DNA of 64,000 nt from NCBI GenBank assembly GCA_013178305.1, contig JABLXB010000007.1, forward strand, positions 124,001 through 188,000. The letters run 5' to 3'. The notes under the pieces are model-generated. The model was not told the DNA's origin. It made no database searches and saw only the letters and a program-made list of their open reading frames with translations. Every line of letters begins with the position of its first letter. Positions within the stretch are counted from its first letter, which is position 1. Of the stretch, positions 1 to 64,000 are shown in pieces. Position numbers and translations under genes: made by a program. Source of the stretch: Bacillota bacterium. GTDB taxonomy: Bacteria > Bacillota > Sulfobacillia > JABLXB01.

Positions 1-362
1 TTGCCGGTGAGGGTGTTGATGGCCGCCCGGGTGAAGCCCCTGATGTCGATACCGTGGTGATCGTAGAAGTTGGCGTCCTCGATCGCAATGAACGCCTGCC
101 GGACGTGCTCGGGGACCCGTTTTATGCTGATAGGGATGCGGTTCTCCTCAGCGTGAAGCGGCGCGAACACCTTGCCGTTCGCGTCGTAAATGAACGACGT
201 GGCGCTGGGCCTGGGCTCGAGCCGGCTTATGGCAGGCAGGTCTTTCAGCACTCTGGAAACGTGAACGAACCCCGCCGTGCCGGCCACGATCACCACGAAC
301 AGCATCACGGTGAGGAATACTCTCAGGGCGCTGACTCTCTTCCTCGGGGTCTTCTTCGCCAT
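1..362 (-). CDS. Penicillin-binding protein 1A family (N-terminal part, truncated by window edge)
   Basis: Reading leftward from an ATG at 362, the frame gives a short basic cytoplasmic start (MAKKTPRKR), one membrane anchor at about residues 12-33, and then the beginning of a GT51 glycosyltransferase domain. The motif AFIAIEDANFYDHHG around residues 88-102 is the family's catalytic glutamate motif. Bifunctional class A PBPs of this kind polymerise lipid II and cross-link peptidoglycan outside the membrane. About 120 residues are visible; the rest, including any transpeptidase domain, lies outside the window. It diverges from tyrS, with a -10-like TATAAT at 399-394 on its own strand. The function is well supported, but class A subtype cannot be settled from this fragment. 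Confidence 0.85.
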   Translation of the reverse strand, partial: MAKKTPRKRVSALRVFLTVMLFVVIVAGTAGFVHVSRVLKDLPAISRLEPRPSATSFIYDANGKVFAPLHAEENRIPISIKRVPEHVRQAFIAIEDANFYDHHGIDIRGFTRAAINTLTG

Positions 363-393
363 CGGTCCTCTCCCACGGTCAAGTTCGTTAGGT

Positions 394-399
394 ATTATA
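394..399 (-). promoter_or_regulatory. -10-like element for the PBP1A gene
   Basis: TATAAT reads on the minus strand about 32 bases before the PBP1A start. No good -35 box is visible 17 bp upstream, so this is a partial promoter call. Confidence 0.4.
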
Positions 400-522
400 T
401 CATAGTTGTTCGAGCGCACCGTCGCGATTAAAGGCGCATGCCGGAGGCCGGACTCCGGCCGGCGGGGTTTGCCGGCGAGAAGCCCTACTCCTCCGACGAT
501 GCCGGTCCGGCGGGTGTTCCGT

Positions 523-552
523 TTGTCCGGCCCGCGCCGCGCGTGCTATAAT
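523..552 (+). promoter_or_regulatory. Sigma-A-type promoter for tyrS
   Basis: TTGTCC (523-528) and TATAAT (547-552) are separated by 18 bp. Transcription would start near 559, leaving a leader of only about 28 bases before the TTG start. That is too short for a T-box, and no T-box consensus was seen. Confidence 0.6.
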
Positions 553-586
553 CATTTGGAATCGACACAGGCGGGGGATGACACGA

Positions 587-1846
587 TTGGACGACAGGAC
601 CGCAACCAACGCCAGAGCACACCGCTGGCTGCCGGTGGACGAGCAGATGGACGCCATCCGGAGGGGCGCGGCTGAGATAGTCTCCGAGAAGGAACTCGAG
701 GAAAAGCTCGCGCGGTCGATCAAGGAGAACAGGCCGCTGAAGATAAAGTACGGCGCCGACCCGAGCGCGCCCGACATACACCTCGGCCACACCGTGTGCA
801 TCAGGAAGCTCAAGCAATTCCAGGACCTCGGCCACGAGGTGATATTCCTCATCGGCGATTTCACTGGCCGGATAGGTGACCCGTCGGGGAAATCCGAAAC
901 CAGGAAACAGCTGAGCGAGGAAGAGGTGCTCGCGAACGCGCGCACATACGAAAGCCAGATGTTCAAGATCCTCGATCCCGCCGTGACACGCATCGAGTTC
1001 AACTCGAGATGGCACGGGAAGATGAGCTTTGCCGATGTTATCCGCCTCGGTGCGAAGTACACCGTCGCCCGCATGCTCGAACGGGACGATTTTCACAAGA
1101 GGTTCAAGGAAGAGAAACCGATCGGTGTCCACGAGCTCCTCTACCCGCTGGCTCAGGCGTACGATTCCGTGGCGCTGGAAGCGGACGTGGAACTGGGCGG
1201 GACCGACCAGACGTTCAACCTCCTCGTGGGGCGGGACATCCAGCGCGAATACGGGTTGGAACCGCAGGTTATCCTCACCATGCCGCTGCTCGTGGGGCTC
1301 GACGGGGTCCAGAAGATGTCCAAGAGTCTGGGCAATTACATCGGCATCAATGAGCCCGCTCCCGAGATGTACGGGAAGACCATGTCGATCCCGGATGAAC
1401 TCATCGTGCCCTACCTCGAACTCGTCACTGAGACGCCGATCGCCGAGGTCCGGCGGATCGACGCAGGACTGCGAGACGGCAGCGTTCACCCGCGCGACGC
1501 CAAGATGCGCCTTGGGCGCGAGATAGTCGCGCTTTACCACGGACCCGAGGCGGCTGTCGAGGCGGAGTCCAACTTCGTCAGGGTGTTCCAGCAGAAGATG
1601 CGGCCCGACGAGATCGAGGAGGTCGTGGTGCCCGCGTCCGAGATTTCGTGTGGGACCATATCCGCGGCGAGGCTGGTATTCCTCGCGGGGCTCGCACCCT
1701 CGGCGAGCGAGGCGAGGAGGCTCGTGCAGCAGGGCGGGGTCTACGCGGGTGACGAGCGCGTGGCGGAGGGTGCGGTGATCCCCGCCATCGACGGCACTGT
1801 GCTGAAAGTCGGGAAGAGGCGTTTCGCGCGCGTGGTATTCAGGTAA
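587..1846 (+). CDS. tyrS: Tyrosyl-tRNA synthetase
   Basis: This class I aminoacyl-tRNA synthetase activates tyrosine and charges tRNA-Tyr in the cytoplasm. The adenylate-binding HLGH motif sits about residue 65, KMSKS about residue 243 ([14 protein letters not shown]), and an S4-like RNA-binding domain fills roughly the last 65 residues ([21 protein letters not shown]). At 419 aa it fits the family. I prefer TTG at 587: the purine run GCGGGGG at 571-577 lies 9 bases before it, whereas the in-frame ATG at 578 touches that run. The gene appears to be monocistronic or the first gene of a short unit, diverging from PBP1A. Confidence 0.95.
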
Positions 1847-1882
1847 AGCGGCACGCCGTCGTTTCAACCCTCGGGCTGCGCT

Positions 1883-1890
1883 CATATAAT
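1883..1890 (+). promoter_or_regulatory. -10 element upstream of yunB, possibly sigma-E type
   Basis: CATATAAT at 1883-1890 resembles the sigma-E -10 (CATACAAT) and also contains TATAAT. yunB is a mother-cell gene in Bacillus subtilis, which would suit sigma-E, but I see no convincing sigma-E -35 box. Confidence 0.35.
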
Positions 1891-1924
1891 TCAACTGAAG
1901 AACGAGAAGCGGGGGCTGGTACCG

Positions 1925-2557
1925 GTGATTCGCTTCCGGAGGCGCCGACGCGCCGCCCCCGCTTTGACTTTCCCGCTGGTGGTGGCGGTCATTTTCGCGC
2001 TCGCGGCGTGGCAATTCGAGAGGTCGATAGAACCGACCCTCATCGCCATGGCCGAGACCAAGGCTACCGTCGTGGCGACCGACCTGATTAACCAGGTGAT
2101 CACCCAGTGTATCGTCGACGAGGTCAAGACCGAGCAGCTCGTGTCGATCGAGAAGAACCAGGCGGGAGATATCGCCCTCATCAGGATAAACACCATGGCG
2201 ATCAACTGGATCGAGACTACCGTCCTCCAATCGGTGCAGGCGGCGATCAAGGGGCTGTCCGACGAGGTGCTCGAGATCCCGCTCGGACAGGTCCTCGGGA
2301 GCCGCGTGTTCGCCGCCTCCGGCCCGAGGATCAAGGTTCGCATACTGCCGATGGGCAGGGTGTTCACCCAGGTCTCCGACAGGTTCGAGTCTGCCGGCAT
2401 CAACCAGGTTAAACACTGCACCTACCTTAACGCCGAAGTCCACCTGAGGATAATGGCCCCGCTGTCATCCTCGACCGTGGTCGTCAAGACCACGAACCCA
2501 CTTACCGCGCTGATCCTCCCGGGGAAGGTTCCTGTCACCCATGTTCAGATCCAGTAG
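1925..2557 (+). CDS. yunB: Sporulation protein YunB
   Basis: A 210-aa protein has a basic N-terminus (RFRRRRR), one membrane segment at about residues 14-27, and an exposed domain with the family's recurring pattern: TDLINQVI near residue 51, then INTMAINWIETTVLQSVQ, then a beta-rich C-terminus ending PVTHVQIQ. YunB family proteins are needed for efficient sporulation and made in the mother cell under sigma-E; their biochemical role is unknown. The start is GTG at 1925, after a weak AGCGGGGG ribosome site. It stands alone between tyrS and an IS element. I am fairly sure of the family and make no claim on mechanism. Confidence 0.8.
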   Translation: MIRFRRRRRAAPALTFPLVVAVIFALAAWQFERSIEPTLIAMAETKATVVATDLINQVITQCIVDEVKTEQLVSIEKNQAGDIALIRINTMAINWIETTVLQSVQAAIKGLSDEVLEIPLGQVLGSRVFAASGPRIKVRILPMGRVFTQVSDRFESAGINQVKHCTYLNAEVHLRIMAPLSSSTVVVKTTNPLTALILPGKVPVTHVQIQ

Positions 2558-2814
2558 CGCCGCCGGCGTGCGCAGCGCCCGTCCCCGGGGCTGCGTTGCG
2601 GGCGCCTCGCCGCCCCGAATCGGGTGTAGCGCGGACCCGAAGAAGGAAACGCTTGTGTCGTGATGAATCTTCCCGCGGTAAAGTTCAATCCCTCGCGTGG
2701 ATTGGCCTTTGTACCGAGAGACCCGCGGTGAAATGTCAATGGCAGAAAATGGGTGATCATTAGGGATTGCATAAGCAGTGGTGGGACGATGGGCAATAAG
2801 ATAGCGTCCCGGAA
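2558..2814. other. Intergenic stretch with an imperfect direct repeat, no gene
   Basis: No coding frame with a ribosome site was found. CCCGCGGTAAAGTTCAAT (from 2672) and CCCGCGGTGAAATGTCAAT (2722-2740) form an imperfect direct repeat about 50 bp apart. Such GTAAA-type repeats recall the multiple terminal repeats of some insertion sequences (for example IS21-like), so this may be a worn element end. That reading is inference. Confidence 0.3.
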
Positions 2815-2817
2815 CTG

Positions 2818-2830
2818 GCAGAATCTGGTT
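2818..2830 (+). repeat. Left copy of 13-bp inverted repeat of the IS
   Basis: GCAGAATCTGGTT is perfectly complementary to 4383-4395. It lies 36 bp beyond the transposase stop codon, so this is the transposase-distal (right) end of the element. Confidence 0.7.
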
Positions 2831-2866
2831 CCAGGTAGAAGAAGACGATTTGTACCTTGACAACCC

Positions 2867-4102
2867 CTAAGAGGAGCGGAGCCTCCTTTCGCGGTAAACT
2901 TGGCCTTTGCTTAGCAAGGCAAAGACCAGGCGGACCAGTTTTCGCGCTGTCAGGACGAGGGCCCGCTTGTGGTGGTGATGGCTGGCCTCGTTGTACTTGC
3001 GCTGGTAGAAGGCAGCGAACTCCGGTTCCTGCACTCTGACGGAGTTAGCGGCTTGGACCAGGTAGTAACGGAGGTAGAAGTTGCCCGAGCGGGTCAGGGG
3101 CAGGTCCTGGGCGGCGAACTTACTGGACTGGTGGTTGCGCCATGTAAGGCCGGCGAACTTGGCAAGGGCATCGTCATCTGGAAAGCGGTGGACGTCGCCG
3201 ACTTCGGCGATCGTGCCCGCGGTGTAGACGGGGCCTATACCTGGGACGGTGTCGAGGGTCTGTGGTATAGCCTGAAGGTCCCGGGCGATGACGATGTTGA
3301 GTTTACACTCCTGGGCTTCGAGGAAGCGAACGGTCTCCAGGGACATGGCCAGGGCGGTATCCACCGCGTCGCGCATCTTGGGATGGAGGCGATAGGCTCT
3401 CTGGCTGATGTTCTTGAGGATCTGGGCCATATGGTCGACATCCTTGAGGCGGTTGTTGCCGTTTTGGGCGATGAGATATACGAGTTCCGGCAAGGGGCGC
3501 TGGACGATCTCGTCAGGCGTGAGGTTTTCGAGGACAGCCTGGGAGGCCTTACCGAAGACGTTGGAGAAGGGGCAGCCCTTGGCATAGGTAGAGAACTTGA
3601 GGAAGATGAGGCTGAGGGCGCGGTTCTTCTCGTTGGTCAAGGTGTGGACGAGGTGGTAGCGATAGCGGGTAAGGCGCTGCAAAGGCGCGAAGCGGAGGTC
3701 CGGTGGTGGACTGGGCTTTACGCGCCCGAAACGGAGACAGTCTGCGATTACCCTGGCGTCGATTTTATCGGTTTTGGCCATGTCGGGATAGAGTCGCTTG
3801 AAGCCGTCGATGACCTTGGGGTTTATGACGGTGACGGTTGCTTCGATGGCCTTGAGGCCCGGGTCATCGTAGAGAGCCTGGTGTAGATGCCACCAGTAGA
3901 GGTTCGTGGCCTCCATGCCGATGCTGGCGGTGTCCGAGCCGGTGGCCCGAACGAGGTCGAGGGTTTTCTCGACGAGGCGTTCGGTTCCCGGGAGGTCGTT
4001 GGAGACGGTGAAACGGGCGAGGTCGTCGCCGGCGGGATCCATGACGCAGACGACGTTATCTTCGGAGCCGAGGTCGATCCCGACGAAGAGCGTTCTGGAC
4101 AG
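2867..4102 (-). CDS. IS110-family transposase (DEDD RuvC-like plus Tnp_20 domains)
   Basis: The N-terminal half is a RuvC-like DEDD domain: FVGIDLGS (first Asp), IGMEATNLYWW (Glu) and TDKIDARVIAD (the two late Asp). The C-terminal half is the transposase_20 domain, with TVPGIGPVYTAG, FAGLTWRNHQSSK and RSGNFYLRYYLVQAA; the serines in QSS or RSG are candidates for the catalytic serine. At 411 aa the length is normal and the frame is intact, so the element could be active. The best ribosome site, AAAGGAGG (about 4117-4110 on the minus strand), points to a CTG start at 4102. An ATG at 4186 in the same frame would add 28 unrelated residues and lacks a site. Confidence 0.85.
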   Translation of the reverse strand: MSRTLFVGIDLGSEDNVVCVMDPAGDDLARFTVSNDLPGTERLVEKTLDLVRATGSDTASIGMEATNLYWWHLHQALYDDPGLKAIEATVTVINPKVIDGFKRLYPDMAKTDKIDARVIADCLRFGRVKPSPPPDLRFAPLQRLTRYRYHLVHTLTNEKNRALSLIFLKFSTYAKGCPFSNVFGKASQAVLENLTPDEIVQRPLPELVYLIAQNGNNRLKDVDHMAQILKNISQRAYRLHPKMRDAVDTALAMSLETVRFLEAQECKLNIVIARDLQAIPQTLDTVPGIGPVYTAGTIAEVGDVHRFPDDDALAKFAGLTWRNHQSSKFAAQDLPLTRSGNFYLRYYLVQAANSVRVQEPEFAAFYQRKYNEASHHHHKRALVLTARKLVRLVFALLSKGQVYRERRLRSS

Positions 4103-4382
4103 GGGGTTCACCTCCTTTCGGGGGTTGTGTTGAGAACAGGTTTTGGGGTGCCCTCGGGCGCCCGGAGTAACGGCAACCTTGCCCATGAGCGCTCATCCTG
4201 GTGGGACAGTGCAGGGGCCCCTTGCTAAAGGGGGCGTCCCCGCCGGGAGGCGCAACCCGCGCGTAAGATGCGCGCTCCGGGCCCGGGGAGCAGTCTCTCG
4301 AAAGCCTTCTGGTGGCAGAGTGACTCAGAACTGCCCCACACCGGTTCTACCGGGATTGTCCCAGAGGGCACCCCAAATCGCA
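4103..4382 (-). ncRNA. Structured leader of the IS, candidate bridge (seek) RNA region
   Basis: The region upstream of the transposase codes for nothing obvious but is full of complementary segments. A perfect 14-bp pair, TTTGGGGTGCCCTC at 4142-4155 with its complement at 4364-4377, would close a 236-nt domain. Inside are the palindromes ATGAGCGCTCAT (about 4183-4194), AGGGGCCCCT and CCCGGGCCCGGG. IS110-family elements encode a bridge RNA in this position that pairs with target and donor DNA. Strand, ends and loops are inferred; no guide loops were matched to flanking DNA. Confidence 0.3.
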
Positions 4383-4395
4383 AACCAGATTCTGC
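4383..4395 (-). repeat. Right copy of 13-bp inverted repeat of the IS
   Basis: AACCAGATTCTGC at 4383-4395 is the exact complement of 2818-2830. It marks the transposase-proximal (left) end. The nadE ribosome site begins only about 40 bp away, so transcription of nadE probably starts within or at the edge of the element. Confidence 0.7.
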
Positions 4396-4449
4396 TAATA
4401 CAGAGCAAGAGAAGAGTCTCATACTCAAAGGATACAAGGAGTGAACGGA

Positions 4450-5175
4450 ATGGACGTCGAGGATCTCTGTGACTTCCTGACCGGTTGGATAGCGGCTCAG
4501 GTGAATGGCGCGGGGTCCGCCGGCACGGTGGTCGGTGTAAGCGGGGGCGTGGATTCCGCTACGGTCCTCGCGTTGTGCAAGAGGGCGGTGGGCCCGAAAG
4601 TACTGGGCCTGGTCATGCCGTGCCACAGCCACAAAGAAGACATCGACGACGCCATGCTCGTCCTCGACCATTTCGGGGTTGAACGGAAGGTTGTCGTGCT
4701 GGACGACGCGTTCGACGAGCTGATGAGGGCGGTCGGCGAAAGCGGGTCGGAAAAACGAGACCTGTGCGTCGCTAACGTCAGGCCGAGGCTGCGCATGGCC
4801 ACCCTGTACTACCACGCTAACAAGCTCAATTACCTGGTCGTAGGCACGGGCAACCGCAGCGAGCTCGAGGTGGGGTACTTCACCAAGTACGGCGACGGCG
4901 GCGTCGACATCCTCCCGCTCGGTGGGCTGGTCAAGAGCCAGGTCCGGGATCTGGCCGCTCATCTCGGGGTGCCCGCAAGGATCATCGAGAAGCCGCCGAC
5001 GGCTGGGCTCTGGCCCGGCCAGACGGACGAGGGTGAAATGGGTCTCACTTACAGGGACATTGACACCTACCTTCTCACGGGGAAGGGAGACCCCGAAACG
5101 GTGGCGCGCATTCGCCTGATGCAGCAGCGCAGCGCCCACAAGCGGAACCCGCTGCCGGTCCCCGGCGACCGGTGA
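4450..5175 (+). CDS. nadE: NAD(+) synthase, ammonia-dependent type
   Basis: This enzyme amidates deamido-NAD with ATP and ammonia in the last step of NAD synthesis. The PP-loop ATP site GVSGGVDSATVLAL is at about residues 31-44, GTGNRSELEVGYFTKYGDGG near residues 136-155 binds deamido-NAD, and LPLGGLVKSQVRDLA follows. At 241 aa it lacks the glutaminase domain, so it is the short NH3-using form. ATG 4450 has AAGGAG 8 bases upstream; a GTG at 4441 sits inside that site. An IS element lies directly upstream. YebC follows after 27 bases, so the two may be co-transcribed. Confidence 0.93.
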   Translation: MDVEDLCDFLTGWIAAQVNGAGSAGTVVGVSGGVDSATVLALCKRAVGPKVLGLVMPCHSHKEDIDDAMLVLDHFGVERKVVVLDDAFDELMRAVGESGSEKRDLCVANVRPRLRMATLYYHANKLNYLVVGTGNRSELEVGYFTKYGDGGVDILPLGGLVKSQVRDLAAHLGVPARIIEKPPTAGLWPGQTDEGEMGLTYRDIDTYLLTGKGDPETVARIRLMQQRSAHKRNPLPVPGDR

Positions 5176-5202
5176 TGGCTTGCGCAGTCTGGAGGGATTG
5201 AC

Positions 5203-5964
5203 GTGTCCGGTCACTCGAAATGGGCCAACATCAAGCACAAGAAGGCCAAGACAGACGCCCAGAAAGGCAGGATGTTCTCAAAGGTCACGAAGGAGATCAT
5301 CATGGCGGCGAGGCACGGGGGCGGTAACCCCGACGCCAACATCCGCCTTAAGACCGCCATCATCAAGGCCAGGGAGGTCAACCTCCCGATGGAGAACATC
5401 AGCCGCGCAATCAAGCGCGGCACCGGCGAGCTTGAAGGGGTCCAGTACGAGGAGCTCGTGTACGAGGGCTACGGTCCAGGCGGCGTGGCGATGATGGTCG
5501 AAGTCACCACGGATAACCGCAACCGTGCGGCGAGTGACATCAGGTACCTGTTTTCCAAGCACGGCGGTAACCTGGGGGAGTCCGGATCCGTTTCCTGGAT
5601 GTTCAAGAAGGTAGGGTACATCACTGTAGACCGCGCAGACTGCCGCCTCTCGGAGGACGACCTCATGCTGGCGGCGCTCGACGCGGGCGCCACGGACTTC
5701 AAGGCCGAGGAAGACATGTTCGAGGTGTTCACGGAGCCGGACCCCGGCGCAGTCGACTCGGTGAAGGAGGCCTTGAAGAGGCACGGCGTCAAGGTCGCGG
5801 TCGCCGAGATCACGATGGCCCCGTCGTCGACGGTGACTCTTACCGGAGAGGAGGCGGCCAGGATGCTCCGGCTCGTGGACGCCCTCGAGGACCAGGACGA
5901 CGTCCAGAAGGTACACGCGAACTTCGATATCCCGCAGAGTGAAATGGAGGAATACACCGACTGA
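5203..5964 (+). CDS. yebC: YebC/PmpR family protein (translation factor or regulator)
   Basis: The N-terminus SGHSKWANIKHKKAKTDAQK and the following KGRMFSKVTKEIIMAARHGGGNPDANIRLK are the hallmark of this family, which has three alpha/beta domains. Family members were first described as DNA-binding regulators, and later work connects them with relief of ribosome stalling, so the molecular role is not settled from sequence. The protein is 253 aa, full length, and starts at GTG 5203 behind GGAGG. It is followed by a strong hairpin terminator. YebC next to the ruv operon is a widespread gene order. Confidence 0.93.
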   Translation: MSGHSKWANIKHKKAKTDAQKGRMFSKVTKEIIMAARHGGGNPDANIRLKTAIIKAREVNLPMENISRAIKRGTGELEGVQYEELVYEGYGPGGVAMMVEVTTDNRNRAASDIRYLFSKHGGNLGESGSVSWMFKKVGYITVDRADCRLSEDDLMLAALDAGATDFKAEEDMFEVFTEPDPGAVDSVKEALKRHGVKVAVAEITMAPSSTVTLTGEEAARMLRLVDALEDQDDVQKVHANFDIPQSEMEEYTD

Positions 5965-5967
5965 ACG

Positions 5968-6040
5968 CGGCCGGCCTGTGCACCGGCCGTTAAGCCGTTA
6001 GCCGGCCACCCGGCGCCCGCCGGGCGGGCCGGCTTTCGAT
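5968..6040 (+). terminator. Rho-independent terminator after yebC
   Basis: There are two hairpins in a row: CGGCCGG 5968-5974 with CCGGCCG 5983-5989, then a longer nested stem from 6000 to 6034 (AGCCGGCC pairing with GGCCGGCT around an inner CCCGGCG/CGCCGGG). TTTCGATTT follows. The second is the likely terminator. Confidence 0.75.
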
Positions 6041-6058
6041 TTGCCCCGCCCCGGCTCC

Positions 6059-6088
6059 GTATGAAATGCCTTCCAGCGGCGCACATTA
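6059..6088 (+). promoter_or_regulatory. Candidate forespore (sigma-F/G-like) promoter for bofC
   Basis: GTATG (6059-6063), a 15-bp spacer, and GCGCACATTA (6079-6088) match the sigma-F pattern GYATA-N15-GGnnAnAnTR with one mismatch in each box. bofC is forespore-expressed in Bacillus subtilis, which supports the reading. Confidence 0.4.
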
Positions 6089-6139
6089 CTGGGAACAGCC
6101 CATGCGGCAACGGCCCATGGGGTACAGGGGTGGTGAAAC

Positions 6140-6676
6140 GTGTCTCCGGTGGCGGGAAGGCGCCTTTTCGTTGCGGCTGTCTGCGTCGCGTTGGGGTGCT
6201 CGCTTCTTGCCGGATACCGGTGGTCCGCCAGGCGTGGCGCGCGGCCGGAACCCGAACTCGCCGTCCAGGTAACCGAGCAACTCGCCGTGACGAGCGTTAT
6301 TATGAAAGCGCGATACAGGGGCTGCGGGCACACCGTGAGCGGCCCCCATCGTCCCGTTTCCGGCCGCCAGGTATCGGAGATCTTGAACGACCACCCGGGG
6401 GCCACACTGACGTTGCTTCCCGGGGGTATAGCCGAGGTCATGATCGAGACCGACGGCCTGTGCCCCGAGGACGCCCCATACCGCTTGCTGACCGTGAAAG
6501 ACGGCTACGTGGTGGTCTATTACGGTCGCAGCGCTCACGCCGCGAACCTCAAGGAGGTGCGGCGTGACCTGCCCGTGGGGCGGCTGCACACCGGCGATCT
6601 CAGGAGGCTCGAGAGGGGCGAGGTGGTGCTCGGCGACACCGCCGTCTCCCGCCTACTGGAGGGCCTGCTCGACTGA
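6140..6676 (+). CDS. bofC: BofC-like forespore protein
   Basis: The 178-aa protein has an N-terminal hydrophobic segment (FVAAVCVALGCSLLAGY, residues 9-25), so it is exported or membrane-anchored. Its C-terminal region YRLLTVKDGYVVVYYG...DLPVGRLHTGDLRRLERGEVV resembles the BofC C-terminal domain. In Bacillus subtilis BofC is secreted from the forespore and restrains the SpoIVB protease that signals pro-sigma-K activation. Its place just before ruvC/ruvA is the same as in Bacillus. The GTG start has AGGGG upstream. Sequence similarity is modest and position contributes much of the confidence. Confidence 0.6.
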   Translation: MSPVAGRRLFVAAVCVALGCSLLAGYRWSARRGARPEPELAVQVTEQLAVTSVIMKARYRGCGHTVSGPHRPVSGRQVSEILNDHPGATLTLLPGGIAEVMIETDGLCPEDAPYRLLTVKDGYVVVYYGRSAHAANLKEVRRDLPVGRLHTGDLRRLERGEVVLGDTAVSRLLEGLLD

Positions 6677-6730
6677 AGGAATCCCTTCCTGACCTGTCGA
6701 AAAACACCAGGCAGGCTGGAGGGGTTTTCT

Positions 6731-7246
6731 TTGATCGTACTCGGAATCGATCCCGGCACCGCGATAACGGGATACGGCGTGGTCCGGTCGGGACGCGACC
6801 GGATCGAAGCCCTGGATTTCGGCTGTCTCCTGACGACTGCGGGGCGGCCGGCCAGGGAAAGGCTCAAGGCCATCCACGACGGCGTGCTCCGGCTCATCGA
6901 GACGCATTCGCCGGACGCGATCGCCGTCGAGAAGCTGTTCTTTTGCAGGAACATCACGACAGCTATGGCGGTCGGCGAGGCCAGGGGAGCGGTTCTCGTC
7001 GCGGCGGCATCCTGCAGCGCCGTGGTGTGCGAGTTCACCCCGATGCAGGTCAAGCAGGCCGTCACCGGCTACGGCAAAGCCGACAAGCAGCAGGTGCAGG
7101 CCATGGTCCGGACCCTCCTCGGCCTGAGGGAGACGCCCAGCCCTGACGACGTCGCGGACGCGCTGGCGTCCGCAATAGCTGGAGTCCACATTATGGAGAC
7201 CGCTGCCAGGATGGGCGCCGGCGCTTCCGTGGTGGTGAGGGCATGA
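6731..7246 (+). CDS. ruvC: Holliday junction resolvase RuvC
   Basis: RuvC dimers nick Holliday junctions symmetrically, working with the RuvAB motor. The catalytic acidic residues are visible: Asp in VLGIDPGT at about residue 7, Glu in IAVEKLFF at about residue 67, and the pair in SPDDVADALA near residues 138-142. The length of 171 aa is typical. TTG 6731 follows GGAGGGG with 6 bases between. It overlaps ruvA by four bases (ATGA), so the genes are translationally coupled in a ruvC-ruvA-ruvB unit. Confidence 0.96.
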   Translation: MIVLGIDPGTAITGYGVVRSGRDRIEALDFGCLLTTAGRPARERLKAIHDGVLRLIETHSPDAIAVEKLFFCRNITTAMAVGEARGAVLVAAASCSAVVCEFTPMQVKQAVTGYGKADKQQVQAMVRTLLGLRETPSPDDVADALASAIAGVHIMETAARMGAGASVVVRA

Positions 7247-7845
7247 TAAGGTTCCTCAAGGGGGTCATAGAGGAGAAGGGCCCCGACTACGTCGTGCTGG
7301 ACGTCGGCGGCGTCGGGTTCACCTGCTTCGTCGCCCCGTCGACCCTGTCCGCGTTGCCCCCGCAGGGGTCGGAAGCGCGGATCTTCACCCACCTCCACGT
7401 GCGCGAGGACGCTCTCTCATTGTACGGCTTTTCGTCGGTGGAGGAACTCCGCCTGTTCGATATCCTGCTCAGCGTCTCGGGGGTCGGGCCGAAGGTCGGC
7501 CTCACTATAATCGCGAGCATATCCCCACCCGATTTCTACAAGGCGGTGCTGTTCGAGGACGAGGAGGCGCTCATGCTCATCCCCGGCATCGGCCGCAAGA
7601 CCGCCCAGAGACTGATACTCGAACTCAAGGACAGGATCGGCGTCAGGAAGAGAGAAGGTCCGAGGCCGAGGGGCGCCCCGCTCAGGCAAGATCCGGTCGG
7701 CCAGGCGGAGGAGGCGCTGATCGCGCTCGGCTACAGCAGGGCCGAGGCGTCCGAGGCGGTCCGCCTTGCCAGCGAGGAGGTGAAGGGCGACCCCGGCGTC
7801 GAGGAACTGATACACAGGGGTCTGAAGAATCTCGCCAGGGTCTAG
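7243..7845 (+). CDS. ruvA: Holliday junction DNA helicase subunit RuvA
   Basis: RuvA tetramers bind four-way junctions and load RuvB. The N-terminal OB-fold starts MIRFLKGVIEEKGPDYVVLDVGGVG-like. Two helix-hairpin-helix motifs follow, at LSVSGVGPKVGL and LMLIPGIGRKTAQRL. A flexible linker at about residues 140-150 leads to the C-terminal RuvB-contact domain (EEALIALGYSRAEASEAV). At 200 aa it is full length. It starts inside the ruvC stop codon, and 45 bases separate it from ruvB. Confidence 0.96.
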   Translation: MIRFLKGVIEEKGPDYVVLDVGGVGFTCFVAPSTLSALPPQGSEARIFTHLHVREDALSLYGFSSVEELRLFDILLSVSGVGPKVGLTIIASISPPDFYKAVLFEDEEALMLIPGIGRKTAQRLILELKDRIGVRKREGPRPRGAPLRQDPVGQAEEALIALGYSRAEASEAVRLASEEVKGDPGVEELIHRGLKNLARV

Positions 7846-7890
7846 CCTGAGACGTCAAGCGGGGAGAACGCAGGGAGGTAAACCACGCCG

Positions 7891-8919
7891 GTGATGGAGG
7901 AAAGGCTCGTCTCGCCGAGCCCGAAGGAAGAGGACCGCGAGGTCGAATCGAGTCTGAGGCCGAGACGGCTCGCCGACTACGTCGGACAGGGGCGTATCAA
8001 GGAGCGTCTCAAGATATACATAGAAGCGGCGAGGGGGAGGGAGGAACCTCTCGACCACGTGCTCCTCTACGGACCACCGGGTCTCGGCAAGACCACGCTG
8101 GCTCACATCATCTCCAACGAGATGGGATCCGCGATCAGGACCACGTCGGGCCCCGCCATCGAGCGGCCCGGCGACATGGTGGCGATCCTGACGAACCTTG
8201 ACGACCGCGGCGTGCTGTTCATCGACGAGATCCACCGGCTGAACCACACCGCCGAAGAAGCGTTGTATCCGGCCATGGAGGATTTCCTGTACGACTGGGT
8301 GGCGGGTAAGGGGCCGAGCGCCCGCACATACAGGGTCAAGCTGCCCAGGTTCACCCTCATCGGCGCGACGACGAGGGCGGGGCTTCTGGCGTCGCCATTG
8401 AGGGACAGGTTCGGCATCACACTGAGGCTCGAGTTCTACGAACCGGCGGAACTGGAGTGCATACTGGATCGCTCCGCGGGAATCCTTGGGGTGGCAGTTG
8501 ACCGCGAGGGGCTGAGGGAGATAGCCTTGCGCTCGAGGGGAACCCCCCGGGTGGCGAACCGGCTGCTCAGGAGGTTGCGTGATTTCGCCCAGGTGCGGGG
8601 GCGCGGTGTAATAGACGGTGACACCGCCCGCGAGGGGCTGAGGCTCCTCGAAGTAGACGAGGTGGGCCTCGACAGGGTGGACCGCGAGATGCTCCGGTCG
8701 ATCATCACCAGGTACGCGGGCGGGCCCGTCGGGCTGGAAACGGTGGCCGCGTCGATAAGCGAGGAACCGGAGACCATAGAGGACGTGTACGAGCCATACC
8801 TCCTCCAGATCGGGTTCATCCAGCGCACGCCGAGGGGCAGGATGGTGACGGCGGGCGCGTACGACCATCTGGGCCTCAGGCCTCCGCAGGCCGACTCCAG
8901 TCAGCAGAAGTTCTGGTAG
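7891..8919 (+). CDS. ruvB: Holliday junction branch-migration ATPase RuvB
   Basis: RuvB is a hexameric AAA+ motor that drives branch migration. Visible motifs are Walker [10 protein letters not shown] at about residues 57-65, Walker [10 protein letters not shown] near residue 110, sensor 1 IGATTRAG, and the C-terminal winged helix ([13 protein letters not shown]). The 342-aa length is standard. GTG 7891 is followed directly by ATG 7894; AGGGAGGT at 7872-7879 serves either start. It is the last of the ruv genes and lies 12 bases before queH, suggesting one transcript. Confidence 0.96.
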
Positions 8920-8931
8920 GCGGTAATACCA

Positions 8932-9471
8932 GTGAGAATACTGCTGCACAACTGTTGCGGTCCGTGCTCCTGCTACCCGGTGTCACACCTCCGCCGCCTG
9001 GGTCGCGATGTCACGGGGTTCTTCTTCAACCCCAACATCCACCCGTACAGGGAGTTCGAGAGGAGACTCCAGGCGCTGATGGAGTTCGCCGCCGGCGAGG
9101 AGTTCGAACTCATAGTGAACGACTCTTACGATCTCCACGCGTACCTCGGGCTCGCGCTCGCGGCGCCGGACAAAGAGCGGCGGTGCAGGACCTGCTACGG
9201 TATCAGACTCGACGAGGTCGCCCGCGAAGCCGCCCTGCGGGGCTTCGACGCATTCTCGACGACCCTGCTCGTCAGCCCGTACCAGGCTCACGAGTCAGTC
9301 CGGGAAGCGGGGACGGAGGCGTCGCGGCGGCACGGCGTGGAGTTCCACTACGAGGACTTCAGGAGCGGCTGGCCCGAGACGGTAAGGATGGCCAGGGAGA
9401 AGGGGCTCTACCGCCAGGGCTACTGCGGCTGTGTATTCAGTGAAGCGGAGCGCTACCGCCGGCGGTCCTAG
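8932..9471 (+). CDS. queH: Epoxyqueuosine reductase QueH
   Basis: QueH reduces epoxyqueuosine to queuosine in tRNA and is a non-homologous replacement for cobalamin-dependent QueG. The conserved cysteines are in order: HNCCGPCS at residues 7-13, RRCRTCYGIRLDE near residues 83-95, and GYCGCVFSE near residues 163-171. The family (formerly DUF208) uses these for an iron-sulfur cluster and a second metal. The length of 179 aa is normal, with a GTG start. With queA and tgt downstream, the window encodes the tRNA-anchored end of the queuosine pathway. Confidence 0.9.
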   Translation: MRILLHNCCGPCSCYPVSHLRRLGRDVTGFFFNPNIHPYREFERRLQALMEFAAGEEFELIVNDSYDLHAYLGLALAAPDKERRCRTCYGIRLDEVAREAALRGFDAFSTTLLVSPYQAHESVREAGTEASRRHGVEFHYEDFRSGWPETVRMAREKGLYRQGYCGCVFSEAERYRRRS

Positions 9472-9500
9472 ACCGGCGGCGCCAGAAGGGGTTGGGCGAT

Positions 9501-9722
9501 ATGCCGTTCGAGCAAATCGGTCGTATGCTGGTATTCGTCGGCCTGGTGCTGGCCGCGTTCGGGCTTTTCATCATGCTTGGCGGCAGGCTGTTCAGTCTCG
9601 GGCGACTTCCCGGGGACGTAGTGATAAGGCGCGGCAACTTCACCTTCTACTTCCCGATAGTCACCAGCATAGTGATAAGCGTCGTGCTCTCCCTCATCGG
9701 CTGGGTCTTCTCACGCCGCTAG
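9501..9722 (+). CDS. Small membrane protein, DUF2905 family
   Basis: This 73-aa protein consists of two membrane segments (IGRMLVFVGLVLAAFGLFIML and FYFPIVTSIVISVVLSLIGWVF). They are joined by a conserved loop, RLFSLGRLPGDVVIRRGNFTFYFP, whose LPGD and FYFP elements are typical of DUF2905. The function of the family is unknown. ATG 9501 has AGAAGGGG 9 bases upstream. It lies between queH and sigI; genes of this family often sit beside ruvB or queA in Bacillota. Confidence 0.8.
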   Translation: MPFEQIGRMLVFVGLVLAAFGLFIMLGGRLFSLGRLPGDVVIRRGNFTFYFPIVTSIVISVVLSLIGWVFSRR

Positions 9723-9729
9723 ACCGTTT

Positions 9730-9758
9730 ACCCCAACAATCTTCCCGTTCATTTCGAA
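9730..9758 (+). promoter_or_regulatory. Sigma-I-type promoter for sigI-rsgI
   Basis: ACCCCAA (9730-9736) and CGAA (9755-9758) are 18 bp apart. SigI promoters described in Bacillus and Clostridium thermocellum have a CCCC-containing -35 and a CGAA -10, and sigI genes are usually autoregulated. The predicted leader is very short, ending almost at the ribosome site. Confidence 0.55.
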
Positions 9759-9776
9759 TTTCTTAGAAGGAGCGAG

Positions 9777-10544
9777 GTGGCGCGGTTGGGCGTCGGCCCG
9801 AATCCCCAGCACCTCGAGTTATTGGAAAGGGCTAGAAGAGGAGACTCAAGGTCGCGGGACGCACTGCTCCAGGCGTACGTGCCGTTCGTCCTCAAAGTAG
9901 CATCCCAGTTTTGCGGGAGGTTCCTGAGGCTGGGACACGATGAGGAGGCGCAGGTCGCTCTGGAGGCATTCAACGAGGCCGTGGATTGCTTCGACCCGGC
10001 CGGGGGGGCTCCTTTTCCCGCGTTCGCCCAGACGGTAATGAAGCGGAGGCTCATCGACGATCTCCGCAGGAGGCAGCGGCTGGGGAGAGAGGTGCCGTTA
10101 TCCAGTTTCGACGAGGAGGACGCCGAGGGGAACGTCCGGAACGTCGTCGAGGCCGCGGAGGCCACCGCTGAATACGAACGGGCTCAGGAGAACATCGAGC
10201 GACGTGACGAGATAATCCGTTACAGGAACCTCCTGGGGGAGTATGGGATCTCGCTCTCGGAACTCGTGATGCTGACCCCGAGGCACGACGACGCCAGGCA
10301 GCGCGCTATCCAGGTGGCCAGGGTGGTGGCAGGCGACCCCGCGCTGCGCGCACACCTTGCGACGAGAAGGGAGCTCCCGCTTAGAGACCTCGAGGGGAGG
10401 GTCGGGCTAAGCCGGAAGACGCTCGAGAGACAGAGGAAGTACATAGTCGCGGTTGCCCTCGTATACATGGGCGAGTTCGCCTCGCTGAGGGGGTACCTCG
10501 ACCCGGCGAACGGGGGGCGGGGTGAAGGGGAGATGGAAAAGTGA
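9777..10544 (+). CDS. sigI: RNA polymerase sigma factor SigI
   Basis: A 255-aa sigma-70-type factor. Region 2 spans roughly residues 14-105: DALLQAYVPFVLKVASQF, then EAFNEAVDCFDPAGGAPFPAFA, then RRLIDDLRRR. The C-terminal SigI-specific domain includes SELVMLTPRHDDARQRA and ends with an HTH-like GLSRKTLERQRKYIVAV. SigI factors respond to heat or envelope and polysaccharide cues and are held by the membrane protein RsgI, whose gene overlaps this stop codon. The start is GTG 9777 (AAGGAG only 4 bases upstream) or TTG 9786. The upstream CCCC/CGAA promoter suggests self-activation. Confidence 0.88.
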   Translation: MARLGVGPNPQHLELLERARRGDSRSRDALLQAYVPFVLKVASQFCGRFLRLGHDEEAQVALEAFNEAVDCFDPAGGAPFPAFAQTVMKRRLIDDLRRRQRLGREVPLSSFDEEDAEGNVRNVVEAAEATAEYERAQENIERRDEIIRYRNLLGEYGISLSELVMLTPRHDDARQRAIQVARVVAGDPALRAHLATRRELPLRDLEGRVGLSRKTLERQRKYIVAVALVYMGEFASLRGYLDPANGGRGEGEMEK

Positions 10545-12040
10545 AAAATCGCGGGCTTCTCATGGAGGTTCGCGGAAAAAGGGGAATAGTCCTGACGCCG
10601 GACGGGCGATTCGAGGAGATCACGCTCACGTCGCCGGCCTGTATCGGCGACGAGAGCGTGTTCCCCGCCCGTGAGGGGCGGGAGGCGGGGGGCGTCTTGC
10701 GCGTAGCGACGTCCTGGGCAGGCCGTCGCCGGTTCAGTTCCGTGGCCATCGCCGCCGCACTCATTCTAGGGATCATGGCTTCGATAGTCGTCGAGGCGGT
10801 GAGGGCCGATCGTATCGCGGTCGCCTACGTTGACGTGGACATCAACCCCGCGGTAGAACTCGGGATTAACAGGTTCAACAGGGTCGTTTCGGTAGAGGGT
10901 ATCGATGACGAGGGGCGCGAGATGCTTTCCGGAATCGACCTCACGCGGATGGACCTGGAGACTGCGGTGCAGGAGATAGCGACGGCCGCCGAGGCGCACG
11001 GTTACGTCAGGCCGGGAGACGAACAGACGGTACTCATAACGGTCACTCCGGCCAGGGGCCCCGAGGTAAAGCCCGAGATCGCCCGGCGCGTCGAAAAGGC
11101 CAGCCAGGCGGTGTCCAAACACCTCGAATCGAAGCAGGTAAAGGGAACAGTGGAGGTAATCCAGGCAGCGCCCGAGGTCCGGGAGAAGGCGAGGCAGATA
11201 AACGTGTCGCCCGGGCGTCTCGCCGTGTTGTTGAAGGCCCAGGAGAATGGGATCGACATCGGGCCGGACCTGTTCACGAAGAAACCGTCCGCCGGGGACT
11301 CCAGGAAGGGCCAGCAGGCGCAGCCGCCCGGTGAACGTCAGGATGCGGAGGGCACAACCCCGGAGCAGCAGCCGGGTGGAGGACACAGTCCGGGTGGCGA
11401 GCAGCAGGCGCCGGGCAAGCACCAGCCCGGCCAGTCGCCGGCCTCACCGCAGCCAGGAGGGCGGCAACCCGATCACCAGGTTCCGGCCGAGCAGCCACAA
11501 GTGGGGCATCCGGACGGCGAACGGCCGCCAGAACCACCATCGCAGGGTCCCGGCAAGGGGCACGAGGCGGGCAGCAAGCCACAGCCTGTGAAGCCAGAGC
11601 CGGTGAAGCCCGGCGCGCCCCAGCCAGCGCAGCCCGAACAGGGGGCGAAATCGCAGAGCCGCCTGCTCGAGCTCATAAAAGGGGCCAAGCAGGAAAAGGA
11701 CTGGGGGCGGCTGCTCGAGGAATTCGGGGAGGAAGTGCGCAAGCAGATCAAGGAGGCCGCGGAGAAACGCGACGAGCGCCGTCCGGGCGACAATGACGGG
11801 CGGAAACCCTCGAAACCCGAAGGCAAGGAAGACGGCAAGCAGGACAAGAAGGAACCGGAATCGAAACCCGCTTCGAAGCGTGACATCCGCCCCGATCCGG
11901 GGAGGACCGGTCGCGTGAGAGAGAGCGCGGTCACGCGCGAGGAACTGCTGCGAGGGATCAAGGACTGGAAGGAAGCCCGTGAACCCGAGATCCAGCAACT
12001 GCTCGAAGAACTTATGGAGGAAGAGAAGCCGGGCAATTGA
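10541..12040 (+). CDS. rsgI: RsgI-type membrane anti-sigma factor with long disordered ectodomain
   Basis: The protein has an RsgI N-terminal cytoplasmic domain (residues 1-60: GIVLTPDGRFEEI), one transmembrane helix (about 66-87), and the RsgI ectodomain with VDINPAVELGIN. The Asn102-Pro103 bond is the conserved autoproteolysis site in this family. After about residue 245 comes a proline/glutamine/glycine-rich low-complexity stretch of roughly 120 residues, then a lysine/glutamate-rich helical tail. No carbohydrate-binding or catalytic module is recognisable at the C-terminus, unlike many clostridial RsgI proteins, so its signal is unknown. It starts four bases inside sigI and should sequester SigI. 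Confidence 0.85.
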   Translation: MKNRGLLMEVRGKRGIVLTPDGRFEEITLTSPACIGDESVFPAREGREAGGVLRVATSWAGRRRFSSVAIAAALILGIMASIVVEAVRADRIAVAYVDVDINPAVELGINRFNRVVSVEGIDDEGREMLSGIDLTRMDLETAVQEIATAAEAHGYVRPGDEQTVLITVTPARGPEVKPEIARRVEKASQAVSKHLESKQVKGTVEVIQAAPEVREKARQINVSPGRLAVLLKAQENGIDIGPDLFTKKPSAGDSRKGQQAQPPGERQDAEGTTPEQQPGGGHSPGGEQQAPGKHQPGQSPASPQPGGRQPDHQVPAEQPQVGHPDGERPPEPPSQGPGKGHEAGSKPQPVKPEPVKPGAPQPAQPEQGAKSQSRLLELIKGAKQEKDWGRLLEEFGEEVRKQIKEAAEKRDERRPGDNDGRKPSKPEGKEDGKQDKKEPESKPASKRDIRPDPGRTGRVRESAVTREELLRGIKDWKEAREPEIQQLLEELMEEEKPGN

Positions 12041-13403
12041 TAGCCTGCTGTGGTGGGCGTTTGTCCAACTGAGATGCGCGGCGTTGGCCGCGCTTCTTCT
12101 TGTTGGTAGCGTGCCTGGGGTGGGGGGCCACCGGCCCGCGGCTGCTGCGCCACTACCGCCACCGGGGGGTGTAATCAGGGTTCTGGTAGCATCGGGTCAG
12201 GCGGTGACGGCCACCGTCCCATCCGGTGGGCGGATTGTGGACGGGGGCGGGGCCCCCCTTATGAGCCTTTCTCCGGGTACGACCGCTGTCTTCGAGCCGC
12301 AGGGGACAGGCGTTTCCGCCAGGATCGGCGGCAGGACCGTATTCTCCCCCGTGCTCGAATTGGTCCCCGATGCCCCGAACAATGGGCCCGCGTGCGTCAC
12401 GCTGGGTACGGCGGGTTTCAGAGGCCTGATCCGCGTGTGTCCTGCGCCGGCGGCCGGGGGCTCGCCCGGAACGGGTGGCGCAGCCGCGCTGCTCGCGGTC
12501 AACGTGGTTCCTCTCGAAGAATACCTGTACGGGGTCGTAGGTTCCGAAATGCCCGCCGATTGGCCGGAGGAGGCGCTCAAGGCGCAGGCCGTGGCCTGTC
12601 GCTCGTTCGCCCTTTCCTGCGCCCGGGCGGCGATCGCAAAGGGTGCCCCGTACGATCTCACCGCCACCACCGACGGACAAGTATACGGGGGATTATCGCG
12701 TGAAAACGCCGCGGCCGCCGCCGCGGTGCAGTCCACAAGAGGCATCGTGCTGACGAGCGCTGGCGAGCCCGCCCGGGCTGTGTTTCACTCGTCGTCATCG
12801 GGCCACACGGAGAACAGTGAATTCGTGTGGTCGGCGGCGTCCCCGTACCTCAAAGGCGTCCCGGATCCCGACGACAGTTCCCCCCACCGCTCCTGGGAGT
12901 TCAGGGCCACGGCCGGGGAGATCGAGAGGCTTCTCTCCGGCGCGGGGATCGACGTGGGCGCGTTCCGGGGGTTGAGGTGCCTGGAGCAAGGGGTATCGGG
13001 CCGGTGGAGCAAGGTGTCCGTTATGGGCTCGAAGGGGAGCGCCGTGGTCCGTGGAATAGAGTTCCGCAGGGCGCTCGGCCTCAAGAGTACCTGGTTCAGC
13101 GTCTCGGAGCAGGATCCCGGGATCGAGCCTGCCGTGGTCCGTTACGATTCCGGGCAGGCCCTGTACGCCCTTTCGGCCTCGGGTCAGGTCTCGATGGTCT
13201 CCCCGGCTTATCGCGCACCGGAGGTTTCCGTGCTGTGCTATCGCACCATACCGCGACTATACGTGTTCAACGGAAGGGGCTGGGGGCACGGGGTCGGGAT
13301 GTCGCAGTGGGGCGCGCGGACGCTCGCCGAACGAGGGTATAAGTACCCCGACATCCTAGAACATTACTACTTGAACACCAGGCTGGAGGAGTACGCCCGG
13401 TGA
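11979..13403 (+). CDS. SpoIID/LytB domain protein (exported)
   Basis: A hydrophobic leader (LAALLLVGSVPGVGG) precedes a SpoIID domain: VVPLEEYLYGVVGSEMPADWPEEALKAQAV..SFA, then FHSSSSGHTENSEFVW, and a C-terminal GRGWGHGVGMSQWGA motif. SpoIID itself is a lytic transglycosylase that trims denuded glycan during engulfment; paralogues act in other wall processes. The upstream-most start, GTG 11979, overlaps rsgI by 62 bases and has GGAAGGAAG before it. TTG 12084 is a shorter alternative with no clear site, so the N-terminus is uncertain. It overlaps queA by four bases. Sporulation SpoIID or a SigI-regulated wall enzyme are both possible. Confidence 0.82.
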   Translation: MNPRSSNCSKNLWRKRSRAIDSLLWWAFVQLRCAALAALLLVGSVPGVGGHRPAAAAPLPPPGGVIRVLVASGQAVTATVPSGGRIVDGGGAPLMSLSPGTTAVFEPQGTGVSARIGGRTVFSPVLELVPDAPNNGPACVTLGTAGFRGLIRVCPAPAAGGSPGTGGAAALLAVNVVPLEEYLYGVVGSEMPADWPEEALKAQAVACRSFALSCARAAIAKGAPYDLTATTDGQVYGGLSRENAAAAAAVQSTRGIVLTSAGEPARAVFHSSSSGHTENSEFVWSAASPYLKGVPDPDDSSPHRSWEFRATAGEIERLLSGAGIDVGAFRGLRCLEQGVSGRWSKVSVMGSKGSAVVRGIEFRRALGLKSTWFSVSEQDPGIEPAVVRYDSGQALYALSASGQVSMVSPAYRAPEVSVLCYRTIPRLYVFNGRGWGHGVGMSQWGARTLAERGYKYPDILEHYYLNTRLEEYAR

Positions 13404-14425
13404 GGGTTTCCGATTTCGATTATTCCCTGCCCCGCGAGCTGATAGCCCAGGAACCCGTCGAGCCGAGGGACGCGTCCCGCCTCCTCGTGTTACACAGGGA
13501 TTCTGGCGTAATGGAGCACCGCAACTTCCGCGATATCCTCCGCTACCTGCGCAAAGGGGATTGCCTCGTGCTCAATGACACGAAGGTGATCCGCGCCCGC
13601 CTGATGGGGCGAAAGCCTACCGGTGGGTTGGTCGAGGTGTTCCTGCTGCGCGACACCGGGGACGACGTGTGGGAGGCGCGGGTCCGGCCCGGCAAGAGGC
13701 TCGGCCTGGGGACGAGGGTCGTTTTCGGGGATGGCGACCTGCAGGCAGAGGTGGTTGACCGTACGGAGTTCGGCGGGCGCCTGGTCAAACTGTTCACTCC
13801 CGGCGGTAGGGTACGCGAAGCGATCGAGCGTGTCGGGACGGTCCCGCTCCCGCCCTACATTCACAGGCCCGTCCATGACGCGGGACGCTACCAGACCGTG
13901 TACGCTCGGGAGGACGGGTCGGTCGCGGCGCCGACCGCAGGTCTGCATTTCACCCCGTCGCTCCTCGAGGATGTCGAGGGGATGGGGGTGCGAGTCGCCT
14001 ACGTGACGTTACACGTCGGGCTCGGCACGTTCAGGCCGGTGCAGGTGGATGAAGTCGAGGAACACCGGATGCACGCCGAACACTACAGCGTCCCCGCTCC
14101 GGCGGCGGCGCTGATAAACGGTACTGTAGCGCAGGGCGGCAGGGTTATCGCGGTCGGGACTACCGTGGTTCGCACGCTGGAGAGCGTCGCCCCGGGCGAG
14201 GGACGCGTGAACGCCCGGGACGGCTGGACGAGCGCGTTCATTTATCCCGGGTACGAGTTCAAGGTGGTATCGGCGCTGGTCACGAACTTCCACCTGCCGA
14301 AGTCCACGTTGCTCATGCTCGTCAGCGCGTTCGCGGGCACTCAAAGCGTGCTCCACGCCTACGCCGAGGCGGTCCGCCGGCGGTACAGGTTTTACTCATT
14401 TGGCGACGCGATGCTGGTAATCTGA
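13400..14425 (+). CDS. queA: S-adenosylmethionine:tRNA ribosyltransferase-isomerase QueA
   Basis: QueA transfers and rearranges the ribosyl part of SAM onto preQ1 in tRNA to give epoxyqueuosine. The N-terminus FDYSLPRELIAQEPVEPRDASRLL-like region is diagnostic (split: FDYSLPRELIAQ, then RDASRLLVL). Further conserved blocks are VLNDTKVIRARLMGRK near residue 57, APTAGLHFT near residue 177, and TNFHLPKSTLLMLVSAFAG near residue 295. The protein is 341 aa, full length. Its GTG start lies inside the previous stop codon; tgt follows 32 bases later. Confidence 0.96.
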   Translation: MRVSDFDYSLPRELIAQEPVEPRDASRLLVLHRDSGVMEHRNFRDILRYLRKGDCLVLNDTKVIRARLMGRKPTGGLVEVFLLRDTGDDVWEARVRPGKRLGLGTRVVFGDGDLQAEVVDRTEFGGRLVKLFTPGGRVREAIERVGTVPLPPYIHRPVHDAGRYQTVYAREDGSVAAPTAGLHFTPSLLEDVEGMGVRVAYVTLHVGLGTFRPVQVDEVEEHRMHAEHYSVPAPAAALINGTVAQGGRVIAVGTTVVRTLESVAPGEGRVNARDGWTSAFIYPGYEFKVVSALVTNFHLPKSTLLMLVSAFAGTQSVLHAYAEAVRRRYRFYSFGDAMLVI

Positions 14426-14457
14426 GCGCCCCCGCCAGGCGCCGGAGGAGTGGGTGA

Positions 14458-15612
14458 ATGGCTGCCGGTTTCTCATTCACCGTGGAGAGAACCGATACTC
14501 GCTCGAGGGCAAGACTGGGGTGGCTCGACACCCCGCACGGGGTCGTGCGCACCCCCGTGTTCATGCCAGTGGGTACGCAGGCCACGGTCAAATGCGTTAC
14601 TCCATCTCAGGTGGAGGAGGCGGGTGCGGAGATCGTGCTGTCGAACACGTACCACCTCTACCTGAGGCCCGGACACGAGGTCGTCCAGGAACTCGGCGGC
14701 ATCCACCGGTTCATGTCCTGGCCCAGGCCGGCCCTGACGGACAGCGGCGGCTTCCAGGTTCTCAGCCTGTCGGCGCTGCGCAAGGTGTCCGACGACGGTG
14801 TGGTGTTCAGGTCCCACCTCGACGGCTCCGAGCATTTCTTCTCGCCGGAAAAGGCCACGCAGATACAGAACGCGCTCGGCTCGGACATTGCCATGGCGTT
14901 CGACGAGTGCCCACCTTACCCCGCAACGCACGGTGAACTCGAGGCCTCAGTGGAACGCACGGCGAGGTGGGCGGAGCGGTGCAAGTCGGCGCACGCCAAC
15001 CCCGCCCAGGCGTTGTTCGGTATTGTGCAGGGCGGAACCGACCGCGGACTCCGGGGGAGGAGCGCGACCCAGATCGTCGCGACCGGTTTCGACGGGTATG
15101 CCATCGGGGGACTCAGCGTGGGCGAGCCCAAGGAGGCCACCTACGAGATGGTGGGTGAGGTGGAGCCGCTGCTGCCGGTGGGTCGCCCGAGGTACCTGAT
15201 GGGTGTAGGCTCACCCGATGATCTGGTGCAGGCGGTCTTACTGGGCATCGACATGATGGACTCGGTCCTCCCGACGCGCCTCGCCAGGCACGCCGCGCTG
15301 CTTAGTAGTGAAGGGCGGCTGCAGATCAAGAACGCCGCTTACGCCCGCGACGCCCGCCCGATCGATGAGGGGTGCGATTGCTACGCCTGCAGGCATTTCT
15401 CGAGGGCGTACGTCCGCCACCTGTTCAAGGCGGGGGAGATCCTCGGCCTGACCCTCGCCACGATCCACAACCTTAGATACCTTTTCAGGCTGATGGAAAG
15501 GATAAGGAAAGCCGTGGCCAACGGCGGGTTGGACGACCTCCGGAGGGAGGTCGTGGACCTGTTCGGCGACGCTCGAACGGCGACGGCTGCGGGGGACGGC
15601 GAGCTGCAGTAA
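14458..15612 (+). CDS. tgt: Queuine tRNA-ribosyltransferase (tRNA-guanine transglycosylase)
   Basis: The enzyme swaps guanine 34 for preQ1 in GUN-anticodon tRNAs. The substrate pocket motif LTDSGGFQVLSLS is near residue 95. The nucleophile region MDSVLPTRLARHAALLS is near residue 267, and the zinc site CDCYACRHFSRAYVRHLF near residue 305 has three Cys and one His. At 384 aa it is a normal bacterial Tgt. ATG 14458 has GGAGGAG upstream. The order queA-tgt-yajC matches Bacillus subtilis. Confidence 0.97.
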   Translation: MAAGFSFTVERTDTRSRARLGWLDTPHGVVRTPVFMPVGTQATVKCVTPSQVEEAGAEIVLSNTYHLYLRPGHEVVQELGGIHRFMSWPRPALTDSGGFQVLSLSALRKVSDDGVVFRSHLDGSEHFFSPEKATQIQNALGSDIAMAFDECPPYPATHGELEASVERTARWAERCKSAHANPAQALFGIVQGGTDRGLRGRSATQIVATGFDGYAIGGLSVGEPKEATYEMVGEVEPLLPVGRPRYLMGVGSPDDLVQAVLLGIDMMDSVLPTRLARHAALLSSEGRLQIKNAAYARDARPIDEGCDCYACRHFSRAYVRHLFKAGEILGLTLATIHNLRYLFRLMERIRKAVANGGLDDLRREVVDLFGDARTATAAGDGELQ

Positions 15613-15670
15613 TAAGAGGTTTTGCGGCGGCGACGTCGAACCTATGGAACACCATGGTCAGGGAGGGAAA

Positions 15671-15937
15671 ATGATGCAACAGCAACTGGGGGGCCTTCTC
15701 CCGCTCGTATTCTTTTTTGCCTTGATGTACTTTTTCCTGATAAGACCGCAGCAGCGTGAGCAGAAGAAACGCCGGGACATGCTTTCAACCCTCAAGGAGG
15801 GCGATAAGATAGTCACGGCGGGGGGCATCCACGCCGTGATAACGAAGGTGAAGGACAACACGCTACTCGTCAGGATAGCCCAGAATGTCGAGGTCGAACT
15901 GCAGAAGAGCGGCGTGGGGTTCGTCGTTACCGAATAG
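15671..15937 (+). CDS. yajC: Preprotein translocase subunit YajC
   Basis: This 88-aa single-pass protein has a hydrophobic N-terminus (LLPLVFFFALMYFFLI), the signature RPQQREQKKRRDML, then a small soluble domain beginning LKEGDKIVTAGGIHAVITKV. YajC associates with SecDF and helps protein export and membrane insertion, though no secD/secF follows here. ATG 15671 lies 4 bases after AGGGAGG. A strong hairpin ends the transcript immediately after, closing the ruv-que unit. Confidence 0.93.
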   Translation: MMQQQLGGLLPLVFFFALMYFFLIRPQQREQKKRRDMLSTLKEGDKIVTAGGIHAVITKVKDNTLLVRIAQNVEVELQKSGVGFVVTE

Positions 15938-15956
15938 GCGCATAGATTCAACCCCC

Positions 15957-15994
15957 TCGCGCCCGGGCCGGTCGGCTCGGGCGCGACTTATTGT
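15957..15994 (+). terminator. Hairpin terminator after yajC
   Basis: TCGCGCCCG (15957-15965) pairs with CGGGCGCGA (15978-15986), with an inner GCCG/CGGC stem and a two-base tip. CTTATTGT follows, a weak U tract. Confidence 0.6.
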
Positions 15995-16013
15995 CTGCAT
16001 AACAGGATGGCCC

Positions 16014-16088
16014 TTGAAGGAATATGCGAGTGGGTATAGAATTACATGGGTGCTCTGGAAAGGATCCATTAATCAGTGGACCAGTCCA
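16014..16088 (+). promoter_or_regulatory. Promoter and possible operator upstream of the GntR-type gene
   Basis: TTGAAG (16014-16019) and TAGAAT (16037-16042) are 17 bp apart. Downstream, GGATCCA (16062-16068) is partly mirrored by TGGACC (16077-16082), and TGGAC..GTCCA (16077-16088) is a 5+2+5 inverted repeat. These may be the regulator's own site; that is inference. Confidence 0.4.
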
Positions 16089-16131
16089 TAGGGCCATTGC
16101 AGTTGGTTACTCGACGCCCCGGGGGGCCGAC

Positions 16132-17124
16132 ATGGAGCCGAGTGGACGCATTCAAATCGACAGGACCGACAGCGCCCCGTTCTACCTCCAGGTGAAACGC
16201 CAGATAGAACAGAAGATCCGCCTGGGGATATGGCAGAAGGGTATGCGCCTACCCACGGAGCGGCAGCTCGCGCGAGAACTCGGCATAAGCAGAAACACGG
16301 TGAGCGCTGCGTACTGGGAACTGGAATCGGAGGGTGTCATAACGTCCCGCCAGGGCAGGGGGACGTTCGTATCTGAAAGCGATAAGCTCCTTCAAAGGGA
16401 TGGAAGCAGGGAGAGGCTCGTCAGGGCGATAGACGCGTGCCTTGAAGAGACCCTCTCCCTTGGCTTTAGCATAGACGAGTTCCTCCAGATCTCAGAATCC
16501 CGCGCGCGGGAGAAGAAGGAGCTGTTCAGGAAGGTCAAGGTGGCTTTCGTCGAGTGCAACCGCGAGCAACTCGACTTCTTCTCGCGCCAGCTCGAACTCG
16601 GCGCGGGGGTCTCGATCATCCCCATCCTCCTCGATCACGTCAGGTCGAATCAGGGCGCCGCGAGGGACGTGCTCGCGGGCGCGGACGTGATCGTGACGAC
16701 TTTCTTCCACCTCGGCGAGGTGCAGGCGCTCGTCGGCGACCGCGCCGGTGAGGTGCTCGGCATCGCGCTCGACCCGCAGATGGACACCATAGTCAAGATC
16801 GCCCGCCTTGGAAAGGGGAAACGAGTCGTGCTCGTCTGTATTTCCGAGACCTTCGCCGACCGCGTGAAGAAATCGATCGATCTGGCGGGCATCGGTGACC
16901 TCGTGATTACACCCGTCACCACGAAAGACCGTTCGACTCTTGTGAAAGCCTTGAAAGACGCCGACGCCGTAGTTGTTTCCCCCGGGCGTAAGAAGGAAGT
17001 GCAGCCCCTGCTGCCCCGCGGGACCGACATAATCGAGTTCGTGTACAGGCCGGACGCGGGTTCGGTCAGCATGCTCAAGTCCGTTATCCTTGAGGCCAAA
17101 CGCAAACCCGAGGCAGTGGAGTGA
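16132..17124 (+). CDS. GntR-family transcriptional regulator with atypical C-terminal domain
   Basis: Residues about 8-80 form a GntR winged helix: PFYLQVKRQIEQKI, LPTERQLARELGISRNTVSAAY, GVITSRQGRGTFV. The C-terminal part (about 130-325) is neither UTRA, FadR-type nor aminotransferase. It reads as two alpha/beta lobes (KVKVAFVECN..., then KGKRVVLVCISETF...) that suggest a small-molecule-binding fold I cannot name. ATG 16132 is preceded by a GGGGGG run; an in-frame ATG at 16024 would start upstream of the predicted -10. It overlaps the ferredoxin subunit gene by four bases, so it very probably controls the 2-oxoacid oxidoreductase operon. Confidence 0.75.
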   Translation: MEPSGRIQIDRTDSAPFYLQVKRQIEQKIRLGIWQKGMRLPTERQLARELGISRNTVSAAYWELESEGVITSRQGRGTFVSESDKLLQRDGSRERLVRAIDACLEETLSLGFSIDEFLQISESRAREKKELFRKVKVAFVECNREQLDFFSRQLELGAGVSIIPILLDHVRSNQGAARDVLAGADVIVTTFFHLGEVQALVGDRAGEVLGIALDPQMDTIVKIARLGKGKRVVLVCISETFADRVKKSIDLAGIGDLVITPVTTKDRSTLVKALKDADAVVVSPGRKKEVQPLLPRGTDIIEFVYRPDAGSVSMLKSVILEAKRKPEAVE

Positions 17125-17384
17125 TGCAGTTGGGACCAACAATCAACCGCAAATGGTGCAAGGGATGTGGAATCTGCGTGGCGTTCTGCCCCAGGAAGGC
17201 CCTGGCGCTTGACGGCGAGGGCAAGGTTTACGTGGCCAAGCCGGAAGAATGCTCCAGGTGCAGGCTGTGCGAGCTCAGGTGCCCCGACTTCGCGATCTCG
17301 CTCGACGAGGCGGCTGAGGGCGCCGCGAATGGAGGTGACGGGAGTGAGCGTGGGACCGAACATACGGCTGATGCAGGGCAATGA
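17121..17384 (+). CDS. 2-oxoacid:ferredoxin oxidoreductase, ferredoxin-like delta subunit
   Basis: This 87-aa protein has two 4Fe-4S motifs, CKGCGICVAFCP near residues 13-24 and CSRCRLCELRCP near residues 44-55. Such a subunit carries electrons from the catalytic core to external ferredoxin. GTG 17121 overlaps the regulator's stop; the next codon, ATG 17124, is an equally good start. It overlaps the alpha subunit gene by about 41 bases, so the subunits are coupled in the order delta-alpha-beta-gamma, as in KorDABC-type 2-oxoglutarate oxidoreductases. Confidence 0.88.
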   Translation: MMQLGPTINRKWCKGCGICVAFCPRKALALDGEGKVYVAKPEECSRCRLCELRCPDFAISLDEAAEGAANGGDGSERGTEHTADAGQ

Positions 17385-18483
17385 GGCGTGCGTCGAGGGC
17401 GCAATCGCCGCAGGGCTCGGGTTCTTCGCCGGTTACCCGATCACTCCGTCCACGGAGATAGCCGAACTCCTGGCGGAGAGGCTCCCGCGGCTCGGCCGCA
17501 AATTTCTGCAGATGGAAGACGAGATCGCCAGCATGGGGGCTGTGATAGGCGCCTCGCTGGCGGGGCTCAAGTCGATGACCGCCACGAGCGGCCCCGGTTT
17601 CTCCCTCAAGCAGGAGAACATCGGCTACGCCGCGGTGGCTGAAGTGCCGTGCGTGGTAGTCAACGTCCAGCGAGTCGGCCCAAGCACCGGCATGCCGACC
17701 TCGCCCGCTCAAGGAGACATCATGCAGGCGCGCTGGGGTACTCACGGCGACCACCCCGCGGTGGCGTTTACTCCCTGGTCGGTCAGCGAGACATACTCGC
17801 TCACCATAAAGTGCTTCAACGTGGCCGAGGAACTCAGGACGCCCGTCATCCTGCTGATGGATGAGGTCGTCGCGCACATGAGAGAGAAGGTCGTGCTCCC
17901 CGAACCGGGTTCCGTACGCCTCGTGGATAGGCGCAGGCCGGAAGCACCGCCGGGCGCGGGCTACCTCCCGTACGACCCGGGTGACGGCGACATCCCGCCT
18001 ATGGCTGCGTTCGGCGATGGGTACAGGTTCCACGTCACAGGCCTGTTCCACGACAGGAGCGGGTTCCCAACCAACGACCCCACGGTGGCGGAACGGCTCC
18101 TGCGGAGGGTCTGCGGCAAGGTTGAGAAGCGCCGCAAGGAGCTTGCCATGGTTGAGGCGAGGGAGACCTCCGGCGCCGACGTGATCGTGCTGGCTTACGG
18201 TAGCACTGCGAGGCCCGCGTGGAGAGCGGTACGGATGGCTCGCGAGGCGGGTCTGAAGGTGGGCATGGTCAGGTTGATCACGCTCTGGCCGTTCCCCGCC
18301 GGCGAGGTGGCCGAACTTACGCACTCCGCCCGCGCGGTGCTCGTCCCGGAGATGAACCTCGGGCAGATCGCCGGTGAGGTGGAGAGGGCCATCAGGTGCC
18401 GCGCGCCGGTGCATTCGCTGACGCTCGTTGGCGGGGAGCTATTCACTCCGGACGAGATATTCCAGGCGATAAAAGGGGTGTAG
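17344..18483 (+). CDS. korA: 2-oxoacid:ferredoxin oxidoreductase, alpha subunit
   Basis: The subunit contains the pyrimidine-binding and transketolase-C-like parts of a thiamine-diphosphate enzyme that converts a 2-oxoacid plus CoA to acyl-CoA, CO2 and reduced ferredoxin. Conserved blocks are GNEACVEGAIAAG..GYPITPSTEIAE, then MEDEIASMGAVIGASLAG, then ATSGPGFSLKQENIG. These match KorA/VorB-like subunits. GTG 17344 lies 5 bases after GGAGGTGA, giving 379 aa. The substrate is inferred: next to glutamate dehydrogenase, 2-oxoglutarate is the simplest choice, but branched-chain 2-oxoacids remain possible. Confidence 0.85.
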   Translation: MSVGPNIRLMQGNEACVEGAIAAGLGFFAGYPITPSTEIAELLAERLPRLGRKFLQMEDEIASMGAVIGASLAGLKSMTATSGPGFSLKQENIGYAAVAEVPCVVVNVQRVGPSTGMPTSPAQGDIMQARWGTHGDHPAVAFTPWSVSETYSLTIKCFNVAEELRTPVILLMDEVVAHMREKVVLPEPGSVRLVDRRRPEAPPGAGYLPYDPGDGDIPPMAAFGDGYRFHVTGLFHDRSGFPTNDPTVAERLLRRVCGKVEKRRKELAMVEARETSGADVIVLAYGSTARPAWRAVRMAREAGLKVGMVRLITLWPFPAGEVAELTHSARAVLVPEMNLGQIAGEVERAIRCRAPVHSLTLVGGELFTPDEIFQAIKGV

Positions 18484-18487
18484 CGGC

Positions 18488-19312
18488 GTGGCACGGGTTC
18501 AGGATTACCTGAGGAAGAGCAAGATGCCCCACATCTGGTGCGCGGGCTGCGGCCACGGCATCGTGATGGGCGCGCTGATACGCGCCATCGACAGGGTGGG
18601 GCTGGAGAAGGACAGGACCGTCGTTGTGTCCGGGATAGGCTGCTCGTCGCGCGCCCCCGGGTACATGGACTTCGACACCCTGCATACAACGCACGGCCGC
18701 GCACTCGCGTTCGCCACCGGCGTGAAGGTGGCGAATCCATCGCTCAACGTCATCGTGATCACAGGCGACGGAGACGCCGCCGCCATCGGCGGCAACCACC
18801 TGATCCACGCCGCCCGGAGGAACATCGGCATAACGACGATATGCTTCGACAACTCGATCTATGGGATGACCAGCGGGCAGTACTCGCCAATGACGCCCAC
18901 CGGCAGGATCGCCACGACGGCGCCCTACGGCAACGTGGACCAGGCGTTCGATCTCTGCGAGCTGCTGAAGGGAGCCGGCGCGACGTACGTCGCCCGCAGC
19001 ACGACGTACCACGTGCCCCAGACCATCAACCTGATCGCCCGTGCGCTCGAGCACAAGGGGTTCGCGTTCGTGGACGTCCTGTCGCAGTGCCCCACGTATT
19101 ACGGCAGGCGTAACAAGCTCGGGGGCGCGATCGAGATGATGAACTGGTTCAAGGACAACGCGGTTCCCGTCCAGAAGGCGAAGCAGATGACGAGGGAGGA
19201 CCTCCGCGATAAGGTGGTCATCGGGGAGATGTACGTCGCGGATGAACCGGAGTACACGGGGCACTACCAGATGATAGTGGACAGGGCGCAGGGAAGGGGG
19301 GCCGGGAGATGA
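18488..19312 (+). CDS. korB: 2-oxoacid:ferredoxin oxidoreductase, beta subunit (ThDP-binding)
   Basis: The beta subunit binds thiamine diphosphate. The iron-sulfur/ThDP region begins HIWCAGCGHGIVMGAL, followed by SGIGCSSR, and the diphosphate-binding motif GDGDAAAIGGNHLIHAARRN lies near residues 97-116. LYGMTSGQ-like text (IYGMTSGQYSP) follows, and the length of 274 aa is normal. It starts at GTG 18488, four bases after korA, and overlaps the gamma gene by four. As in other two- to four-subunit ferredoxin oxidoreductases, it works in the cytoplasm of anaerobes. Confidence 0.9.
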   Translation: MARVQDYLRKSKMPHIWCAGCGHGIVMGALIRAIDRVGLEKDRTVVVSGIGCSSRAPGYMDFDTLHTTHGRALAFATGVKVANPSLNVIVITGDGDAAAIGGNHLIHAARRNIGITTICFDNSIYGMTSGQYSPMTPTGRIATTAPYGNVDQAFDLCELLKGAGATYVARSTTYHVPQTINLIARALEHKGFAFVDVLSQCPTYYGRRNKLGGAIEMMNWFKDNAVPVQKAKQMTREDLRDKVVIGEMYVADEPEYTGHYQMIVDRAQGRGAGR

Positions 19313-19866
19313 AACACGCCGAGATCAGGCTCGCCGGCGAAGGTGGGCAGGGGTTGATCCTGGCGGGTATCATTCTGGCCGAGGCCGCCGCGGTGCACGA
19401 CGGGCTGAACGCCGTGCAAACCCAGTCCTACGGGCCGGAGTCCAGGGGCGGGGCCTCCAAGGCGGAGGTCATAGTGTCCGAGGGTGAGATAGATTACCCG
19501 AAGGTCAACCACCCCGACGTCATGCTGCTGATGAGCCAGCTCGCTTACGACAAGTACGCGAAGGACCTGAAAGAGAACGGCGTCCTCATCGTGGATTCGT
19601 CGCACGTCACGCCCGATCCCGCGAGAGGGGTCAGGACGCTCGGCCTGCCGATATCGGCGATAGCCAGGGAAGTCACGGGGCGTGACATCGCGGCGAACAT
19701 CGTCGCCATTGGTGCGCTGGTCAGGGCAACCGGAATCGTGTCGGACGCTGCGATCGAAAATGCCGTCTCGCGCCGCGTACCGGCTGGGACAACGGAAGTG
19801 AACCTGAAGGCCTTGAAGGCCGGCATGGAGGTGGTCGCGAGGAGCCTGTCGGGTGATTCGAATTAG
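19309..19866 (+). CDS. korC: 2-oxoacid:ferredoxin oxidoreductase, gamma subunit
   Basis: This 185-aa subunit has the family start EIRLAGEGGQGLILAGIILAEA and the motif QTQSYGPESRGGASKAEVIVS, both strongly conserved in gamma subunits. Later MLLMSQLAYDKY and AREVTGRDIAANIVAIGAL fit the same fold. It starts inside the korB stop codon (ATGA). Glutamate dehydrogenase begins 61 bases after its end, probably on the same transcript. Confidence 0.9.
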   Translation: MKHAEIRLAGEGGQGLILAGIILAEAAAVHDGLNAVQTQSYGPESRGGASKAEVIVSEGEIDYPKVNHPDVMLLMSQLAYDKYAKDLKENGVLIVDSSHVTPDPARGVRTLGLPISAIAREVTGRDIAANIVAIGALVRATGIVSDAAIENAVSRRVPAGTTEVNLKALKAGMEVVARSLSGDSN

Positions 19867-19927
19867 CGAGGCGGCCATGTGGGTTTACGATGCTTGTCGG
19901 AACGAGAGAGAGGAGTGTTTGGAGGAA

Positions 19928-21181
19928 ATGGCTGAGAAGACTCTGAATCCGTTTGAGATTGCGCAGAAGCAGGTTGCGGACGCCTGCAAGGCGCTCGGCC
20001 TGGAACCGGCGGTGTACGAGATCCTGAAGCAGCCCAAGAGGTTCCTCGAGGTATCGTTCCCTGTCAAGATGGACGACGGCTCGATCAAGGTGTTCACCGG
20101 CTGGAGGTCCCAGCATACCGATGCGCTCGGCCCCTCAAAGGGTGGGCTCAGGTTCCACCCGGACACCCACGCCGACGAGGTCAGGGCGCTCTCGATGTGG
20201 ATGACGTTCAAATGCGCGACAGTCGGACTCCCCTACGGCGGCGGCAAGGGCGGCATCAGGTGCGACGTCAAGAACATGTCGCAGGGCGAAATCGAGCGCA
20301 TGAGCAGGGAGTTCATCACCGCGATCTCGCCTATCGTGGGGCCGGAGAAGGACATCCCCGCTCCTGACGTATACACCAACCCGCAGATCATGGCGTGGAT
20401 GACTGACGAGTTCTCGAAGCTCAGGGGATACAACGCTTTCGGCGTGCTCACGGGCAAGCCCCTGATAATCGGCGGTTCGGCCGGTCGCGGCACCGCGACG
20501 GCGCGCGGCTGCGTTTTCGTGATCAGGGAGGCCGCCAAGAAGCTCGGTATCAACATGAAGGGCGCGACGGTGGTCATCCAGGGTTACGGCAACGCGGGAG
20601 CGTACGCGGGTGAGCTGATCCAGGCCCTCGGCGCGAAGGTTATCGCGGCCAACGACTCCAAGGGCGCCGCGTACAACCCGAACGGCCTCGATGCCGTGGC
20701 CTTGGCCGAGTACAAGTCGAAGACAGGGTCGGTCAAGGGATTCCCGGGCACGAAAGACATGTCGAACGACGACCTCCTGAACCTGGAATGCGACATACTT
20801 ATTCCGGCGGCCCTGGAGAACCAGATCACCAGCAAGAACGTGAACGGCGTGAAGGCCAAGATCATCGGTGAGGCTGCCAACGGCCCAACCACCCCCGAGG
20901 CCGACGAGGTCCTGTTCAAGAAGGGTATCATGGTGATACCGGACATCCTCGCGAGCGCAGGCGGCGTTACCGTGTCGTACTTTGAGTGGGTCCAGAACCT
21001 GATGAACTTCTACTGGACCGAGGAAGAGGTCAACGCCAGGCTCGAGCGCATGATGGTCGAGTCCTTCGAGGCGATCCACGCGCTGCACAAGAAGAAGGGC
21101 GTCTCCATGAGGGATGCCGCGTACATGAACGCGGTGAACAGGGTCGCCCAGGCGATGCGCGTACGCGGCTGGCTTGGATAA
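19928..21181 (+). CDS. gdhA: Glutamate dehydrogenase
   Basis: The 417-aa enzyme interconverts glutamate and 2-oxoglutarate plus ammonia. The N-terminus (MAEKTLNPFEIAQKQVA) is typical of the hexameric Glu/Leu/Phe/Val dehydrogenase family in clostridia and archaea. KGGLRFHP and the catalytic-lysine region LPYGGGKGGIRCD lie near residues 74-105. The nucleotide-binding motif QGYGNAGAYAGE is near residue 218, and GEAANGPTTPEAD near residue 315. ATG 19928 is preferred because it reproduces the family N-terminus. Placed after korDABC, it would feed 2-oxoglutarate to ferredoxin reduction during amino acid use. Confidence 0.92.
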   Translation: MAEKTLNPFEIAQKQVADACKALGLEPAVYEILKQPKRFLEVSFPVKMDDGSIKVFTGWRSQHTDALGPSKGGLRFHPDTHADEVRALSMWMTFKCATVGLPYGGGKGGIRCDVKNMSQGEIERMSREFITAISPIVGPEKDIPAPDVYTNPQIMAWMTDEFSKLRGYNAFGVLTGKPLIIGGSAGRGTATARGCVFVIREAAKKLGINMKGATVVIQGYGNAGAYAGELIQALGAKVIAANDSKGAAYNPNGLDAVALAEYKSKTGSVKGFPGTKDMSNDDLLNLECDILIPAALENQITSKNVNGVKAKIIGEAANGPTTPEADEVLFKKGIMVIPDILASAGGVTVSYFEWVQNLMNFYWTEEEVNARLERMMVESFEAIHALHKKKGVSMRDAAYMNAVNRVAQAMRVRGWLG

Positions 21182-21215
21182 GCGGCGTCAGCGACAAGTG
21201 ACAGACAGCTCCAGC

Positions 21216-21249
21216 GGGCTCGTCCGGATCGATGGACGGGCCCTTTCTC
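21216..21249 (+). terminator. Rho-independent terminator after glutamate dehydrogenase
   Basis: GGGCTCGTCC (21216-21225) pairs with GGACGGGCCC (21234-21243), with one G-U pair and an 8-base loop. TTTCTC follows. Confidence 0.75.
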
Positions 21250-21329
21250 GCCTGGAGGAAAGCCACCGGTCGCAGAGAATACTATTTGTTAGGGCGGATC
21301 GACACTAGGTAACCGAGGAGGCGAACCGG

Positions 21330-21515
21330 TTGGACCCGGCCCGCAAGACGGTGGTTTACCTTTGTCGGGGTTGTGGAACCCAGGGATCCCAGGTTATTCC
21401 AGAACCGGAGGACCGTAGCCTGCAGGTGACCTGTCCCGCGTGCGGGAACAGCACCCTGTCGAGGGAACTGGCGCCCGACAGCGGGGAGATGGCGCTGGCA
21501 GAGGTCCGGCTGTAA
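21330..21515 (+). CDS. Small zinc-ribbon-like protein, function unknown
   Basis: This 61-aa frame contains two CxxC pairs, CRGCG near residue 12 and CPACG near residue 35, spaced as in a zinc ribbon. It starts at TTG 21330 behind GAGGAGG and ends before a clean terminator. That gives it a complete single-gene transcription unit: terminator upstream, ribosome site, stop, terminator. I do not recognise a specific family. Proteins of this size and layout are often nucleic-acid-binding or adaptor ribbons. Confidence 0.55.
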   Translation: MDPARKTVVYLCRGCGTQGSQVIPEPEDRSLQVTCPACGNSTLSRELAPDSGEMALAEVRL

Positions 21516-21537
21516 GATTCGACTGGTACCCTTCCAG

Positions 21538-21566
21538 ACGGGGGTGGGTTTCCTACCCCCGTTTTC
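21538..21566 (+). terminator. Rho-independent terminator after the zinc-ribbon gene
   Basis: ACGGGGGT (21538-21545) pairs perfectly with ACCCCCGT (21555-21562) around a 9-base loop. TTTTCTC follows. Confidence 0.8.
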
Positions 21567-21732
21567 TCGTCACAAGCGGTTGTCAGAAGACAGACCCCGG
21601 AACATTTGCTCACAGACAGGAATTATGACGTTAGGGTAGAACATACACTGGCGAACAGGCCGGCGGCTCAGGCTAGTATGATGCTTGTCGGCGTTTTCCT
21701 GTCATTACGCAAGGTGCAGGGGGGTGACGCCG

Positions 21733-21993
21733 GTGGCGATCGCCACGGCGAAGATAATTCACGAAACGGGTCTGCACGCGCGGCCCGCGTCAGTCTTCGT
21801 GAGGCTGGCGAACACGTTCAAATCCAATATCACCGTCTCCGCAAACGGGAGAAAGGCCAATGCGAAGAGTATCCTCGAGATCCTCACGCTCGGCGCGGGC
21901 AAGGACTGCGAACTCACAATCGAAGCGCACGGCGATGACGAGGAGCGGGCCGTCAAGGCCCTCGTGGAGATGGTAACCACGGAGATGGAATAA
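21733..21993 (+). CDS. ptsH: Phosphocarrier protein HPr
   Basis: HPr relays phosphate from Enzyme I to sugar-specific EIIA domains. Counting from GTG 21733, the active-site histidine in GLHARPAS is exactly residue 15. The serine in NAKSIL is exactly residue 46, the HprK regulatory site of Gram-positive HPr, which fixes the start codon. AGGGGGGTGA lies just upstream. At 86 aa it is full length. Ser46 implies CcpA-type carbon catabolite control in this organism. ptsI follows 25 bases later. Confidence 0.95.
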   Translation: MAIATAKIIHETGLHARPASVFVRLANTFKSNITVSANGRKANAKSILEILTLGAGKDCELTIEAHGDDEERAVKALVEMVTTEME

Positions 21994-22018
21994 CGTTCAT
22001 TGCGAGAGGTGTGCTGAG

Positions 22019-23725
22019 TTGATCAAAGGAGTAGCAGCATCCCCCGGAGTAGCGATCGGACCCGCGTTCGTTCTACGGACCGAGGAACTCAAGGTCGAGA
22101 AGAGGGCCATAGCCGCTGAGGACGTCGAGCGCGAACTCTCGCGATTGCCGGCGGCGGTGTCGGAGTCGGCCAGGCAGATCGAGACGGTCAAGGCCGGCGC
22201 CGGCACGAAGGAAGCGGCCGAGATCCTGTCTGCGCAGCTCCTGATGCTGGAGGACCCCGGCCTCACCGGATTGATCGAATCCACGGTCCGCGACCAGAGG
22301 GCCGGCCTCGAGTGGGCGGTCCAGGAGGCGGCGGAGCAGTACGCCAGGACTCTCGAGCAGGTCGACGACGCCTACATCAAGGAACGGGCTGCGGACGTCC
22401 GAGACATCGGCCGGAGACTCGTGAAGAACCTGCTGGGCGCGGCGCAGGCCGGCCCCGCGCTCGACCGGCCGTCGATAGTAATCGCGCAGGACCTGACGCC
22501 TTCGGAAACGGCGGCTCTCCGTGACAACATGGTGCTCGGGATGGCGATAGACAAGGGCAGCACTACCTGCCACACCGCCATACTCGCGCGGGCGAAAGGG
22601 ATACCCGCCGTGGTCGGCGCCGCCCCAGTTTCGACGGTGGCGAGAACCGGCGTCACCGTGGCGATCGACGGTGACGCGGGGACTGTCCACCTCGACCCGT
22701 CCGGCGAGGAGATGGAGGTGTACAGGCGGGCCATTGAGGCGCAGAAGCAGGAGAAGCAGCGCCTGGCCGGGACGAAATCCCTGCCCGCAAGGACGCAGGA
22801 CGGGGTCTCTATCGAGGTCAGCGCCAACATCGGCTTCCCCGGTGACGTACCCGTCGCGATCGAGAACGGCGCGGAAGGGGTCGGGCTGTTCCGGACGGAG
22901 TTCCTTTTCATGAAGCGGGACTCGCTCCCCACTGAGGAGGAACAGTTCAAGGCGTACGCCGAGGTCCTGTCGGGGATGAAGGGGAGGCCCGTGGTGATCA
23001 GGACCCTCGACATAGGTGGGGACAAGGACATACCGTACCTCGGCCTCAAGCAGGAACTCAACCCGTTCCTGGGTTGGAGGGCGCTTCGCATGTGCCTCGA
23101 CCGCCCCGACCTGTTCAAGACGCAGCTCCGCGCGATTTACCGCGCCAGCGTACACGGCAAGGCGAAGATCATGTTCCCCATGGTGGCCACCGTCGAGGAG
23201 GTCCGCAAGGCCAAAGCCGTGGTCGCCGAGGTCCTGGGGGAACTTGACCGCGAGGGTATCAAGTACGACCCGAAAGTCGAGGTCGGCATCATGGTGGAGA
23301 TCCCGTCGGCGGCGGTGATGGCGCGATCGCTCGGCCGCGAGGTCGACTTCTTCAGCATAGGCACGAACGACCTCACTCAGTACACCATGGCGGTGGACAG
23401 GACTAACGAGAAGATAGCCCACCTGTATGACGCGCTCCATCCTTCCGTAATCCGGCTGATCGGCATGGTGGCGGACGGCGCGAAGGCAAACGGGATATGG
23501 GCGGGAATGTGCGGTGAACTCGCGGGTGACCCGCTGGCCACCGGCCTCCTGGTCGGGCTGGGGCTTACCGAGTTGAGCGCCAGTATGCCGCTCGTTCCAA
23601 AGGTCAAGGAAAACGTGCGGGGTCTGACTATGAAGAAGGCGCGCGAGATCGCGGACAGGGTGCTGCAGATGAGCGAGACCGCGGAGGTCAGGGAATATCT
23701 CGGCTCGCTCGCGAAAGGGTCGTGA
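22019..23725 (+). CDS. ptsI: Phosphoenolpyruvate-protein phosphotransferase (PTS Enzyme I)
   Basis: Enzyme I takes phosphate from PEP and passes it to HPr. The protein starts MIKGVAASPGVAIGPAF. The phosphorylated histidine is about residue 185 in GSTTCHTAILARAKGIPAVVG-like sequence. The PEP-binding barrel has GVGLFRTEFLFM, the IGTNDLTQYTMAVDR block, and the late catalytic cysteine in IWAGMCGELAGD. The length of 568 aa is typical. TTG 22019 follows GAGAGGTG. The following HAD gene starts inside its stop codon. Confidence 0.96.
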   Translation: MIKGVAASPGVAIGPAFVLRTEELKVEKRAIAAEDVERELSRLPAAVSESARQIETVKAGAGTKEAAEILSAQLLMLEDPGLTGLIESTVRDQRAGLEWAVQEAAEQYARTLEQVDDAYIKERAADVRDIGRRLVKNLLGAAQAGPALDRPSIVIAQDLTPSETAALRDNMVLGMAIDKGSTTCHTAILARAKGIPAVVGAAPVSTVARTGVTVAIDGDAGTVHLDPSGEEMEVYRRAIEAQKQEKQRLAGTKSLPARTQDGVSIEVSANIGFPGDVPVAIENGAEGVGLFRTEFLFMKRDSLPTEEEQFKAYAEVLSGMKGRPVVIRTLDIGGDKDIPYLGLKQELNPFLGWRALRMCLDRPDLFKTQLRAIYRASVHGKAKIMFPMVATVEEVRKAKAVVAEVLGELDREGIKYDPKVEVGIMVEIPSAAVMARSLGREVDFFSIGTNDLTQYTMAVDRTNEKIAHLYDALHPSVIRLIGMVADGAKANGIWAGMCGELAGDPLATGLLVGLGLTELSASMPLVPKVKENVRGLTMKKAREIADRVLQMSETAEVREYLGSLAKGS

Positions 23726-24537
23726 CCGGACCCAGGCCCGCGCGACACCGGCTCGTCGCCGTCGACCTCGATGGAACGCTGCTGAACTCGAGGCACGAGA
23801 TAAGTGAACGCAACTTGCTCGCCATCAAGCGCCTGCAGGAGCGCGGTGTGAAGGTAGTCGTAGTCACGGGCCGGGCATCGTACATCGCCGCCCGCTGGGT
23901 ACGCCGGCTTGGTGCCGGCGGATACCATATCACTTTCAACGGGGCTGCCGTCGTGGACTACGACAGGGCGGCCCATTTCAACGTGCAGTACATGCGCCCG
24001 GGGCCGGCCGCGGACCTGACCGGCTGGTTGGAGGCGCACCGCGTATGGTACGCCGCCCATACCCTGGAGACCCCGTATTCCCCGTGGGAGGGTAGGGAGG
24101 AGTCGGCCGCCTTCGAGAGGATCGGGGATCCCATCCCCGAGGTCGCCCGCGTCACGCCCTATATTGACCGTCTGTTAAAGGTGATGCTCGTCCTCTGCGA
24201 GGGCACAGCCCTCGAGAACGAGCTCAGGTCCCTGTTCGAGGGACCCCTGGCCGTGGCCCGGACCGGCCCCAGCCTGCTGGAGTTCATGAATCCCCGCGCG
24301 TCCAAGGGCGCGGCCCTCGCCTGGGTGGCGGCGGCCTACGGAGTGGTGCGCGAGGAAGTCGTGGCGTTTGGCGACAGCCAGAACGACGTGAGCATGTTCG
24401 AGAACGCCGGCCTGGCGGTGGCGATGGGCAACGCGAGCGACGCCGCCCGGCAGGCCGCTCACGTCGTGTGCGAGGACTGCGATAGTGACGGGGTCGCCTG
24501 CGCGCTGGAACGATTCGTCTTCCCCTGCCTCGAATAA
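23722..24537 (+). CDS. HAD-superfamily (Cof-type) phosphatase
   Basis: This 271-aa Cof-like hydrolase shows motif I VAVDLDGTLLNSR, motif II VVVTGRAS, motif III with the conserved lysine in SKGAAL, and motif IV VAFGDSQNDVSMFENAG with a large C2 cap between. Enzymes of this class dephosphorylate sugar phosphates, FMN or other small metabolites, and the specificity cannot be read. GTG 23722 overlaps ptsI by four bases. Being coupled to ptsI and followed by a sugar-type GntR regulator, it may act on a phosphorylated sugar alcohol; that is inference. Confidence 0.85.
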   Translation: MTGPRPARHRLVAVDLDGTLLNSRHEISERNLLAIKRLQERGVKVVVVTGRASYIAARWVRRLGAGGYHITFNGAAVVDYDRAAHFNVQYMRPGPAADLTGWLEAHRVWYAAHTLETPYSPWEGREESAAFERIGDPIPEVARVTPYIDRLLKVMLVLCEGTALENELRSLFEGPLAVARTGPSLLEFMNPRASKGAALAWVAAAYGVVREEVVAFGDSQNDVSMFENAGLAVAMGNASDAARQAAHVVCEDCDSDGVACALERFVFPCLE

Positions 24538-24542
24538 CACCG

Positions 24543-24550
24543 GTATATAC
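24543..24550 (+). promoter_or_regulatory. Possible GntR/UTRA operator (GTATATAC) before the regulator gene
   Basis: GTATATAC is an 8-bp perfect palindrome flanked by CACC and GGTG, about 90 bases before the UTRA regulator start. Its core is shared with TGTATACA in the palindrome upstream of gutM. Confidence 0.35.
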
Positions 24551-24636
24551 AGGTGAAGGAATTGCGTCCTCGCCGTTGAAGAGAATCGGTGAGCGCCAGC
24601 CATCTCCGGCACACTCGATTCCGTGAGGGATGCGCT

Positions 24637-25368
24637 TTGGTCATCAAACCGATGGATAAGGTCCCCATATACCTCCAGCTGGAGGAGCACATCCGCGAGC
24701 TTATCGACTCGAAGCGCCTCCGGCCCGGCGATAGGGTCCCTTCCGAAGCCGAGCTCGCCACCGCTCACGGGATCAGCCGGATGACAGTCCGGAAGGCCCT
24801 CGACAGGCTCGAGATGGACGGGGTAATAGTCCGCCGGGCGGGGAAGGGGACGTTCGTGGCGGAGCCCAAGATAGTCCACGGGGCTTCCACAATATTCAGT
24901 TTTAGCGCCAACCTGTCCGCGGCCGGCTACGAGACCAGGGCGCAAATGGTAGAACGCCGGGTCGTTGAGCCCGAGGCCGGCATCCGCTCGAGGTTAGGTC
25001 TGAACTCCGAGTCCAACGTGATCGAGATCGGCCGCGTGAGGTTCATCGGGGACGATCCCGTCGCACTGAACTGGGATTATCTGCCGTACCCCCGGTATGC
25101 CGCGATCATGAACATGGACGTTACCCGCGACTCGATCCTCAAGATAATTGCCGACCTTGCGGGGTCATCGAGACTGAAGTCCAGCGATGAGCTATCGATC
25201 TCCCTTGCGAGGCCCATAGAGGCCGAACTGCTCAGGATCAGGGAAGGGAGTCCTGTGTTCGTGGTGCAGGGGATAACCTACGACGACACGGATAGACCCG
25301 TGAAGTACAGCAAGGCTATATACAGGGGCGACAGGTTCCTCTTCGTGCCCGCGCGGAACCCGGGCTGA
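24637..25368 (+). CDS. GntR-family regulator with UTRA effector domain (HutC subfamily)
   Basis: Residues about 6-75 form the winged helix: PIYLQLEEHIRELI, VPSEAELATAHGISRMTVRKALDRLEMDG split by turns, and RRAGKGTFVAEP. The rest is a UTRA domain (YETRAQMVERRVVEP, VIEIGRVRF, PVFVVQGITYDDTDRPVKYSKAIYRGDRF), which binds phosphorylated sugars in this subfamily. TTG 24637 lies 6 bases after GAGGGA; ATG 24652 is an alternative. It sits between ptsI-HAD and the glucitol-family PTS, and paired palindromes lie upstream of the PTS genes. It is the obvious regulator of that operon. Confidence 0.88.
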   Translation: MVIKPMDKVPIYLQLEEHIRELIDSKRLRPGDRVPSEAELATAHGISRMTVRKALDRLEMDGVIVRRAGKGTFVAEPKIVHGASTIFSFSANLSAAGYETRAQMVERRVVEPEAGIRSRLGLNSESNVIEIGRVRFIGDDPVALNWDYLPYPRYAAIMNMDVTRDSILKIIADLAGSSRLKSSDELSISLARPIEAELLRIREGSPVFVVQGITYDDTDRPVKYSKAIYRGDRFLFVPARNPG

Positions 25369-25693
25369 TCGGGTTGGTACGGGACGCCGCGATGACGGCC
25401 GCCACGACCGGGCCCCGCCATCGGTCTCGACGCGCGGACTTTCAGCCAGACCTCCGGCATTCTTCCCTGTAACACTTCTCCGTACCAGGCTACCCAAACA
25501 CACATCAGTCCAGCGACCGCGTTCAGGTCCGCCGGCCGGACTCTCTTTTCGCACCGCTGGTCTGGAAAGAAGGAATTTCGAGGGCGAGGCGAGAATAACA
25601 CAGTCATATACTAGTATGCACATGTATACATAAATGTTCAGGCCGTGCGGCCCCCAGGTTTGAGCCACCGGCACCGGGCCGTACGGTGGGTAG
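25369..25693 (+). promoter_or_regulatory. Control region before the glucitol-type PTS operon, with tandem palindromes
   Basis: These 325 bases hold no gene. Two perfect 10-bp palindromes, ATACTAGTAT (25608-25617) and ATGTATACAT (25622-25631), have centres 14 bp apart. They lie about 70 bases before gutM, in an AT-rich patch unlike the surrounding DNA. The TATACT at 25607-25612 could be a -10, but I find no matching -35. They are good candidate operators for the UTRA regulator. Confidence 0.5.
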
Positions 25694-26164
25694 GTGTCCT
25701 GGTTGACCAACTGGTTCCCGGGTGTTCTGGTATTCGCCGTACTGTGGGCCGTGCAGTACGCGCTCACCCTCATTCAGGCGCGGCACTACCTCGCGGTTGT
25801 CCGCGAACTCCGCGGCATGGGAGCGACCGGCTGCGCGCTGGTCAAGGGGAGGTTCAGCCCCGGGGCGGTCGCGGTGGTCGCCGCCGGTCGCGATGGCCGC
25901 ATAGTCGCGGCGCGACAGATGAGGGGTGTGTCGGTTTTCGCGCGGTTCACGCCGGTCCCCGGCCTCACCGGCATAGACGTCACGCTGCTCGCGGACGACG
26001 GCGTCGAGCTCCCCGCAGGTGTATCGGCTCGCGCGTTCCGTGAGGCCGCCAGGAATCTCCTCAGGGCGATGAGTCACCAGCATGCAAGCGATGACTCCAC
26101 AGGCGCTCGAGGCGGCGCGGAGAGACTTGAGACTCGTGTTCAGGCCGGCGGGCCTGAATTGTAG
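25694..26164 (+). CDS. gutM: GutM-type glucitol operon protein
   Basis: GutM proteins are small membrane-anchored activators found in glucitol/sorbitol PTS operons. This 156-aa protein starts with one hydrophobic helix (WFPGVLVFAVLWAVQYALTLIQARHY, split at residue 20). Then follow the typical RELRGMGATGCALVKGRF and VVAAGRDGRIVAARQMRGVSVF. The C-terminal 30 residues are low in conserved features. It begins with GTG 25694 and is the first gene of the PTS operon. The call rests on motif and context together. Confidence 0.75.
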   Translation: MSWLTNWFPGVLVFAVLWAVQYALTLIQARHYLAVVRELRGMGATGCALVKGRFSPGAVAVVAAGRDGRIVAARQMRGVSVFARFTPVPGLTGIDVTLLADDGVELPAGVSARAFREAARNLLRAMSHQHASDDSTGARGGAERLETRVQAGGPEL

Positions 26165-26198
26165 TCGAGGGCAAATCCAGACAAAGGAGGAGGTAGGA

Positions 26199-26729
26199 GT
26201 GGGAGCCCTAGCTCACGGCGCAGAGGCATTCATTGGTGTGTTCAAGAAGGGAGGAGAGGTCTACATAAGTCTCCTGTCGGGTATAGTCCCGACGCTGATC
26301 GCCCTGATGACGGCGGTCTACTTCGTCACGAGGGCGATAGGGCAGGAGAAGGTCGAGGCGTTCGCCAGGCGCCTCACCGGTAACCGCCTGCTCAGGTACA
26401 CGCTGTTTCCGGTTCTCGCAGTGTTCTTCCTCACCAACCCGATGGCGTACACGTTCGGCCGCTTCCTCAACGAGAAGCACAAACCCGCCTTCTACGACGC
26501 TGCCGTCTCATTCGTACACCCGATCGTGGGCCTGTTCCCGCACGCCAACCCTGCGGAGTTGTTCGTCTACCTCGGCATCGCCAAGGGTCTCCAGGACAAG
26601 GGACTGTCTCTCGGTCCAATTGCTATCAGGTACTTCATCGTCGGTGTCATCGTTATCCTGATGCGCGGCCTGATGACGGAATCGCTCACGGCTTACTTCG
26701 CACGCCAGCGCGGCGTGACGCTGGAATAG
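26199..26729 (+). CDS. PTS glucitol/sorbitol-type EIIC component
   Basis: A 176-aa membrane protein of the EIIC-GUT family, the translocation channel of sorbitol-type phosphotransferase systems. It begins GAEAFIGVFKKGGEVYISLLSGIVPTLIALMTAVYF-like (amphipathic start, then helix 1). FLTNPMAYTFGRFLNEKHKPAFYDAAVSFVHPIVGLFPHANPAE contains the family's conserved block. GTG 26199 has AAAGGAGGAGGT upstream. It corresponds to SrlA of Escherichia coli. IIC2, IIB and IIA follow in the same direction. Confidence 0.85.
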   Translation: MGALAHGAEAFIGVFKKGGEVYISLLSGIVPTLIALMTAVYFVTRAIGQEKVEAFARRLTGNRLLRYTLFPVLAVFFLTNPMAYTFGRFLNEKHKPAFYDAAVSFVHPIVGLFPHANPAELFVYLGIAKGLQDKGLSLGPIAIRYFIVGVIVILMRGLMTESLTAYFARQRGVTLE

Positions 26730-26741
26730 GGGGTGCCTGCG

Positions 26742-27278
26742 GTGAACTGGGTAACGGGATTACTTGAGAAGATCGGCCGCGGGGCCGGGCGATTCGTCGG
26801 CCTGTTCTTCCAGGCCGGACGCGACACCATCGACCAGCTGATCAAGAACGTCCTGCCGTTCATGGCGTTCGTGGCGACGCTGATCGGCATCATCCTGGCC
26901 ACCGGCATAGGTAACGCGCTGGCCCAGGTGCTCAGGCCGCTGGCCGGGAGCCTCGTGGGACTCATAGTGCTGTCGCTCATCGTCGGGTTCCCGATTCTGT
27001 CGCCGCTTCTCGGCCCGGGTGCCGTCATAGCCCAGGTGATCGGGACGCTGATCGGGGTCGAGATCGGGAGGGGCAACGTTCCCGTACAGCTCGCGCTTCC
27101 CGCCATGTTCGCCATCAACCCGCAGGTTGGTTGCGACTTCATACCCGTCGGCCTGGCGCTCGGCGAGGCCAAACCCGAGACCATTGAAATCGGTGTGCCG
27201 GCGATCCTGGTCACCCGCTTCGTGACGGGGCCGATATCCGTGGTCCTGGCTTATCTGTTCAGCATAGGCATGTATTAG
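26742..27278 (+). CDS. PTS glucitol/sorbitol-type second membrane domain (C-terminal part of EIIBC)
   Basis: This 178-aa hydrophobic protein matches the C-terminal membrane half of SrlE. Telling segments are DTIDQLIKNVLPFMAFVATLIG near residue 30, IVGFPILSPLLGPGAVIAQVIG, and FAINPQVGCDFIPVGLALGEA, which is highly conserved in this family. In Escherichia coli the IIB domain is fused at the N-terminus; here IIB is a separate gene downstream. GTG 26742 is preferred to GTG 26733 on spacing. The gene lies 12 bases after the IIC gene. Confidence 0.82.
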   Translation: MNWVTGLLEKIGRGAGRFVGLFFQAGRDTIDQLIKNVLPFMAFVATLIGIILATGIGNALAQVLRPLAGSLVGLIVLSLIVGFPILSPLLGPGAVIAQVIGTLIGVEIGRGNVPVQLALPAMFAINPQVGCDFIPVGLALGEAKPETIEIGVPAILVTRFVTGPISVVLAYLFSIGMY

Positions 27279-27362
27279 AGACACGGCGGCCGGCCCGGGC
27301 GGGCGGGGGTGGTTCCGACCCCGGTCGCCCGGGTGGTTAGCTGCTGACCAGGAGGGATGGGT

Positions 27363-27734
27363 GTGGCGTACAGGACGATAAAGGTCGAGAAGGGCCCCGG
27401 CGGCTGGGGAGGCCCGCTGGTCCTGACCCCTAAGCCCGGCAAGGACAAGATATCCTCGGTCACGGGCGGCGGGATACACCCGCTCGCCACGAAGATCGCC
27501 GAGATGTGCGGGGGCGAGGCGGTCGACGGCTTCCGTAAGCCGCCGAAGGAAAGCGAGGTGCTCTGTGTGGTCATCGATTGCGGTGGGACGGCTCGCGTGG
27601 GCGTGTATCCGATGAAAAAGATCCCCACGATCGACATATATGCGACGTCACCATCGGGACCGCTGGCCAACTTCATCACGGCAGAGTACTTCGTGTCGGG
27701 AACCAAGGAGAACAACATCACGGTCACCGGGTAG
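27363..27734 (+). CDS. PTS glucitol/sorbitol-type EIIB component
   Basis: A 123-aa cytoplasmic protein equal to the N-terminal domain of SrlE. GWGGPLVLTPKPGKDKI, the SVTGGGIHPLATKIAE block and VVIDCGGTARVGVYPMK are characteristic; the cysteine in VVIDCGG is the likely phosphorylation site. It would pass phosphate from EIIA to the incoming substrate. GTG 27363 lies 6 bases after AGGAGGG, whereas the ATG at 27357 touches that site. The stand-alone gene makes this a split EIIB/EIIC arrangement. Confidence 0.85.
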   Translation: MAYRTIKVEKGPGGWGGPLVLTPKPGKDKISSVTGGGIHPLATKIAEMCGGEAVDGFRKPPKESEVLCVVIDCGGTARVGVYPMKKIPTIDIYATSPSGPLANFITAEYFVSGTKENNITVTG

Positions 27735-27785
27735 TCCACACCTCATTCCGGCCGGGGGCGTGACGGCCCGCCGGTTTCAGGGGCG

Positions 27786-28229
27786 GTGGTCTCTCTGTAC
27801 GAAAGCAGGATCGAGCGGGTGGGGCCGCTGGTCGGCGATCTGTTCGAGCGAGGGGATCTCGTGGTCCTCTTCGCCTCGTGCGCTCCGACCGAGCTCTGGG
27901 ATATTTCGGTTCTCCACGGTCACCCGGGGTATGACGGGGGACTGGAACCGGGCGACGTGCTCGGCATCGCAGGCCAGGAATACACGGTTGTCGCTGTCGG
28001 GGATGTGGCGCTGAAGAACTTCAGGGAACTGGGCCACCTGGTACTGAAGTTCAGCGATTCGGTCCGGGTGGAGCTCCCGGGCCAGGTCAACGTGGTCCCG
28101 CGGAGCCTGCCCGTCCTGAACCCGGGCGATTTGATCACTGTAAGGCATTCTTGTTACAGCGGCGGACCGGTGGGTCCCCGGGGGGTGTCAGCGGAGGATG
28201 TATCAGAGGCTACTGGAACTCGAGAGTAA
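27786..28229 (+). CDS. PTS glucitol/sorbitol-type EIIA component
   Basis: A 147-aa EIIA-GUT protein. It begins SLYESRIERVGPLVGDLFERGDLVVLF. The central ISVLHGHPGYDGGLEPGD carries the likely phospho-histidine region (compare the HCHGE motif of SrlB), and VAVGDVALKNFRELGHLVLKFSD is a clear family block. It takes phosphate from HPr. The last about 20 residues are extra relative to SrlB and overlap the next gene by 32 bases, which suggests tight translational coupling. GTG 27786 is the start. Confidence 0.83.
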   Translation: MVSLYESRIERVGPLVGDLFERGDLVVLFASCAPTELWDISVLHGHPGYDGGLEPGDVLGIAGQEYTVVAVGDVALKNFRELGHLVLKFSDSVRVELPGQVNVVPRSLPVLNPGDLITVRHSCYSGGPVGPRGVSAEDVSEATGTRE

Positions 28230-29493
28230 GCGGTCACCCATCGTGGTAGGAGTGATCGGCGCGGGCCAGATGGGAGCGGGCCTGGTGGTCCAGCTCGAGA
28301 CCATGCCGGGGATGCGCTCCGCCGTCGTTGCGGATATTGTGGCGGAGCGCGCCCGGGACTCTCTGCTCATGGCCGGGGTGACCCCCGGCGACGTGGTCGT
28401 GACGGACGACCTCGAGGAGGCGTCCCGGGCGCTATCCAGCGGCAAGCGTGTGGCGACCAGGCGCGGGACACTGGTGGCGGGATGCCCAAACCTCGACGTC
28501 GTCGTGGACTGCACCGGAGACCCCAACAGCGGGGCCGAAGTGGCCCTCGAGGCCATCACCGCGCGGAAGCACGTGGTCCTGCTGACGGTGGAGACGGACG
28601 TGACGGTGGGGCCGGTACTGAATAGACTGGCGCGCGCCGCAGGCGTGGTGTACACGGTGGCCAGCGGCGATGAGCCCGGGGTCATAATGGACCTGTACAA
28701 CCACTTCAAGGCGCTCGGTTTCAGCGTGCTCGTCGCCGGGAAGGGAAAGAACAACCCGCTCGACCGCTCGGCCAACCCCTCGACCTGCGCGGATGAGGCA
28801 GGGGCTAGAGCCATGAACGCGAAGATGCTCGCGGCGTTCGTGGACGGCACCAAGACGATGGTGGAGATGGCTGCGGTAGCCAACGCAACGGGGCTGGTCC
28901 CCGACGTACGTTCGATGCACGGCCCCAACGCGGACCTGGACAGGCTGCTGGAGGTGTTCGAGCTCAAGCCGAGGGGCGGGGCGCTGAACAGGTTCGGCGT
29001 GGTGGACTATACCGTGGGGAACGTCGCCCCCGGGGTTTTCGTGATTGCCTCGATCGAGAACGAAAAGGTCAGGCAGGACCTGGGGTACCTGAAGATGGGG
29101 AGCGGCCCGAACTACCTGTTCTACCGGCCGTTCCACCTCGCAAACATAGAGACGCCGATATCCATAGCGAAAGCCGTGCTGCTCCGCGAGGCCACGATAG
29201 CGCCGTCTTCCGGTCTCGTGGCGGAATGCATGACAGTGGCGAAGAAGGACCTGGCCCCCGGAGAGGAGATCGACGGGATCGGCGGCTACACTGTGTACGG
29301 CTCGGTCGATACCGCGGAAGCGGCGAGGGCCGAAGGGGCGCTGCCTCTCGGTCTGGCCAGGGGCGCGGTGCTGAAGCGGACCGTCAGGAAAGGCGAACTC
29401 GTCAGGTACGACGACGTCATTCCGAGGGACGACACCGTGATATGGTCGCTGAGGCGCCTCCAGGACCTGATCGACTGGAAGACTGTCTCGTAA
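28198..29493 (+). CDS. NAD(P)-binding oxidoreductase with C-terminal SAF domain, substrate unknown
   Basis: The N-terminus is a Rossmann fold like homoserine dehydrogenase: VVGVIGAGQMGAGLVVQLE at residues 16-34, then VVDCTGDPNSGAEVALEAI and HVVLLTVETDVTVGPVL. The middle contains VYTVASGDEPGVIMDLYN and KGKNNPLD. The last about 80 residues (CMTVAKKDLAPGEEIDGIGG, LKRTVRKGELVRYDD) are a SAF domain, found in sialate synthases and sugar-acid dehydratases. The protein is 431 aa. In the place where SrlD sorbitol-6-phosphate dehydrogenase would be expected, it is the natural candidate to act on the phosphorylated PTS product. Reaction and substrate are not known to me. Confidence 0.75.
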   Translation: MYQRLLELESKRSPIVVGVIGAGQMGAGLVVQLETMPGMRSAVVADIVAERARDSLLMAGVTPGDVVVTDDLEEASRALSSGKRVATRRGTLVAGCPNLDVVVDCTGDPNSGAEVALEAITARKHVVLLTVETDVTVGPVLNRLARAAGVVYTVASGDEPGVIMDLYNHFKALGFSVLVAGKGKNNPLDRSANPSTCADEAGARAMNAKMLAAFVDGTKTMVEMAAVANATGLVPDVRSMHGPNADLDRLLEVFELKPRGGALNRFGVVDYTVGNVAPGVFVIASIENEKVRQDLGYLKMGSGPNYLFYRPFHLANIETPISIAKAVLLREATIAPSSGLVAECMTVAKKDLAPGEEIDGIGGYTVYGSVDTAEAARAEGALPLGLARGAVLKRTVRKGELVRYDDVIPRDDTVIWSLRRLQDLIDWKTVS

Positions 29494-29517
29494 CGCGACG
29501 CCTTCTATATGAACCCC

Positions 29518-29545
29518 GAAGCCCCGCGAAGCGGGGCTTCATCGT
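29518..29545 (+). terminator. Hairpin terminator after the PTS operon
   Basis: GAAGCCCCGC (29518-29527) pairs perfectly with GCGGGGCTTC (29531-29540) around GAA. The following ATCGTG is not U-rich, so termination strength is uncertain. Confidence 0.6.
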
Positions 29546-29800
29546 GCATACATTGCGGGCCCCCCTCCCACCACATCCGGCGTTACATTGTTGACACGAC
29601 TCATCAAACCCAGCACGGCAAGGTTGCTATGAGATGGTTCGCAACCGTTCCCCCAGTGTATGACCTTTTGGGAGGGCCGTTTTGGCCGGGCAGCCGGCAA
29701 GGGCCCCGCATCTTGGGCGCAGCAAGCGGCGCATTTTCTGGAGGATTTTTTCTGTGCCAGGAGGATTTTGGGGAGAAAGGTAGAACCAATTGGGCACAAA
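29541..29800 (+). other. Non-coding leader upstream of mraZ
   Basis: No gene was found. GGAGGATTTT occurs at 29740-29749 and again at 29760-29769, exactly 20 bp (about two helical turns) apart. TTGACA at 29591-29596 has no -10 at the right spacing. The segment probably carries the dcw promoter, which I could not place. Confidence 0.4.
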
Positions 29801-29825
29801 GTGGTTTCTAGTGGATGAAAGTGGA
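29801..29825 (+). promoter_or_regulatory. MraZ box: three GTGG direct repeats at 10-bp spacing
   Basis: GTGGT, GTGGA and GTGGA begin at 29801, 29811 and 29821, each separated by 5 bases. MraZ binds arrays of such GTGG/TGGG repeats with 5-nt spacers upstream of its own gene and controls the dcw operon. The array lies about 55 bases before the mraZ start. Confidence 0.7.
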
Positions 29826-29878
29826 GGATTCCACGATAGATCAGGTAGGGGATAGCGAGGGAAAGGGGGGAGAGGCCG

Positions 29879-30304
29879 TTGTTCATGGGTGAGTTCCGCC
29901 ACACCATGGACGAGAAGGGGCGGCTCATCATGCCAGCCAGGTTCCGCGACGGGCTCGGCGACAGGTTTGTGGCCACACGTGGGCTCGACAACTGCCTCTT
30001 CGTATACCCTCTCGCCGAATGGGCCAGCTTAGAGGAGAAGCTCAAGAGCCTCCCGTTCACCAGGGGAGAGGCCAGGGCGTTCACCAGGCTGTTCCTTGCG
30101 GGCGCGTCCGAGTGCGAGATCGACCGGCAAGGTCGTTTCGTCATCCCCGGGGGGCTCAGGGACTACGCGAAAATCGAGAAGGACGTCGTCATCATCGGCG
30201 TTTCCAACAGGATAGAGGTCTGGAGCCAGACCGAATGGGATGCTTACGTTGAGAAAGCCGGCTCGAATTATGAAGAGCTGGCAGAGAATCTGGTCGGAAT
30301 CTGA
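29879..30304 (+). CDS. mraZ: Transcriptional regulator MraZ
   Basis: MraZ is a ring-forming DNA-binding protein with two AbrB-like SpoVT folds. The first is MGEFRHTMDEKGRLIMPARFRD (split at residues 3-24), the second LAGASECEIDRQGRFVIPGGLRDYA near residues 70-95. At 141 aa it is normal. TTG 29879 lies 7 bases after AAAGGGGGGAG and gives the common N-terminus MFMGEF; ATG 29885 is possible. It is the first gene of the dcw cluster, and its predicted repeats lie just upstream, pointing to autorepression. rsmH starts inside its stop codon. Confidence 0.95.
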   Translation: MFMGEFRHTMDEKGRLIMPARFRDGLGDRFVATRGLDNCLFVYPLAEWASLEEKLKSLPFTRGEARAFTRLFLAGASECEIDRQGRFVIPGGLRDYAKIEKDVVIIGVSNRIEVWSQTEWDAYVEKAGSNYEELAENLVGI

Positions 30305-31233
30305 TGGTTGAGAGGGACACCGGTGCGGGGGACGCCGGGCGGAGCACGCCCCACGTGCCGGTGTTGCTTCAGGAAACCATGGACTTGCTCGGGCCCCGCG
30401 CGGGCGGCGTGTACGTTGACTGTACGGTGGGTCACGGCGGCCACAGCTACGAAATCCTGCGAATGAGTGGCCCGGACGGGGTAGTGATAGGGATCGACCG
30501 GGACCCTTCGGCGATCGCGATGGCGCAGGAACGCTTGAGAGAATTCGGGAACCGCTTCATACCGGTGAGGTCGAATTTCGAGCGGCTGGTCGAGATAGTG
30601 CGGGGGGCGGGCAGGGACACGGTAGACGGCATGCTGTTCGACTTCGGGGTTTCGTCGGCGCAGCTGGACCTGCCCGGGCGCGGATTCACGTACAACGTGG
30701 ACGCGCCGCTGGATATGAGGATGGACCCGGACCAGGAGACGACGGCGGCCGACCTGGTCAACGAGATGGAACCCGGCGAACTGGCGCGGATAATCAGGGA
30801 ATACGGCGAAGAGCGCTGGGCTTTCAGGATAGCGCAGTTCATAGCGCAGAAGCGGAAGATAAGGCCCATCAGTACCACCGCGGAACTCGTTGACGTGATC
30901 AAGGCGGCGATACCGGCCGCGGCGAGACGGAAGGGAGGGCACCCCGCCAGGCGTACGTTTCAGGCCCTGCGGATAGCGACGAACAGGGAGCTCGAGGTGA
31001 TCGAGAAGGCCCTGAGAGATGCGGTGGGTGTGACCAGGCGGGGCGGGCGGGTGTGCGCGATATCGTTCCATTCGCTTGAAGACAGGATTGTCAAACGGAC
31101 TTTTGCATCCATGTCCCGCGAGAGGGTGCGGCTCCTGACGAGAAAGCCCGCCATGCCGGGCAGGGAAGAAATCGAGCGAAACCCGAGGTCCCGGAGCGCC
31201 AGGCTTCGGGCGGTGGAGATCGAAGGGTTCTAG
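30304..31233 (+). CDS. rsmH: 16S rRNA (cytosine1402-N4)-methyltransferase RsmH
   Basis: This SAM-dependent enzyme methylates N4 of C1402 in the ribosomal P site. HVPVLLQETMDLL opens the protein, DCTVGHGGHSYEIL (about residues 40-53) is the SAM loop, and VDGMLFDFGVSSAQLDLPGRGF near residue 105 is the signature block. HPARRTFQALRI and SFHSLEDRIVKR follow. The length is 309 aa. It overlaps mraZ by one base and precedes ftsL, the usual dcw order. Confidence 0.96.
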   Translation: MVERDTGAGDAGRSTPHVPVLLQETMDLLGPRAGGVYVDCTVGHGGHSYEILRMSGPDGVVIGIDRDPSAIAMAQERLREFGNRFIPVRSNFERLVEIVRGAGRDTVDGMLFDFGVSSAQLDLPGRGFTYNVDAPLDMRMDPDQETTAADLVNEMEPGELARIIREYGEERWAFRIAQFIAQKRKIRPISTTAELVDVIKAAIPAAARRKGGHPARRTFQALRIATNRELEVIEKALRDAVGVTRRGGRVCAISFHSLEDRIVKRTFASMSRERVRLLTRKPAMPGREEIERNPRSRSARLRAVEIEGF

Positions 31234-31254
31234 GGCCCCAGGGGGACGAATATT

Positions 31255-31737
31255 ATGGTTCTTGACAGATTCGGGTTTGAGCAATCATCGTCCATCGAAA
31301 TCAGGGCCAATGCGGCCGCGCAGGCGCGGCGAAAGGCGCCGGTGGTACGGGCGCCCGTGGCCTGCCTGGTGGTCGCCCTGGTGATAATCTCGGTGGGGCT
31401 CGGGCTAACGTCGCGGGCGGCGCGCGCGGTGCAATCGGGATACAGGATAGTCCACCTGAAGAAGCAACTCGCGACACTTCAGAACGAGAACGCATTCCTC
31501 GAGGCCGAGCTCGCAAGGATACAGTCGCCGTCACGCATTGAGGAGATCGCGCGCAACAAACTCGGCATGGCGCCGCCGGAGGAGATCCGCGTGGCGGGCG
31601 TCGACCAGGGCTGGCAGGCGGCGATGGCGGTGCGGTCCGGGGAGGACGCCGAAGTGACGCAGGCCGCCTCCTGGCTGGACGTATTCACCCGGATAGCGTC
31701 GGGGGCCAGGACTGCCCAGGCCCGGCCGGCCAGGTAA
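31255..31737 (+). CDS. ftsL: FtsL-like division protein
   Basis: The 160-aa bitopic protein has a basic cytoplasmic N-terminus, one membrane helix at about residues 34-52 (VACLVVALVIISVGLGL) and a coiled coil (YRIVHLKKQLATLQNENAFLEAELARI in two runs). RIEEIARNKLGMAPPE follows, the standard septum-initiator/FtsL ending. FtsL forms a complex with DivIC and FtsQ/DivIB that activates septal synthesis. The C-terminal 45 residues past this motif are unusual and poor in recognisable features. Identification relies on position between rsmH and a class B PBP plus this architecture. Confidence 0.82.
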   Translation: MVLDRFGFEQSSSIEIRANAAAQARRKAPVVRAPVACLVVALVIISVGLGLTSRAARAVQSGYRIVHLKKQLATLQNENAFLEAELARIQSPSRIEEIARNKLGMAPPEEIRVAGVDQGWQAAMAVRSGEDAEVTQAASWLDVFTRIASGARTAQARPAR

Positions 31738-31802
31738 CGAGCGGATGATCACAAATCGAATGGTCCTTGAGCAGGACCGCCTACCGGGGAGGTAATCCTG
31801 AG

Positions 31803-33911
31803 GTGCTGGCGTCCGCGGGCGTGAGTCTCAGGAAAAGGGTGGTTGTGCTCTTCGTTTTTTCTTCGGTGCTGCTTGCGCTGCTGGTCGGCAGGGTCGCGTA
31901 CATCCAGTTCCTGTGGGGAGAGGAGCTCAAGAAGAAGGCGCTCGAGGTGAGGATGAGGGACATCCCCGTTGCCGCCAAGCGGGGCGCCATCCTGGACCGC
32001 CGCGGGCGCGAGCTGGCGGTTTCCGTTTCCGTCGAATCGGTCTACGCGTTTCCCGCCCAGGTGAAAGAGCCCGAGAAGTCGGCCAGGACTCTGGCGGACA
32101 TCTTGAACATGCCGTACGAGGAAGTATACGGGAGGCTGACCAGGGTTTCTTCGTTCGAGTGGATCAGGCGCAAGATCGAGCCGGAACAGGCAAAGCGTAT
32201 CAGGGAGGCGAGGCTCAAGGGCGTCGACCTGACCCCCGAGAGCAAGCGATACTACCCGAAGGCCAACCTCGCAAGCCACGTGCTTGGGATATCGGGGATA
32301 GACAACCAGGGACTCGAAGGCCTGGAGGTGACGTACGACTCCCAGCTGCGCGGGACGCCGGGGAGGATAATCATAGAGATGGACGGCCTCGGAAGGGAGT
32401 TGCCCCAGGCCACCCACCGTTACGACCCGCCTGTCGAGGGACACAGCCTGATCCTCACTATTGACGAGGTCATCCAGTTCATCGCCGAGCGGGAGCTCGA
32501 GCGGGCGATGGCCAGGACGCAGGCCAAGGGCGGCACGGTAGTGGTTATGGACCCCGCTACAGGGGAGATACTCGCCATGGCGGCGAGGCCGGACTACGAC
32601 CCCAACCGTTACGGGGACTTCCCCGACAAGAACCGTCGCAACCCCGCAATCAGCGATACATACCCGCCGGGCTCCACATTCAAGCCGGTGACCGCGTCCG
32701 CGGCGCTCGAAGAAGGGGTCACATCACTCCACGACCGCTTCTACTGCGGTGGCAGCATCAAGGTGCCGGGCCACACGATCACGTGCTGGCTGACAGAGGG
32801 GCACGGGAGCCAGTCGTTCCTCGAGGTGGTTCAGAATTCGTGCAACCCGGGGTTCGTTACACTGGGGCTCCGTGTGGGCGCCCAGCGTTTTTACTCGTAC
32901 CTGGAGGCGTTCGGACTGACGGAGCCCACGGGTGTAGACCTCCCGGGTGAGGGAGTAGGTCTTACCATAAAGCCGCAGGAAATAAAGCCGGTGGACCTGG
33001 CGGTCATGTCGTTCGGGCAGACGCTGACGGTGACGCCGATCCAGCTCATCACTGCCATGGCGGCCATCGCGAACGACGGGGTGCTCATGCAGCCGCATCT
33101 CGTCAGGGAGATAAGGTCGTCCAGCGGGGGGATCGCGCAGTCCCTCGACCCCGTCGTGGAGAGGCGCGTGATCTCGGTCAAGACCGCCCAGGAGATGAAA
33201 CAGGCGCTGGAGCAGGTAGTCGAGAAGGGCACCGGCCGCCAGGCGAGGATAGACGGGTACAGGCTGGCCGGCAAGACGGGGACCGCGAACAAGGTCATCG
33301 GAGGCAGGATCGCGGAGGGCAAGTACATCTCGTCGTTTGTCGGCTTCGGTCCTGTGGAGAAGCCCAGAGTAATAGCACTCATTACGATCGATGAACCAGT
33401 GGGGGAGTATTACGGGGGGCTCATCGCCGCGCCGGTCTTCGGCGGGATGATCGGGGATATACTGCGTTACCTGGAGGTGCCCCCGAAGCCCAGGCAGGCC
33501 GCCTCAAACGCCTCGAAGAAGCCGGTGGCTGCGGCGGCGTGGGTCCCAAACGTGGCGAACCTGCCGCTGGAGGACGCGCGCGAGGCTGTTTCCGCGGCGG
33601 GGCTTAGCCTGAGAGTGGAGGGCTCGGGGAACATCGTGGAGGAGCAGGAGCCTGCCGCGGGGACCGAGGTGCCCCCAAACAGCACAGTCCGCGTCAAGGC
33701 ACGCCCCGCGATAGACCCCGCGCAGCCGGGTTACGTCTACGTGCCGAGCGTCGTGGGCAAGACCATAAAGGAAGCCACGGCGACCCTTGGCAAATTTGGG
33801 TTGAAGATCGAGGTGGAGGGCAGCGGGTTCGCGGTCTCGCAGGACCCCGCCCCCGGCAGCGCGGCGCCGCAGAACCAGGCGGTGAAGGTCTCGTTCCGCG
33901 CGCCCGAGTAG
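31803..33911 (+). CDS. spoVD: Class B penicillin-binding protein with two PASTA domains (SpoVD/FtsI type)
   Basis: This transpeptidase cross-links peptidoglycan. It has one N-terminal membrane anchor (VVVLFVFSSVLLALLVG), a dimerisation domain with AKRGAILDRRGRELA, and a catalytic domain with SxxK in PPGSTFKPV (about residue 290), SxN in NSCNPGF and KTGT near residue 487. Two PASTA repeats fill about residues 575-700 (VPNVANLPLEDAREA, VPSVVGKTIKEATATL). SpoVD makes spore cortex; a vegetative FtsI/PBP2B has a similar layout, so the role may be division, sporulation or both. GTG 31803 lies 8 bases after GGGGAGGT, better than TTG 31767. Confidence 0.9.
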   Translation: MLASAGVSLRKRVVVLFVFSSVLLALLVGRVAYIQFLWGEELKKKALEVRMRDIPVAAKRGAILDRRGRELAVSVSVESVYAFPAQVKEPEKSARTLADILNMPYEEVYGRLTRVSSFEWIRRKIEPEQAKRIREARLKGVDLTPESKRYYPKANLASHVLGISGIDNQGLEGLEVTYDSQLRGTPGRIIIEMDGLGRELPQATHRYDPPVEGHSLILTIDEVIQFIAERELERAMARTQAKGGTVVVMDPATGEILAMAARPDYDPNRYGDFPDKNRRNPAISDTYPPGSTFKPVTASAALEEGVTSLHDRFYCGGSIKVPGHTITCWLTEGHGSQSFLEVVQNSCNPGFVTLGLRVGAQRFYSYLEAFGLTEPTGVDLPGEGVGLTIKPQEIKPVDLAVMSFGQTLTVTPIQLITAMAAIANDGVLMQPHLVREIRSSSGGIAQSLDPVVERRVISVKTAQEMKQALEQVVEKGTGRQARIDGYRLAGKTGTANKVIGGRIAEGKYISSFVGFGPVEKPRVIALITIDEPVGEYYGGLIAAPVFGGMIGDILRYLEVPPKPRQAASNASKKPVAAAAWVPNVANLPLEDAREAVSAAGLSLRVEGSGNIVEEQEPAAGTEVPPNSTVRVKARPAIDPAQPGYVYVPSVVGKTIKEATATLGKFGLKIEVEGSGFAVSQDPAPGSAAPQNQAVKVSFRAPE

Positions 33912-33953
33912 ATCGGCGGTCCATGCGGGGACTTGTATAGGCTATTAGGCGTA

Positions 33954-33983
33954 TTGAAACTGACTGCAACAGGCAGATATACT
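33954..33983 (+). promoter_or_regulatory. Sigma-A-type promoter upstream of murE
   Basis: TTGAAA (33954-33959) and TATACT (33978-33983) are 18 bp apart, in the 106-base gap between the PBP gene and murE. It would give the Mur ligases their own transcription independent of MraZ. Confidence 0.6.
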
Positions 33984-34017
33984 AAATTCGGGCTTTAGCA
34001 GGTAAGGAGGCTTTGCG

Positions 34018-35532
34018 GTGACCCTTGCGGGGCTGATAGGGATTCTGCCCCAGAAATCTGTAAACGGGGACGCCGGCGCGTCCGCAGTCACCGGAGTATC
34101 GTACGACTCGCGCACGGTTACCCCGGGTTCTGTATTCGTCTGCATCAAGGGATTCAAACTGGACGGCCACGATTTCGTGGCTGACGCCGTGGCCCGCGGG
34201 GCGGCTGCGGTGATCGCGGAAAGGCCCGTCGATTCTCGCGGAGTCCCCGTTGTCTTGGTGCCCGACTCCAGGGCGGCGCTGGCGATGGTTGCGAGCCAGT
34301 TCTACTCCCACCCCTCGAAGGAAATGAGGGTCATCGGGGTTACCGGCACTAACGGAAAGACCACCACGACCCACCTTATAAGGTGGGTTCTCGCGCATTC
34401 CGGGAGGGAAGCCGGCCTCGTCGGCACAGTGGAGAACATCGTCTGCGGGAAATCGCTGCCTGTCGAGAGGACTACCCCCGAGGCGACCGACCTCCAGGAC
34501 CTGTTCAGGCGGATGCGCTCGTGCGGCTCCACCCACGCCGTGATGGAAGTATCCTCGCACGCCCTCGAACTCCACCGCGTTGCCGGGACAGAATTCGACG
34601 TGGCGGTGTTCACGAACCTTACACAGGACCACCTCGACTTCCACCCGACCATGGAAGCGTACTTCAGGGCGAAGTCTATACTGTTCGAGTCGCTCGGGGG
34701 CGCGTACTCCGGCGCTCCCAAGGCGGGGAGGAAAGCAGCCGTCATCAACACCGACGACCCGTTCGGCCGGAGGCTTTGCGGGCTGGTCAAGGTGCAGACG
34801 GTTACATACGGTCTCGAGGACGGGGCGCAGTTTGCGGCCCGCGACATCGAGATGACCGCCCGCGGCAACTCGTTCACGCTCGTTTGGCCCGGTGGGTCGG
34901 CCCGGTTCGCGATGAGGCTTGCGGGCAGGTTCAACGTGTACAATACGCTGGCGGCCGTCGCCGCCGCCTGGGTCGAGGGGATCGACCCACTCGACGCGCG
35001 GGAGGCGCTGCAGCGTCACCGCGGCGTCGCGGGCCGGTTCGAGCTGGTCGACGAGGGCCAGGAGTTCGCGGTGGCGGTGGACTACGCCCATACCCCGGAC
35101 GGCCTTCGCAACATCCTCGAAGCGGCGCGGGGCGTGACCAGGGGCCGGCTGATATGTGTATTCGGGTGCGGCGGCGACCGCGACAGGAAGAAGCGGCCCA
35201 TAATGGGGGAGATCGCGGCGCGCCTGGCCGACTTTTGCGTGATCACGTCCGACAACCCGAGGAGCGAGGACCCGTCGGCCGTAATAGCGGAGATCGAGCC
35301 GGGGGTCAGGCGCGGCGGTAAAGGCGCGGGCGGTTACGCTGTCGAGCCGGACAGGAAGGCCGCCATCGAACTTGCCGTGGGGATGGCGCGGCCCGGGGAC
35401 ATCGTCGTGATCGCGGGGAAAGGGCATGAGACTTACCAGATATTCAGGGACAGGACCATTTACTTCGACGACAGGGAGATCGCCAGGGAGGCGTTGAGGG
35501 TGAGGACGCTCGGAGGACCCGGCGCTCGATGA
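34018..35532 (+). CDS. murE: UDP-MurNAc-tripeptide synthetase MurE, meso-diaminopimelate type
   Basis: MurE adds the third amino acid of the peptidoglycan stem. The N-terminal UDP domain has GVSYDSRTVTPGSVFVCIKG. The ATP loop GVTGTNGKTTTTHLI is near residue 107, and VMEVSSHALELHRV near residue 178. VDYAHTPDGLRNIL and the specificity motif DNPRSEDP near residue 411 indicate meso-diaminopimelate rather than lysine. The length is 504 aa, with a GTG start behind AAGGAGG. murF starts inside its stop codon. Confidence 0.95.
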   Translation: MTLAGLIGILPQKSVNGDAGASAVTGVSYDSRTVTPGSVFVCIKGFKLDGHDFVADAVARGAAAVIAERPVDSRGVPVVLVPDSRAALAMVASQFYSHPSKEMRVIGVTGTNGKTTTTHLIRWVLAHSGREAGLVGTVENIVCGKSLPVERTTPEATDLQDLFRRMRSCGSTHAVMEVSSHALELHRVAGTEFDVAVFTNLTQDHLDFHPTMEAYFRAKSILFESLGGAYSGAPKAGRKAAVINTDDPFGRRLCGLVKVQTVTYGLEDGAQFAARDIEMTARGNSFTLVWPGGSARFAMRLAGRFNVYNTLAAVAAAWVEGIDPLDAREALQRHRGVAGRFELVDEGQEFAVAVDYAHTPDGLRNILEAARGVTRGRLICVFGCGGDRDRKKRPIMGEIAARLADFCVITSDNPRSEDPSAVIAEIEPGVRRGGKGAGGYAVEPDRKAAIELAVGMARPGDIVVIAGKGHETYQIFRDRTIYFDDREIAREALRVRTLGGPGAR

Positions 35533-36908
35533 GGTTTTCGGCCCGCGATGTGGAACGGGCTTGCGCGGGAAGGCTCCTGTCGGGAGACCCGGCCATCGTG
35601 TTCTCTGGTGTGGCCACCGACAGCAGGCAGGCCTTACCGGGGGACCTGTTTTTCGCGTTGAAGGGCGAAAGGCGCGACGGGCACGAGTTCGTGGGGGATG
35701 CGCTGCGCGCCGGGGCGGCGGGGGCCGTGGTGAGCAGGCCGGTTACGGTCCCGGCCGCGCACGGCGGCGCATACGCGATCATCCAGGTTGAGGACGCGCT
35801 GAAGGCCCTTGGAATGCTGGCCGCGGAGCACAGGAGTCGCTTCGGCGGCCTGGTCGTGGGCGTCACCGGCAGCGTGGGCAAGACCAGCACGAAGGAAATG
35901 ATAGCGTCGGTCCTGTCGACCCGGTTCAGCGTGCTGAAGCCCGAGGGGAACATGAATACGGAGATCGGAGTGCCTCTGACCGCGTTCCGCCTGTCCGGTG
36001 AATACGACGCGGCCGTGTTCGAGCTCGCCATGAGGCTGCGCGGAGAGATCGCGTGGCTGGCCGGGATCGTTCGGCCGCGCATCGGCGTCATAACCAACAT
36101 AAGCGAAACCCACCTCGAGCGCCTGGGCACGAGGGAGAACATCGCCCTCGCCAAGGCCGAGCTGCTCGAGGCATTGCCGCCCGATGGCTGCGCGGTCCTT
36201 AACGGCGACAATGAGTGGATACGCAAGGTCAGCGCGCGGGCGAATTGCGACAGGGTGTTCTACGGAATGGGCACGGGGTCCGACGTCAGCGCGACGGACG
36301 TGAGTGTATCCATCGAGGGGACCCGGTTCACGCTGAGGTCTCCGGCGGGCGCCGCCGAGTGCTTCATCCCGGTCCCGGGCGAGCACCATGTGTACAACGC
36401 GCTCGCGGCCGCGTGCGTCGGCCTGCGGGCGGACCTGTCGCTCGACGAAGTCCGTGAAGGGCTGGCGGCGTTCAAGCCGGCCGGCATGAGGACGGAGATA
36501 AGGTCGGCGCGCGGCGTTACGGTGATCAACGACGCGTACAATGCCAGTCCGGTGTCCACCCGCGCGGCCCTGGCCGTCCTGGCCACCGTGGCCGGGGGGC
36601 GCAGGGTGGCGGTACTCGGGAACATGCTTGAACTGGGCGACTACACGGTTGAGGGGCATCGCGAGACGGGTAGGGCTGTTCGCTCCATGGGGATCGACGC
36701 CCTGGTCGCCGTGGGTAGCCTCGCGGGCGATACCGCGATGGGCGCGCTCGAGGCGGGGATGCCGCCCGAAGACGTTCGCTGGTGCTCGTCAAACCGCGAC
36801 GCCGTGTCAATACTCAAGTCGATGCTGAAGCCGGGCGATACCGTGCTGGTCAAGGGTTCGAGGGGAGCCAGGATGGAAGAGGTCGTCAACGGGCTCCTGG
36901 AGGGTTAG
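35529..36908 (+). CDS. murF: UDP-MurNAc-tripeptide--D-Ala-D-Ala ligase MurF
   Basis: MurF adds D-Ala-D-Ala to complete the pentapeptide precursor. GVATDSRQALPGDLFFALKGERRDG-type text opens the first domain. VVGVTGSVGKTSTKEMIA near residue 112 is the ATP loop. NMNTEIGVPLTAF follows, then NISETHLERLGTRENIA, and VINDAYNASPVSTRAAL near residue 332. The 459-aa length is typical. It overlaps murE by four bases; mraY begins 3 bases after its end. Confidence 0.95.
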   Translation: MRFSARDVERACAGRLLSGDPAIVFSGVATDSRQALPGDLFFALKGERRDGHEFVGDALRAGAAGAVVSRPVTVPAAHGGAYAIIQVEDALKALGMLAAEHRSRFGGLVVGVTGSVGKTSTKEMIASVLSTRFSVLKPEGNMNTEIGVPLTAFRLSGEYDAAVFELAMRLRGEIAWLAGIVRPRIGVITNISETHLERLGTRENIALAKAELLEALPPDGCAVLNGDNEWIRKVSARANCDRVFYGMGTGSDVSATDVSVSIEGTRFTLRSPAGAAECFIPVPGEHHVYNALAAACVGLRADLSLDEVREGLAAFKPAGMRTEIRSARGVTVINDAYNASPVSTRAALAVLATVAGGRRVAVLGNMLELGDYTVEGHRETGRAVRSMGIDALVAVGSLAGDTAMGALEAGMPPEDVRWCSSNRDAVSILKSMLKPGDTVLVKGSRGARMEEVVNGLLEG

Positions 36909-36911
36909 ACT

Positions 36912-37919
36912 TTGCGGTACCTGGCCGCTTTCTCCGTGTCGCTGGTGCTGGCGCTGCTCCTGGGCCCAGTCCTGATACCGTTCCTGGGGAGGCTGAAGCT
37001 CGGACAGAGGATCAGGGCGGACGGCCCGAAGGCGCACCTGGCCAAGGCGGGGACGCCGACCATGGGAGGAGTCATCTTCCTGGCGGCGGTGACCGCCTCT
37101 GTGTTGGCGGTGCTGGGACCCGCGGCCGGCCTGGGCGAAGGTGGGTGGCGACCGGTTGCCCAGGATGCGCTCCCACCGCTCGTGGCGCTCGCGGTGACGC
37201 TCGGTTTCGCGGGCATCGGGTTTATAGACGACCTGCTGAAGGTCGTGTTCTCCAGGTCCCTTGGAATGCGGGCGAGGGATAAGCTGTTCGGCCAGATCCT
37301 GCTGGGGCTGCTGCTCGGGCTGGCGGCTGAGAGGTGGGCGGGCCTGGGGACGTCGGTCAGGGTCCCGTTCACGGCGATAATGATCGATCTCGGACCGCTT
37401 TACATGCCGTTCGTGGCGTTCATTGGGGTGGCGGAGTCAAACGCCGTGAACCTGACGGACGGCCTCGACGGGCTGGCGGCGGGCTCGTGCGCGATATCGT
37501 TCGGCGTGTACGCCGTGGTTTCCGCGCTCGGCGGCAACGACGGCATGGCGGTGTTCAGCCTGGCGGTGATGGGGTCGCTGATCGGATTCCTGAAGTACAA
37601 TACCCACCCCGCGCAGGTGTTCATGGGTGACACCGGCTCGATGGGCCTGGGCGCTGCGCTCGCGTCGGTGGCTGTGCTCAGCAAGACGGAGATGTCGCTA
37701 CCCCTGATCGGCGGCCTATATGTGCTGGAGACCGTTTCGGTGGTGTTGCAGGTCGCCTGGTTCCGGTTGACGGGCAAGCGGATATTCAGGATGAGCCCGT
37801 TGCACCATCACTTCGAGCTCAAGGGGTGGCCCGAGGAAATCGTGGTGGGCCGGTTCTGGCTCGTGTCGCTGTTCTTCGGGGTAGTGGGGCTCGTTGGATT
37901 ACTCGTGACGGGGTTCTAG
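36912..37919 (+). CDS. mraY: Phospho-N-acetylmuramoyl-pentapeptide transferase MraY
   Basis: This polytopic membrane enzyme makes lipid I from UDP-MurNAc-pentapeptide and undecaprenyl phosphate. About ten membrane helices are visible. HLAKAGTPTMGGVIFL at about residues 40-55 and FIDDLLKVVFSRSLGM are conserved, as is SNAVNLTDGLDGLAAG with the catalytic aspartates. The late FMGDTGSMGLGAAL and PLHHHFELKGW complete the signature. The protein has 335 aa. TTG 36912 follows TGGAGGG by 7 bases. The next gene is ftsW, so murD, usually found here, is absent. Confidence 0.95.
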   Translation: MRYLAAFSVSLVLALLLGPVLIPFLGRLKLGQRIRADGPKAHLAKAGTPTMGGVIFLAAVTASVLAVLGPAAGLGEGGWRPVAQDALPPLVALAVTLGFAGIGFIDDLLKVVFSRSLGMRARDKLFGQILLGLLLGLAAERWAGLGTSVRVPFTAIMIDLGPLYMPFVAFIGVAESNAVNLTDGLDGLAAGSCAISFGVYAVVSALGGNDGMAVFSLAVMGSLIGFLKYNTHPAQVFMGDTGSMGLGAALASVAVLSKTEMSLPLIGGLYVLETVSVVLQVAWFRLTGKRIFRMSPLHHHFELKGWPEEIVVGRFWLVSLFFGVVGLVGLLVTGF

Positions 37920-37932
37920 GGGAGAGACGGCG

Positions 37933-39036
37933 TTGTCGAGGCGAAGGAAGAAGCCGGCGGATTTCCTCATAATGTTCTCGGCCACGACGCTCCTTGCGAT
38001 AGGGATCGTGATGGTGTTCAGCTCGAGCTCCGTGCGCGCGCTCCAGGACTACGGCGACATGTACTACTTTCTGAAGAAGCAGCTGATCTGGGCGGCCTTG
38101 GGCGTCCTCGCCATGGGCGTAGTCTCGGGAATAGACTACTGGCACTACCGCAGGCTGATCGCGCCGGCGTTCGTGGTGAACATGATCCTGCTGGTTCTCG
38201 TGCTGATCCCGGGCATAGGGAAAGTGTCGCACGGCGCGCGGCGGTGGATAGGGGTCGGACAGTTGGTTTTCAACCCCGCGGAGCTGATGAAACTCACCTG
38301 GGTGACGTTCATGTCGGTTTACCTGACGCGGGACAAAGACAAGATCAAACGGTTCCTGATGGGGCTCTGCCCGTACCTCGTCGCCACGGGCGCGATATTC
38401 GGGCTCATCCTGAAGGAGCCCGATCTGGGCACAGCTCTCAGCATAGCCGGGACGACATTCGTGGTCCTGTTCGCGGCGGGGGCCAGGCTTGCCCACCTGT
38501 TCGGCCTTGCGGTTGCGGCCGTGCCCGCGTTCCTGTGGGCGGCGCTGGCCGAGGAATACAGGCGCAGGCGCCTGTTCGCGTTCCTCGACCCGTGGTCCGA
38601 CCCGTCGGATTCGGGGTACCACATCATCCAGGCGCTGTACGCGCTCGGCTCGGGTGGGTTGTTCGGCATGGGGCTGGGCGCCGGGCGTCAGAAGATGCTC
38701 TACCTGCCTGAAGCGCATACCGACTTCATATTCGCGATCCTTGGCGAGGAACTGGGATTCATCGGCGCAGCCACCGTTCTGGCGCTGTTCTTCCTGTTCG
38801 CGTGGAGGGGCTACCGCGTGGCCATGACCGCACCGGACACCATGAGCTGCCTGCTGGCCACGGGCGTCACCACGATTGTGACCCTGCAGGCGGTCATCAA
38901 CATCGGCGTCGTAACGGCGTCGATGCCGATCACGGGAATACCGTTGCCGTTCATCAGCTTCGGCGGGTCGTCGCTCGTGCCGACGATGGCGGGTGTGGGT
39001 GTGCTGCTCAACATCTCGAGGTACTGCCAGGAGTGA
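37933..39036 (+). CDS. ftsW: FtsW/SpoVE-type lipid II polymerase
   Basis: A SEDS-family membrane glycosyltransferase of 367 aa with about ten helices. Conserved parts are MVFSSSSVRALQDYGDMYYF near residue 30 and ARRWIGVGQLVFNPAELMKLTWV. Further on are LKEPDLGTALSIA and RLFAFLDPWSDPSDSGYH. LPEAHTDFIFAILGEELGF and ITGIPLPFISFGGSS end the list. With a class B PBP it forms the septal, or in SpoVE the cortex, synthase; I cannot tell the two apart. TTG 37933 is the start. It overlaps murG. Confidence 0.93.
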   Translation: MSRRRKKPADFLIMFSATTLLAIGIVMVFSSSSVRALQDYGDMYYFLKKQLIWAALGVLAMGVVSGIDYWHYRRLIAPAFVVNMILLVLVLIPGIGKVSHGARRWIGVGQLVFNPAELMKLTWVTFMSVYLTRDKDKIKRFLMGLCPYLVATGAIFGLILKEPDLGTALSIAGTTFVVLFAAGARLAHLFGLAVAAVPAFLWAALAEEYRRRRLFAFLDPWSDPSDSGYHIIQALYALGSGGLFGMGLGAGRQKMLYLPEAHTDFIFAILGEELGFIGAATVLALFFLFAWRGYRVAMTAPDTMSCLLATGVTTIVTLQAVINIGVVTASMPITGIPLPFISFGGSSLVPTMAGVGVLLNISRYCQE

Positions 39037-40154
39037 TGGGCTTGAGGATCGTGTTGACGGGGGGTGGCACGGGGGGCCACGTTTACCCCGCGCTCGCAGT
39101 GGCGCAAGCGCTGCGCGCGGCCGAACCCTCGGTATCCATAACCTACGTTGGGACAGGCCGTGGGATAGAGCGGGAACTGGCGGCGAAGAACGGGATCGAG
39201 TTCCGGGCGATTTCCGCGAGGGGTATACTCGGCAAGTCCCCGGTGGCGGCGCTCGCGGGGGTGATGGCGGCCGGTCGCGGGGTGCTCGAGGCCATGGCGC
39301 TCCTGCGGGGCATCAGGCCGTCCTGCGTTCTTGGGACGGGTGGATACGTCTCGGGGCCGGTCGTACTCGCCGCCGCGACGCTGGGGATACCCAGGGCGAT
39401 CCAGGAGCAGAACGCCATCGCCGGTTTTACCAATCGCTTGTTGGGGCATGTCGTACAGGGGGTGTTCCTCGGGTTTGAGGACGCCGCGAAAGAGTTTCCA
39501 CGCCATAAGGTAAGGGTAACGGGTAACCCGGTCAGGGGGGAGATCTCCAGCGCCGGCCGGGATTCGTCACTTAAGATACTGGAACTCGATCCGTCGAAGA
39601 AAACGCTGTTCATACTGGGAGGGAGTCGTGGAGCGCGGTCCATTGTGGACGCCGGACTGCGCCTGTCGCGCGGCGGGCTCGGCGACGACGTGCAGGTGCT
39701 GTTCGTCACGGGGAACGACTATTATGGTGCCGCGGCCAGGGCGGCGGGGGCCGGTATTACGCCGGGGAGAGCTGGAAATACTATCCTTATCCCGTACATT
39801 CATAACGTCGAGAACGCGCTGGCGTGCGCGGACCTGGCCGTCTGTCGCGCGGGCGGGATGACCGTGGCGGAACTGGCCGCCGCCGGTGTCCCAGCCGTCC
39901 TGGTTCCTTCTCCCAACGTGGCCAATAACCACCAGGAATGGAACGCGAGGGCACTGGAGCGTAAGGGCGGGGCGGTGGTCGTGCTCGAAGGGGAACGGTT
40001 TGTCGACAGGGTGGAGGATACGGTGCGGGGGTTGCTGGCCGACCCCACCAGGCTCGAGTCGATGAAACGCGCGGCCAGGGCGGCCGGCAGGCCGGGCGCG
40101 GCCCGCGAAATCGCCGTGGGACTCCTGTCCATGGCGCGGACGGGGTCCCTGTGA
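39036..40154 (+). CDS. murG: UDP-GlcNAc--lipid I GlcNAc transferase MurG
   Basis: MurG converts lipid I to lipid II on the inner membrane face. The GT28 donor/acceptor loops are clear: VLTGGGTGGHVYPALAVA at the N-terminus, GTGGYVSGPVVLAA near residue 95, IQEQNAIAGFTNRLL, and the C-terminal CRAGGMTVAELAAAGVPAVLVPSP near residue 270. NHQEWNARALE follows. ATG 39036 overlaps the ftsW stop; TTG 39042 sits 8 bases after AGGAG, gives the classic N-terminus MRIVLTGGG and may be the true start. The protein is about 370 aa. Confidence 0.95.
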   Translation: MGLRIVLTGGGTGGHVYPALAVAQALRAAEPSVSITYVGTGRGIERELAAKNGIEFRAISARGILGKSPVAALAGVMAAGRGVLEAMALLRGIRPSCVLGTGGYVSGPVVLAAATLGIPRAIQEQNAIAGFTNRLLGHVVQGVFLGFEDAAKEFPRHKVRVTGNPVRGEISSAGRDSSLKILELDPSKKTLFILGGSRGARSIVDAGLRLSRGGLGDDVQVLFVTGNDYYGAAARAAGAGITPGRAGNTILIPYIHNVENALACADLAVCRAGGMTVAELAAAGVPAVLVPSPNVANNHQEWNARALERKGGAVVVLEGERFVDRVEDTVRGLLADPTRLESMKRAARAAGRPGAAREIAVGLLSMARTGSL

Positions 40155-40213
40155 CATGGGTATTGGTAGAGGCATAGTATGAAGATGGGCAACGCGGGTT
40201 TGGAGGCGCAATA

Positions 40214-41611
40214 ATGCCGCACGTACATTTCATAGCCATAGGCGGAACAGGGATGAGCGGAATAGCCAAGGTCCTGCTCGAGATGGGGTACGTCGTGTCG
40301 GGGTCAGATTTGAAGGAAACCGAGGGCACCAGGCGGCTCGAGAGCATGGGTGCGTCGGTGTTCCTGGGTCACAGGGCCAATAACCTGGATCGCCCCGACG
40401 TCGTAGTTGTGTCATCGGCGGTCCCCGAGGATAACGAGGAACTGCTCGAAGCGAAGGCCAGGTCAATTCCTGTCCTGCACCGCGGTGAGATGCTTGCGAA
40501 GCTGATGGAGGGGCGCAAGGGAATCTCGGTGGCGGGGGCCCACGGCAAGACGACAACTACCTCCATGATAGCGATGGTGCTGGAGAAGGGCGGGCTCAAC
40601 CCGACGGTCCTGGTCGGGGGAGAGGTGGCCGACTTCGGCGGAAACGCAAAGCTGGGCCGGGGCGAGTACCTGGTGGCCGAGGCGGACGAGAGCGACGGGT
40701 CGTTCCTGAAGCTGAGGCCGCACCTCGCCGTCGTGACGAACATCGACGACGATCACCTCGACTATTACGGCAGCATAGGCAACATTGTGGCCGCGTTCGG
40801 GGACTACATACGCAATGTGGGCGATGATGGCTTCAGGGTGCTGTGTTTCGACGATCCGCGGGTACGCTCCATCGCTTCGGGTATCGGGGGGCGCAACGTT
40901 ACCTATGGTATAACGGGGGCGTGGGATTACACCGCGATCAACGTCAACCTCGAGGCGTGGACGTCGTCGTTCGACGTCCGGCTGCGCGGGGAGCCGGCCG
41001 GCCGGCTCACCCTGCAGATACCCGGAATTCACAACGTGGTTAACTCACTGGCCGCCATCGCGGTCGGAATGGAGGTGGGCCTCAGTCTTGAGGCGGTGCG
41101 TGATGCCCTGGAGGGATTCCACGGCGTGCAGCGCAGACTGCAGACGATCGCCTGCGCCGGTGGGATCCGCATCCTGGACGACTACGGACACCACCCGACG
41201 GAGATCGCCACGACCCTCAAGGCCGTGCGGCAGGCCACGAAGGGCAAGATCATCTGCGTGTTCCAGCCGCACAGGTTTTCGAGGACGTTCCTCCTGCAGG
41301 ACGAGTTCGGCACGGCGTTTCACGTCGCGGACGAGGTGATACTGCTTGACATCTACCCGGGCCCCGGGGAGAAGCCGCTCGATGGCGTGACGTCGGAGAT
41401 GATTGCCTCCTCCATCCGCCGCCGGGATGGGAAGAAAGTAGCGTACATACGGGAAAAGGATGAAGCGGTCCGAGTGGCAGCCGGGATGGCCATGCCCGGA
41501 GACGTGATCATCACCGTTGGGGCGGGCGACGTTTGGACGCTGGCCCCCAGGATAGCAACAATCCTCAGAGACCGAGCCGCCGCGGGTCATGGACATGCTC
41601 ATCCAACGTAG
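40214..41611 (+). CDS. murC: UDP-MurNAc--L-alanine ligase MurC
   Basis: MurC adds L-alanine to UDP-MurNAc. HFIAIGGTGMSGIAKVLLEMGY opens the Rossmann-like first domain (two runs). The ATP loop VAGAHGKTTTTSMIA is near residue 108, and VAEADESDGSFLKL near residue 155. ILDDYGHHPTEIATTLKAV near residue 318 and FQPHRFSRT follow. It is 465 aa and complete. It sits 59 bases after murG, in the usual order, but murB, often next, is replaced by murA. Confidence 0.95.
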   Translation: MPHVHFIAIGGTGMSGIAKVLLEMGYVVSGSDLKETEGTRRLESMGASVFLGHRANNLDRPDVVVVSSAVPEDNEELLEAKARSIPVLHRGEMLAKLMEGRKGISVAGAHGKTTTTSMIAMVLEKGGLNPTVLVGGEVADFGGNAKLGRGEYLVAEADESDGSFLKLRPHLAVVTNIDDDHLDYYGSIGNIVAAFGDYIRNVGDDGFRVLCFDDPRVRSIASGIGGRNVTYGITGAWDYTAINVNLEAWTSSFDVRLRGEPAGRLTLQIPGIHNVVNSLAAIAVGMEVGLSLEAVRDALEGFHGVQRRLQTIACAGGIRILDDYGHHPTEIATTLKAVRQATKGKIICVFQPHRFSRTFLLQDEFGTAFHVADEVILLDIYPGPGEKPLDGVTSEMIASSIRRRDGKKVAYIREKDEAVRVAAGMAMPGDVIITVGAGDVWTLAPRIATILRDRAAAGHGHAHPT

Positions 41612-41650
41612 AAAGACGCCCTGACCGGGTCGTCGCCGGAGGCGGGGAGC

Positions 41651-42925
41651 ATGGAGCGCTACGTTATTGAGGGAAGGCAGCGGTTGTCGGGACGGGTGAG
41701 GATGAGCGGCGCCAAGAACGCCGTCCTGCCGATAATGGCTGCGACGGTCCTCTGCGGCGGACCGTGCAAGATAATCGACGCCCCCAATTTGAAAGACGTC
41801 CAGGTGATGTCCGGAATACTCCGCCGGCTCGGGGCCTCGGTCTCGAGGCAAACGACGCCGGACGGCAGGCCTTGTCTCCTCGTGGACGGCTCCGGCCTGG
41901 GCGACCACGAGGTTCCCGAGGATTTAATGCGCGAGATGCGCTCGTCCATATTCCTGATGGGGCCGCTCCTGGGCAGGCTGAGGAGGGTAAGGGTTTCGTA
42001 CCCCGGCGGCTGCGCCATCGGGCCGAGGCCGATCGACCTCCACTTGAGGGGGCTCCAGGCGCTGGGCGCCATCATTCGGGAACGGCACGGGTACATCTAC
42101 GCCGAGGTATCCAACCTCAAGGGGGCGGAGGTGCACCTCGATTTCCCCAGTGTCGGGGCGACTGAGAACATAATGATGGCCGCCGTCATGGCGAAGGGGC
42201 CGACCGTCATCCGCAACGCCGCAAAGGAACCCGAGATCGTCGACCTGCAGAACTTCCTGAACGGGATGGGCGCGCGGATCCGCGGCGCCGGGATGGACGT
42301 CATACGAATTGACGGGGTCGACAGCCTGAGCGGGGTGGACTACCCCGTAATTCCCGACAGGATCGAGACGGGCACGTTCATGGCCGCCGCCTGCATCACG
42401 GGCGGCGAAATCTGCATAGAGAACTGCATACCCGAGCACGTGGAGTCGATCACGGCGAAGCTGCGCGAGACGGGCGCCGATATCCGGGAAGAGAAGGACA
42501 GGATGTTCGTGCGCGGCCCGGCGCGTCCGAGGGCAGTTGATTTCAAGACGCTGCCCTATCCGGGTTTCCCAACCGACATGCAGCCCCAGGCGATGGCGCT
42601 GATGTGCGTGAGCGAGGGGACCAGCGTCATAACGGAGACGATATTCGAGAGCAGATTCAAGCAGGCGGAGGAGCTCAAGAGGATGGGCGCCATCATAAAG
42701 ACCGAAGGGCGAAGCGCGGTAATCAAGGGCAGGGAGACGCTCTACGGTGCGCACGTGGAGGCGTTCGACCTGCGTGGGGGTGCGTCGCTCACGCTCGCCG
42801 GCCTCGTCGCGGAGGGCGTCACGACGATTGAGGGTATCCAACACATTGAACGCGGTTACGACGGCTTCGAGGAGAATCTGACCCGGCTCGGCGCGAACAT
42901 CAGAAGAGTCAAAGAAGACCACTAA
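41651..42925 (+). CDS. murA: UDP-GlcNAc 1-carboxyvinyltransferase MurA
   Basis: MurA starts peptidoglycan synthesis by adding enolpyruvate to UDP-GlcNAc. SGAKNAVLPIMAATVL near residue 18 is conserved. The active-site cysteine is residue 121 in YPGGCAIGPRPIDLHL; a Cys here means the fosfomycin-sensitive form. FPSVGATENIMMAAVMAKG and GFPTDMQPQAMALM complete the EPSP-synthase-like fold. The protein is 424 aa, with ATG at 41651. It is an uncommon but known position for murA, between murC and the ftsQ gene. Confidence 0.95.
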   Translation: MERYVIEGRQRLSGRVRMSGAKNAVLPIMAATVLCGGPCKIIDAPNLKDVQVMSGILRRLGASVSRQTTPDGRPCLLVDGSGLGDHEVPEDLMREMRSSIFLMGPLLGRLRRVRVSYPGGCAIGPRPIDLHLRGLQALGAIIRERHGYIYAEVSNLKGAEVHLDFPSVGATENIMMAAVMAKGPTVIRNAAKEPEIVDLQNFLNGMGARIRGAGMDVIRIDGVDSLSGVDYPVIPDRIETGTFMAAACITGGEICIENCIPEHVESITAKLRETGADIREEKDRMFVRGPARPRAVDFKTLPYPGFPTDMQPQAMALMCVSEGTSVITETIFESRFKQAEELKRMGAIIKTEGRSAVIKGRETLYGAHVEAFDLRGGASLTLAGLVAEGVTTIEGIQHIERGYDGFEENLTRLGANIRRVKEDH

Positions 42926-42951
42926 ACATTGCACCCGCGTAGTGCTACAAT
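42923..42951 (+). promoter_or_regulatory. Possible extended -10 promoter before ftsQ
   Basis: TAAACA (42923-42928) and TACAAT (42946-42951) are 17 bp apart, with TG one base before the -10 (TGCTACAAT). A start site just downstream would exclude the GTG at 42952 and supports ATG 42976 for ftsQ. Confidence 0.4.
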
Positions 42952-42975
42952 GTGCTGGAGCGAAGGCGGTGCCCG

Positions 42976-43698
42976 ATGTCTCGTAGACTACGGGTTGTGC
43001 TGCTGATGGCGTGGGTAGCCGCCGTGGCCGGCGCAGCCTGCGTTTTTCTGAACTCCTCGTTTTTCTGGGTCAAGAGTGTACAAGTCCTTGGCAACGCCCG
43101 CGTCAAGACCGAGGAGATCGTGGCGGCGGCGGCGCTCCCTGAGGGCGTCAACATATTGAAGGCGCCGCTCGGCGAAGCCGCGGAGAGGGTGGCCGGGATT
43201 CCGCTGGTCAAGTCGGTCACCTGCAGGCGTCGCTTTCCGGACACCATCGAGATCGTCGTGACGGAGCGGAAGGCGGCGGCGGTGACGCCGCACCACAACT
43301 CGTTCGTCGTGCTGGACGAAGACGGCTGGGCGATGGAGGTGCGCCAGGCGCCCGGCGGCCTCCCGCTCGTGACCGCGGATCCGGTGTCGAAGATGGTCGT
43401 CGGGCAGCAGGCCGACTCGCAGGCCTTGCGGTGGGCGATACAGTGCGCCGCGGCTTTTGGGCCGCGGGTGGGGGACGTGGCCGAGGTCCACTGTGACTCG
43501 AAGAACCAGATTACAGTGTATATGACTGGTGGACTGCGCGGATTGCTCGGACAAGCCGACTCGACCATCGAGAGGAAAGTCGGTGTCCTGCTGGGTATCA
43601 TCAATGATGTGAAACAGAGTGGTCTGGAGGTCGAATACGTCGACCTCAGGTACGAGAAACCGGTGGTCAAGCCCAGACAGAAATCCCGTCCGGGTTGA
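42976..43698 (+). CDS. ftsQ: FtsQ/DivIB cell-division protein
   Basis: A bitopic protein of 240 aa with a short basic cytoplasmic start, one helix (VVLLMAWVAAVAGAACVFL) and a POTRA domain (FWVKSVQVLGNARVKTEEIV, VNILKAP..., VKSVTCRRRFPDTIEIVVTERK). The FtsQ beta domain follows. It is part of the FtsQ-FtsL-DivIC complex that times septal wall synthesis. The position after murA and before the DUF881 gene is the usual one in Bacillota, where the protein is also called DivIB. The start is ATG 42976, since GTG 42952 overlaps the predicted promoter. Confidence 0.9.
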   Translation: MSRRLRVVLLMAWVAAVAGAACVFLNSSFFWVKSVQVLGNARVKTEEIVAAAALPEGVNILKAPLGEAAERVAGIPLVKSVTCRRRFPDTIEIVVTERKAAAVTPHHNSFVVLDEDGWAMEVRQAPGGLPLVTADPVSKMVVGQQADSQALRWAIQCAAAFGPRVGDVAEVHCDSKNQITVYMTGGLRGLLGQADSTIERKVGVLLGIINDVKQSGLEVEYVDLRYEKPVVKPRQKSRPG

Positions 43699-43711
43699 GA
43701 GGGCTGAGGTT

Positions 43712-44425
43712 ATGCAGGTAAGACAGAAACACAGCCAGGCTGCAATAGCGCTCGTCTGCGTGATACTCGGGGTCATGCTGTCGATGCAGTTCAAGGTGCA
43801 GCAGTCCATTACGGCAAACCCCGCGTTCCAGCGCCAGGAGGAAGTGGCGCGGCGCCTGCGCGACGCCGAGAAGGACAGGGACGAGCTGCAGAAAGAGGTC
43901 GCTGCGCTGCGCACCAGAGTGGGGGAGCTCGCGGAAGGCAGGAACGTGATCGCGAGCCTGACCGCGGAACTCCAGGCGGCCCAGATGCTGGCGGGCATAT
44001 TGCCGGTGCAAGGGCCCGGAATCGTCGTCACCATGAACGACTCCAAGAGGCCGAGCAAGCCCAACGAGGACCCGAACGCATATATCATACACGACGACGA
44101 CATTCTCAGCGTGGTCAACGAGGTGTTCGCGGCCGGCGCCGAAGCGGTGTCGATCAACGGCCAGAGGGTGATAGCCACCACCGAGGTGCGTTGCACGGGG
44201 CCCACGATATCCATTAACGGCGTCCGCGTTGCCCCGCCGATAGTCATCCACGCGATCGGCGACGCCCAGACGCTCGAGGCCGGTCTCAAGACTCGCGGCG
44301 GCATTATCGACAACCTTGGGCTGTGGGGGATCGAGGTCACCGTAAGACAACTGCAGACAGTGGAGATCCCCGCGTACGCGGGCAGCACGTCGTTCAAATA
44401 CGCGCAGCCGAAGAAAAAAGGGTGA
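43712..44425 (+). CDS. DUF881 family membrane protein (YlxW/YlxX-like)
   Basis: The 237-aa protein has one N-terminal membrane helix (AAIALVCVILGVMLSMQF). A coiled coil follows at about residues 40-75 (RRLRDAEKDRDELQKEVAAL). The DUF881 domain contains VQGPGIVVTMNDS, then IIHDDDILSVVNEVFAAGAEAVSING near residues 115-140 (two runs) and IGDAQTLEAGL. The function is unknown; such genes sit between divIB and ftsA/ftsZ in many spore formers. ATG 43712 has GAGGGCTGAGG upstream. The small basic protein gene follows 6 bases later. Confidence 0.85.
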   Translation: MQVRQKHSQAAIALVCVILGVMLSMQFKVQQSITANPAFQRQEEVARRLRDAEKDRDELQKEVAALRTRVGELAEGRNVIASLTAELQAAQMLAGILPVQGPGIVVTMNDSKRPSKPNEDPNAYIIHDDDILSVVNEVFAAGAEAVSINGQRVIATTEVRCTGPTISINGVRVAPPIVIHAIGDAQTLEAGLKTRGGIIDNLGLWGIEVTVRQLQTVEIPAYAGSTSFKYAQPKKKG

Positions 44426-44431
44426 CATTCT

Positions 44432-44803
44432 ATGTGGGTTATAATCGCCAGCCTGGCAATCGGCCTCATACTGGGATACAACGTACCGGTCAAGATACCG
44501 CTGTTCTACGCGCGGTACATGTCGATCGCCGTGCTCGCCGGGCTCGACTCGGTCTTCGGCGGGATTCGCGCGAGCCTTGAGGGGACGTACGACCTGACCG
44601 TGTTCATCACGGGTTTCGCCGCGAACTCCCTCCTCGCCGCGCTCCTGACTTACATCGGCGACAGGCTGGGCGTCGAACTGTATTACGCCGCGCTGTTCGC
44701 ATTCGGCTACAGGGTGTTCCAGAACCTCGGAGCGATCCGGCGGCTCCTTCTGCAGCAGTGGCACCTCCTCCCATCCAGGCAGGACGCCGGCGCGAAGAAG
44801 TAG
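44432..44803 (+). CDS. sbp: Small basic membrane protein (Sbp, DUF1290 family)
   Basis: This 123-aa protein has three to four membrane helices and the DUF1290 signature LGYNVPVKIPLFYARYMSIAVLAGLDSVFGG (split near residue 15), followed by VFITGFAANSLLAALLTYIGDRLG. The C-terminus is basic and polar. The family lies next to DUF881 genes and ftsA in Bacillota, and its function is unknown. The gene is tightly packed behind the DUF881 gene, pointing to joint function. Confidence 0.85.
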   Translation: MWVIIASLAIGLILGYNVPVKIPLFYARYMSIAVLAGLDSVFGGIRASLEGTYDLTVFITGFAANSLLAALLTYIGDRLGVELYYAALFAFGYRVFQNLGAIRRLLLQQWHLLPSRQDAGAKK

Positions 44804-44869
44804 GGCAGGGAATCGCCCCCTGGCGTTGAATGTAGTCGCGAGACAAGCCCGCTTCCGGAGGTGGCGCTT

Positions 44870-46096
44870 TTGCCGGTACGCGATTTCGTTGTGGGCCTGG
44901 ACGTTGGCACCGGCAAGGTCGCGGCCGTAGTGGCTCAGGTGGGACAGGGTGCTCCCAACATCATCGGCGTCGGCGTCGCTCCGAGCACCGGGATGCGGAA
45001 AGGCGTGGTTGTCGACATCGAGGGCACCGCGCGATCTGTCCAGGAAGCCGTCGGCAGGGCCGAGCGAATGGCTGGCGTCACCGCGAGTTCAGTATACCTC
45101 TCCATCTCCGGAGCGCACATCCAGTCGTTCAACAACCGCGGGGTGGTCGCGGTGACGGCGGACGACAAGGAGATTACCGAGGCCGACGTCCAGCGTGTCA
45201 TCGAGGCCGCCCGCGTCTTCAACCTGTCATCTGATCGTGAAATCATCCACGTGCTGCCCAGGGAGTTCATCGTCGACGGCTACGACGGGGTGCGCGACCC
45301 CGTCGGTATGATGGGCGTTCGTCTCGAGGTGGAAGCGCAGATAGTGACCGGAGCCGTGACGTCCGTGCAGAACCTCCTCCGGAGCATCTACAAGGCGGGA
45401 CTCGAAGTAGAAGACGTTGTGCTCGCCCCGCTCGCCTCGGGCGAGGCGGTGCTGCAGGCCGCCGAAAAGGACCTCGGGGTCGTGGTGGTCGACATGGGCG
45501 CGGGGACCACGGACGTGGCGATTTTCGAGCAGGGCAGCCTGTGGTACGCAGGGGTCATACCTCTCGGTGGCGACCACATTACCAACGACGTTGCGGTCGG
45601 CCTCCGGACCCCGGTCACGCAGGCCGAGAAGATCAAGATCGACGACGGGACGGTCCTGAGCGGTGACGGCGACGCGGACGCGATGGTCTCGATACCCAAC
45701 GTGGGCGGGACCGGCAAGCGCGAGGTGTCGCGGAAGGTTCTGGCGTCCATCATCGAGGCAAGGGTGCGCGAGATATTCGGCCTGGTGGAGAAGGAGATCA
45801 AGAAATCCGGCTATCCGAACGTGATCGCCGGCGGGGCGGTTCTGACAGGCGGTTCGCCGCAGATGGCGGGCATCGCCGACTTGAGCGCCGAAGCGCTGGA
45901 CCTGCCGGTAAGGCTCGGGATGCCCTCGGGCGTGGAAGGACTCAAGGACATAGTATCGAGCCCCCCCTTTGCGACAGCGGTGGGGCTCGTGCTGTTCGCC
46001 AACAAGGATAAGGGCCGCTTGCAGGCGAAAAGGGATACGAAACCGGCGGGTTCGATATTCAGCCGGGTACGCAACGCATTCAAGGATCTGTTTTAG
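44870..46096 (+). CDS. ftsA: Cell-division protein FtsA
   Basis: FtsA is an actin-like ATPase that tethers FtsZ to the membrane. VVGLDVGTGKVAAVVA is the phosphate-1 motif. The SHS2-like 1C insertion has SISGAHIQSFNNRGVVAV, and VVVDMGAGTTDVAIF near residue 207 is the phosphate-2 motif. AGGAVLTGGSPQMAGI near residue 322 is the adenosine motif. The C-terminus ends FSRVRNAFKDLF, an amphipathic membrane-targeting helix. TTG 44870 lies 6 bases after GGAGGTG; GTG 44861 overlaps that site. It is 408 aa, with ftsZ 15 bases later. Confidence 0.93.
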   Translation: MPVRDFVVGLDVGTGKVAAVVAQVGQGAPNIIGVGVAPSTGMRKGVVVDIEGTARSVQEAVGRAERMAGVTASSVYLSISGAHIQSFNNRGVVAVTADDKEITEADVQRVIEAARVFNLSSDREIIHVLPREFIVDGYDGVRDPVGMMGVRLEVEAQIVTGAVTSVQNLLRSIYKAGLEVEDVVLAPLASGEAVLQAAEKDLGVVVVDMGAGTTDVAIFEQGSLWYAGVIPLGGDHITNDVAVGLRTPVTQAEKIKIDDGTVLSGDGDADAMVSIPNVGGTGKREVSRKVLASIIEARVREIFGLVEKEIKKSGYPNVIAGGAVLTGGSPQMAGIADLSAEALDLPVRLGMPSGVEGLKDIVSSPPFATAVGLVLFANKDKGRLQAKRDTKPAGSIFSRVRNAFKDLF

Positions 46097-46111
46097 CGGG
46101 AGGGGAACGCG

Positions 46112-47164
46112 GTGCTTGATCTCGACCTGGAGGTGGAGCGATTCGCCAACCTGAAGGTTGTCGGTGTGGGTGGCGGTGGGAACAACGCCGTCAACAGGAT
46201 GATCGCGGCGGGGCTCAAGGGAGTCGATTTCATTGCGATCAACACCGACGCCCAGGCGCTCACCCTGTCTAACGCCATGCACAAGATCCAGATCGGGGCG
46301 AATCTCACGAAGGGCCTCGGCGCGGGGGCCAACCCCGAGGTGGGCCGGCAGGCCGCTGAGGAAAGCCGCGAGGAGATCGCTAAGGCGCTTCAGGGCTCCG
46401 ACATGGTGTTCATCACGGCTGGCATGGGTGGCGGCACGGGGACCGGCGGGGCGCCCGTGGTGTCTGAGCTCGCCAAGCAGGCCGGCGCGCTCACGGTGGG
46501 AGTCGTTACCAAGCCCTTCACCTTCGAGGGTAGGCGCCGCATGGGCGTGGCCGACAAGGGCATATCCAGCCTTCGCCAGAGTGTCGACACGCTCATCACC
46601 ATCCCCAACGACAGGCTGCTCCAGGTCGTCGAGAAGAACACGTCGATACTCGAGGCTTTCAGGATTGCGGACGACATTCTCAGGCAGGGGGTCCAGGGGA
46701 TATCCGATCTGATCGCCGTCCCGGGCCTTATTAACCTGGACTTCGCCGACGTGCGCACGATTATGATGGATACCGGGTCAGCCTTGATGGGCATCGGCGT
46801 GGCGAGCGGCGAGAACCGCGCGGTCGAGGCGGCCAGGCATGCGGTGTCGAGCCCGCTCCTGGAAACGTCGATCGATGGGGCGAGGGGCGTGCTGCTGAAC
46901 ATCACGGGCGGCGGAGACCTGACCCTGTTCGAGGTGAACGAGGCCGCCGAAATCATATCGTCCGTCGCCGACCCCGAGGCCAACATCATCTTCGGCGCGG
47001 TCATAGACGAGAACATGAAGGACGACGTCAGAGTCACAGTCATCGCCACGGGCTTCGACCGGAATCAGGCAGAGAAGAGCGAACCGCGCTTCGACCTGAA
47101 GACGTTCCCGGACGACGACCTCGAAATACCGGCATTCCTGAGGCGCAAGGCCGTGGACGAATAG
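46112..47164 (+). CDS. ftsZ: Cell-division GTPase FtsZ
   Basis: This tubulin-like GTPase forms the division ring. [16 protein letters not shown] opens the Rossmann domain, and the tubulin signature [18 protein letters not shown] is near residue 106. The T7 synergy loop ([13 protein letters not shown]) is near residue 207, and the conserved C-terminal peptide [11 protein letters not shown], which binds FtsA, lies at the end. The linker is short; the total is 350 aa. GTG 46112 is the start. A strong terminator follows, ending the dcw cluster. Confidence 0.97.
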
Positions 47165-47212
47165 ATCCGGCCCCACGCCCGCGGGGGAGTTGCGAAGGCG
47201 ACACCGCAGGTA

Positions 47213-47247
47213 ACGCCCGCGACATTCCGTCGCGGGCGTATGTTTTT
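47213..47247 (+). terminator. Rho-independent terminator after ftsZ
   Basis: ACGCCCGCGA (47213-47222) pairs perfectly with TCGCGGGCGT (47230-47239) around a 7-base loop, followed by ATGTTTTT. Confidence 0.88.
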
Positions 47248-47259
47248 CGCCATCACGGG

Positions 47260-47293
47260 CTGACACGTTTTGGCCGGGGGTCGTACCTATAAT
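47260..47293 (+). promoter_or_regulatory. spoIIG-type promoter with 22-bp spacing
   Basis: CTGACA (47260-47265) and TATAAT (47288-47293) are 22 bp apart. The Bacillus subtilis spoIIG promoter has the same unusual 22-bp spacing and is activated by Spo0A-P bound to sigma-A polymerase. A weak 0A-box-like TTGCGAA lies at 47190-47196. The spacing is the best evidence; the Spo0A site is doubtful. Confidence 0.6.
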
Positions 47294-47358
47294 TGTTGCA
47301 GCGGCATATCATTCCGGCCGGACGCATAGCGGTTCCTAAGAGGGATGGTCCTTCCCGC

Positions 47359-48258
47359 ATGCCCAGGGTCGTATATGGGGACGTGCTGTTCGCGGTCAAT
47401 TTCATCATGAACGCGCTGATCCTTTGGGGGACGTCCCGTTTCACGGGAACCGCGGCGCCGGCGGCGCGGATCGCGTCCGCGTCGGCGATCGGAGCGGCCT
47501 ACGCATTGGCCGCCGTCTGGCTCCAGGCGGCGTGGATGGAATCGGTGTGGGCGAAAGTCCTGGTCGTCCTGGTGATGGTGCGCGTGGTGTTCCAGGTCCG
47601 GGGCGCGGGGCAGGTCCTCAGGCTGACCGGCTATGCCGTGAGTTTCTCGTTCATGGTTGCGGGCGCGACCATGGCGGTATGGGCTACGACTGCAGGTCCC
47701 GGCGCCTGGGCGCATCCGGTCAAGTGGTGGGCGCTCGGCGCCGCGGCGATGCTGGCCGCGGGGGGCGCAAGATCGGTGGCGGGCCTGTTCAGGAGGCGCT
47801 ACGCGCTGGGCGGCGGCTGCATGAGCGTCGAGATAGGGCTATGCGGGGCGATCACCGGCGTCACGGCGTTGCTGGACACCGGCAACCACCTGGAGGATCC
47901 GATTACCGGGGCCCCCGTCCTCGTAGCGGAATACGAGGCGGTCAAGGGGATCATACCCGCGGACGCGCGTCAGGCGGTGGCGAGCGGAGACCCAGAGGCG
48001 GTGGCCGCGGCGGTGGCCGGGACTCCGTCGCCGGCCTTTTCGTCCAGGTTCAGGGTGCTGCCGTTCAGCGCGCTGGGGGAAGCGGGCGGCCTGATGGTCG
48101 GCTTTAGACCCGACTCGCTGGTGATAGAGCACGGTGGCCGCAGGTACGATCGCTCCGGCGCCGTCGTGGCGGTATGCAGGGGTCCGCTGTCCCCTGACGG
48201 ATCGTACCAGGCGCTGCTGCACCCCGGAATGATGGAGGGGATCTTGGAGCCCGGGTGA
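47359..48258 (+). CDS. spoIIGA: Pro-sigma-E processing protease SpoIIGA
   Basis: SpoIIGA is a mother-cell membrane aspartic protease that cleaves pro-sigma-E after a signal from forespore SpoIIR. Five hydrophobic helices occupy about residues 5-145 (VYGDVLFAVNFIMNALILW first). The cytoplasmic protease domain has TALLDTGNHLEDPITGAPVL, with the catalytic aspartate at residue 173. It ends with a block containing VGFRPDSLVIEHGG. The 299-aa length is usual. ATG 47359 is preferred, as frames further upstream run into the promoter. sigE follows after 11 bases. Confidence 0.93.
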   Translation: MPRVVYGDVLFAVNFIMNALILWGTSRFTGTAAPAARIASASAIGAAYALAAVWLQAAWMESVWAKVLVVLVMVRVVFQVRGAGQVLRLTGYAVSFSFMVAGATMAVWATTAGPGAWAHPVKWWALGAAAMLAAGGARSVAGLFRRRYALGGGCMSVEIGLCGAITGVTALLDTGNHLEDPITGAPVLVAEYEAVKGIIPADARQAVASGDPEAVAAAVAGTPSPAFSSRFRVLPFSALGEAGGLMVGFRPDSLVIEHGGRRYDRSGAVVAVCRGPLSPDGSYQALLHPGMMEGILEPG

Positions 48259-48269
48259 GGTGATTCGAA

Positions 48270-49004
48270 TTGCTGAACACGGTGGCCAGGGCACGCCTGG
48301 CATGGCGGCTTGCCCTGGTCAAGGCGTTGCGGGTCCTGGGACTCGCCTTGGGGCCGTCGATCCAGTACGTAGGCTCGAGCGAGGCGCTACCGCCGCCCCT
48401 GAGCCTCGACGAGGAGAGCTTCCTGATCGGGAGGTTGAGGGGCGGGGATTCGGATGTCAAGGCGGTCCTTATCGAGAGGAACCTGCGGCTCGTGGTGTAT
48501 ATAGCAAGGAAGTTCGAGAACACGGGCATTAATATCGAGGACCTGGTATCGATAGGAACGATCGGCCTGATAAAAGCGGTGAGCACGTTCGACCCCGATA
48601 AGAGGATAAAACTCGCGACGTACGCCTCCAAGTGCATAGAGAACGAGATCCTGATGTACCTCAGGAGGACCAGCAAGACGAGGTACGAGATATCGTTCGA
48701 CGAGCCGCTCAATGTCGATTGGGATGGGAATGAACTCCTCCTTTCGGACGTTATGGGGACCGACGACGACGTCACCTACCGCGACCTGGAGGAGGAGGTC
48801 AACAGAGCGCTCCTCAGGAAAGCGCTGACGAAGTTGTCCGGCCGCGAGAGGGCGATAGTGGAGCTCAGGTTCGGTCTCAGGGATGGCACCGAGCGCACCC
48901 AGAAAGAGGTCGCGGACCTCCTCGGGATATCGCAGTCGTACATATCCAGGCTTGAGAAACGGATAATCAAGAGGCTCAACAGGGAGATGAAAAGGCTGGA
49001 ATAG
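48270..49004 (+). CDS. sigE: Sporulation sigma factor SigE (pro-sigma-E)
   Basis: This is the mother-cell early sigma factor, made as an inactive precursor. An N-terminal hydrophobic-basic pro-sequence (about residues 1-30, [20 protein letters not shown]) is followed by region 2, [34 protein letters not shown] (in two runs), with [21 protein letters not shown]. Region 4 holds the helix-turn-helix [23 protein letters not shown]. It is 244 aa with a TTG start behind GAGGTGA. sigG, its normal neighbour in spore formers, lies 6.5 kb away, behind a catabolic cassette. Confidence 0.96.
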
Positions 49005-49155
49005 CCGTCTGACGATTGAGGCGGGATGCCGCGCGCCGGGAGGACGTTTGACACCTTCCGGCGCAACATTTTTCCAGAGCACTGTGAGATTCACAAACCT
49101 TGAAGGGATCTGCCGGTTGGCGTCGAACGATCGGCATGAGATGAAGGAATAAATT

Positions 49156-49195
49156 CATACAATGACCATATATGATGCAATACCTGCATCATATA
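49156..49195 (+). promoter_or_regulatory. Operator-like palindrome and -10-like element before the RpiR-type regulator
   Basis: TATATGATGCA (49169-49179) and TGCATCATATA (49185-49195) are a perfect 11-bp inverted repeat with a 5-base spacer. CATACAAT at 49156-49163 just upstream can serve as a -10 (TACAAT) and also equals the sigma-E -10 consensus. The palindrome would cover the start of transcription, as expected for a repressor site. Confidence 0.65.
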
Positions 49196-49221
49196 GACAG
49201 GAGACGTCAGGAGGCGCCGGG

Positions 49222-50103
49222 TTGGATCCTCAAAGGGTCGACGTTCTGAAGCGAATCAGCGAGGCTGCCGGGGATCTCAGCGAGGGGCAGCGACTTGTGG
49301 CCGAGTACCTGATTACGAACAGCGAGCGTGCGGTGTTTTTGACCGCTGCGCGCCTGGGGCAGGAGGTTGGGGTCAGCGAGTCGACCGTCGTGCGATGCGC
49401 CATGGCTCTCGGGTATTCGGGTTATCCTGAAATGCATAGGGACCTCCAGGAAATGGTCAAGAGCCGGCTGACAACCGTCGATAGACTCAAGGCGGCGAGC
49501 GATCAGGCCGGTTCAGGGGAGCATGTCATCGAACGGGTAATGCGGGCCGACATCGAATACATCGAGACTACACTGAGGGAAGTATCCAGGGAGGATTTCA
49601 AGCGTGCCGTGGAGGCTATCAGCGAGGCCAGGCGGATACTGGTGATAGGCCTCAGGAGCGCGTCGGCGATGGCCTTCTTCCTGGGGTACTCGCTCAACTG
49701 GATCCTGAGGAACGTCACCATGATATCCCATGGAGCAGGTGACATGTTCGAGCAGGTGATGTGTGCGGCTGAGGGAGACGTGGCCATCGGCATCACGTTC
49801 CCCCGTTACACCAGGCAGGCGGTCGAACTGGTCGGGCTCGCAAAGAAGCGCGGGGCGACCACCATCGGGATTACCGACAACGTGATGTCGCCGCTCGCGG
49901 GCGTGTCGGAGATCCTGCTGACCGCCAAGAGCGGTATGCCTTCCTACATCGACTCGTTTGTGGGCCCGCTGAGCCTCATAAACGCGCTGATCACGGCTGT
50001 GGGCGCGGAGGATGAGACCAGGACGGCGGCGGCGCTTGGTGAGCTCGAGCCGGTGTGGGATGAATACCAGATCTACTTCACCGACAGGACGAGGCGGGCT
50101 TAA
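49222..50103 (+). CDS. MurR/RpiR-family transcriptional regulator
   Basis: The protein has an RpiR helix-turn-helix (about residues 18-75: LSEGQRLVAEYLITN, FLTAARLGQEVGVSESTVVR, GYSGYPEMH) and a SIS domain (RILVIGLRSASAMAFFLGYSL, ITFPRYTRQAVELVGLAKKRGA in two runs, then GITDNVMSPLAGVSEILL), which normally binds a phosphosugar or related ligand. TTG 49222 lies 7 bases after AGGAGG and gives 293 aa. The ATG at 49162 lies upstream of the large palindrome and has no ribosome site. It is the first gene of a cassette with an aminotransferase, a BKACE enzyme and a TRAP transporter, which it probably controls. Confidence 0.88.
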   Translation: MDPQRVDVLKRISEAAGDLSEGQRLVAEYLITNSERAVFLTAARLGQEVGVSESTVVRCAMALGYSGYPEMHRDLQEMVKSRLTTVDRLKAASDQAGSGEHVIERVMRADIEYIETTLREVSREDFKRAVEAISEARRILVIGLRSASAMAFFLGYSLNWILRNVTMISHGAGDMFEQVMCAAEGDVAIGITFPRYTRQAVELVGLAKKRGATTIGITDNVMSPLAGVSEILLTAKSGMPSYIDSFVGPLSLINALITAVGAEDETRTAAALGELEPVWDEYQIYFTDRTRRA

Positions 50104-50121
50104 GAGCGGGGAGGTGTCCAA

Positions 50122-51495
50122 TTGTACGAGGACGAGTTGAACGACGGCAACGTTTTCTACCGAAATGTGAAGAAAGGATACCCGGTGCTCGTCAAAGGCG
50201 AAGGGGTCTACCTGTGGGACCGCGACGGCAACAGGTACCTTGACGGTTGCGCCGGGGCGCTTGTGGCTAACATCGGCCACGGGGTCCGCGAAATCGCCAG
50301 GGTGATGGCGACGCAGGCCGAGCACCTGTCGTTCGCGCACGGAGAGAGATTCACCGCCCCGCCGGTCCTGGGGCTCGCCCGGCGCATCGCCGAACTCGCT
50401 CCGGGGTCTCTGAAGAAGATCTACTTCGTTTCGGGGGGATCGGAAGCCACTGAGTCGGCATTGAAGCTCGCGAGGCAGTATTTTATCGAGAGGGACGGGA
50501 AAACGCAGAAGTACAAGGCGATCGCAAGGTGGCACAGCTACCACGGCAACACCCTGGGCGCCCTGTCGATGAGCGGTCACGTACCCAGGCGCCGGAAATA
50601 CCAGCCACTGCTGTGCAACTTCCCTCACATCCCCGCCGCCTACTGCTACAGGTGCGCGTATGACCTCACGTACCCGAAGTGTGACCTGCGCTGCGCTGCG
50701 GCGCTCGAAGAAGCCATCCTGGCCGAGGGTCCCGAGAACGTGGCTGCGTTTATTGCCGAGCCCGTCGTCGGGGCCGCCGCCGGCGCGCTCACGCCCCCAC
50801 CCGGCTATTTCGAGGCGGTCCGGCGGATCTGCGACAGGTACGACGTGTTACTGATCGCCGACGAGGTCATGTGCGGGGTAGGTCGCACGGGAAAGTACTT
50901 CGCCATAGACCACTGGGGGGTTGTGCCGGACATCATGGCCCTGGCAAAGGGGCTCGGGTCGGGATATACCCCCCTCGCTGCGATCGTGGTAAAGGACGAG
51001 ATCTGGGAGACATTCAGGAAGGGCTCCGGCAAGTTCGTTCACGGCCACACCTACGGGGGTAACCCGGTGTCGTGCGCCGCTGGATGCGCCGTGTTCGACT
51101 ACATGAAGGAGCGCGGGCTGGTTGAGAACGCGGCCAGCGTGGGGATCTACCTGAAGCAGCGCATGGCGGTTCTCGCTGATAACCCGATCGTGGGGGACGT
51201 AAGGGGCATCGGGCTCATGATAGGTGTAGAGCTCGTAAAGGACAAGGCCACGAAACAGCCGTTCGAGGTCTCCGCGGGCGCGGCCGAGCTGGCGACAAGG
51301 TCGTGCATGAAACACGGCGTCATCGTCTACCCGGGCCAGGGGTGCGCCGACGGGGTCAATGGCGACCAGTTCCTCGTGGGGCCGCCCCTTACGATCACCA
51401 GGCGGGAGACGGACGAACTGGTAGAAGGGCTGAAAGCCGGACTGGCTGACGCGGCCCGAGAGCTGCTGGGCCGTCAGGGAGGAGATCGCCAGTGA
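50122..51495 (+). CDS. Class III PLP-dependent aminotransferase
   Basis: A 457-aa fold-type I enzyme. DRDGNRYLDGCAGALVANIGHG is near residue 33. VSGGSEATESALKLARQY near residue 107 and ARWHSYHGNTLGALSMSG bind PLP phosphate and ring. IADEVMCGVGRTG is near residue 244, and the Schiff-base lysine is residue 276 in ALAKGLGSGYTPLAA. Class III enzymes move amino groups from omega-, beta- or diamino acids to pyruvate or 2-oxoglutarate. A cysteine cluster (CYRC, then PKC and LRC, near residues 175-193) occurs in a subset of this class. The next gene starts inside its stop, so substrate channelling to BKACE is plausible. Confidence 0.9.
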   Translation: MYEDELNDGNVFYRNVKKGYPVLVKGEGVYLWDRDGNRYLDGCAGALVANIGHGVREIARVMATQAEHLSFAHGERFTAPPVLGLARRIAELAPGSLKKIYFVSGGSEATESALKLARQYFIERDGKTQKYKAIARWHSYHGNTLGALSMSGHVPRRRKYQPLLCNFPHIPAAYCYRCAYDLTYPKCDLRCAAALEEAILAEGPENVAAFIAEPVVGAAAGALTPPPGYFEAVRRICDRYDVLLIADEVMCGVGRTGKYFAIDHWGVVPDIMALAKGLGSGYTPLAAIVVKDEIWETFRKGSGKFVHGHTYGGNPVSCAAGCAVFDYMKERGLVENAASVGIYLKQRMAVLADNPIVGDVRGIGLMIGVELVKDKATKQPFEVSAGAAELATRSCMKHGVIVYPGQGCADGVNGDQFLVGPPLTITRRETDELVEGLKAGLADAARELLGRQGGDRQ

Positions 51496-52307
51496 ACAAT
51501 CTCATAGTGACCGTTGCCCCAACAGGCAATGTGCCGACCAAGGAGAAGACCCCTCACGTACCGGTCACTCCCGAGGAGATCGCGCGTTCTGTCTACGAAT
51601 CCTACAAAGCCGGCGCTTCCGTGGCGCACATTCACGCGAGGGATGAAAGGGGGCTCCCCACGCACAGGCTCGACGTATTCCGCGAGATCGTCGAGCGAGT
51701 GAGGGAGAAGTGCGACATCATCATCCAGCTCTCGACGGGGGCGCGCGCCGGAAAGACCGCGGAGGAACGCGGCGAGTGCATCTCACTCGCGCCGGAGATG
51801 GCAAGCCTGACGACCGGCTCTTCGAACTTCCCCACGACGATCAACTCGAACCCGGCGGAACTGATTGAATACCTGTGCAGGCAGATGAAACAGTACGGTG
51901 TGGTGCCGGAGATCGAGGTTTTTGACAGCGCCATGATATCCAACGCGCTGGATCTCGAGAAAAACGGGCTGATTTCGCCTCCTCTCACGTTCAATCTCGT
52001 CATGGGCGTGCGCGGGTCCATCCCCGCCAGCCCGAAAAACCTCTTCTTCCTGGTCGATAGTCTTCCGCACGGGGCGCGGTGGACGTGTACGGCGATCGGT
52101 CCTCTCCATCTACAACTGTCTACAATAGCAATCGCGCTGGGCGGAAATGTCCGCGCCGGCATTGAGGACAACGTCTTCTATGAAAAGGGGGTACTGGCTA
52201 CCAACCCACAACTCGTCGAACGCGTGGTGAGAGTGGCCGAGGCTACCGGCCGTGGTGTGGCCACGGTGGCCGAGGCGCGGGAGATCCTGGGACTGAAAGA
52301 TCGCTAA
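51492..52307 (+). CDS. BKACE-family beta-keto acid cleavage enzyme (Kce-like)
   Basis: BKACE (formerly DUF849) enzymes are zinc-dependent TIM barrels. They condense a beta-keto acid with acetyl-CoA and split it into acetoacetate and a new acyl-CoA; Kce of lysine fermentation is the founding member. Visible here are VTVAPTGNVPTKEKTPHVPVTP-like start text, the metal ligand motif VAHIHARDERG near residue 40, EIEVFDSAMISNAL, and VRAGIEDNVFYEKGVLA near residue 217 with the conserved Glu-Asp-Asn. It is 271 aa. The substrate is unassigned; coupling to an aminotransferase suggests a keto acid made from a beta- or gamma-amino acid. Confidence 0.88.
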   Translation: MNNLIVTVAPTGNVPTKEKTPHVPVTPEEIARSVYESYKAGASVAHIHARDERGLPTHRLDVFREIVERVREKCDIIIQLSTGARAGKTAEERGECISLAPEMASLTTGSSNFPTTINSNPAELIEYLCRQMKQYGVVPEIEVFDSAMISNALDLEKNGLISPPLTFNLVMGVRGSIPASPKNLFFLVDSLPHGARWTCTAIGPLHLQLSTIAIALGGNVRAGIEDNVFYEKGVLATNPQLVERVVRVAEATGRGVATVAEAREILGLKDR

Positions 52308-52321
52308 GGAGGGGGAGCGAA

Positions 52322-53362
52322 ATGAACAGACGTGCTGCGGTGTGGATTTGCGCCTTTCTCGTGGCAGTATTCCTCATCGCCGGGTGCGGTGCGCCTGCGG
52401 CCGAAAAGAAGCCGGAACCCAAGCCGGGTGAGACGAAACCGGCCGAGAGCAAGACGCCCGGGAAGGAGGCGAAGCTCCTGTTCGCTACCGGCGGAACCTC
52501 GGGCAGCTACTATCCTCTCGGGGGCGCCATGGCTCAGGTCTGGAACAAGAAGATTGAGGGGCTAAGCGTAACGGTGCAGGCTACTGGCGCATCGGTCGAA
52601 AACGTGCGCCTGCTCGGTAACAAGAATGCCGAACTTGCCCTGTGCATGAGCGACATCGCGTACTATGGCCAGAACTCATTGGAGATCTTTGCCGATAAGC
52701 AGGAAAAATACACCAACTACAGCGCCGTCGGCGCCATCTATCCCGAAACCGTTCAGATATTTGTGCGCAAGGATAGTCCAGTCAAGAGCATCCCCGGCCT
52801 CAAGGGAAAGCGAGTATCAGTCGGGCCGCCGGGCAGCGGGACCGAGGTCAGCGCCCGCCAGATCCTGGGCATCTATGGATTGGACTACAAGCAGCGCAAG
52901 GACGTTGAACCCAGGTACATTTCGTTCGCGGAAACGGCGGACCAGTTCAAGGACAAGCTTATTGACGCCGGCTACGCGGTGCTCGGCGTTCCGAACGCCG
53001 CGATCCAGGATATAACCGCCGTGGTCCCGATCAGGCTTCTCGATATCGACGATGACATGCTGGCAAAGATACACGCGAAGTACCCGTATTATTCCAGGCT
53101 GGTGATCCCGGGCGGGTCGTACAAGGGCCAGGATGACCCCACGAAGACGATCACGTTGAAGGCTATCCTCCTCGCCAGGAACGATCTCGACGAGTCGCTC
53201 GTTTACAACCTTACCCGGACACTGTACGAAAACGCCGCAGAGGTCGCCGGGGCTCACGCGCTCGGGAAGCACATCAAGCTCGAGACCGCGATGGAGGGTA
53301 TCGCAATCCCGTTCCATCCCGGGGCCATGAAGTACTTCAAGGAGAAAGGGATAGCCAGGTAA
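52322..53362 (+). CDS. TAXI-family TRAP transporter solute-binding lipoprotein
   Basis: The signal peptide ends in the lipobox LIAGC (Cys at about residue 22), followed by a proline/lysine-rich spacer. The TAXI domain begins LLFATGGTSGSYYPLGGAMAQVWN and contains VQATGASVENVRLL and MSDIAYYGQNSL. It also has KRVSVGPPGSGTEVSARQIL near residue 160 and AMEGIAIPFHPGAMKYFKEKG at the end. This extracellular receptor hands a small organic anion to the TRAP permease encoded downstream. ATG 52322 has AAGGAGGGGG upstream; the protein is 346 aa. Confidence 0.93.
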   Translation: MNRRAAVWICAFLVAVFLIAGCGAPAAEKKPEPKPGETKPAESKTPGKEAKLLFATGGTSGSYYPLGGAMAQVWNKKIEGLSVTVQATGASVENVRLLGNKNAELALCMSDIAYYGQNSLEIFADKQEKYTNYSAVGAIYPETVQIFVRKDSPVKSIPGLKGKRVSVGPPGSGTEVSARQILGIYGLDYKQRKDVEPRYISFAETADQFKDKLIDAGYAVLGVPNAAIQDITAVVPIRLLDIDDDMLAKIHAKYPYYSRLVIPGGSYKGQDDPTKTITLKAILLARNDLDESLVYNLTRTLYENAAEVAGAHALGKHIKLETAMEGIAIPFHPGAMKYFKEKGIAR

Positions 53363-53451
53363 GGCGTGGAGCCGGTCGCAGGCGGCCGCGAGTCGGCCGC
53401 CGGACGGCGCGCTCGCCCGCAGCCACGTTCACGTGTGGAGGAGGATTCGAC

Positions 53452-55383
53452 GTGGAGGACACACAATCGCTGGTGAAGCAGGTGCTGGAGAAATTCGACC
53501 CCGAGGCCCGCCACCGGAATCTGGACGGGCTCTGGGCCGTGACCGTCAGGGTGATAGCGCTGGCCTTCTCGGGTTTTCAGCTGTACACGGCGCTGTTCGG
53601 GACCCTCGACGACAAGCTTCAACGGCCCGCCCACCTGACCTTTGCCCTCACGTTGATCTTCCTCCTCTACCCGGCGCGAAGGAACTGGGACAGGCGGCGC
53701 GTGCACTGGGTGGATGTGGTGTTCGCACTTGTGGCATCCGGCACAGGGGCGTACTGCCTTCTCAGTTACGAGGGGCTGGTTTCGCGCGCCGGGGCTTATA
53801 CCTCCACCGACCTGATCGTGGGGATCATTGGGGTCTTGCTGGTGCTCGAGGCCGCCAGAAGGATCGTAGGTCCAGCAATGGTGGTTGTGGCTTCGGTGTT
53901 TCTCGGGTACAACTGGTTCGGGCCGTACCTTCCGGCCGCGCTGACCCATCGTGGGTATTCGGTCGAGCGGATTTTCACGCACATGTACTACACAACCGAA
54001 GGCATACTCGGCATCCCGCTTGGCGTGTGCGCGACGTTCATCTTTCTTTTCATTCTGTTCGGGGCTTTCCTGGAGAAAACGGGGATCGGGAAGTTCTTCA
54101 TCGATTTGTCCAACGCAGCCGCGGGCGGCGCTGCAGGGGGCCCGGCGAAGGTAGCGGTGTGTTCGAGTGCGCTTTTCGGGACGGTCTCAGGGAGTTCCGT
54201 CGCCAACGTGGTCGGTACGGGCACCTTCTCGATTCCGCTCATGAAGAAGTTGGGCTACCGGCCCGAGTTCGCCGGCGCGGTTGAGGCGGCCGCATCCACC
54301 GGCGGGCAGCTTATGCCACCGATCATGGGCGCAGCAGCCTTCCTGATGGCCGAGTTCATAGGGATGAAGTATGCCTCCGTCGTCAAGGCGGCGATACTAC
54401 CGGCGGTGCTGTATTTCACGGGAATCTGGATAATGGTCCACCTTGAGGCGAAGAAGCTGGGCCTCAAAGGGTTGCCGAGGGATCAGATCCCGCACCTCGG
54501 CTCACTGCTCAGAGAGAAATGGTATCTCCTCTTGCCCCTCGCCGGCATTATCTACTTCCTGGTCAGTGGCTACACCCCAATGAGGGCGGCTCTGGCCGGA
54601 CTGGCGTTGACCCTGATAACCGGCGTCTTGAAACGGGAGGACAGGCTGACTGTGAGGGACATTCTGGCGGCCCTCGAGCAGGGGGCGAGGGGAGTGCTGA
54701 GCGTCGCCGCGGCGTGCGCTTGCGCGGGCATAATCGTAGGGACCGTGACCCTGACCGGCCTCGGGCTGAAGATGGGGGATGCCCTCATCTCTCTCGCCGG
54801 GGGAAGGCTTCTCCTTACACTTTTCTTCACGATGCTCACATCGCTCATCCTGGGCATGGGGGTGCCGACCACCGCGAACTACGTGATAACCTCGTCGATT
54901 GCCGCGCCTGCCATCGTGCGCCTGGGAGTCCCGAAGATAGCCGCGCACCTTTTCACGTTCTACTTTGGCATTATCGCCGACATTACGCCACCGGTCGCCC
55001 TCGCTGCATTCGCCGGTTCGGCCATAGCCAAAGCAAACCCGTTCAGAACAGGGGTGACCGCTACCAAGCTTGCGATCGCCGCGTGGCTCATCCCTTACAT
55101 GTTCGTGTTCAACCCCGTCATGGTACTCGTGGGGGTTACCCCCGGCCTTTTGTTGCAGATGGCAATCACTTCTCTTACCGGCATGGTGGCTGTCGCGGCT
55201 TCGGTAGAAGGCTACTTCCTCACCCATCTCCTACCATTAGAAAGGCTCGCGTTGTTCTGTGGGGGCCTCATGTTGATAGACCCCGGTCTGATGACGGATG
55301 TTGTCGGACTCGGCGCAGTCGCTCTGGTGTACCTGAGCCAAAGGCGCCGGAGCAGCAGGGCAATCGCCGTGCAGTCTGTATAA
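53452..55383 (+). CDS. TRAP transporter fused 4TM/12TM permease
   Basis: A 643-aa membrane protein joining the small DctQ-like and large DctM-like subunits, the usual form in TAXI-type TRAP systems. The N-terminal part (about residues 1-140) has four helices. The large part contains GIPLGVCATFIFLFILFGAFL, ALFGTVSGSSVANVVGTGTFSIPLMKKLGY (two runs), EAAASTGGQLMPPIMGAAAFLMAEF and, near the end, GMGVPTTANYVITSS and ADITPPVALAAFAGSAIAKA. It imports its substrate with sodium or protons. GTG 53452 follows TGGAGGAGG. It is the last gene of the cassette between sigE and sigG. Confidence 0.92.
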   Translation: MEDTQSLVKQVLEKFDPEARHRNLDGLWAVTVRVIALAFSGFQLYTALFGTLDDKLQRPAHLTFALTLIFLLYPARRNWDRRRVHWVDVVFALVASGTGAYCLLSYEGLVSRAGAYTSTDLIVGIIGVLLVLEAARRIVGPAMVVVASVFLGYNWFGPYLPAALTHRGYSVERIFTHMYYTTEGILGIPLGVCATFIFLFILFGAFLEKTGIGKFFIDLSNAAAGGAAGGPAKVAVCSSALFGTVSGSSVANVVGTGTFSIPLMKKLGYRPEFAGAVEAAASTGGQLMPPIMGAAAFLMAEFIGMKYASVVKAAILPAVLYFTGIWIMVHLEAKKLGLKGLPRDQIPHLGSLLREKWYLLLPLAGIIYFLVSGYTPMRAALAGLALTLITGVLKREDRLTVRDILAALEQGARGVLSVAAACACAGIIVGTVTLTGLGLKMGDALISLAGGRLLLTLFFTMLTSLILGMGVPTTANYVITSSIAAPAIVRLGVPKIAAHLFTFYFGIIADITPPVALAAFAGSAIAKANPFRTGVTATKLAIAAWLIPYMFVFNPVMVLVGVTPGLLLQMAITSLTGMVAVAASVEGYFLTHLLPLERLALFCGGLMLIDPGLMTDVVGLGAVALVYLSQRRRSSRAIAVQSV

Positions 55384-55466
55384 TCGCAGGGCACACTTCC
55401 CCTCGAGATCCTCACTGAATCTAGTTCACTTGTTTCCAGATTTTTACTCTATTCCCAGCCCGCGCT

Positions 55467-55495
55467 GTATATTTACCCGTCCGTGCGGAGATAAT
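55467..55495 (+). promoter_or_regulatory. Sigma-F promoter for sigG
   Basis: GTATA (55467-55471), 15 bp, then GGAGATAAT (55487-55495) match the Bacillus subtilis sigma-F pattern GYATA-N15-GGnnAnAnT at every specified position. sigG is a known sigma-F target. Transcription would begin near 55502, before the ribosome site at 55512. Confidence 0.75.
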
Positions 55496-55526
55496 CATGG
55501 CAGGATGCCGCATAGGAGGGGTATTT

Positions 55527-56300
55527 TTGCTGGCAAACAAGGTAGAAATATGCGGCGTAAACACCTCGAAGCTCCCCGTACTGACAAACGCCAAGATGCG
55601 GGAGTTGTTTGCCAAGGTCAAGGCCGGCGACAGGAAGTCCCGCGAGGAGCTCATCAGTGGAAACCTGAGGCTCGTGTTGAGCGTAATTCAGAGGTTCTCC
55701 AACCGCGGGGAATACGTGGACGACCTGTTCCAGGTCGGCTGCGTCGGCCTGATGAAGGCCATTGACAACTTCGACCTGAACCAGAACGTGAAGTTCTCGA
55801 CGTACGCCGTTCCGATGATAATAGGTGAGATCCGCAGGTACCTGAGGGACAACAACCCCATCCGCGTGAGCCGCTCGCTGAGGGACATAGCGTACAAGGC
55901 GCTTCAGGTGAGGGACACGCTCGTCAACAGGTTCTCGCGGGAGCCGTCCATCAACGAGATAGCTGAGGAACTCAAGCTGCCGTGCGAAGAGGTCGTATAC
56001 GCCCTCGACGCGATACAGGAGCCGATCTCGCTGTTCGAGCCCATATATCACGATGGCGGCGACCCTATCTACGTGATGGACCAGATTGGAGACGAGAAGA
56101 ACCAGGATTCGATCTGGCTGGAGGGGATAGCCATCAGGGAGGCGATGAGGAAGCTGACCGACAGGGAGAGACTCATACTTACGTTGCGGTTCTATGAGGG
56201 GAAAACGCAGATGGAGGTCGCCGAGGAAATCGGCATCTCGCAGGCGCAGGTTTCCAGGCTCGAGAAAGCGGCGCTGCAGCGTATGAAGAAGCATATATGA
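55527..56300 (+). CDS. sigG: Sporulation sigma factor SigG
   Basis: The late forespore sigma factor. It opens LANKVEICGVNTSKLPVL, the strongly conserved SigG N-terminus. Region 2 follows (ISGNLRLVLSVIQRFSNRGE, DDLFQVGCVGLMKAIDNFDL, VKFSTYAVPMIIGEIRRYLR), then region 3, then region 4 with TQMEVAEEIGISQAQVSRLEK. At 257 aa it is complete. TTG 55527 lies 7 bases after AGGAGGGG; the in-frame ATG at 55497 falls within a few bases of the predicted sigma-F promoter and is rejected. spoIIR overlaps or abuts its end. Confidence 0.96.
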   Translation: MLANKVEICGVNTSKLPVLTNAKMRELFAKVKAGDRKSREELISGNLRLVLSVIQRFSNRGEYVDDLFQVGCVGLMKAIDNFDLNQNVKFSTYAVPMIIGEIRRYLRDNNPIRVSRSLRDIAYKALQVRDTLVNRFSREPSINEIAEELKLPCEEVVYALDAIQEPISLFEPIYHDGGDPIYVMDQIGDEKNQDSIWLEGIAIREAMRKLTDRERLILTLRFYEGKTQMEVAEEIGISQAQVSRLEKAALQRMKKHI

Positions 56301-56317
56301 GGCGGGAGGTGAGCCGG

Positions 56318-56944
56318 TTGCGTGGGATGAGGGTCCGGAGAACGGCGGTTGCGGCCATCGCGCTGCTGGCCGCCACCCTTGCCGGTGTGCTGGGGGCCGC
56401 CCGCGCACAGGCCCCCGACTACCGCAAGGCCTATACCACGTCCAACCTGGTCAGGATCCACATCATCGCCAACAGCGACTCGGACGATGACCAGCGGATC
56501 AAACTCGCGGTGAGGGACAGGATCCTGGAGGATATCAGCCCCGCGATGAGGGGTGTGTCCGGGGCAGGTGAGGCGGAGGATCTGGTCAGGCGGAATCTCG
56601 AGAACATAGAGAAGGCGGCCGCCGGCGTCGTGAGGGAGGCCGGCAAGTCGTACGGCGTGAAAGCCACCATCGGCAGGTTCCAGTTCCCGCCGAGGGTTTA
56701 CGGGCAACTCGCGCTTCCCGAGGGCGAATACCGCGCGCTCCGCGTGGTGCTGGGCGAGGGGCGCGGCCAGAACTGGTGGTGCGTGATGTTCCCTCCCCTC
56801 TGCCTGGTGGACGTCACGGAGGCGCGGGGCGCCGGGGATCCGGCCCCCGAAAAGCCCGGCGTCCGGCTGCTGGTGGCCGACTGGTTGAAGGACCGCGCGA
56901 ACGACGCCAGGCTTGCGCTGTCGAGGATGGCTACGCGGCCCTAG
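56318..56944 (+). CDS. spoIIR: Sporulation signalling protein SpoIIR
   Basis: SpoIIR is secreted from the forespore under sigma-F control and triggers SpoIIGA to process pro-sigma-E. After a signal peptide (AAIALLAATLAGVLGAARAQA), the family blocks are present: LVRIHIIANSDSDDDQRIKL near residue 42, YGVKATIGRFQFPPRVYG, LPEGEYRALRVVLGEGRGQN and WWCVMFPPLCLVD. TTG 56318 lies 5 bases after GGGAGGTGA; ATG 56327 or ATG 56297 are alternatives. At about 208 aa it is full length. With SpoIIGA and SigE in the same window, the whole sigma-E activation relay is here. Confidence 0.93.
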   Translation: MRGMRVRRTAVAAIALLAATLAGVLGAARAQAPDYRKAYTTSNLVRIHIIANSDSDDDQRIKLAVRDRILEDISPAMRGVSGAGEAEDLVRRNLENIEKAAAGVVREAGKSYGVKATIGRFQFPPRVYGQLALPEGEYRALRVVLGEGRGQNWWCVMFPPLCLVDVTEARGAGDPAPEKPGVRLLVADWLKDRANDARLALSRMATRP

Positions 56945-57011
56945 GCTCCCTGGTCGTCAACCCCCCGGAGGGCGCATATAATGTTTCCGGCGAAACAGGG
57001 GGGTCGATTCC

Positions 57012-57272
57012 GTGCGCACCTCCGATCTTGGGATGCGGGACGTCGTGAACGTCCTCGATGGCAGGCGGCTGGGGACCGTCTCGGATATCGAGATCGACAC
57101 CGAGTCCGGAAAGATAACCGCTATTGTCGTGCCCGGGGCGGCGAAGCTCCTGGGGCTTATAGGTAGAGGGGACGACTACGTCATTCCCTGGGAGAGGATA
57201 AGGAAGATAGGGCCCGACGTCATACTGGTCGAACTGGCCAGCACTCTCGAGTTACGGGCCAGACCACGTTAG
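57012..57272 (+). CDS. ymxH: YlmC/YmxH family sporulation protein (PRC barrel)
   Basis: An 86-aa single-domain PRC-barrel protein. SDLGMRDVVNVLDGRRLG, then SDIEIDTESGKITAIVVPG, then DDYVIPWERIRKIGPDVILVE form the small beta barrel. Members are linked to sporulation by genome context, with no known mechanism. GTG 57012 is the start. CATATAAT at 56975-56982 could be a -10, and a strong terminator follows, so it may be expressed alone. In many spore formers it lies between sporulation genes and ylmD/pgeF, as here. Confidence 0.85.
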   Translation: MRTSDLGMRDVVNVLDGRRLGTVSDIEIDTESGKITAIVVPGAAKLLGLIGRGDDYVIPWERIRKIGPDVILVELASTLELRARPR

Positions 57273-57306
57273 GTTGCGAGCCGCCAGTTACCAGGCGTTC
57301 TCGCAG

Positions 57307-57331
57307 GCCGGCTCCACGTGAGCCGGCTTTT
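57307..57331 (+). terminator. Rho-independent terminator after ymxH
   Basis: GCCGGCTC (57307-57314) pairs perfectly with GAGCCGGC (57320-57327) around CACGT, followed by TTTT. Confidence 0.85.
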
Positions 57332-57440
57332 CGGCTTCCTCGCGGCCAGACCCTTCCAGCGTCATGGGGTGAGAGTATAGAATGGTAAATATGGACGAGT
57401 TGTTGAAACGAACCCTCTCGTGGATCGGGGGTCTTAGCCC

Positions 57441-59294
57441 ATGGCTTCTGTTGGAGAGCGGAAGATCGTGGCCGCGAGGATGCGGAAAGAAGCCGAGCTG
57501 AACGCGCGGGAGCGCATATACGAGGCCATGCTCAAAGCCCTCGAGGAGGTGTTCCTGCAGAACCTGGGCCACCCGCCCGCGACCCCCCTCCTGGCCGGGC
57601 GGCCCGACGATTACGAGGAGGCGGTGGCGACCCGCGTGCTCGAAGTTGCCTGCGAGACGATAGGGGCCACAGGAGGATGCTACTTCTCGTTCGACGACGA
57701 TACCAGCATGCTCACGCTGCTCAGCGTGGTCGGGCTCCTGAGGGATGCGATGATGCCGTCCGGGGAGAGACTGCGCGTCCCCGCCGGCGAGGCTGGAGGG
57801 GACCTCGGTCTCTCGGCCGCCTCCAAGAGGTCCATGCACTTCCGCTCGCTGGATACGTACCCGGACTGGATACCCGCGTCAAGCAAATTGCGCTCGGCCT
57901 ACCTGGTTCCTCTCTGCCACGGGGGGAGACTCCTGGGGGTATACGCCGTCGGGTCCGATGTGGAGGGCTGGTTCACGCCCGAGCGCCGCGTACTCGCCGA
58001 CGCGCTCGTATCGTACACGGCGGTCGCGGTCGAGAACGCGCGGCTGTTTGCCCAGGCCCAGCGCGCGTCGGAAAGGCTGTCGGCCGTCCAGAGACAACTC
58101 CTGCACGCTCAGAAGATGGAGGCGATCGGGCAACTGGCCGGGGGGCTGGCGCACGACTTGAACAACCAGCTGCTGGTCATCAGGGGATGCATCGAGTTGT
58201 GTTACCGGGAGCCCTCGTGCGACAGTTCGATGCAGTCTCTGATAGACCAGGCTCGCAAAGCCTCCGACAGGGCCGCCAACCTCACCAGGAAGATGCTTCT
58301 CTTCAGCCGCAAGCAGCCCCAGAACAAGACCATGCTCGACCTGAACTCGAGTGTGAGGGAGATCTACCGGATGCTTTCGAGGCTGATGGGGGAAGACGTC
58401 AGGACAAACCTGGATCTCAGCGCAGATCTCTGGCCAGTCAACGCCGACCCGACTAACATTGACCAGGTGATAACCAATCTCGTGATAAACGCGAGGGACG
58501 CCATGCCGTCGGGCGGGATCATCACCATTAGCACAGGGAACGTGGTTATTGACGAGGCATCCCCTGGCGAGTCTATCGAAGCTCGAACGGGCCGTTTCGT
58601 GCGCCTGTCCGTGTCGGACACGGGCACCGGTATTCCGGATGACGTCATACCGAGGCTGTTCGAGCCGTTTTTCACGACAAAAGAGACCGGCACCGGGCTT
58701 GGGCTGTCCGTCACGTACGGGATCGTCACCGCCCACGATGGGTGGATTAACGTAAAGAGCGAGGTGGCGAAGGGGAGCACGTTCGAGGTGTTCCTGCCGG
58801 CGGCGCCGGGCGCCGTCAGCGAGGGGCCCGCCGAACCGGCGCGACCGGAACCATCCGCTGCCCGTGGCGCCGGACAGCGAATACTCCTGGTAGAGGACGA
58901 GCCGGGCGTGATCGCGCTGGCTGAGAGAGTTCTGGCCGAGCACGGCTACGTGGTGTTCCCTTGCCGGACCATTGGGGAGGCATTCAGGGTATACGACCGC
59001 GAAGGCGGCAAGTTCGACCTCGTACTGAGCGACGTCGTGCTGCCGGACGGCCGCGGACCCAGCCTGGTGGCCGAGCTCAGGAAGTCAAGCCCTTCGCTGG
59101 CTGTCCTGCTCGTGAGCGGCTATGGGAACGCCGCGGGCAGGGTGGACGGCGCCGAACGCGGGCCGGTTCCGTTCCTCCAGAAGCCATATGGCATGCGCGA
59201 ACTTCTCGACAAGGTCGCCGAGGTGCTGATGGCTGCGGGCGGGAAGGCGTCTCAGCAGGCAGTGGCAGGAATGACCCTCTGCGCTGCGAACTAA
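57441..59294 (+). CDS. Soluble hybrid histidine kinase (GAF, HisKA-like, HATPase, receiver)
   Basis: A 617-aa protein without membrane segments. A GAF-like domain (about residues 45-210, with VLEVACETIGATGGCYFSF) is followed by the H-box MEAIGQLAGGLAHDLNNQLL near residue 230. The N-box NLVINARDAMPSGG is near residue 348, and the G-boxes VSDTGTGIPDD and GTGLGLSVTYGIV are near residues 395 and 420. After an alanine/proline linker comes a C-terminal receiver domain (ILLVEDEPGVIALAERVL, phospho-Asp in LVLSDVVLPDG). The signal and output are unknown; no DNA-binding partner gene is adjacent. It interrupts the usual ymxH-pgeF neighbourhood. Confidence 0.88.
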   Translation: MASVGERKIVAARMRKEAELNARERIYEAMLKALEEVFLQNLGHPPATPLLAGRPDDYEEAVATRVLEVACETIGATGGCYFSFDDDTSMLTLLSVVGLLRDAMMPSGERLRVPAGEAGGDLGLSAASKRSMHFRSLDTYPDWIPASSKLRSAYLVPLCHGGRLLGVYAVGSDVEGWFTPERRVLADALVSYTAVAVENARLFAQAQRASERLSAVQRQLLHAQKMEAIGQLAGGLAHDLNNQLLVIRGCIELCYREPSCDSSMQSLIDQARKASDRAANLTRKMLLFSRKQPQNKTMLDLNSSVREIYRMLSRLMGEDVRTNLDLSADLWPVNADPTNIDQVITNLVINARDAMPSGGIITISTGNVVIDEASPGESIEARTGRFVRLSVSDTGTGIPDDVIPRLFEPFFTTKETGTGLGLSVTYGIVTAHDGWINVKSEVAKGSTFEVFLPAAPGAVSEGPAEPARPEPSAARGAGQRILLVEDEPGVIALAERVLAEHGYVVFPCRTIGEAFRVYDREGGKFDLVLSDVVLPDGRGPSLVAELRKSSPSLAVLLVSGYGNAAGRVDGAERGPVPFLQKPYGMRELLDKVAEVLMAAGGKASQQAVAGMTLCAAN

Positions 59295-59300
59295 GAACTC

Positions 59301-60134
59301 ATGAACGTACACACGACGGACGCGGATGCGGGCGAGCGGGATGCCCGTGTACTGGTCGCCAGGGAATTCGCAGGTTCGGGGGCGTACGCCGCATTCAGCA
59401 CCCGGCTGGGCGGGGTCAGCCCCGCGCCATACGAGTCGCTCAACCTCGGCTCGAAGGTCGGGGACGCCGCCTCGAATGTCGAGCGCAACCGCGAGCTGTT
59501 CTGGGTATCGACCGGATTGGACGGCCGGCTCGCGGTCAGGCCCGAACAGGTCCATTCGAACGTGGTAGCGATAGTGTCGCGGCGCGACGCCGGCCGGTTT
59601 GCGCCGGGGGCGGACGCTCTGGTGACCCGGGACCCCGGTTTGCCGCTCGTGGCATATTTCGCGGACTGCACCCCTGTGTTCGTGTTCGACCCGGCCACGC
59701 GGTCGGGCGGTATAGCGCACGCGGGCTGGCGGGGAACAGTGAAGGGGATTGCCAGCAGGGTAGTCGAGACGATGGCCGCTGAGTTCGGGGCGCGACCCAG
59801 CGATTGCCTGGCCGTCATCGGCCCTTCTATAGGCCCGTGTTGCTACGACGTCGGCGAGGACGTGGCCGGCCAGGTAGCGGGGGCCTTCCCCTGGGCTTCC
59901 TCCGTGCTCCAACGGGAACCCGCCGGGCCTCGTGGTCCGGTGTGGAGGTTCGACTTGTGGGAAACCAACAGGAGGCTCCTCCTCGATGCAGGACTGAACG
60001 AGGCGAACGTGTCGTGCTGGCGGCTGTGCACCGCGTCGAGGGGCGACCTGTTCTTCTCATACAGGAGGGACGGCCCGCGTAGCGGCAGGATGGCGGGAGT
60101 CCTCGCGATCCGGGAGCCTGAACAAGGTGCGTAA
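59301..60134 (+). CDS. pgeF: Peptidoglycan editing factor PgeF (laccase-domain, YfiH family)
   Basis: The fold is that of Multi-copper polyphenol oxidase, laccase-like (YfiH/YlmD). Key pieces are AFSTRLGGVSPAPYESLNLG near residue 31, the metal ligands in EQVHSNVV, YFADCTPVFVFDP and IAHAGWRGTVKGI near residue 140, and IGPSIGPCCYDVG near residue 173. Proteins of this family have purine-nucleoside phosphorolysis activity, and in Escherichia coli one prevents wrong amino acids entering peptidoglycan. The protein is 277 aa, ATG 59301. It overlaps the next gene by eight bases, as in many Bacillota division loci. Confidence 0.88.
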   Translation: MNVHTTDADAGERDARVLVAREFAGSGAYAAFSTRLGGVSPAPYESLNLGSKVGDAASNVERNRELFWVSTGLDGRLAVRPEQVHSNVVAIVSRRDAGRFAPGADALVTRDPGLPLVAYFADCTPVFVFDPATRSGGIAHAGWRGTVKGIASRVVETMAAEFGARPSDCLAVIGPSIGPCCYDVGEDVAGQVAGAFPWASSVLQREPAGPRGPVWRFDLWETNRRLLLDAGLNEANVSCWRLCTASRGDLFFSYRRDGPRSGRMAGVLAIREPEQGA

Positions 60135-61386
60135 GAAGAGAGTTGTGCGAAGGGCGAGGCGCCCCAGGGGCGAACCGGTAGCCCTCGTTGTCATTCTTGG
60201 GGTGGTCCTCGTGGCGCTGCTGGGGGGCCTGACGTGGGCACGCGGCGTCGTCCTCCCATTCCTCGTCCGCACGCAGGTCGTCGAGTCGGGGGCCATCGAG
60301 AGGGTGTTCGAGGCGGACGCCGCCGTGATGCGCAGGGAGACCGTTTACGTCGCGGCGATCTCGGGCCGGGTGAGGTTTCTGGTTGGCGAGGGGGAGCGGG
60401 TCCGTACCGGGATGACGGTCGTTGAGATATCGAACCCCGCGACCAGGAAGGCCGCCGAGGAACGGCTGGCTGAGGTCGAGGCGAGGATAGCCGAGTTCGA
60501 CCGCGAGAACAGGTCGAGGTACGAGAGCCTGCGCAGGCAGGTAGCATCGCTGGATTCGTCGATCTCCACGGCGGCTCGCGCCCTGCAAGGGGCATACTCA
60601 CTCCAGGACCGCGCCAGAATGGCGCAGGCCGAGGCCGACCTCGCCGCGCTCATCGAGAAGCGGGGCGCGGCGCTCCATGAGATAGAATCGCTGGACGGGA
60701 AGAGGAGAGACATCGAGACTCAGAGGGACGGGGTCAGGACGCTGCTCGAAAGAGCGGCGAACGTGCTCGAGTCCCAGACGCCCGGGATAGTAAGCTACGT
60801 CTTCGACGGGTACGAGAAGGAATTCGCGTCCACGCGGACGCGCGATGTGACGGCGAGAACGGTATTCCTTGCGCAGCCCAAACCGAAGGCCGTTTCCGAC
60901 CAGCAGGATGTCAAGGCGGGTGAGCCCCTGTTCAGGGTAGTGCAGGCGGATCAGGGATATCTGGCCGTGGCGTTCCCGTCAAACCGCATAACCGAGCTGG
61001 GCGGCGCGGCGGTCCGCGTGCGCGTACCGGAGCTCGGCGGGAAGACGCTGAACACGCGCGTGGTCAGGGTGGACACGGGGCCGCCCGGAGGGCACGCCCT
61101 CGTCGTGCTGGAACTGGAAGGCCTGCCGCAGGAGCTCCTGACATTGAGAAAAAGCCGTGTATCGGTGGTGACGAGGTCGACACAGGGTGTCGTGGTGCCG
61201 GGGTCGGCAGTGACCACGAGGGCGGGGGTGGCGGGGGTGTTCATCGTCTACAAGACGATGGCGCAGTGGAAGCCTGTGCAGGTCAAAGCGGAGGACGGTG
61301 GCCGCGCGGTGGTGGACGGCATCCTGCCGGGCTCCGAGGTGGTGGTGAATCCGTGGCTTGTCAGGGAGGGGCGTCAGGTCAAGTGA
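60127..61386 (+). CDS. HlyD-like membrane-fusion/adaptor protein
   Basis: The 419-aa protein has a basic start, one membrane helix (VALVVILGVVLVALLGGLTW), a biotinyl-lipoyl-like segment (ISGRVRFLVGEGERVRTGMTVVEI), and a coiled coil at about residues 110-205 rich in Ala/Glu/Arg. The C-terminal beta domains contain VKAGEPLFRVVQADQGYLAVAF. This is the layout of HlyD-type periplasmic adaptor proteins, but no ABC transporter or channel gene is nearby. Similar genes sit between pgeF and yggS in several clostridia, so a role in the envelope or division is possible. GTG 60127 is the start. Confidence 0.72.
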   Translation: MRKKRVVRRARRPRGEPVALVVILGVVLVALLGGLTWARGVVLPFLVRTQVVESGAIERVFEADAAVMRRETVYVAAISGRVRFLVGEGERVRTGMTVVEISNPATRKAAEERLAEVEARIAEFDRENRSRYESLRRQVASLDSSISTAARALQGAYSLQDRARMAQAEADLAALIEKRGAALHEIESLDGKRRDIETQRDGVRTLLERAANVLESQTPGIVSYVFDGYEKEFASTRTRDVTARTVFLAQPKPKAVSDQQDVKAGEPLFRVVQADQGYLAVAFPSNRITELGGAAVRVRVPELGGKTLNTRVVRVDTGPPGGHALVVLELEGLPQELLTLRKSRVSVVTRSTQGVVVPGSAVTTRAGVAGVFIVYKTMAQWKPVQVKAEDGGRAVVDGILPGSEVVVNPWLVREGRQVK

Positions 61387-62084
61387 CCGGTCGTGAAAGC
61401 TTGGAGCGTAACCTCGCGGATGTACGAGAACGGATCGCAGCGGCGGCCATCCGTTCCGGGCGGGACCCCGGCGACGTGACACTGGTGGCGGTGACCAAGA
61501 CGGTCCCCGCGGATGTCGTCATGCAGGCCGTGTCGCTGGGCGTCACGGACGTTGGGGAGAACAGGGTGCAGGAAGCCCTGTTGAAGCATGGGACCTTCGG
61601 CGGCGCCGTGAGGTGGCATATGGTCGGTCACCTCCAGTCAAACAAGGCGGCGAAGGCGGTGCGTGTCTTTGATGTAATACATTCGGTGGACAGGCTTTCT
61701 TTAGCGGAGGAACTCGACCGCCTGGGCCGCTCGGCCGGCACGCCCGTCAGGGCGCTCGTACAGGTCAACGTTTCCGGCGAGGAGACGAAGTTCGGACTCC
61801 CACCGGCCGGGGTCGAGCCGTTGCTCCGGCGCGTTTCGGCAATGCGGCACCTGGCGGTTGAGGGGCTCATGACGATCGCCCCGTTCACTGTCAACCCGGA
61901 GGAGACGCGGCCGTTTTTCCGCGGCCTGAGACAGATCCTCGAGCGCGTCAACCGCGCCGGTATCCCCGGGGTCAATTTACGGCACCTCTCCATGGGCATG
62001 ACGAACGACTACGAGGTCGCCATCGAAGAAGGCGCGACGATCGTGAGGATCGGCACGGCGATCTTCGGACCGAGGCTCGCATAG
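61383..62084 (+). CDS. yggS: YggS/YlmE family PLP homeostasis protein
   Basis: A single-domain PLP-binding barrel of 233 aa resembling the N-terminal domain of alanine racemase. The PLP lysine is in VTLVAVTKTVPADVV near residue 36. GENRVQEALLKH, WHMVGHLQSNKAAKAV, SVDRLSLAEELDRLG and HLSMGMTNDYEVAIEEGATIVRIG (in two runs) are the family signatures. Members buffer PLP and affect vitamin B6 and amino acid balance, without known catalysis. GTG 61383 overlaps the previous stop. In Bacillus it is followed by sepF, ylmG and ylmH; here divIVA is next. Confidence 0.93.
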   Translation: MTGRESLERNLADVRERIAAAAIRSGRDPGDVTLVAVTKTVPADVVMQAVSLGVTDVGENRVQEALLKHGTFGGAVRWHMVGHLQSNKAAKAVRVFDVIHSVDRLSLAEELDRLGRSAGTPVRALVQVNVSGEETKFGLPPAGVEPLLRRVSAMRHLAVEGLMTIAPFTVNPEETRPFFRGLRQILERVNRAGIPGVNLRHLSMGMTNDYEVAIEEGATIVRIGTAIFGPRLA

Positions 62085-62163
62085 TCCGCGCGCCGGAGCG
62101 AGGAAGGATTTAGCAGAAACCTGTCGAAACCGCTGGATGGACTGGAAATCTGGAGGTGCGCGT

Positions 62164-62631
62164 ATGCTAACACCCCTCGACATCCATAATAAGGAATTCA
62201 GGAGGGGGTTTCGCGGTTACAGCGAGACTGAAGTGGACGAGTTCCTCGACGAAATCGTCCGCGACTTTGAAGTCCTCCTGAAAGAAAACGCCGAGTACAA
62301 GCAGAAGATCGAGGACCTGGAGGAGAAGGTCGCACATTTCAGGCTCATCGAGGATACGCTGAATAACACGCTGGTAGTGGCGCAACGCACGGCCGAAGAG
62401 GTAAAGAACAACGCCCACAAGGAAGCGGAGATCATTGTCCGCGATGCGGGCGCGCAGGCCGACAAGATAATCGAGGAGAACCAGCTGAGGGTCCGCCAGA
62501 TCCACGCGCAGTACCAGGATCTCAAGCACGAGGTGGAGGTCTTCAGGGCCAGGATGAGGGCGCTCCTGCAGTCTTACCTCGATATCATCGACAGGGAGGA
62601 GCCTCTCACCGAAGAGCGAGCAGGTGAGTGA
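62164..62631 (+). CDS. divIVA: Cell-division/septum-site protein DivIVA
   Basis: DivIVA senses negative membrane curvature and marks poles and septa. LTPLDIHNKEFRRGFRGYSE and VDEFLDEIVRDFEVLLKEN form the conserved lipid-binding N-terminal domain. Coiled-coil segments follow from about residue 45 to 140 (QKIEDLEEKVAHF, QLRVRQIHAQYQDLKHEVEV). It is 155 aa. ATG 62164 lies just after TGGAGGTG. The order yggS-divIVA-ileS corresponds to Bacillus ylmE...divIVA-ileS with three genes missing. The yggU gene overlaps its end by eight bases. Confidence 0.93.
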   Translation: MLTPLDIHNKEFRRGFRGYSETEVDEFLDEIVRDFEVLLKENAEYKQKIEDLEEKVAHFRLIEDTLNNTLVVAQRTAEEVKNNAHKEAEIIVRDAGAQADKIIEENQLRVRQIHAQYQDLKHEVEVFRARMRALLQSYLDIIDREEPLTEERAGE

Positions 62632-62953
62632 ATCCAGGCTGGCGATCCCGGGTCTGAAGGACGTGGCCGGGGGAGCCGAACTGACGGTGAGAGTGCAGCC
62701 GGGCGCGTCGCGAAACGACCTGTCGGTTACCGGAGGCCAGGTAAGGTTGCGGGTCACCGCGCCGCCCGTGGAGGGACGGGCCAATGAGAAAGCCGTCGAG
62801 GCGCTCGCCGCGTTCCTGGGATTGCGCAACTCCCAGGTCGAACTGGCAAGGGGGACCGCGTCGAGGACCAAAGTGATTAGAATCCGCGGAATTACCGCCT
62901 GCGACCTCGAGCGCAGGCTTGTACGCTTTTTGAAGGACGAATCGGGGAGCTGA
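62624..62953 (+). CDS. yggU: YggU family protein (DUF167)
   Basis: This small protein of 109 aa has the DUF167 pattern: [16 protein letters not shown] near residue 20, then [27 protein letters not shown] and [18 protein letters not shown]. The core is a compact alpha/beta fold of unknown function; the gene is widespread and often lies beside yggS or yggT. GTG 62624 overlaps divIVA by eight bases, indicating coupling. ileS follows 5 bases after its stop. Confidence 0.88.
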
Positions 62954-62958
62954 GCACA

Positions 62959-64000
62959 GTGAAGTACGACGAAACCCTGAACCTGCCGAGGACCTCGTTT
63001 CCCATGCGCGCCAACCTGCCCGCCAGGGAACCCGAGATCCAGAATATGTGGAATCGGGCCGGCATCTACCACCAGGTGGTCGAGGCGCGCAAGGGGCGGC
63101 CCAAGTTCATACTGCACGATGGTCCGCCGTACGCCAACGGCGATATCCATATCGGGACGGCGCTCAACAAGATTCTCAAGGACATCCTGGTCAAGTTCGC
63201 CACCATGGACGGGTATGACTCGCCGTACGTCCCCGGCTGGGACACGCACGGGCTACCCATCGAATTGCAGGCGATCAAGGCGCTAGGGCTGGACAGGAGC
63301 AAGATCGGCCCCGTCGACCTGCGCAAGCGGTGCGCCGAGTTCGCCCTCAAATACAAGGACATACAGAAGGAACAGTTCAAGCGGCTCGGGGTCAGAGGCG
63401 ACTGGGAGAACGCGTACCTCACGTTGAGCCCGGCATTTGAAGCCGAGCAGGTCAAGGTATTCGGCGAGATGGCCAAGAAGGGGTACATCTACAAGGGGCT
63501 GCGGCCGGTTTACTGGTGCCCCTCGTGTGAAACGGCCCTCGCCGAGGCGGAGGTGGAGTATCAGGACGCGAAGTCGCCTTCGATATACGTGAGTTTCCCC
63601 GTGGAGCACGGGAAGGGCCTTCTCCCGGACGACGCGGCGGTGGTGATCTGGACGACCACCCCGTGGACGCTGCCCGCCAACCTCGCGGTATGCCTCCACC
63701 CGGAGTTCGACTACGCGCTGTACCGCACGGAGAAGGGCCGGTTCCTGATGGCGTCGGGACTGGTCGAGAAGGCGATGAAGGATATCGGGTTCGCAGCGTA
63801 CGAGGCGGAGGAGACGTTCAAGGGCATCGAACTCGAGGGCGTGACTCTCCGCCACCCGTTCGTCGACGGCCGCATCGTGCCCGTCGTCCCCGGCGACCAC
63901 GTGACGCTGGCTGAGGGCACGGGGTGCGTGCACACGGCCCCCGGTCACGGCCACGAGGACTTCGAGATCGGGAGGAAGTACAACCTCGGCGTGCTGCAAC
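62959..64000 (+). CDS. ileS: Isoleucyl-tRNA synthetase (N-terminal part, truncated by window edge)
   Basis: The open frame from GTG 62959 to the window end gives at least 347 residues of a class I synthetase. [19 protein letters not shown] is near residue 15, and the HIGH-type motif appears as [20 protein letters not shown] near residue 55. [10 protein letters not shown] follows. [18 protein letters not shown] and [14 protein letters not shown] introduce the CP1 editing domain. The KMSKS motif and tRNA-binding part lie outside. Position after divIVA is the usual one. GGGGAG lies 9 bases before the start. Confidence 0.95.

Follow-up and report, generated by a model that had tools for sequence, protein, structure and literature searches.

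A putative mobile operon for beta-amino acid catabolism between sigE and sigG in a Bacillota genome

We analyzed a window of 64,000 nucleotides from a Bacillota bacterium (GCA_013178305.1, contig JABLXB010000007.1, positions 124,001 to 188,000) and found between sigE and sigG a five-gene cassette that is probably a mobile operon serving the catabolism of a beta-amino acid (3-amino acid) or a similar compound, which would be imported, transaminated and cleaved by a BKACE enzyme. Gene identities, intact catalytic residues, a conserved gene pair, enzyme swaps, an empty insertion site and recurrence in other genomes were computed; the substrate class, the direction of each step and the ligands of the regulator (RpiR) and receptor (TAXI) are what we infer.

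The genes lie on the + strand in the order FtsZ, SpoIIGA, SigE, RpiR, AT3 (our shorthand for the class III aminotransferase of the cassette), BKACE, TAXI, fused TRAP permease, SigG and SpoIIR. Open reading frames and profile matches thus agree with the initial annotation, which had placed these five genes in this order on one strand between SigE (48270–49004; equivalog TIGR02835) and SigG (55497–56300; equivalog TIGR02850; probable start TTG 55527). The RpiR/MurR-family regulator (49162–50103) has HTH_6 and SIS domain matches. Its longest open reading frame starts at ATG 49162; a Shine-Dalgarno sequence (AGGAGG, 49209–49214) precedes TTG 49222, which is most likely the true start (293 aa). AT3 (50122–51495), of the PRK06917/PRK07483 type, is a proposed beta-amino acid transaminase, and BKACE (51492–52307), of a subtype with Val at position 14 (APTGNVPTK), is proposed to convert a beta-keto acid and acetyl-CoA into acetoacetate and an acyl-CoA. 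The end of AT3 overlaps the start of BKACE by four bases (GTGA, 51492–51495), as had been described. They are followed by a TAXI-family TRAP solute-binding lipoprotein (52322–53362; TIGR02122, 328 bits vs. a cut-off of 84) and a fused DctQ+DctM TRAP permease (53452–55383; TIGR02123, 770 bits vs. a cut-off of 321). The 6.2 kb previously given as the separation of sigE and sigG is correct as the span of the genes only; the full interval, from the SigE stop to the start of the SigG reading frame, is 6,492 bp. Position 49169, given as the first of the cassette, carries no start codon; a perfect inverted repeat begins there.

The five-gene set is a recurrent unit that also occurs outside this genome. 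Besides G000, all five genes are found together in G011, G188 and G264, and G233 has four (BKACE, AT3, TAXI and TRAP); because the set recurs in this way, we do not regard it as a chance assembly. TAXI, TRAP, AT3 and BKACE are faced by RpiR in G264 and G188. G011, from the same class and another family, has all five in unchanged order, 64%–78% identical (contig DUMF01000012), flanked by gyrA-rtcB-PAP2 on one side and a deaminase-serS region on the other. TAXI and TRAP are both 78% identical between the window and G011, about the level of SigG (79%) and SigE (75%), whereas SpoIIGA and SpoIIR reach only 32% and 38%; these values, and the fact that G001 and G002 lack the cassette, suggest horizontal exchange, and the sequences suggest that the cassette is a self-contained, horizontally mobile operon. 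The initial annotation knew of no described pathway with this gene set and would have yielded to the same genes elsewhere with an assigned substrate. None with the set was found published, and no assigned substrate was found; the genes do occur elsewhere, and this genome is not the only one with the set.

AT3 matches PF00202 over its full length (334.4 bits vs. a cut-off of 30.5), with PRK06917 and PRK07483 as its best models, and the 25 top-scoring models include none for HemL; its putative beta-amino acid specificity is read from gene partners only. The BKACE match to PF05853 covers positions 2–274 of the 274 in the profile (323.9 bits vs. a cut-off of 24.8). Kept in it (Kce numbering) are the Zn ligands His46, His48 and Glu230 and the catalytic residues Glu143 and Arg226, whose roles in BKACE are described (PMC11961710).

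Across 398 sampled genomes of the phylum, and with the window's own enzyme excluded, there were 12 BKACE matches at least 53% identical and 36 at 48%–52%. AT3 is the immediate same-strand neighbor of seven of the 12 closest BKACEs, at gaps of 18–217 bp, but it adjoins none of the 36 others; Fisher's test, with no correction for relatedness, gives a p of about 1e-5. The matches are spread over several families, and the seven paired enzymes include one with Glu14 (L184). A BKACE paired with a divergent AT3 is also present in an Accumulibacter MAG; none of six neighborhoods of plasmid-borne BKACE relatives has an aminotransferase.

Each member of the pair can be exchanged. AT3 relatives without a BKACE, mostly 50%–62% identical, usually have another beta-keto acid-handling partner instead, namely, a CoA-transferase III and a thiolase at five loci (L148, L149, L150, L153 and L154) and a CoA-transferase I with an SCP-type thiolase at a locus in the window's own genome (L158, C1:589778 onward). 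BKACEs of the same subtype occur in turn with a short-chain dehydrogenase (SDR) replacing AT3 (L034/L127, L039, L041 and L196), and at L034/L127 the SDR-BKACE pair stands beside TAXI and TRAP. Partners are intermixed in the AT3 tree, in which the BKACE-linked rows need five changes, at least two of them forced by well-supported branches; the AT3-linked rows in the BKACE tree likewise need five. Both kinds of swap point to a beta-keto acid intermediate and fit AT3 as its maker and BKACE as its cleaver. For the CoA-transferase and thiolase loci, an alternative reading is that activation comes first and the CoA ester is then transaminated; the SDRs adjoining BKACE could instead act on acetoacetate, as 3-hydroxybutyrate dehydrogenases. 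CoA-transferase and thiolase partners make and cleave a beta-ketoacyl-CoA.

Several loci combine the pair with further enzymes. L189 has the order AT3-BKACE-thiolase-CoA-transferase, G179 has AT3-BKACE-thiolase-AtoD/A-type CoA-transferase (A/B), and similar sets occur in G233 and G264. The thiolases of these sets match acetyl-CoA C-acetyltransferase models and the CoA-transferases AtoD/ScoB-type models, and the window's genome has a cluster of that kind at C1:1007908–1010421. Since G179, G233 and G264 have both BKACE and a CoA-transferase I, we dropped strict exclusivity between BKACE and the thiolase/CoA-transferase partners.

In the proposed pathway, TAXI and the TRAP permease would import a beta-amino acid, AT3 would transaminate it at the 3-amino group, with an alpha-keto acid as acceptor, to a beta-keto acid, and BKACE would combine the latter with acetyl-CoA, releasing acetoacetate and an acyl-CoA that is shorter by two carbons. 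Next, a CoA-transferase would move CoA to acetoacetate, and thiolysis by an acetyl-CoA C-acetyltransferase would give acetyl-CoA; these two enzymes are presumably those of the C1:1007908–1010421 cluster in this genome and those inside the operon in relatives. The initial annotation had suggested import, transamination and cleavage, and comparative genomics (adjacency, swaps, and the thiolase/CoA-transferase loci) supports this route, with AT3 before BKACE as the order that gene content favors, not proves.

The reverse order is unlikely, although it is the chief rival. BKACE would then take the first step, with a beta-keto (delta-amino) acid, either imported or internal, as its substrate, and the resulting beta-aminoacyl-CoA would be converted by AT3 to a beta-ketoacyl-CoA. 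Kat, the 3-aminobutyryl-CoA aminotransferase, is itself a class III enzyme, HemL-like, and works after Kce (PMC3149608). A more distant AT3 (46% identical) lies after a Kce with Glu14, within a lysine cluster of G421 (L184), at the usual place of kal, which was not found near L184; the cluster also contains lysine 5,6-aminomutase and 3,5-diaminohexanoate dehydrogenase. By analogy with Kat, this AT3 may act after Kce on 3-aminobutyryl-CoA, and we retained the reversed order as a rival because of this cluster. The AT3 of the window is, however, of the PRK06917/PRK07483 type and not HemL-like, the beta-keto acid would have no maker in the cassette, and an SDR can stand in for AT3 beside TAXI, TRAP and BKACE. 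Glu14 of Kce holds the 5-amino group of the substrate, and its loss marked a tested substrate change (PMC10470551). With Val at this position, the window BKACE probably acts on a substrate lacking a 5-amino group, and the acyl-CoA that it releases may lack an amino group. Val14 is shared by the aligned AT3-linked BKACEs except L184 and the archaeal L049; the Kal-linked enzymes have Glu14.

It is more doubtful still that the two enzymes are merely co-regulated and have no intermediate in common, AT3 being an ordinary omega/amine transaminase and BKACE acting on some other beta-keto acid. Members of the AT3 subfamily do occur without BKACE, and BKACE without AT3 (L037 and L197), but the two genes stay adjacent in many families, overlapping or a short gap apart, and most AT3 loci without BKACE have a CoA-transferase and/or a thiolase instead.

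The cassette TAXI has Tyr45, Ser75 and Glu125 in common with VcGluP, a glutamate receptor of the TAXI family, but Met and Ala in place of its Gln93 and Tyr200; Gln93 of VcGluP binds the amino group of the ligand (PMC11574862). In glutamate TAXI proteins of the VcGluP/TtGluBP type, Gln93 and Tyr45 are central to ligand binding. Given Met93 and Ala200, the ligand is probably not glutamate, and we disfavor glutamate import. The SDR-linked TAXI has His at 93 and Asn at 125, in a comparison of amino- and hydroxy-ligands that covers very few sequences, and as a guide to the ligand these residues are only suggestive. RpiR would regulate the operon, and its probable target is the inverted repeat at 49169–49195 (+ strand; TATATGATGCA-ATACC-TGCATCATATA), a candidate operator with 11-bp arms. 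No match to it with three or fewer mismatches arose in 100 shuffles of the window, and its 23-bp core occurs only once in the 3.37-Mb genome, consistent with a local regulator. Upstream of the G011 cassette there is half-site resemblance only, and the repeat is otherwise not conserved there.

We find no functional meaning in the position of the cassette between sigE and sigG, which is incidental. The two genes are adjacent and 72–652 bp apart in 30 related genomes, as the comparison suggested in the initial annotation established; in one of the same family (G001), the site is empty, with sigE and sigG 131 bp apart. The interval holds 2.2–5.7 kb in four other genomes (G010, G033, G039 and G042), with unrelated genes where annotated, so insertions are tolerated here, that of the cassette being one of them. 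G027 has sigG in reversed orientation, and in G011 sigE and sigG are on different contigs. Homology between the window and G001 ends at the sigE stop codon and restarts at 55441, and the upstream region of sigG is therefore retained. This region (55441–55496, + strand) is homologous to the empty site of G001 and contains GTATA-N15-GGAGATAATC, which resembles the consensus of a sigmaF/sigmaG promoter. Scans of sigma-70 promoters and terminators gave nothing above chance level. An 8-bp direct repeat, TTTCCAGA, is present in both boundary regions (at 49071 and 55433); since about 0.6 such repeats are expected by chance (an estimate), it is no evidence for a transposon boundary and was dropped.

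The cassette does share its strand with the spoIIG-sigG region in which it lies, and a sporulation-linked metabolic operon under sigE/sigG control could be read into this. We consider such a link very improbable and rejected it: the location is unconserved in every other holder examined, the same-family site in G001 is empty, the region upstream of sigG is intact, other inserts occupy the same spot elsewhere, and the cassette has its own regulator and operator-like repeat. The insertion that the initial annotation described is thus real as a placement and not in a functional sense.

A variant lysine fermentation with the window BKACE as a second Kce is hardly credible and was rejected: Kce (NF052387) is its best NCBIfam model and genes of the lysine 2,3-aminomutase type are present in the genome, but the score of 334.1 bits is below the equivalog cut-off of 382, the missing Glu14 means that the enzyme is not Kce, no kal, kdd or kam genes were found among the cassette neighbors in the window, and another BKACE of the genome (C1:877191–878006) has Glu14 and passes the cut-off (411.9). 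Position 145 is Phe in the window enzyme, in Kal-linked Kce and in nearly all relatives aligned. Tyr145 has been stated to occur in all BKACEs (PMC12871164); with Phe145 common to Kal-linked Kce, that claim fails in this sample, and Tyr145 does not define the family.

Each part of the cassette is of a known type. The phloroglucinol cluster of Clostridium scatologenes (PMC10470551) also sets a maker of a beta-keto acid beside a BKACE lacking Glu14 and includes a thiolase, a CoA-transferase, a transporter and a regulator; it differs in its dehydrogenase acting on a hydroxy acid, Trp instead of Val at position 14, and another transporter. The deoxyribonate oxidation cluster of Pseudomonas simiae, the SDR and BKACE logic of which has genetic support, has an SDR that makes a beta-keto acid beside BKACE and transporters, with formation of acetoacetate, but its substrate is a hydroxy acid, its transporters are of the MFS type, and it has no aminotransferase (PMC6365646). 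Lysine fermentation (Kdd-Kce-Kal/Kat) likewise removes a beta-amino group before BKACE-family cleavage to acetoacetate and, in Kat, uses a class III aminotransferase in a comparable route; its Kce has Glu14, however, Kdd is a dehydrogenase, and the HemL-like Kat acts on CoA esters after Kce (PMC3149608). In a module of the CORE cycle, beta-alanine:pyruvate transaminase and BKACE15 function as a pair that takes a beta-amino acid to acetoacetate and an acyl-CoA; this module is engineered, not natural, and proceeds through malonate semialdehyde and formyl-CoA (PMC11961710). Within the literature searched, which was thin in subscription journals, we found no published description of a natural AT3-BKACE pair, and the natural combination of BKACE-based cleavage with an aminotransferase making the keto acid is apparently undescribed.

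A bolder reading, which we hold to be improbable, is that AT3 and the Val14 BKACE form an undescribed, widespread anaerobic beta-amino acid pathway that supplies genes for gene-less steps, with a methanogen osmolyte as imported food. Old work on Pseudomonas reportedly described an N6-acetyl-beta-lysine transaminase and the cleavage of 3-keto-6-acetamidohexanoate, steps said to be biochemically known and gene-less, which serve here as examples. No text on the N6-acetyl-beta-lysine cleavage step was found in the literature searched. This genome has no ablB, so N6-acetyl-beta-lysine would need to be imported.

With the proposed operon, two uninformative annotations acquire a function that can be tested: the PRK06917-type "aspartate aminotransferase family" and the "3-keto-5-aminohexanoate cleavage protein," which recur together across many anaerobic Bacillota. 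Automatic naming of the Val14 subtype as Kce is probably wrong, which matters for the prediction of lysine fermentation from genomes. More generally, the loci suggest a scheme in which an interchangeable maker of a beta-keto acid (aminotransferase or dehydrogenase) is followed by an interchangeable cleaver (BKACE, or CoA-transferase and thiolase).

The cassette in the sigE-sigG interval of the window (RpiR regulator, class III aminotransferase AT3, BKACE, TAXI receptor and fused TRAP permease) has an 8-bp direct repeat, TTTCCAGA, with one copy in each of its boundary regions (49071-49078 and 55433-55440), which could be a chance occurrence. Other genes occupy the sigE-sigG interval at four loci from other lineages (L083 in G010, L073 in G033, L074 in G042 and L072 in G039), where we observed a Cys/Met PLP enzyme, a Pyr_redox protein, an SLH/Big_1 protein and small unassigned ORFs. 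At L070 (G027; 2503-4883, locus coordinates here and below), sigG and spoIIR are reversed in orientation relative to sigE.

Kce position 145 is Phe, not Tyr, in the window BKACE and in relatives, and likewise in Kal-linked Kce enzymes of lysine fermentation. This conflicts with the statement that all BKACEs have Tyr at this position (PMC12871164).

BKACE genes were also found with other neighbors. The order at L127 (G011; 9503-14993) is TAXI-TRAP-SDR-BKACE-sigma54 activator; importer and cleaver are the same as in the cassette, but a dehydrogenase replaces the aminotransferase. In two genomes (L035, 10871-13964; L183, 10029-13023), the genes after RpiR-AT3-BKACE form the same trio, a 2-hydroxyacyl-CoA dehydratase-like system that consists of two DUF2229/HGD-D proteins plus a BadF-type ATPase. 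At L036 (13359-17259), a class II aldolase gene and one for a DUF1537-type kinase adjoin a distant second BKACE; a GntR regulator is also present.

AT3-family genes likewise have varied partners. One occupies the expected kal place in a lysine cluster (L184 in G421; 7081-15667) with 3,5-diaminohexanoate dehydrogenase, lysine 5,6-aminomutase and Kce, and is possibly a non-HemL counterpart of Kat. Amidohydrolase_3 lies immediately 3' of AT3 at L150 and L151 (followed at L150 by CoA-transferase III and thiolase), so the substrate there may arrive N-acylated. The window's own genome carries an AT3 paralogue (54-55%) and, downstream of it, genes for CoA-transferase A/B and an SCP-type thiolase (L158, G000:C1:585000-596000; 4647-8672), with a divergent aldehyde:ferredoxin oxidoreductase gene. 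This set represents the proposed pathway in a second version that lacks BKACE.
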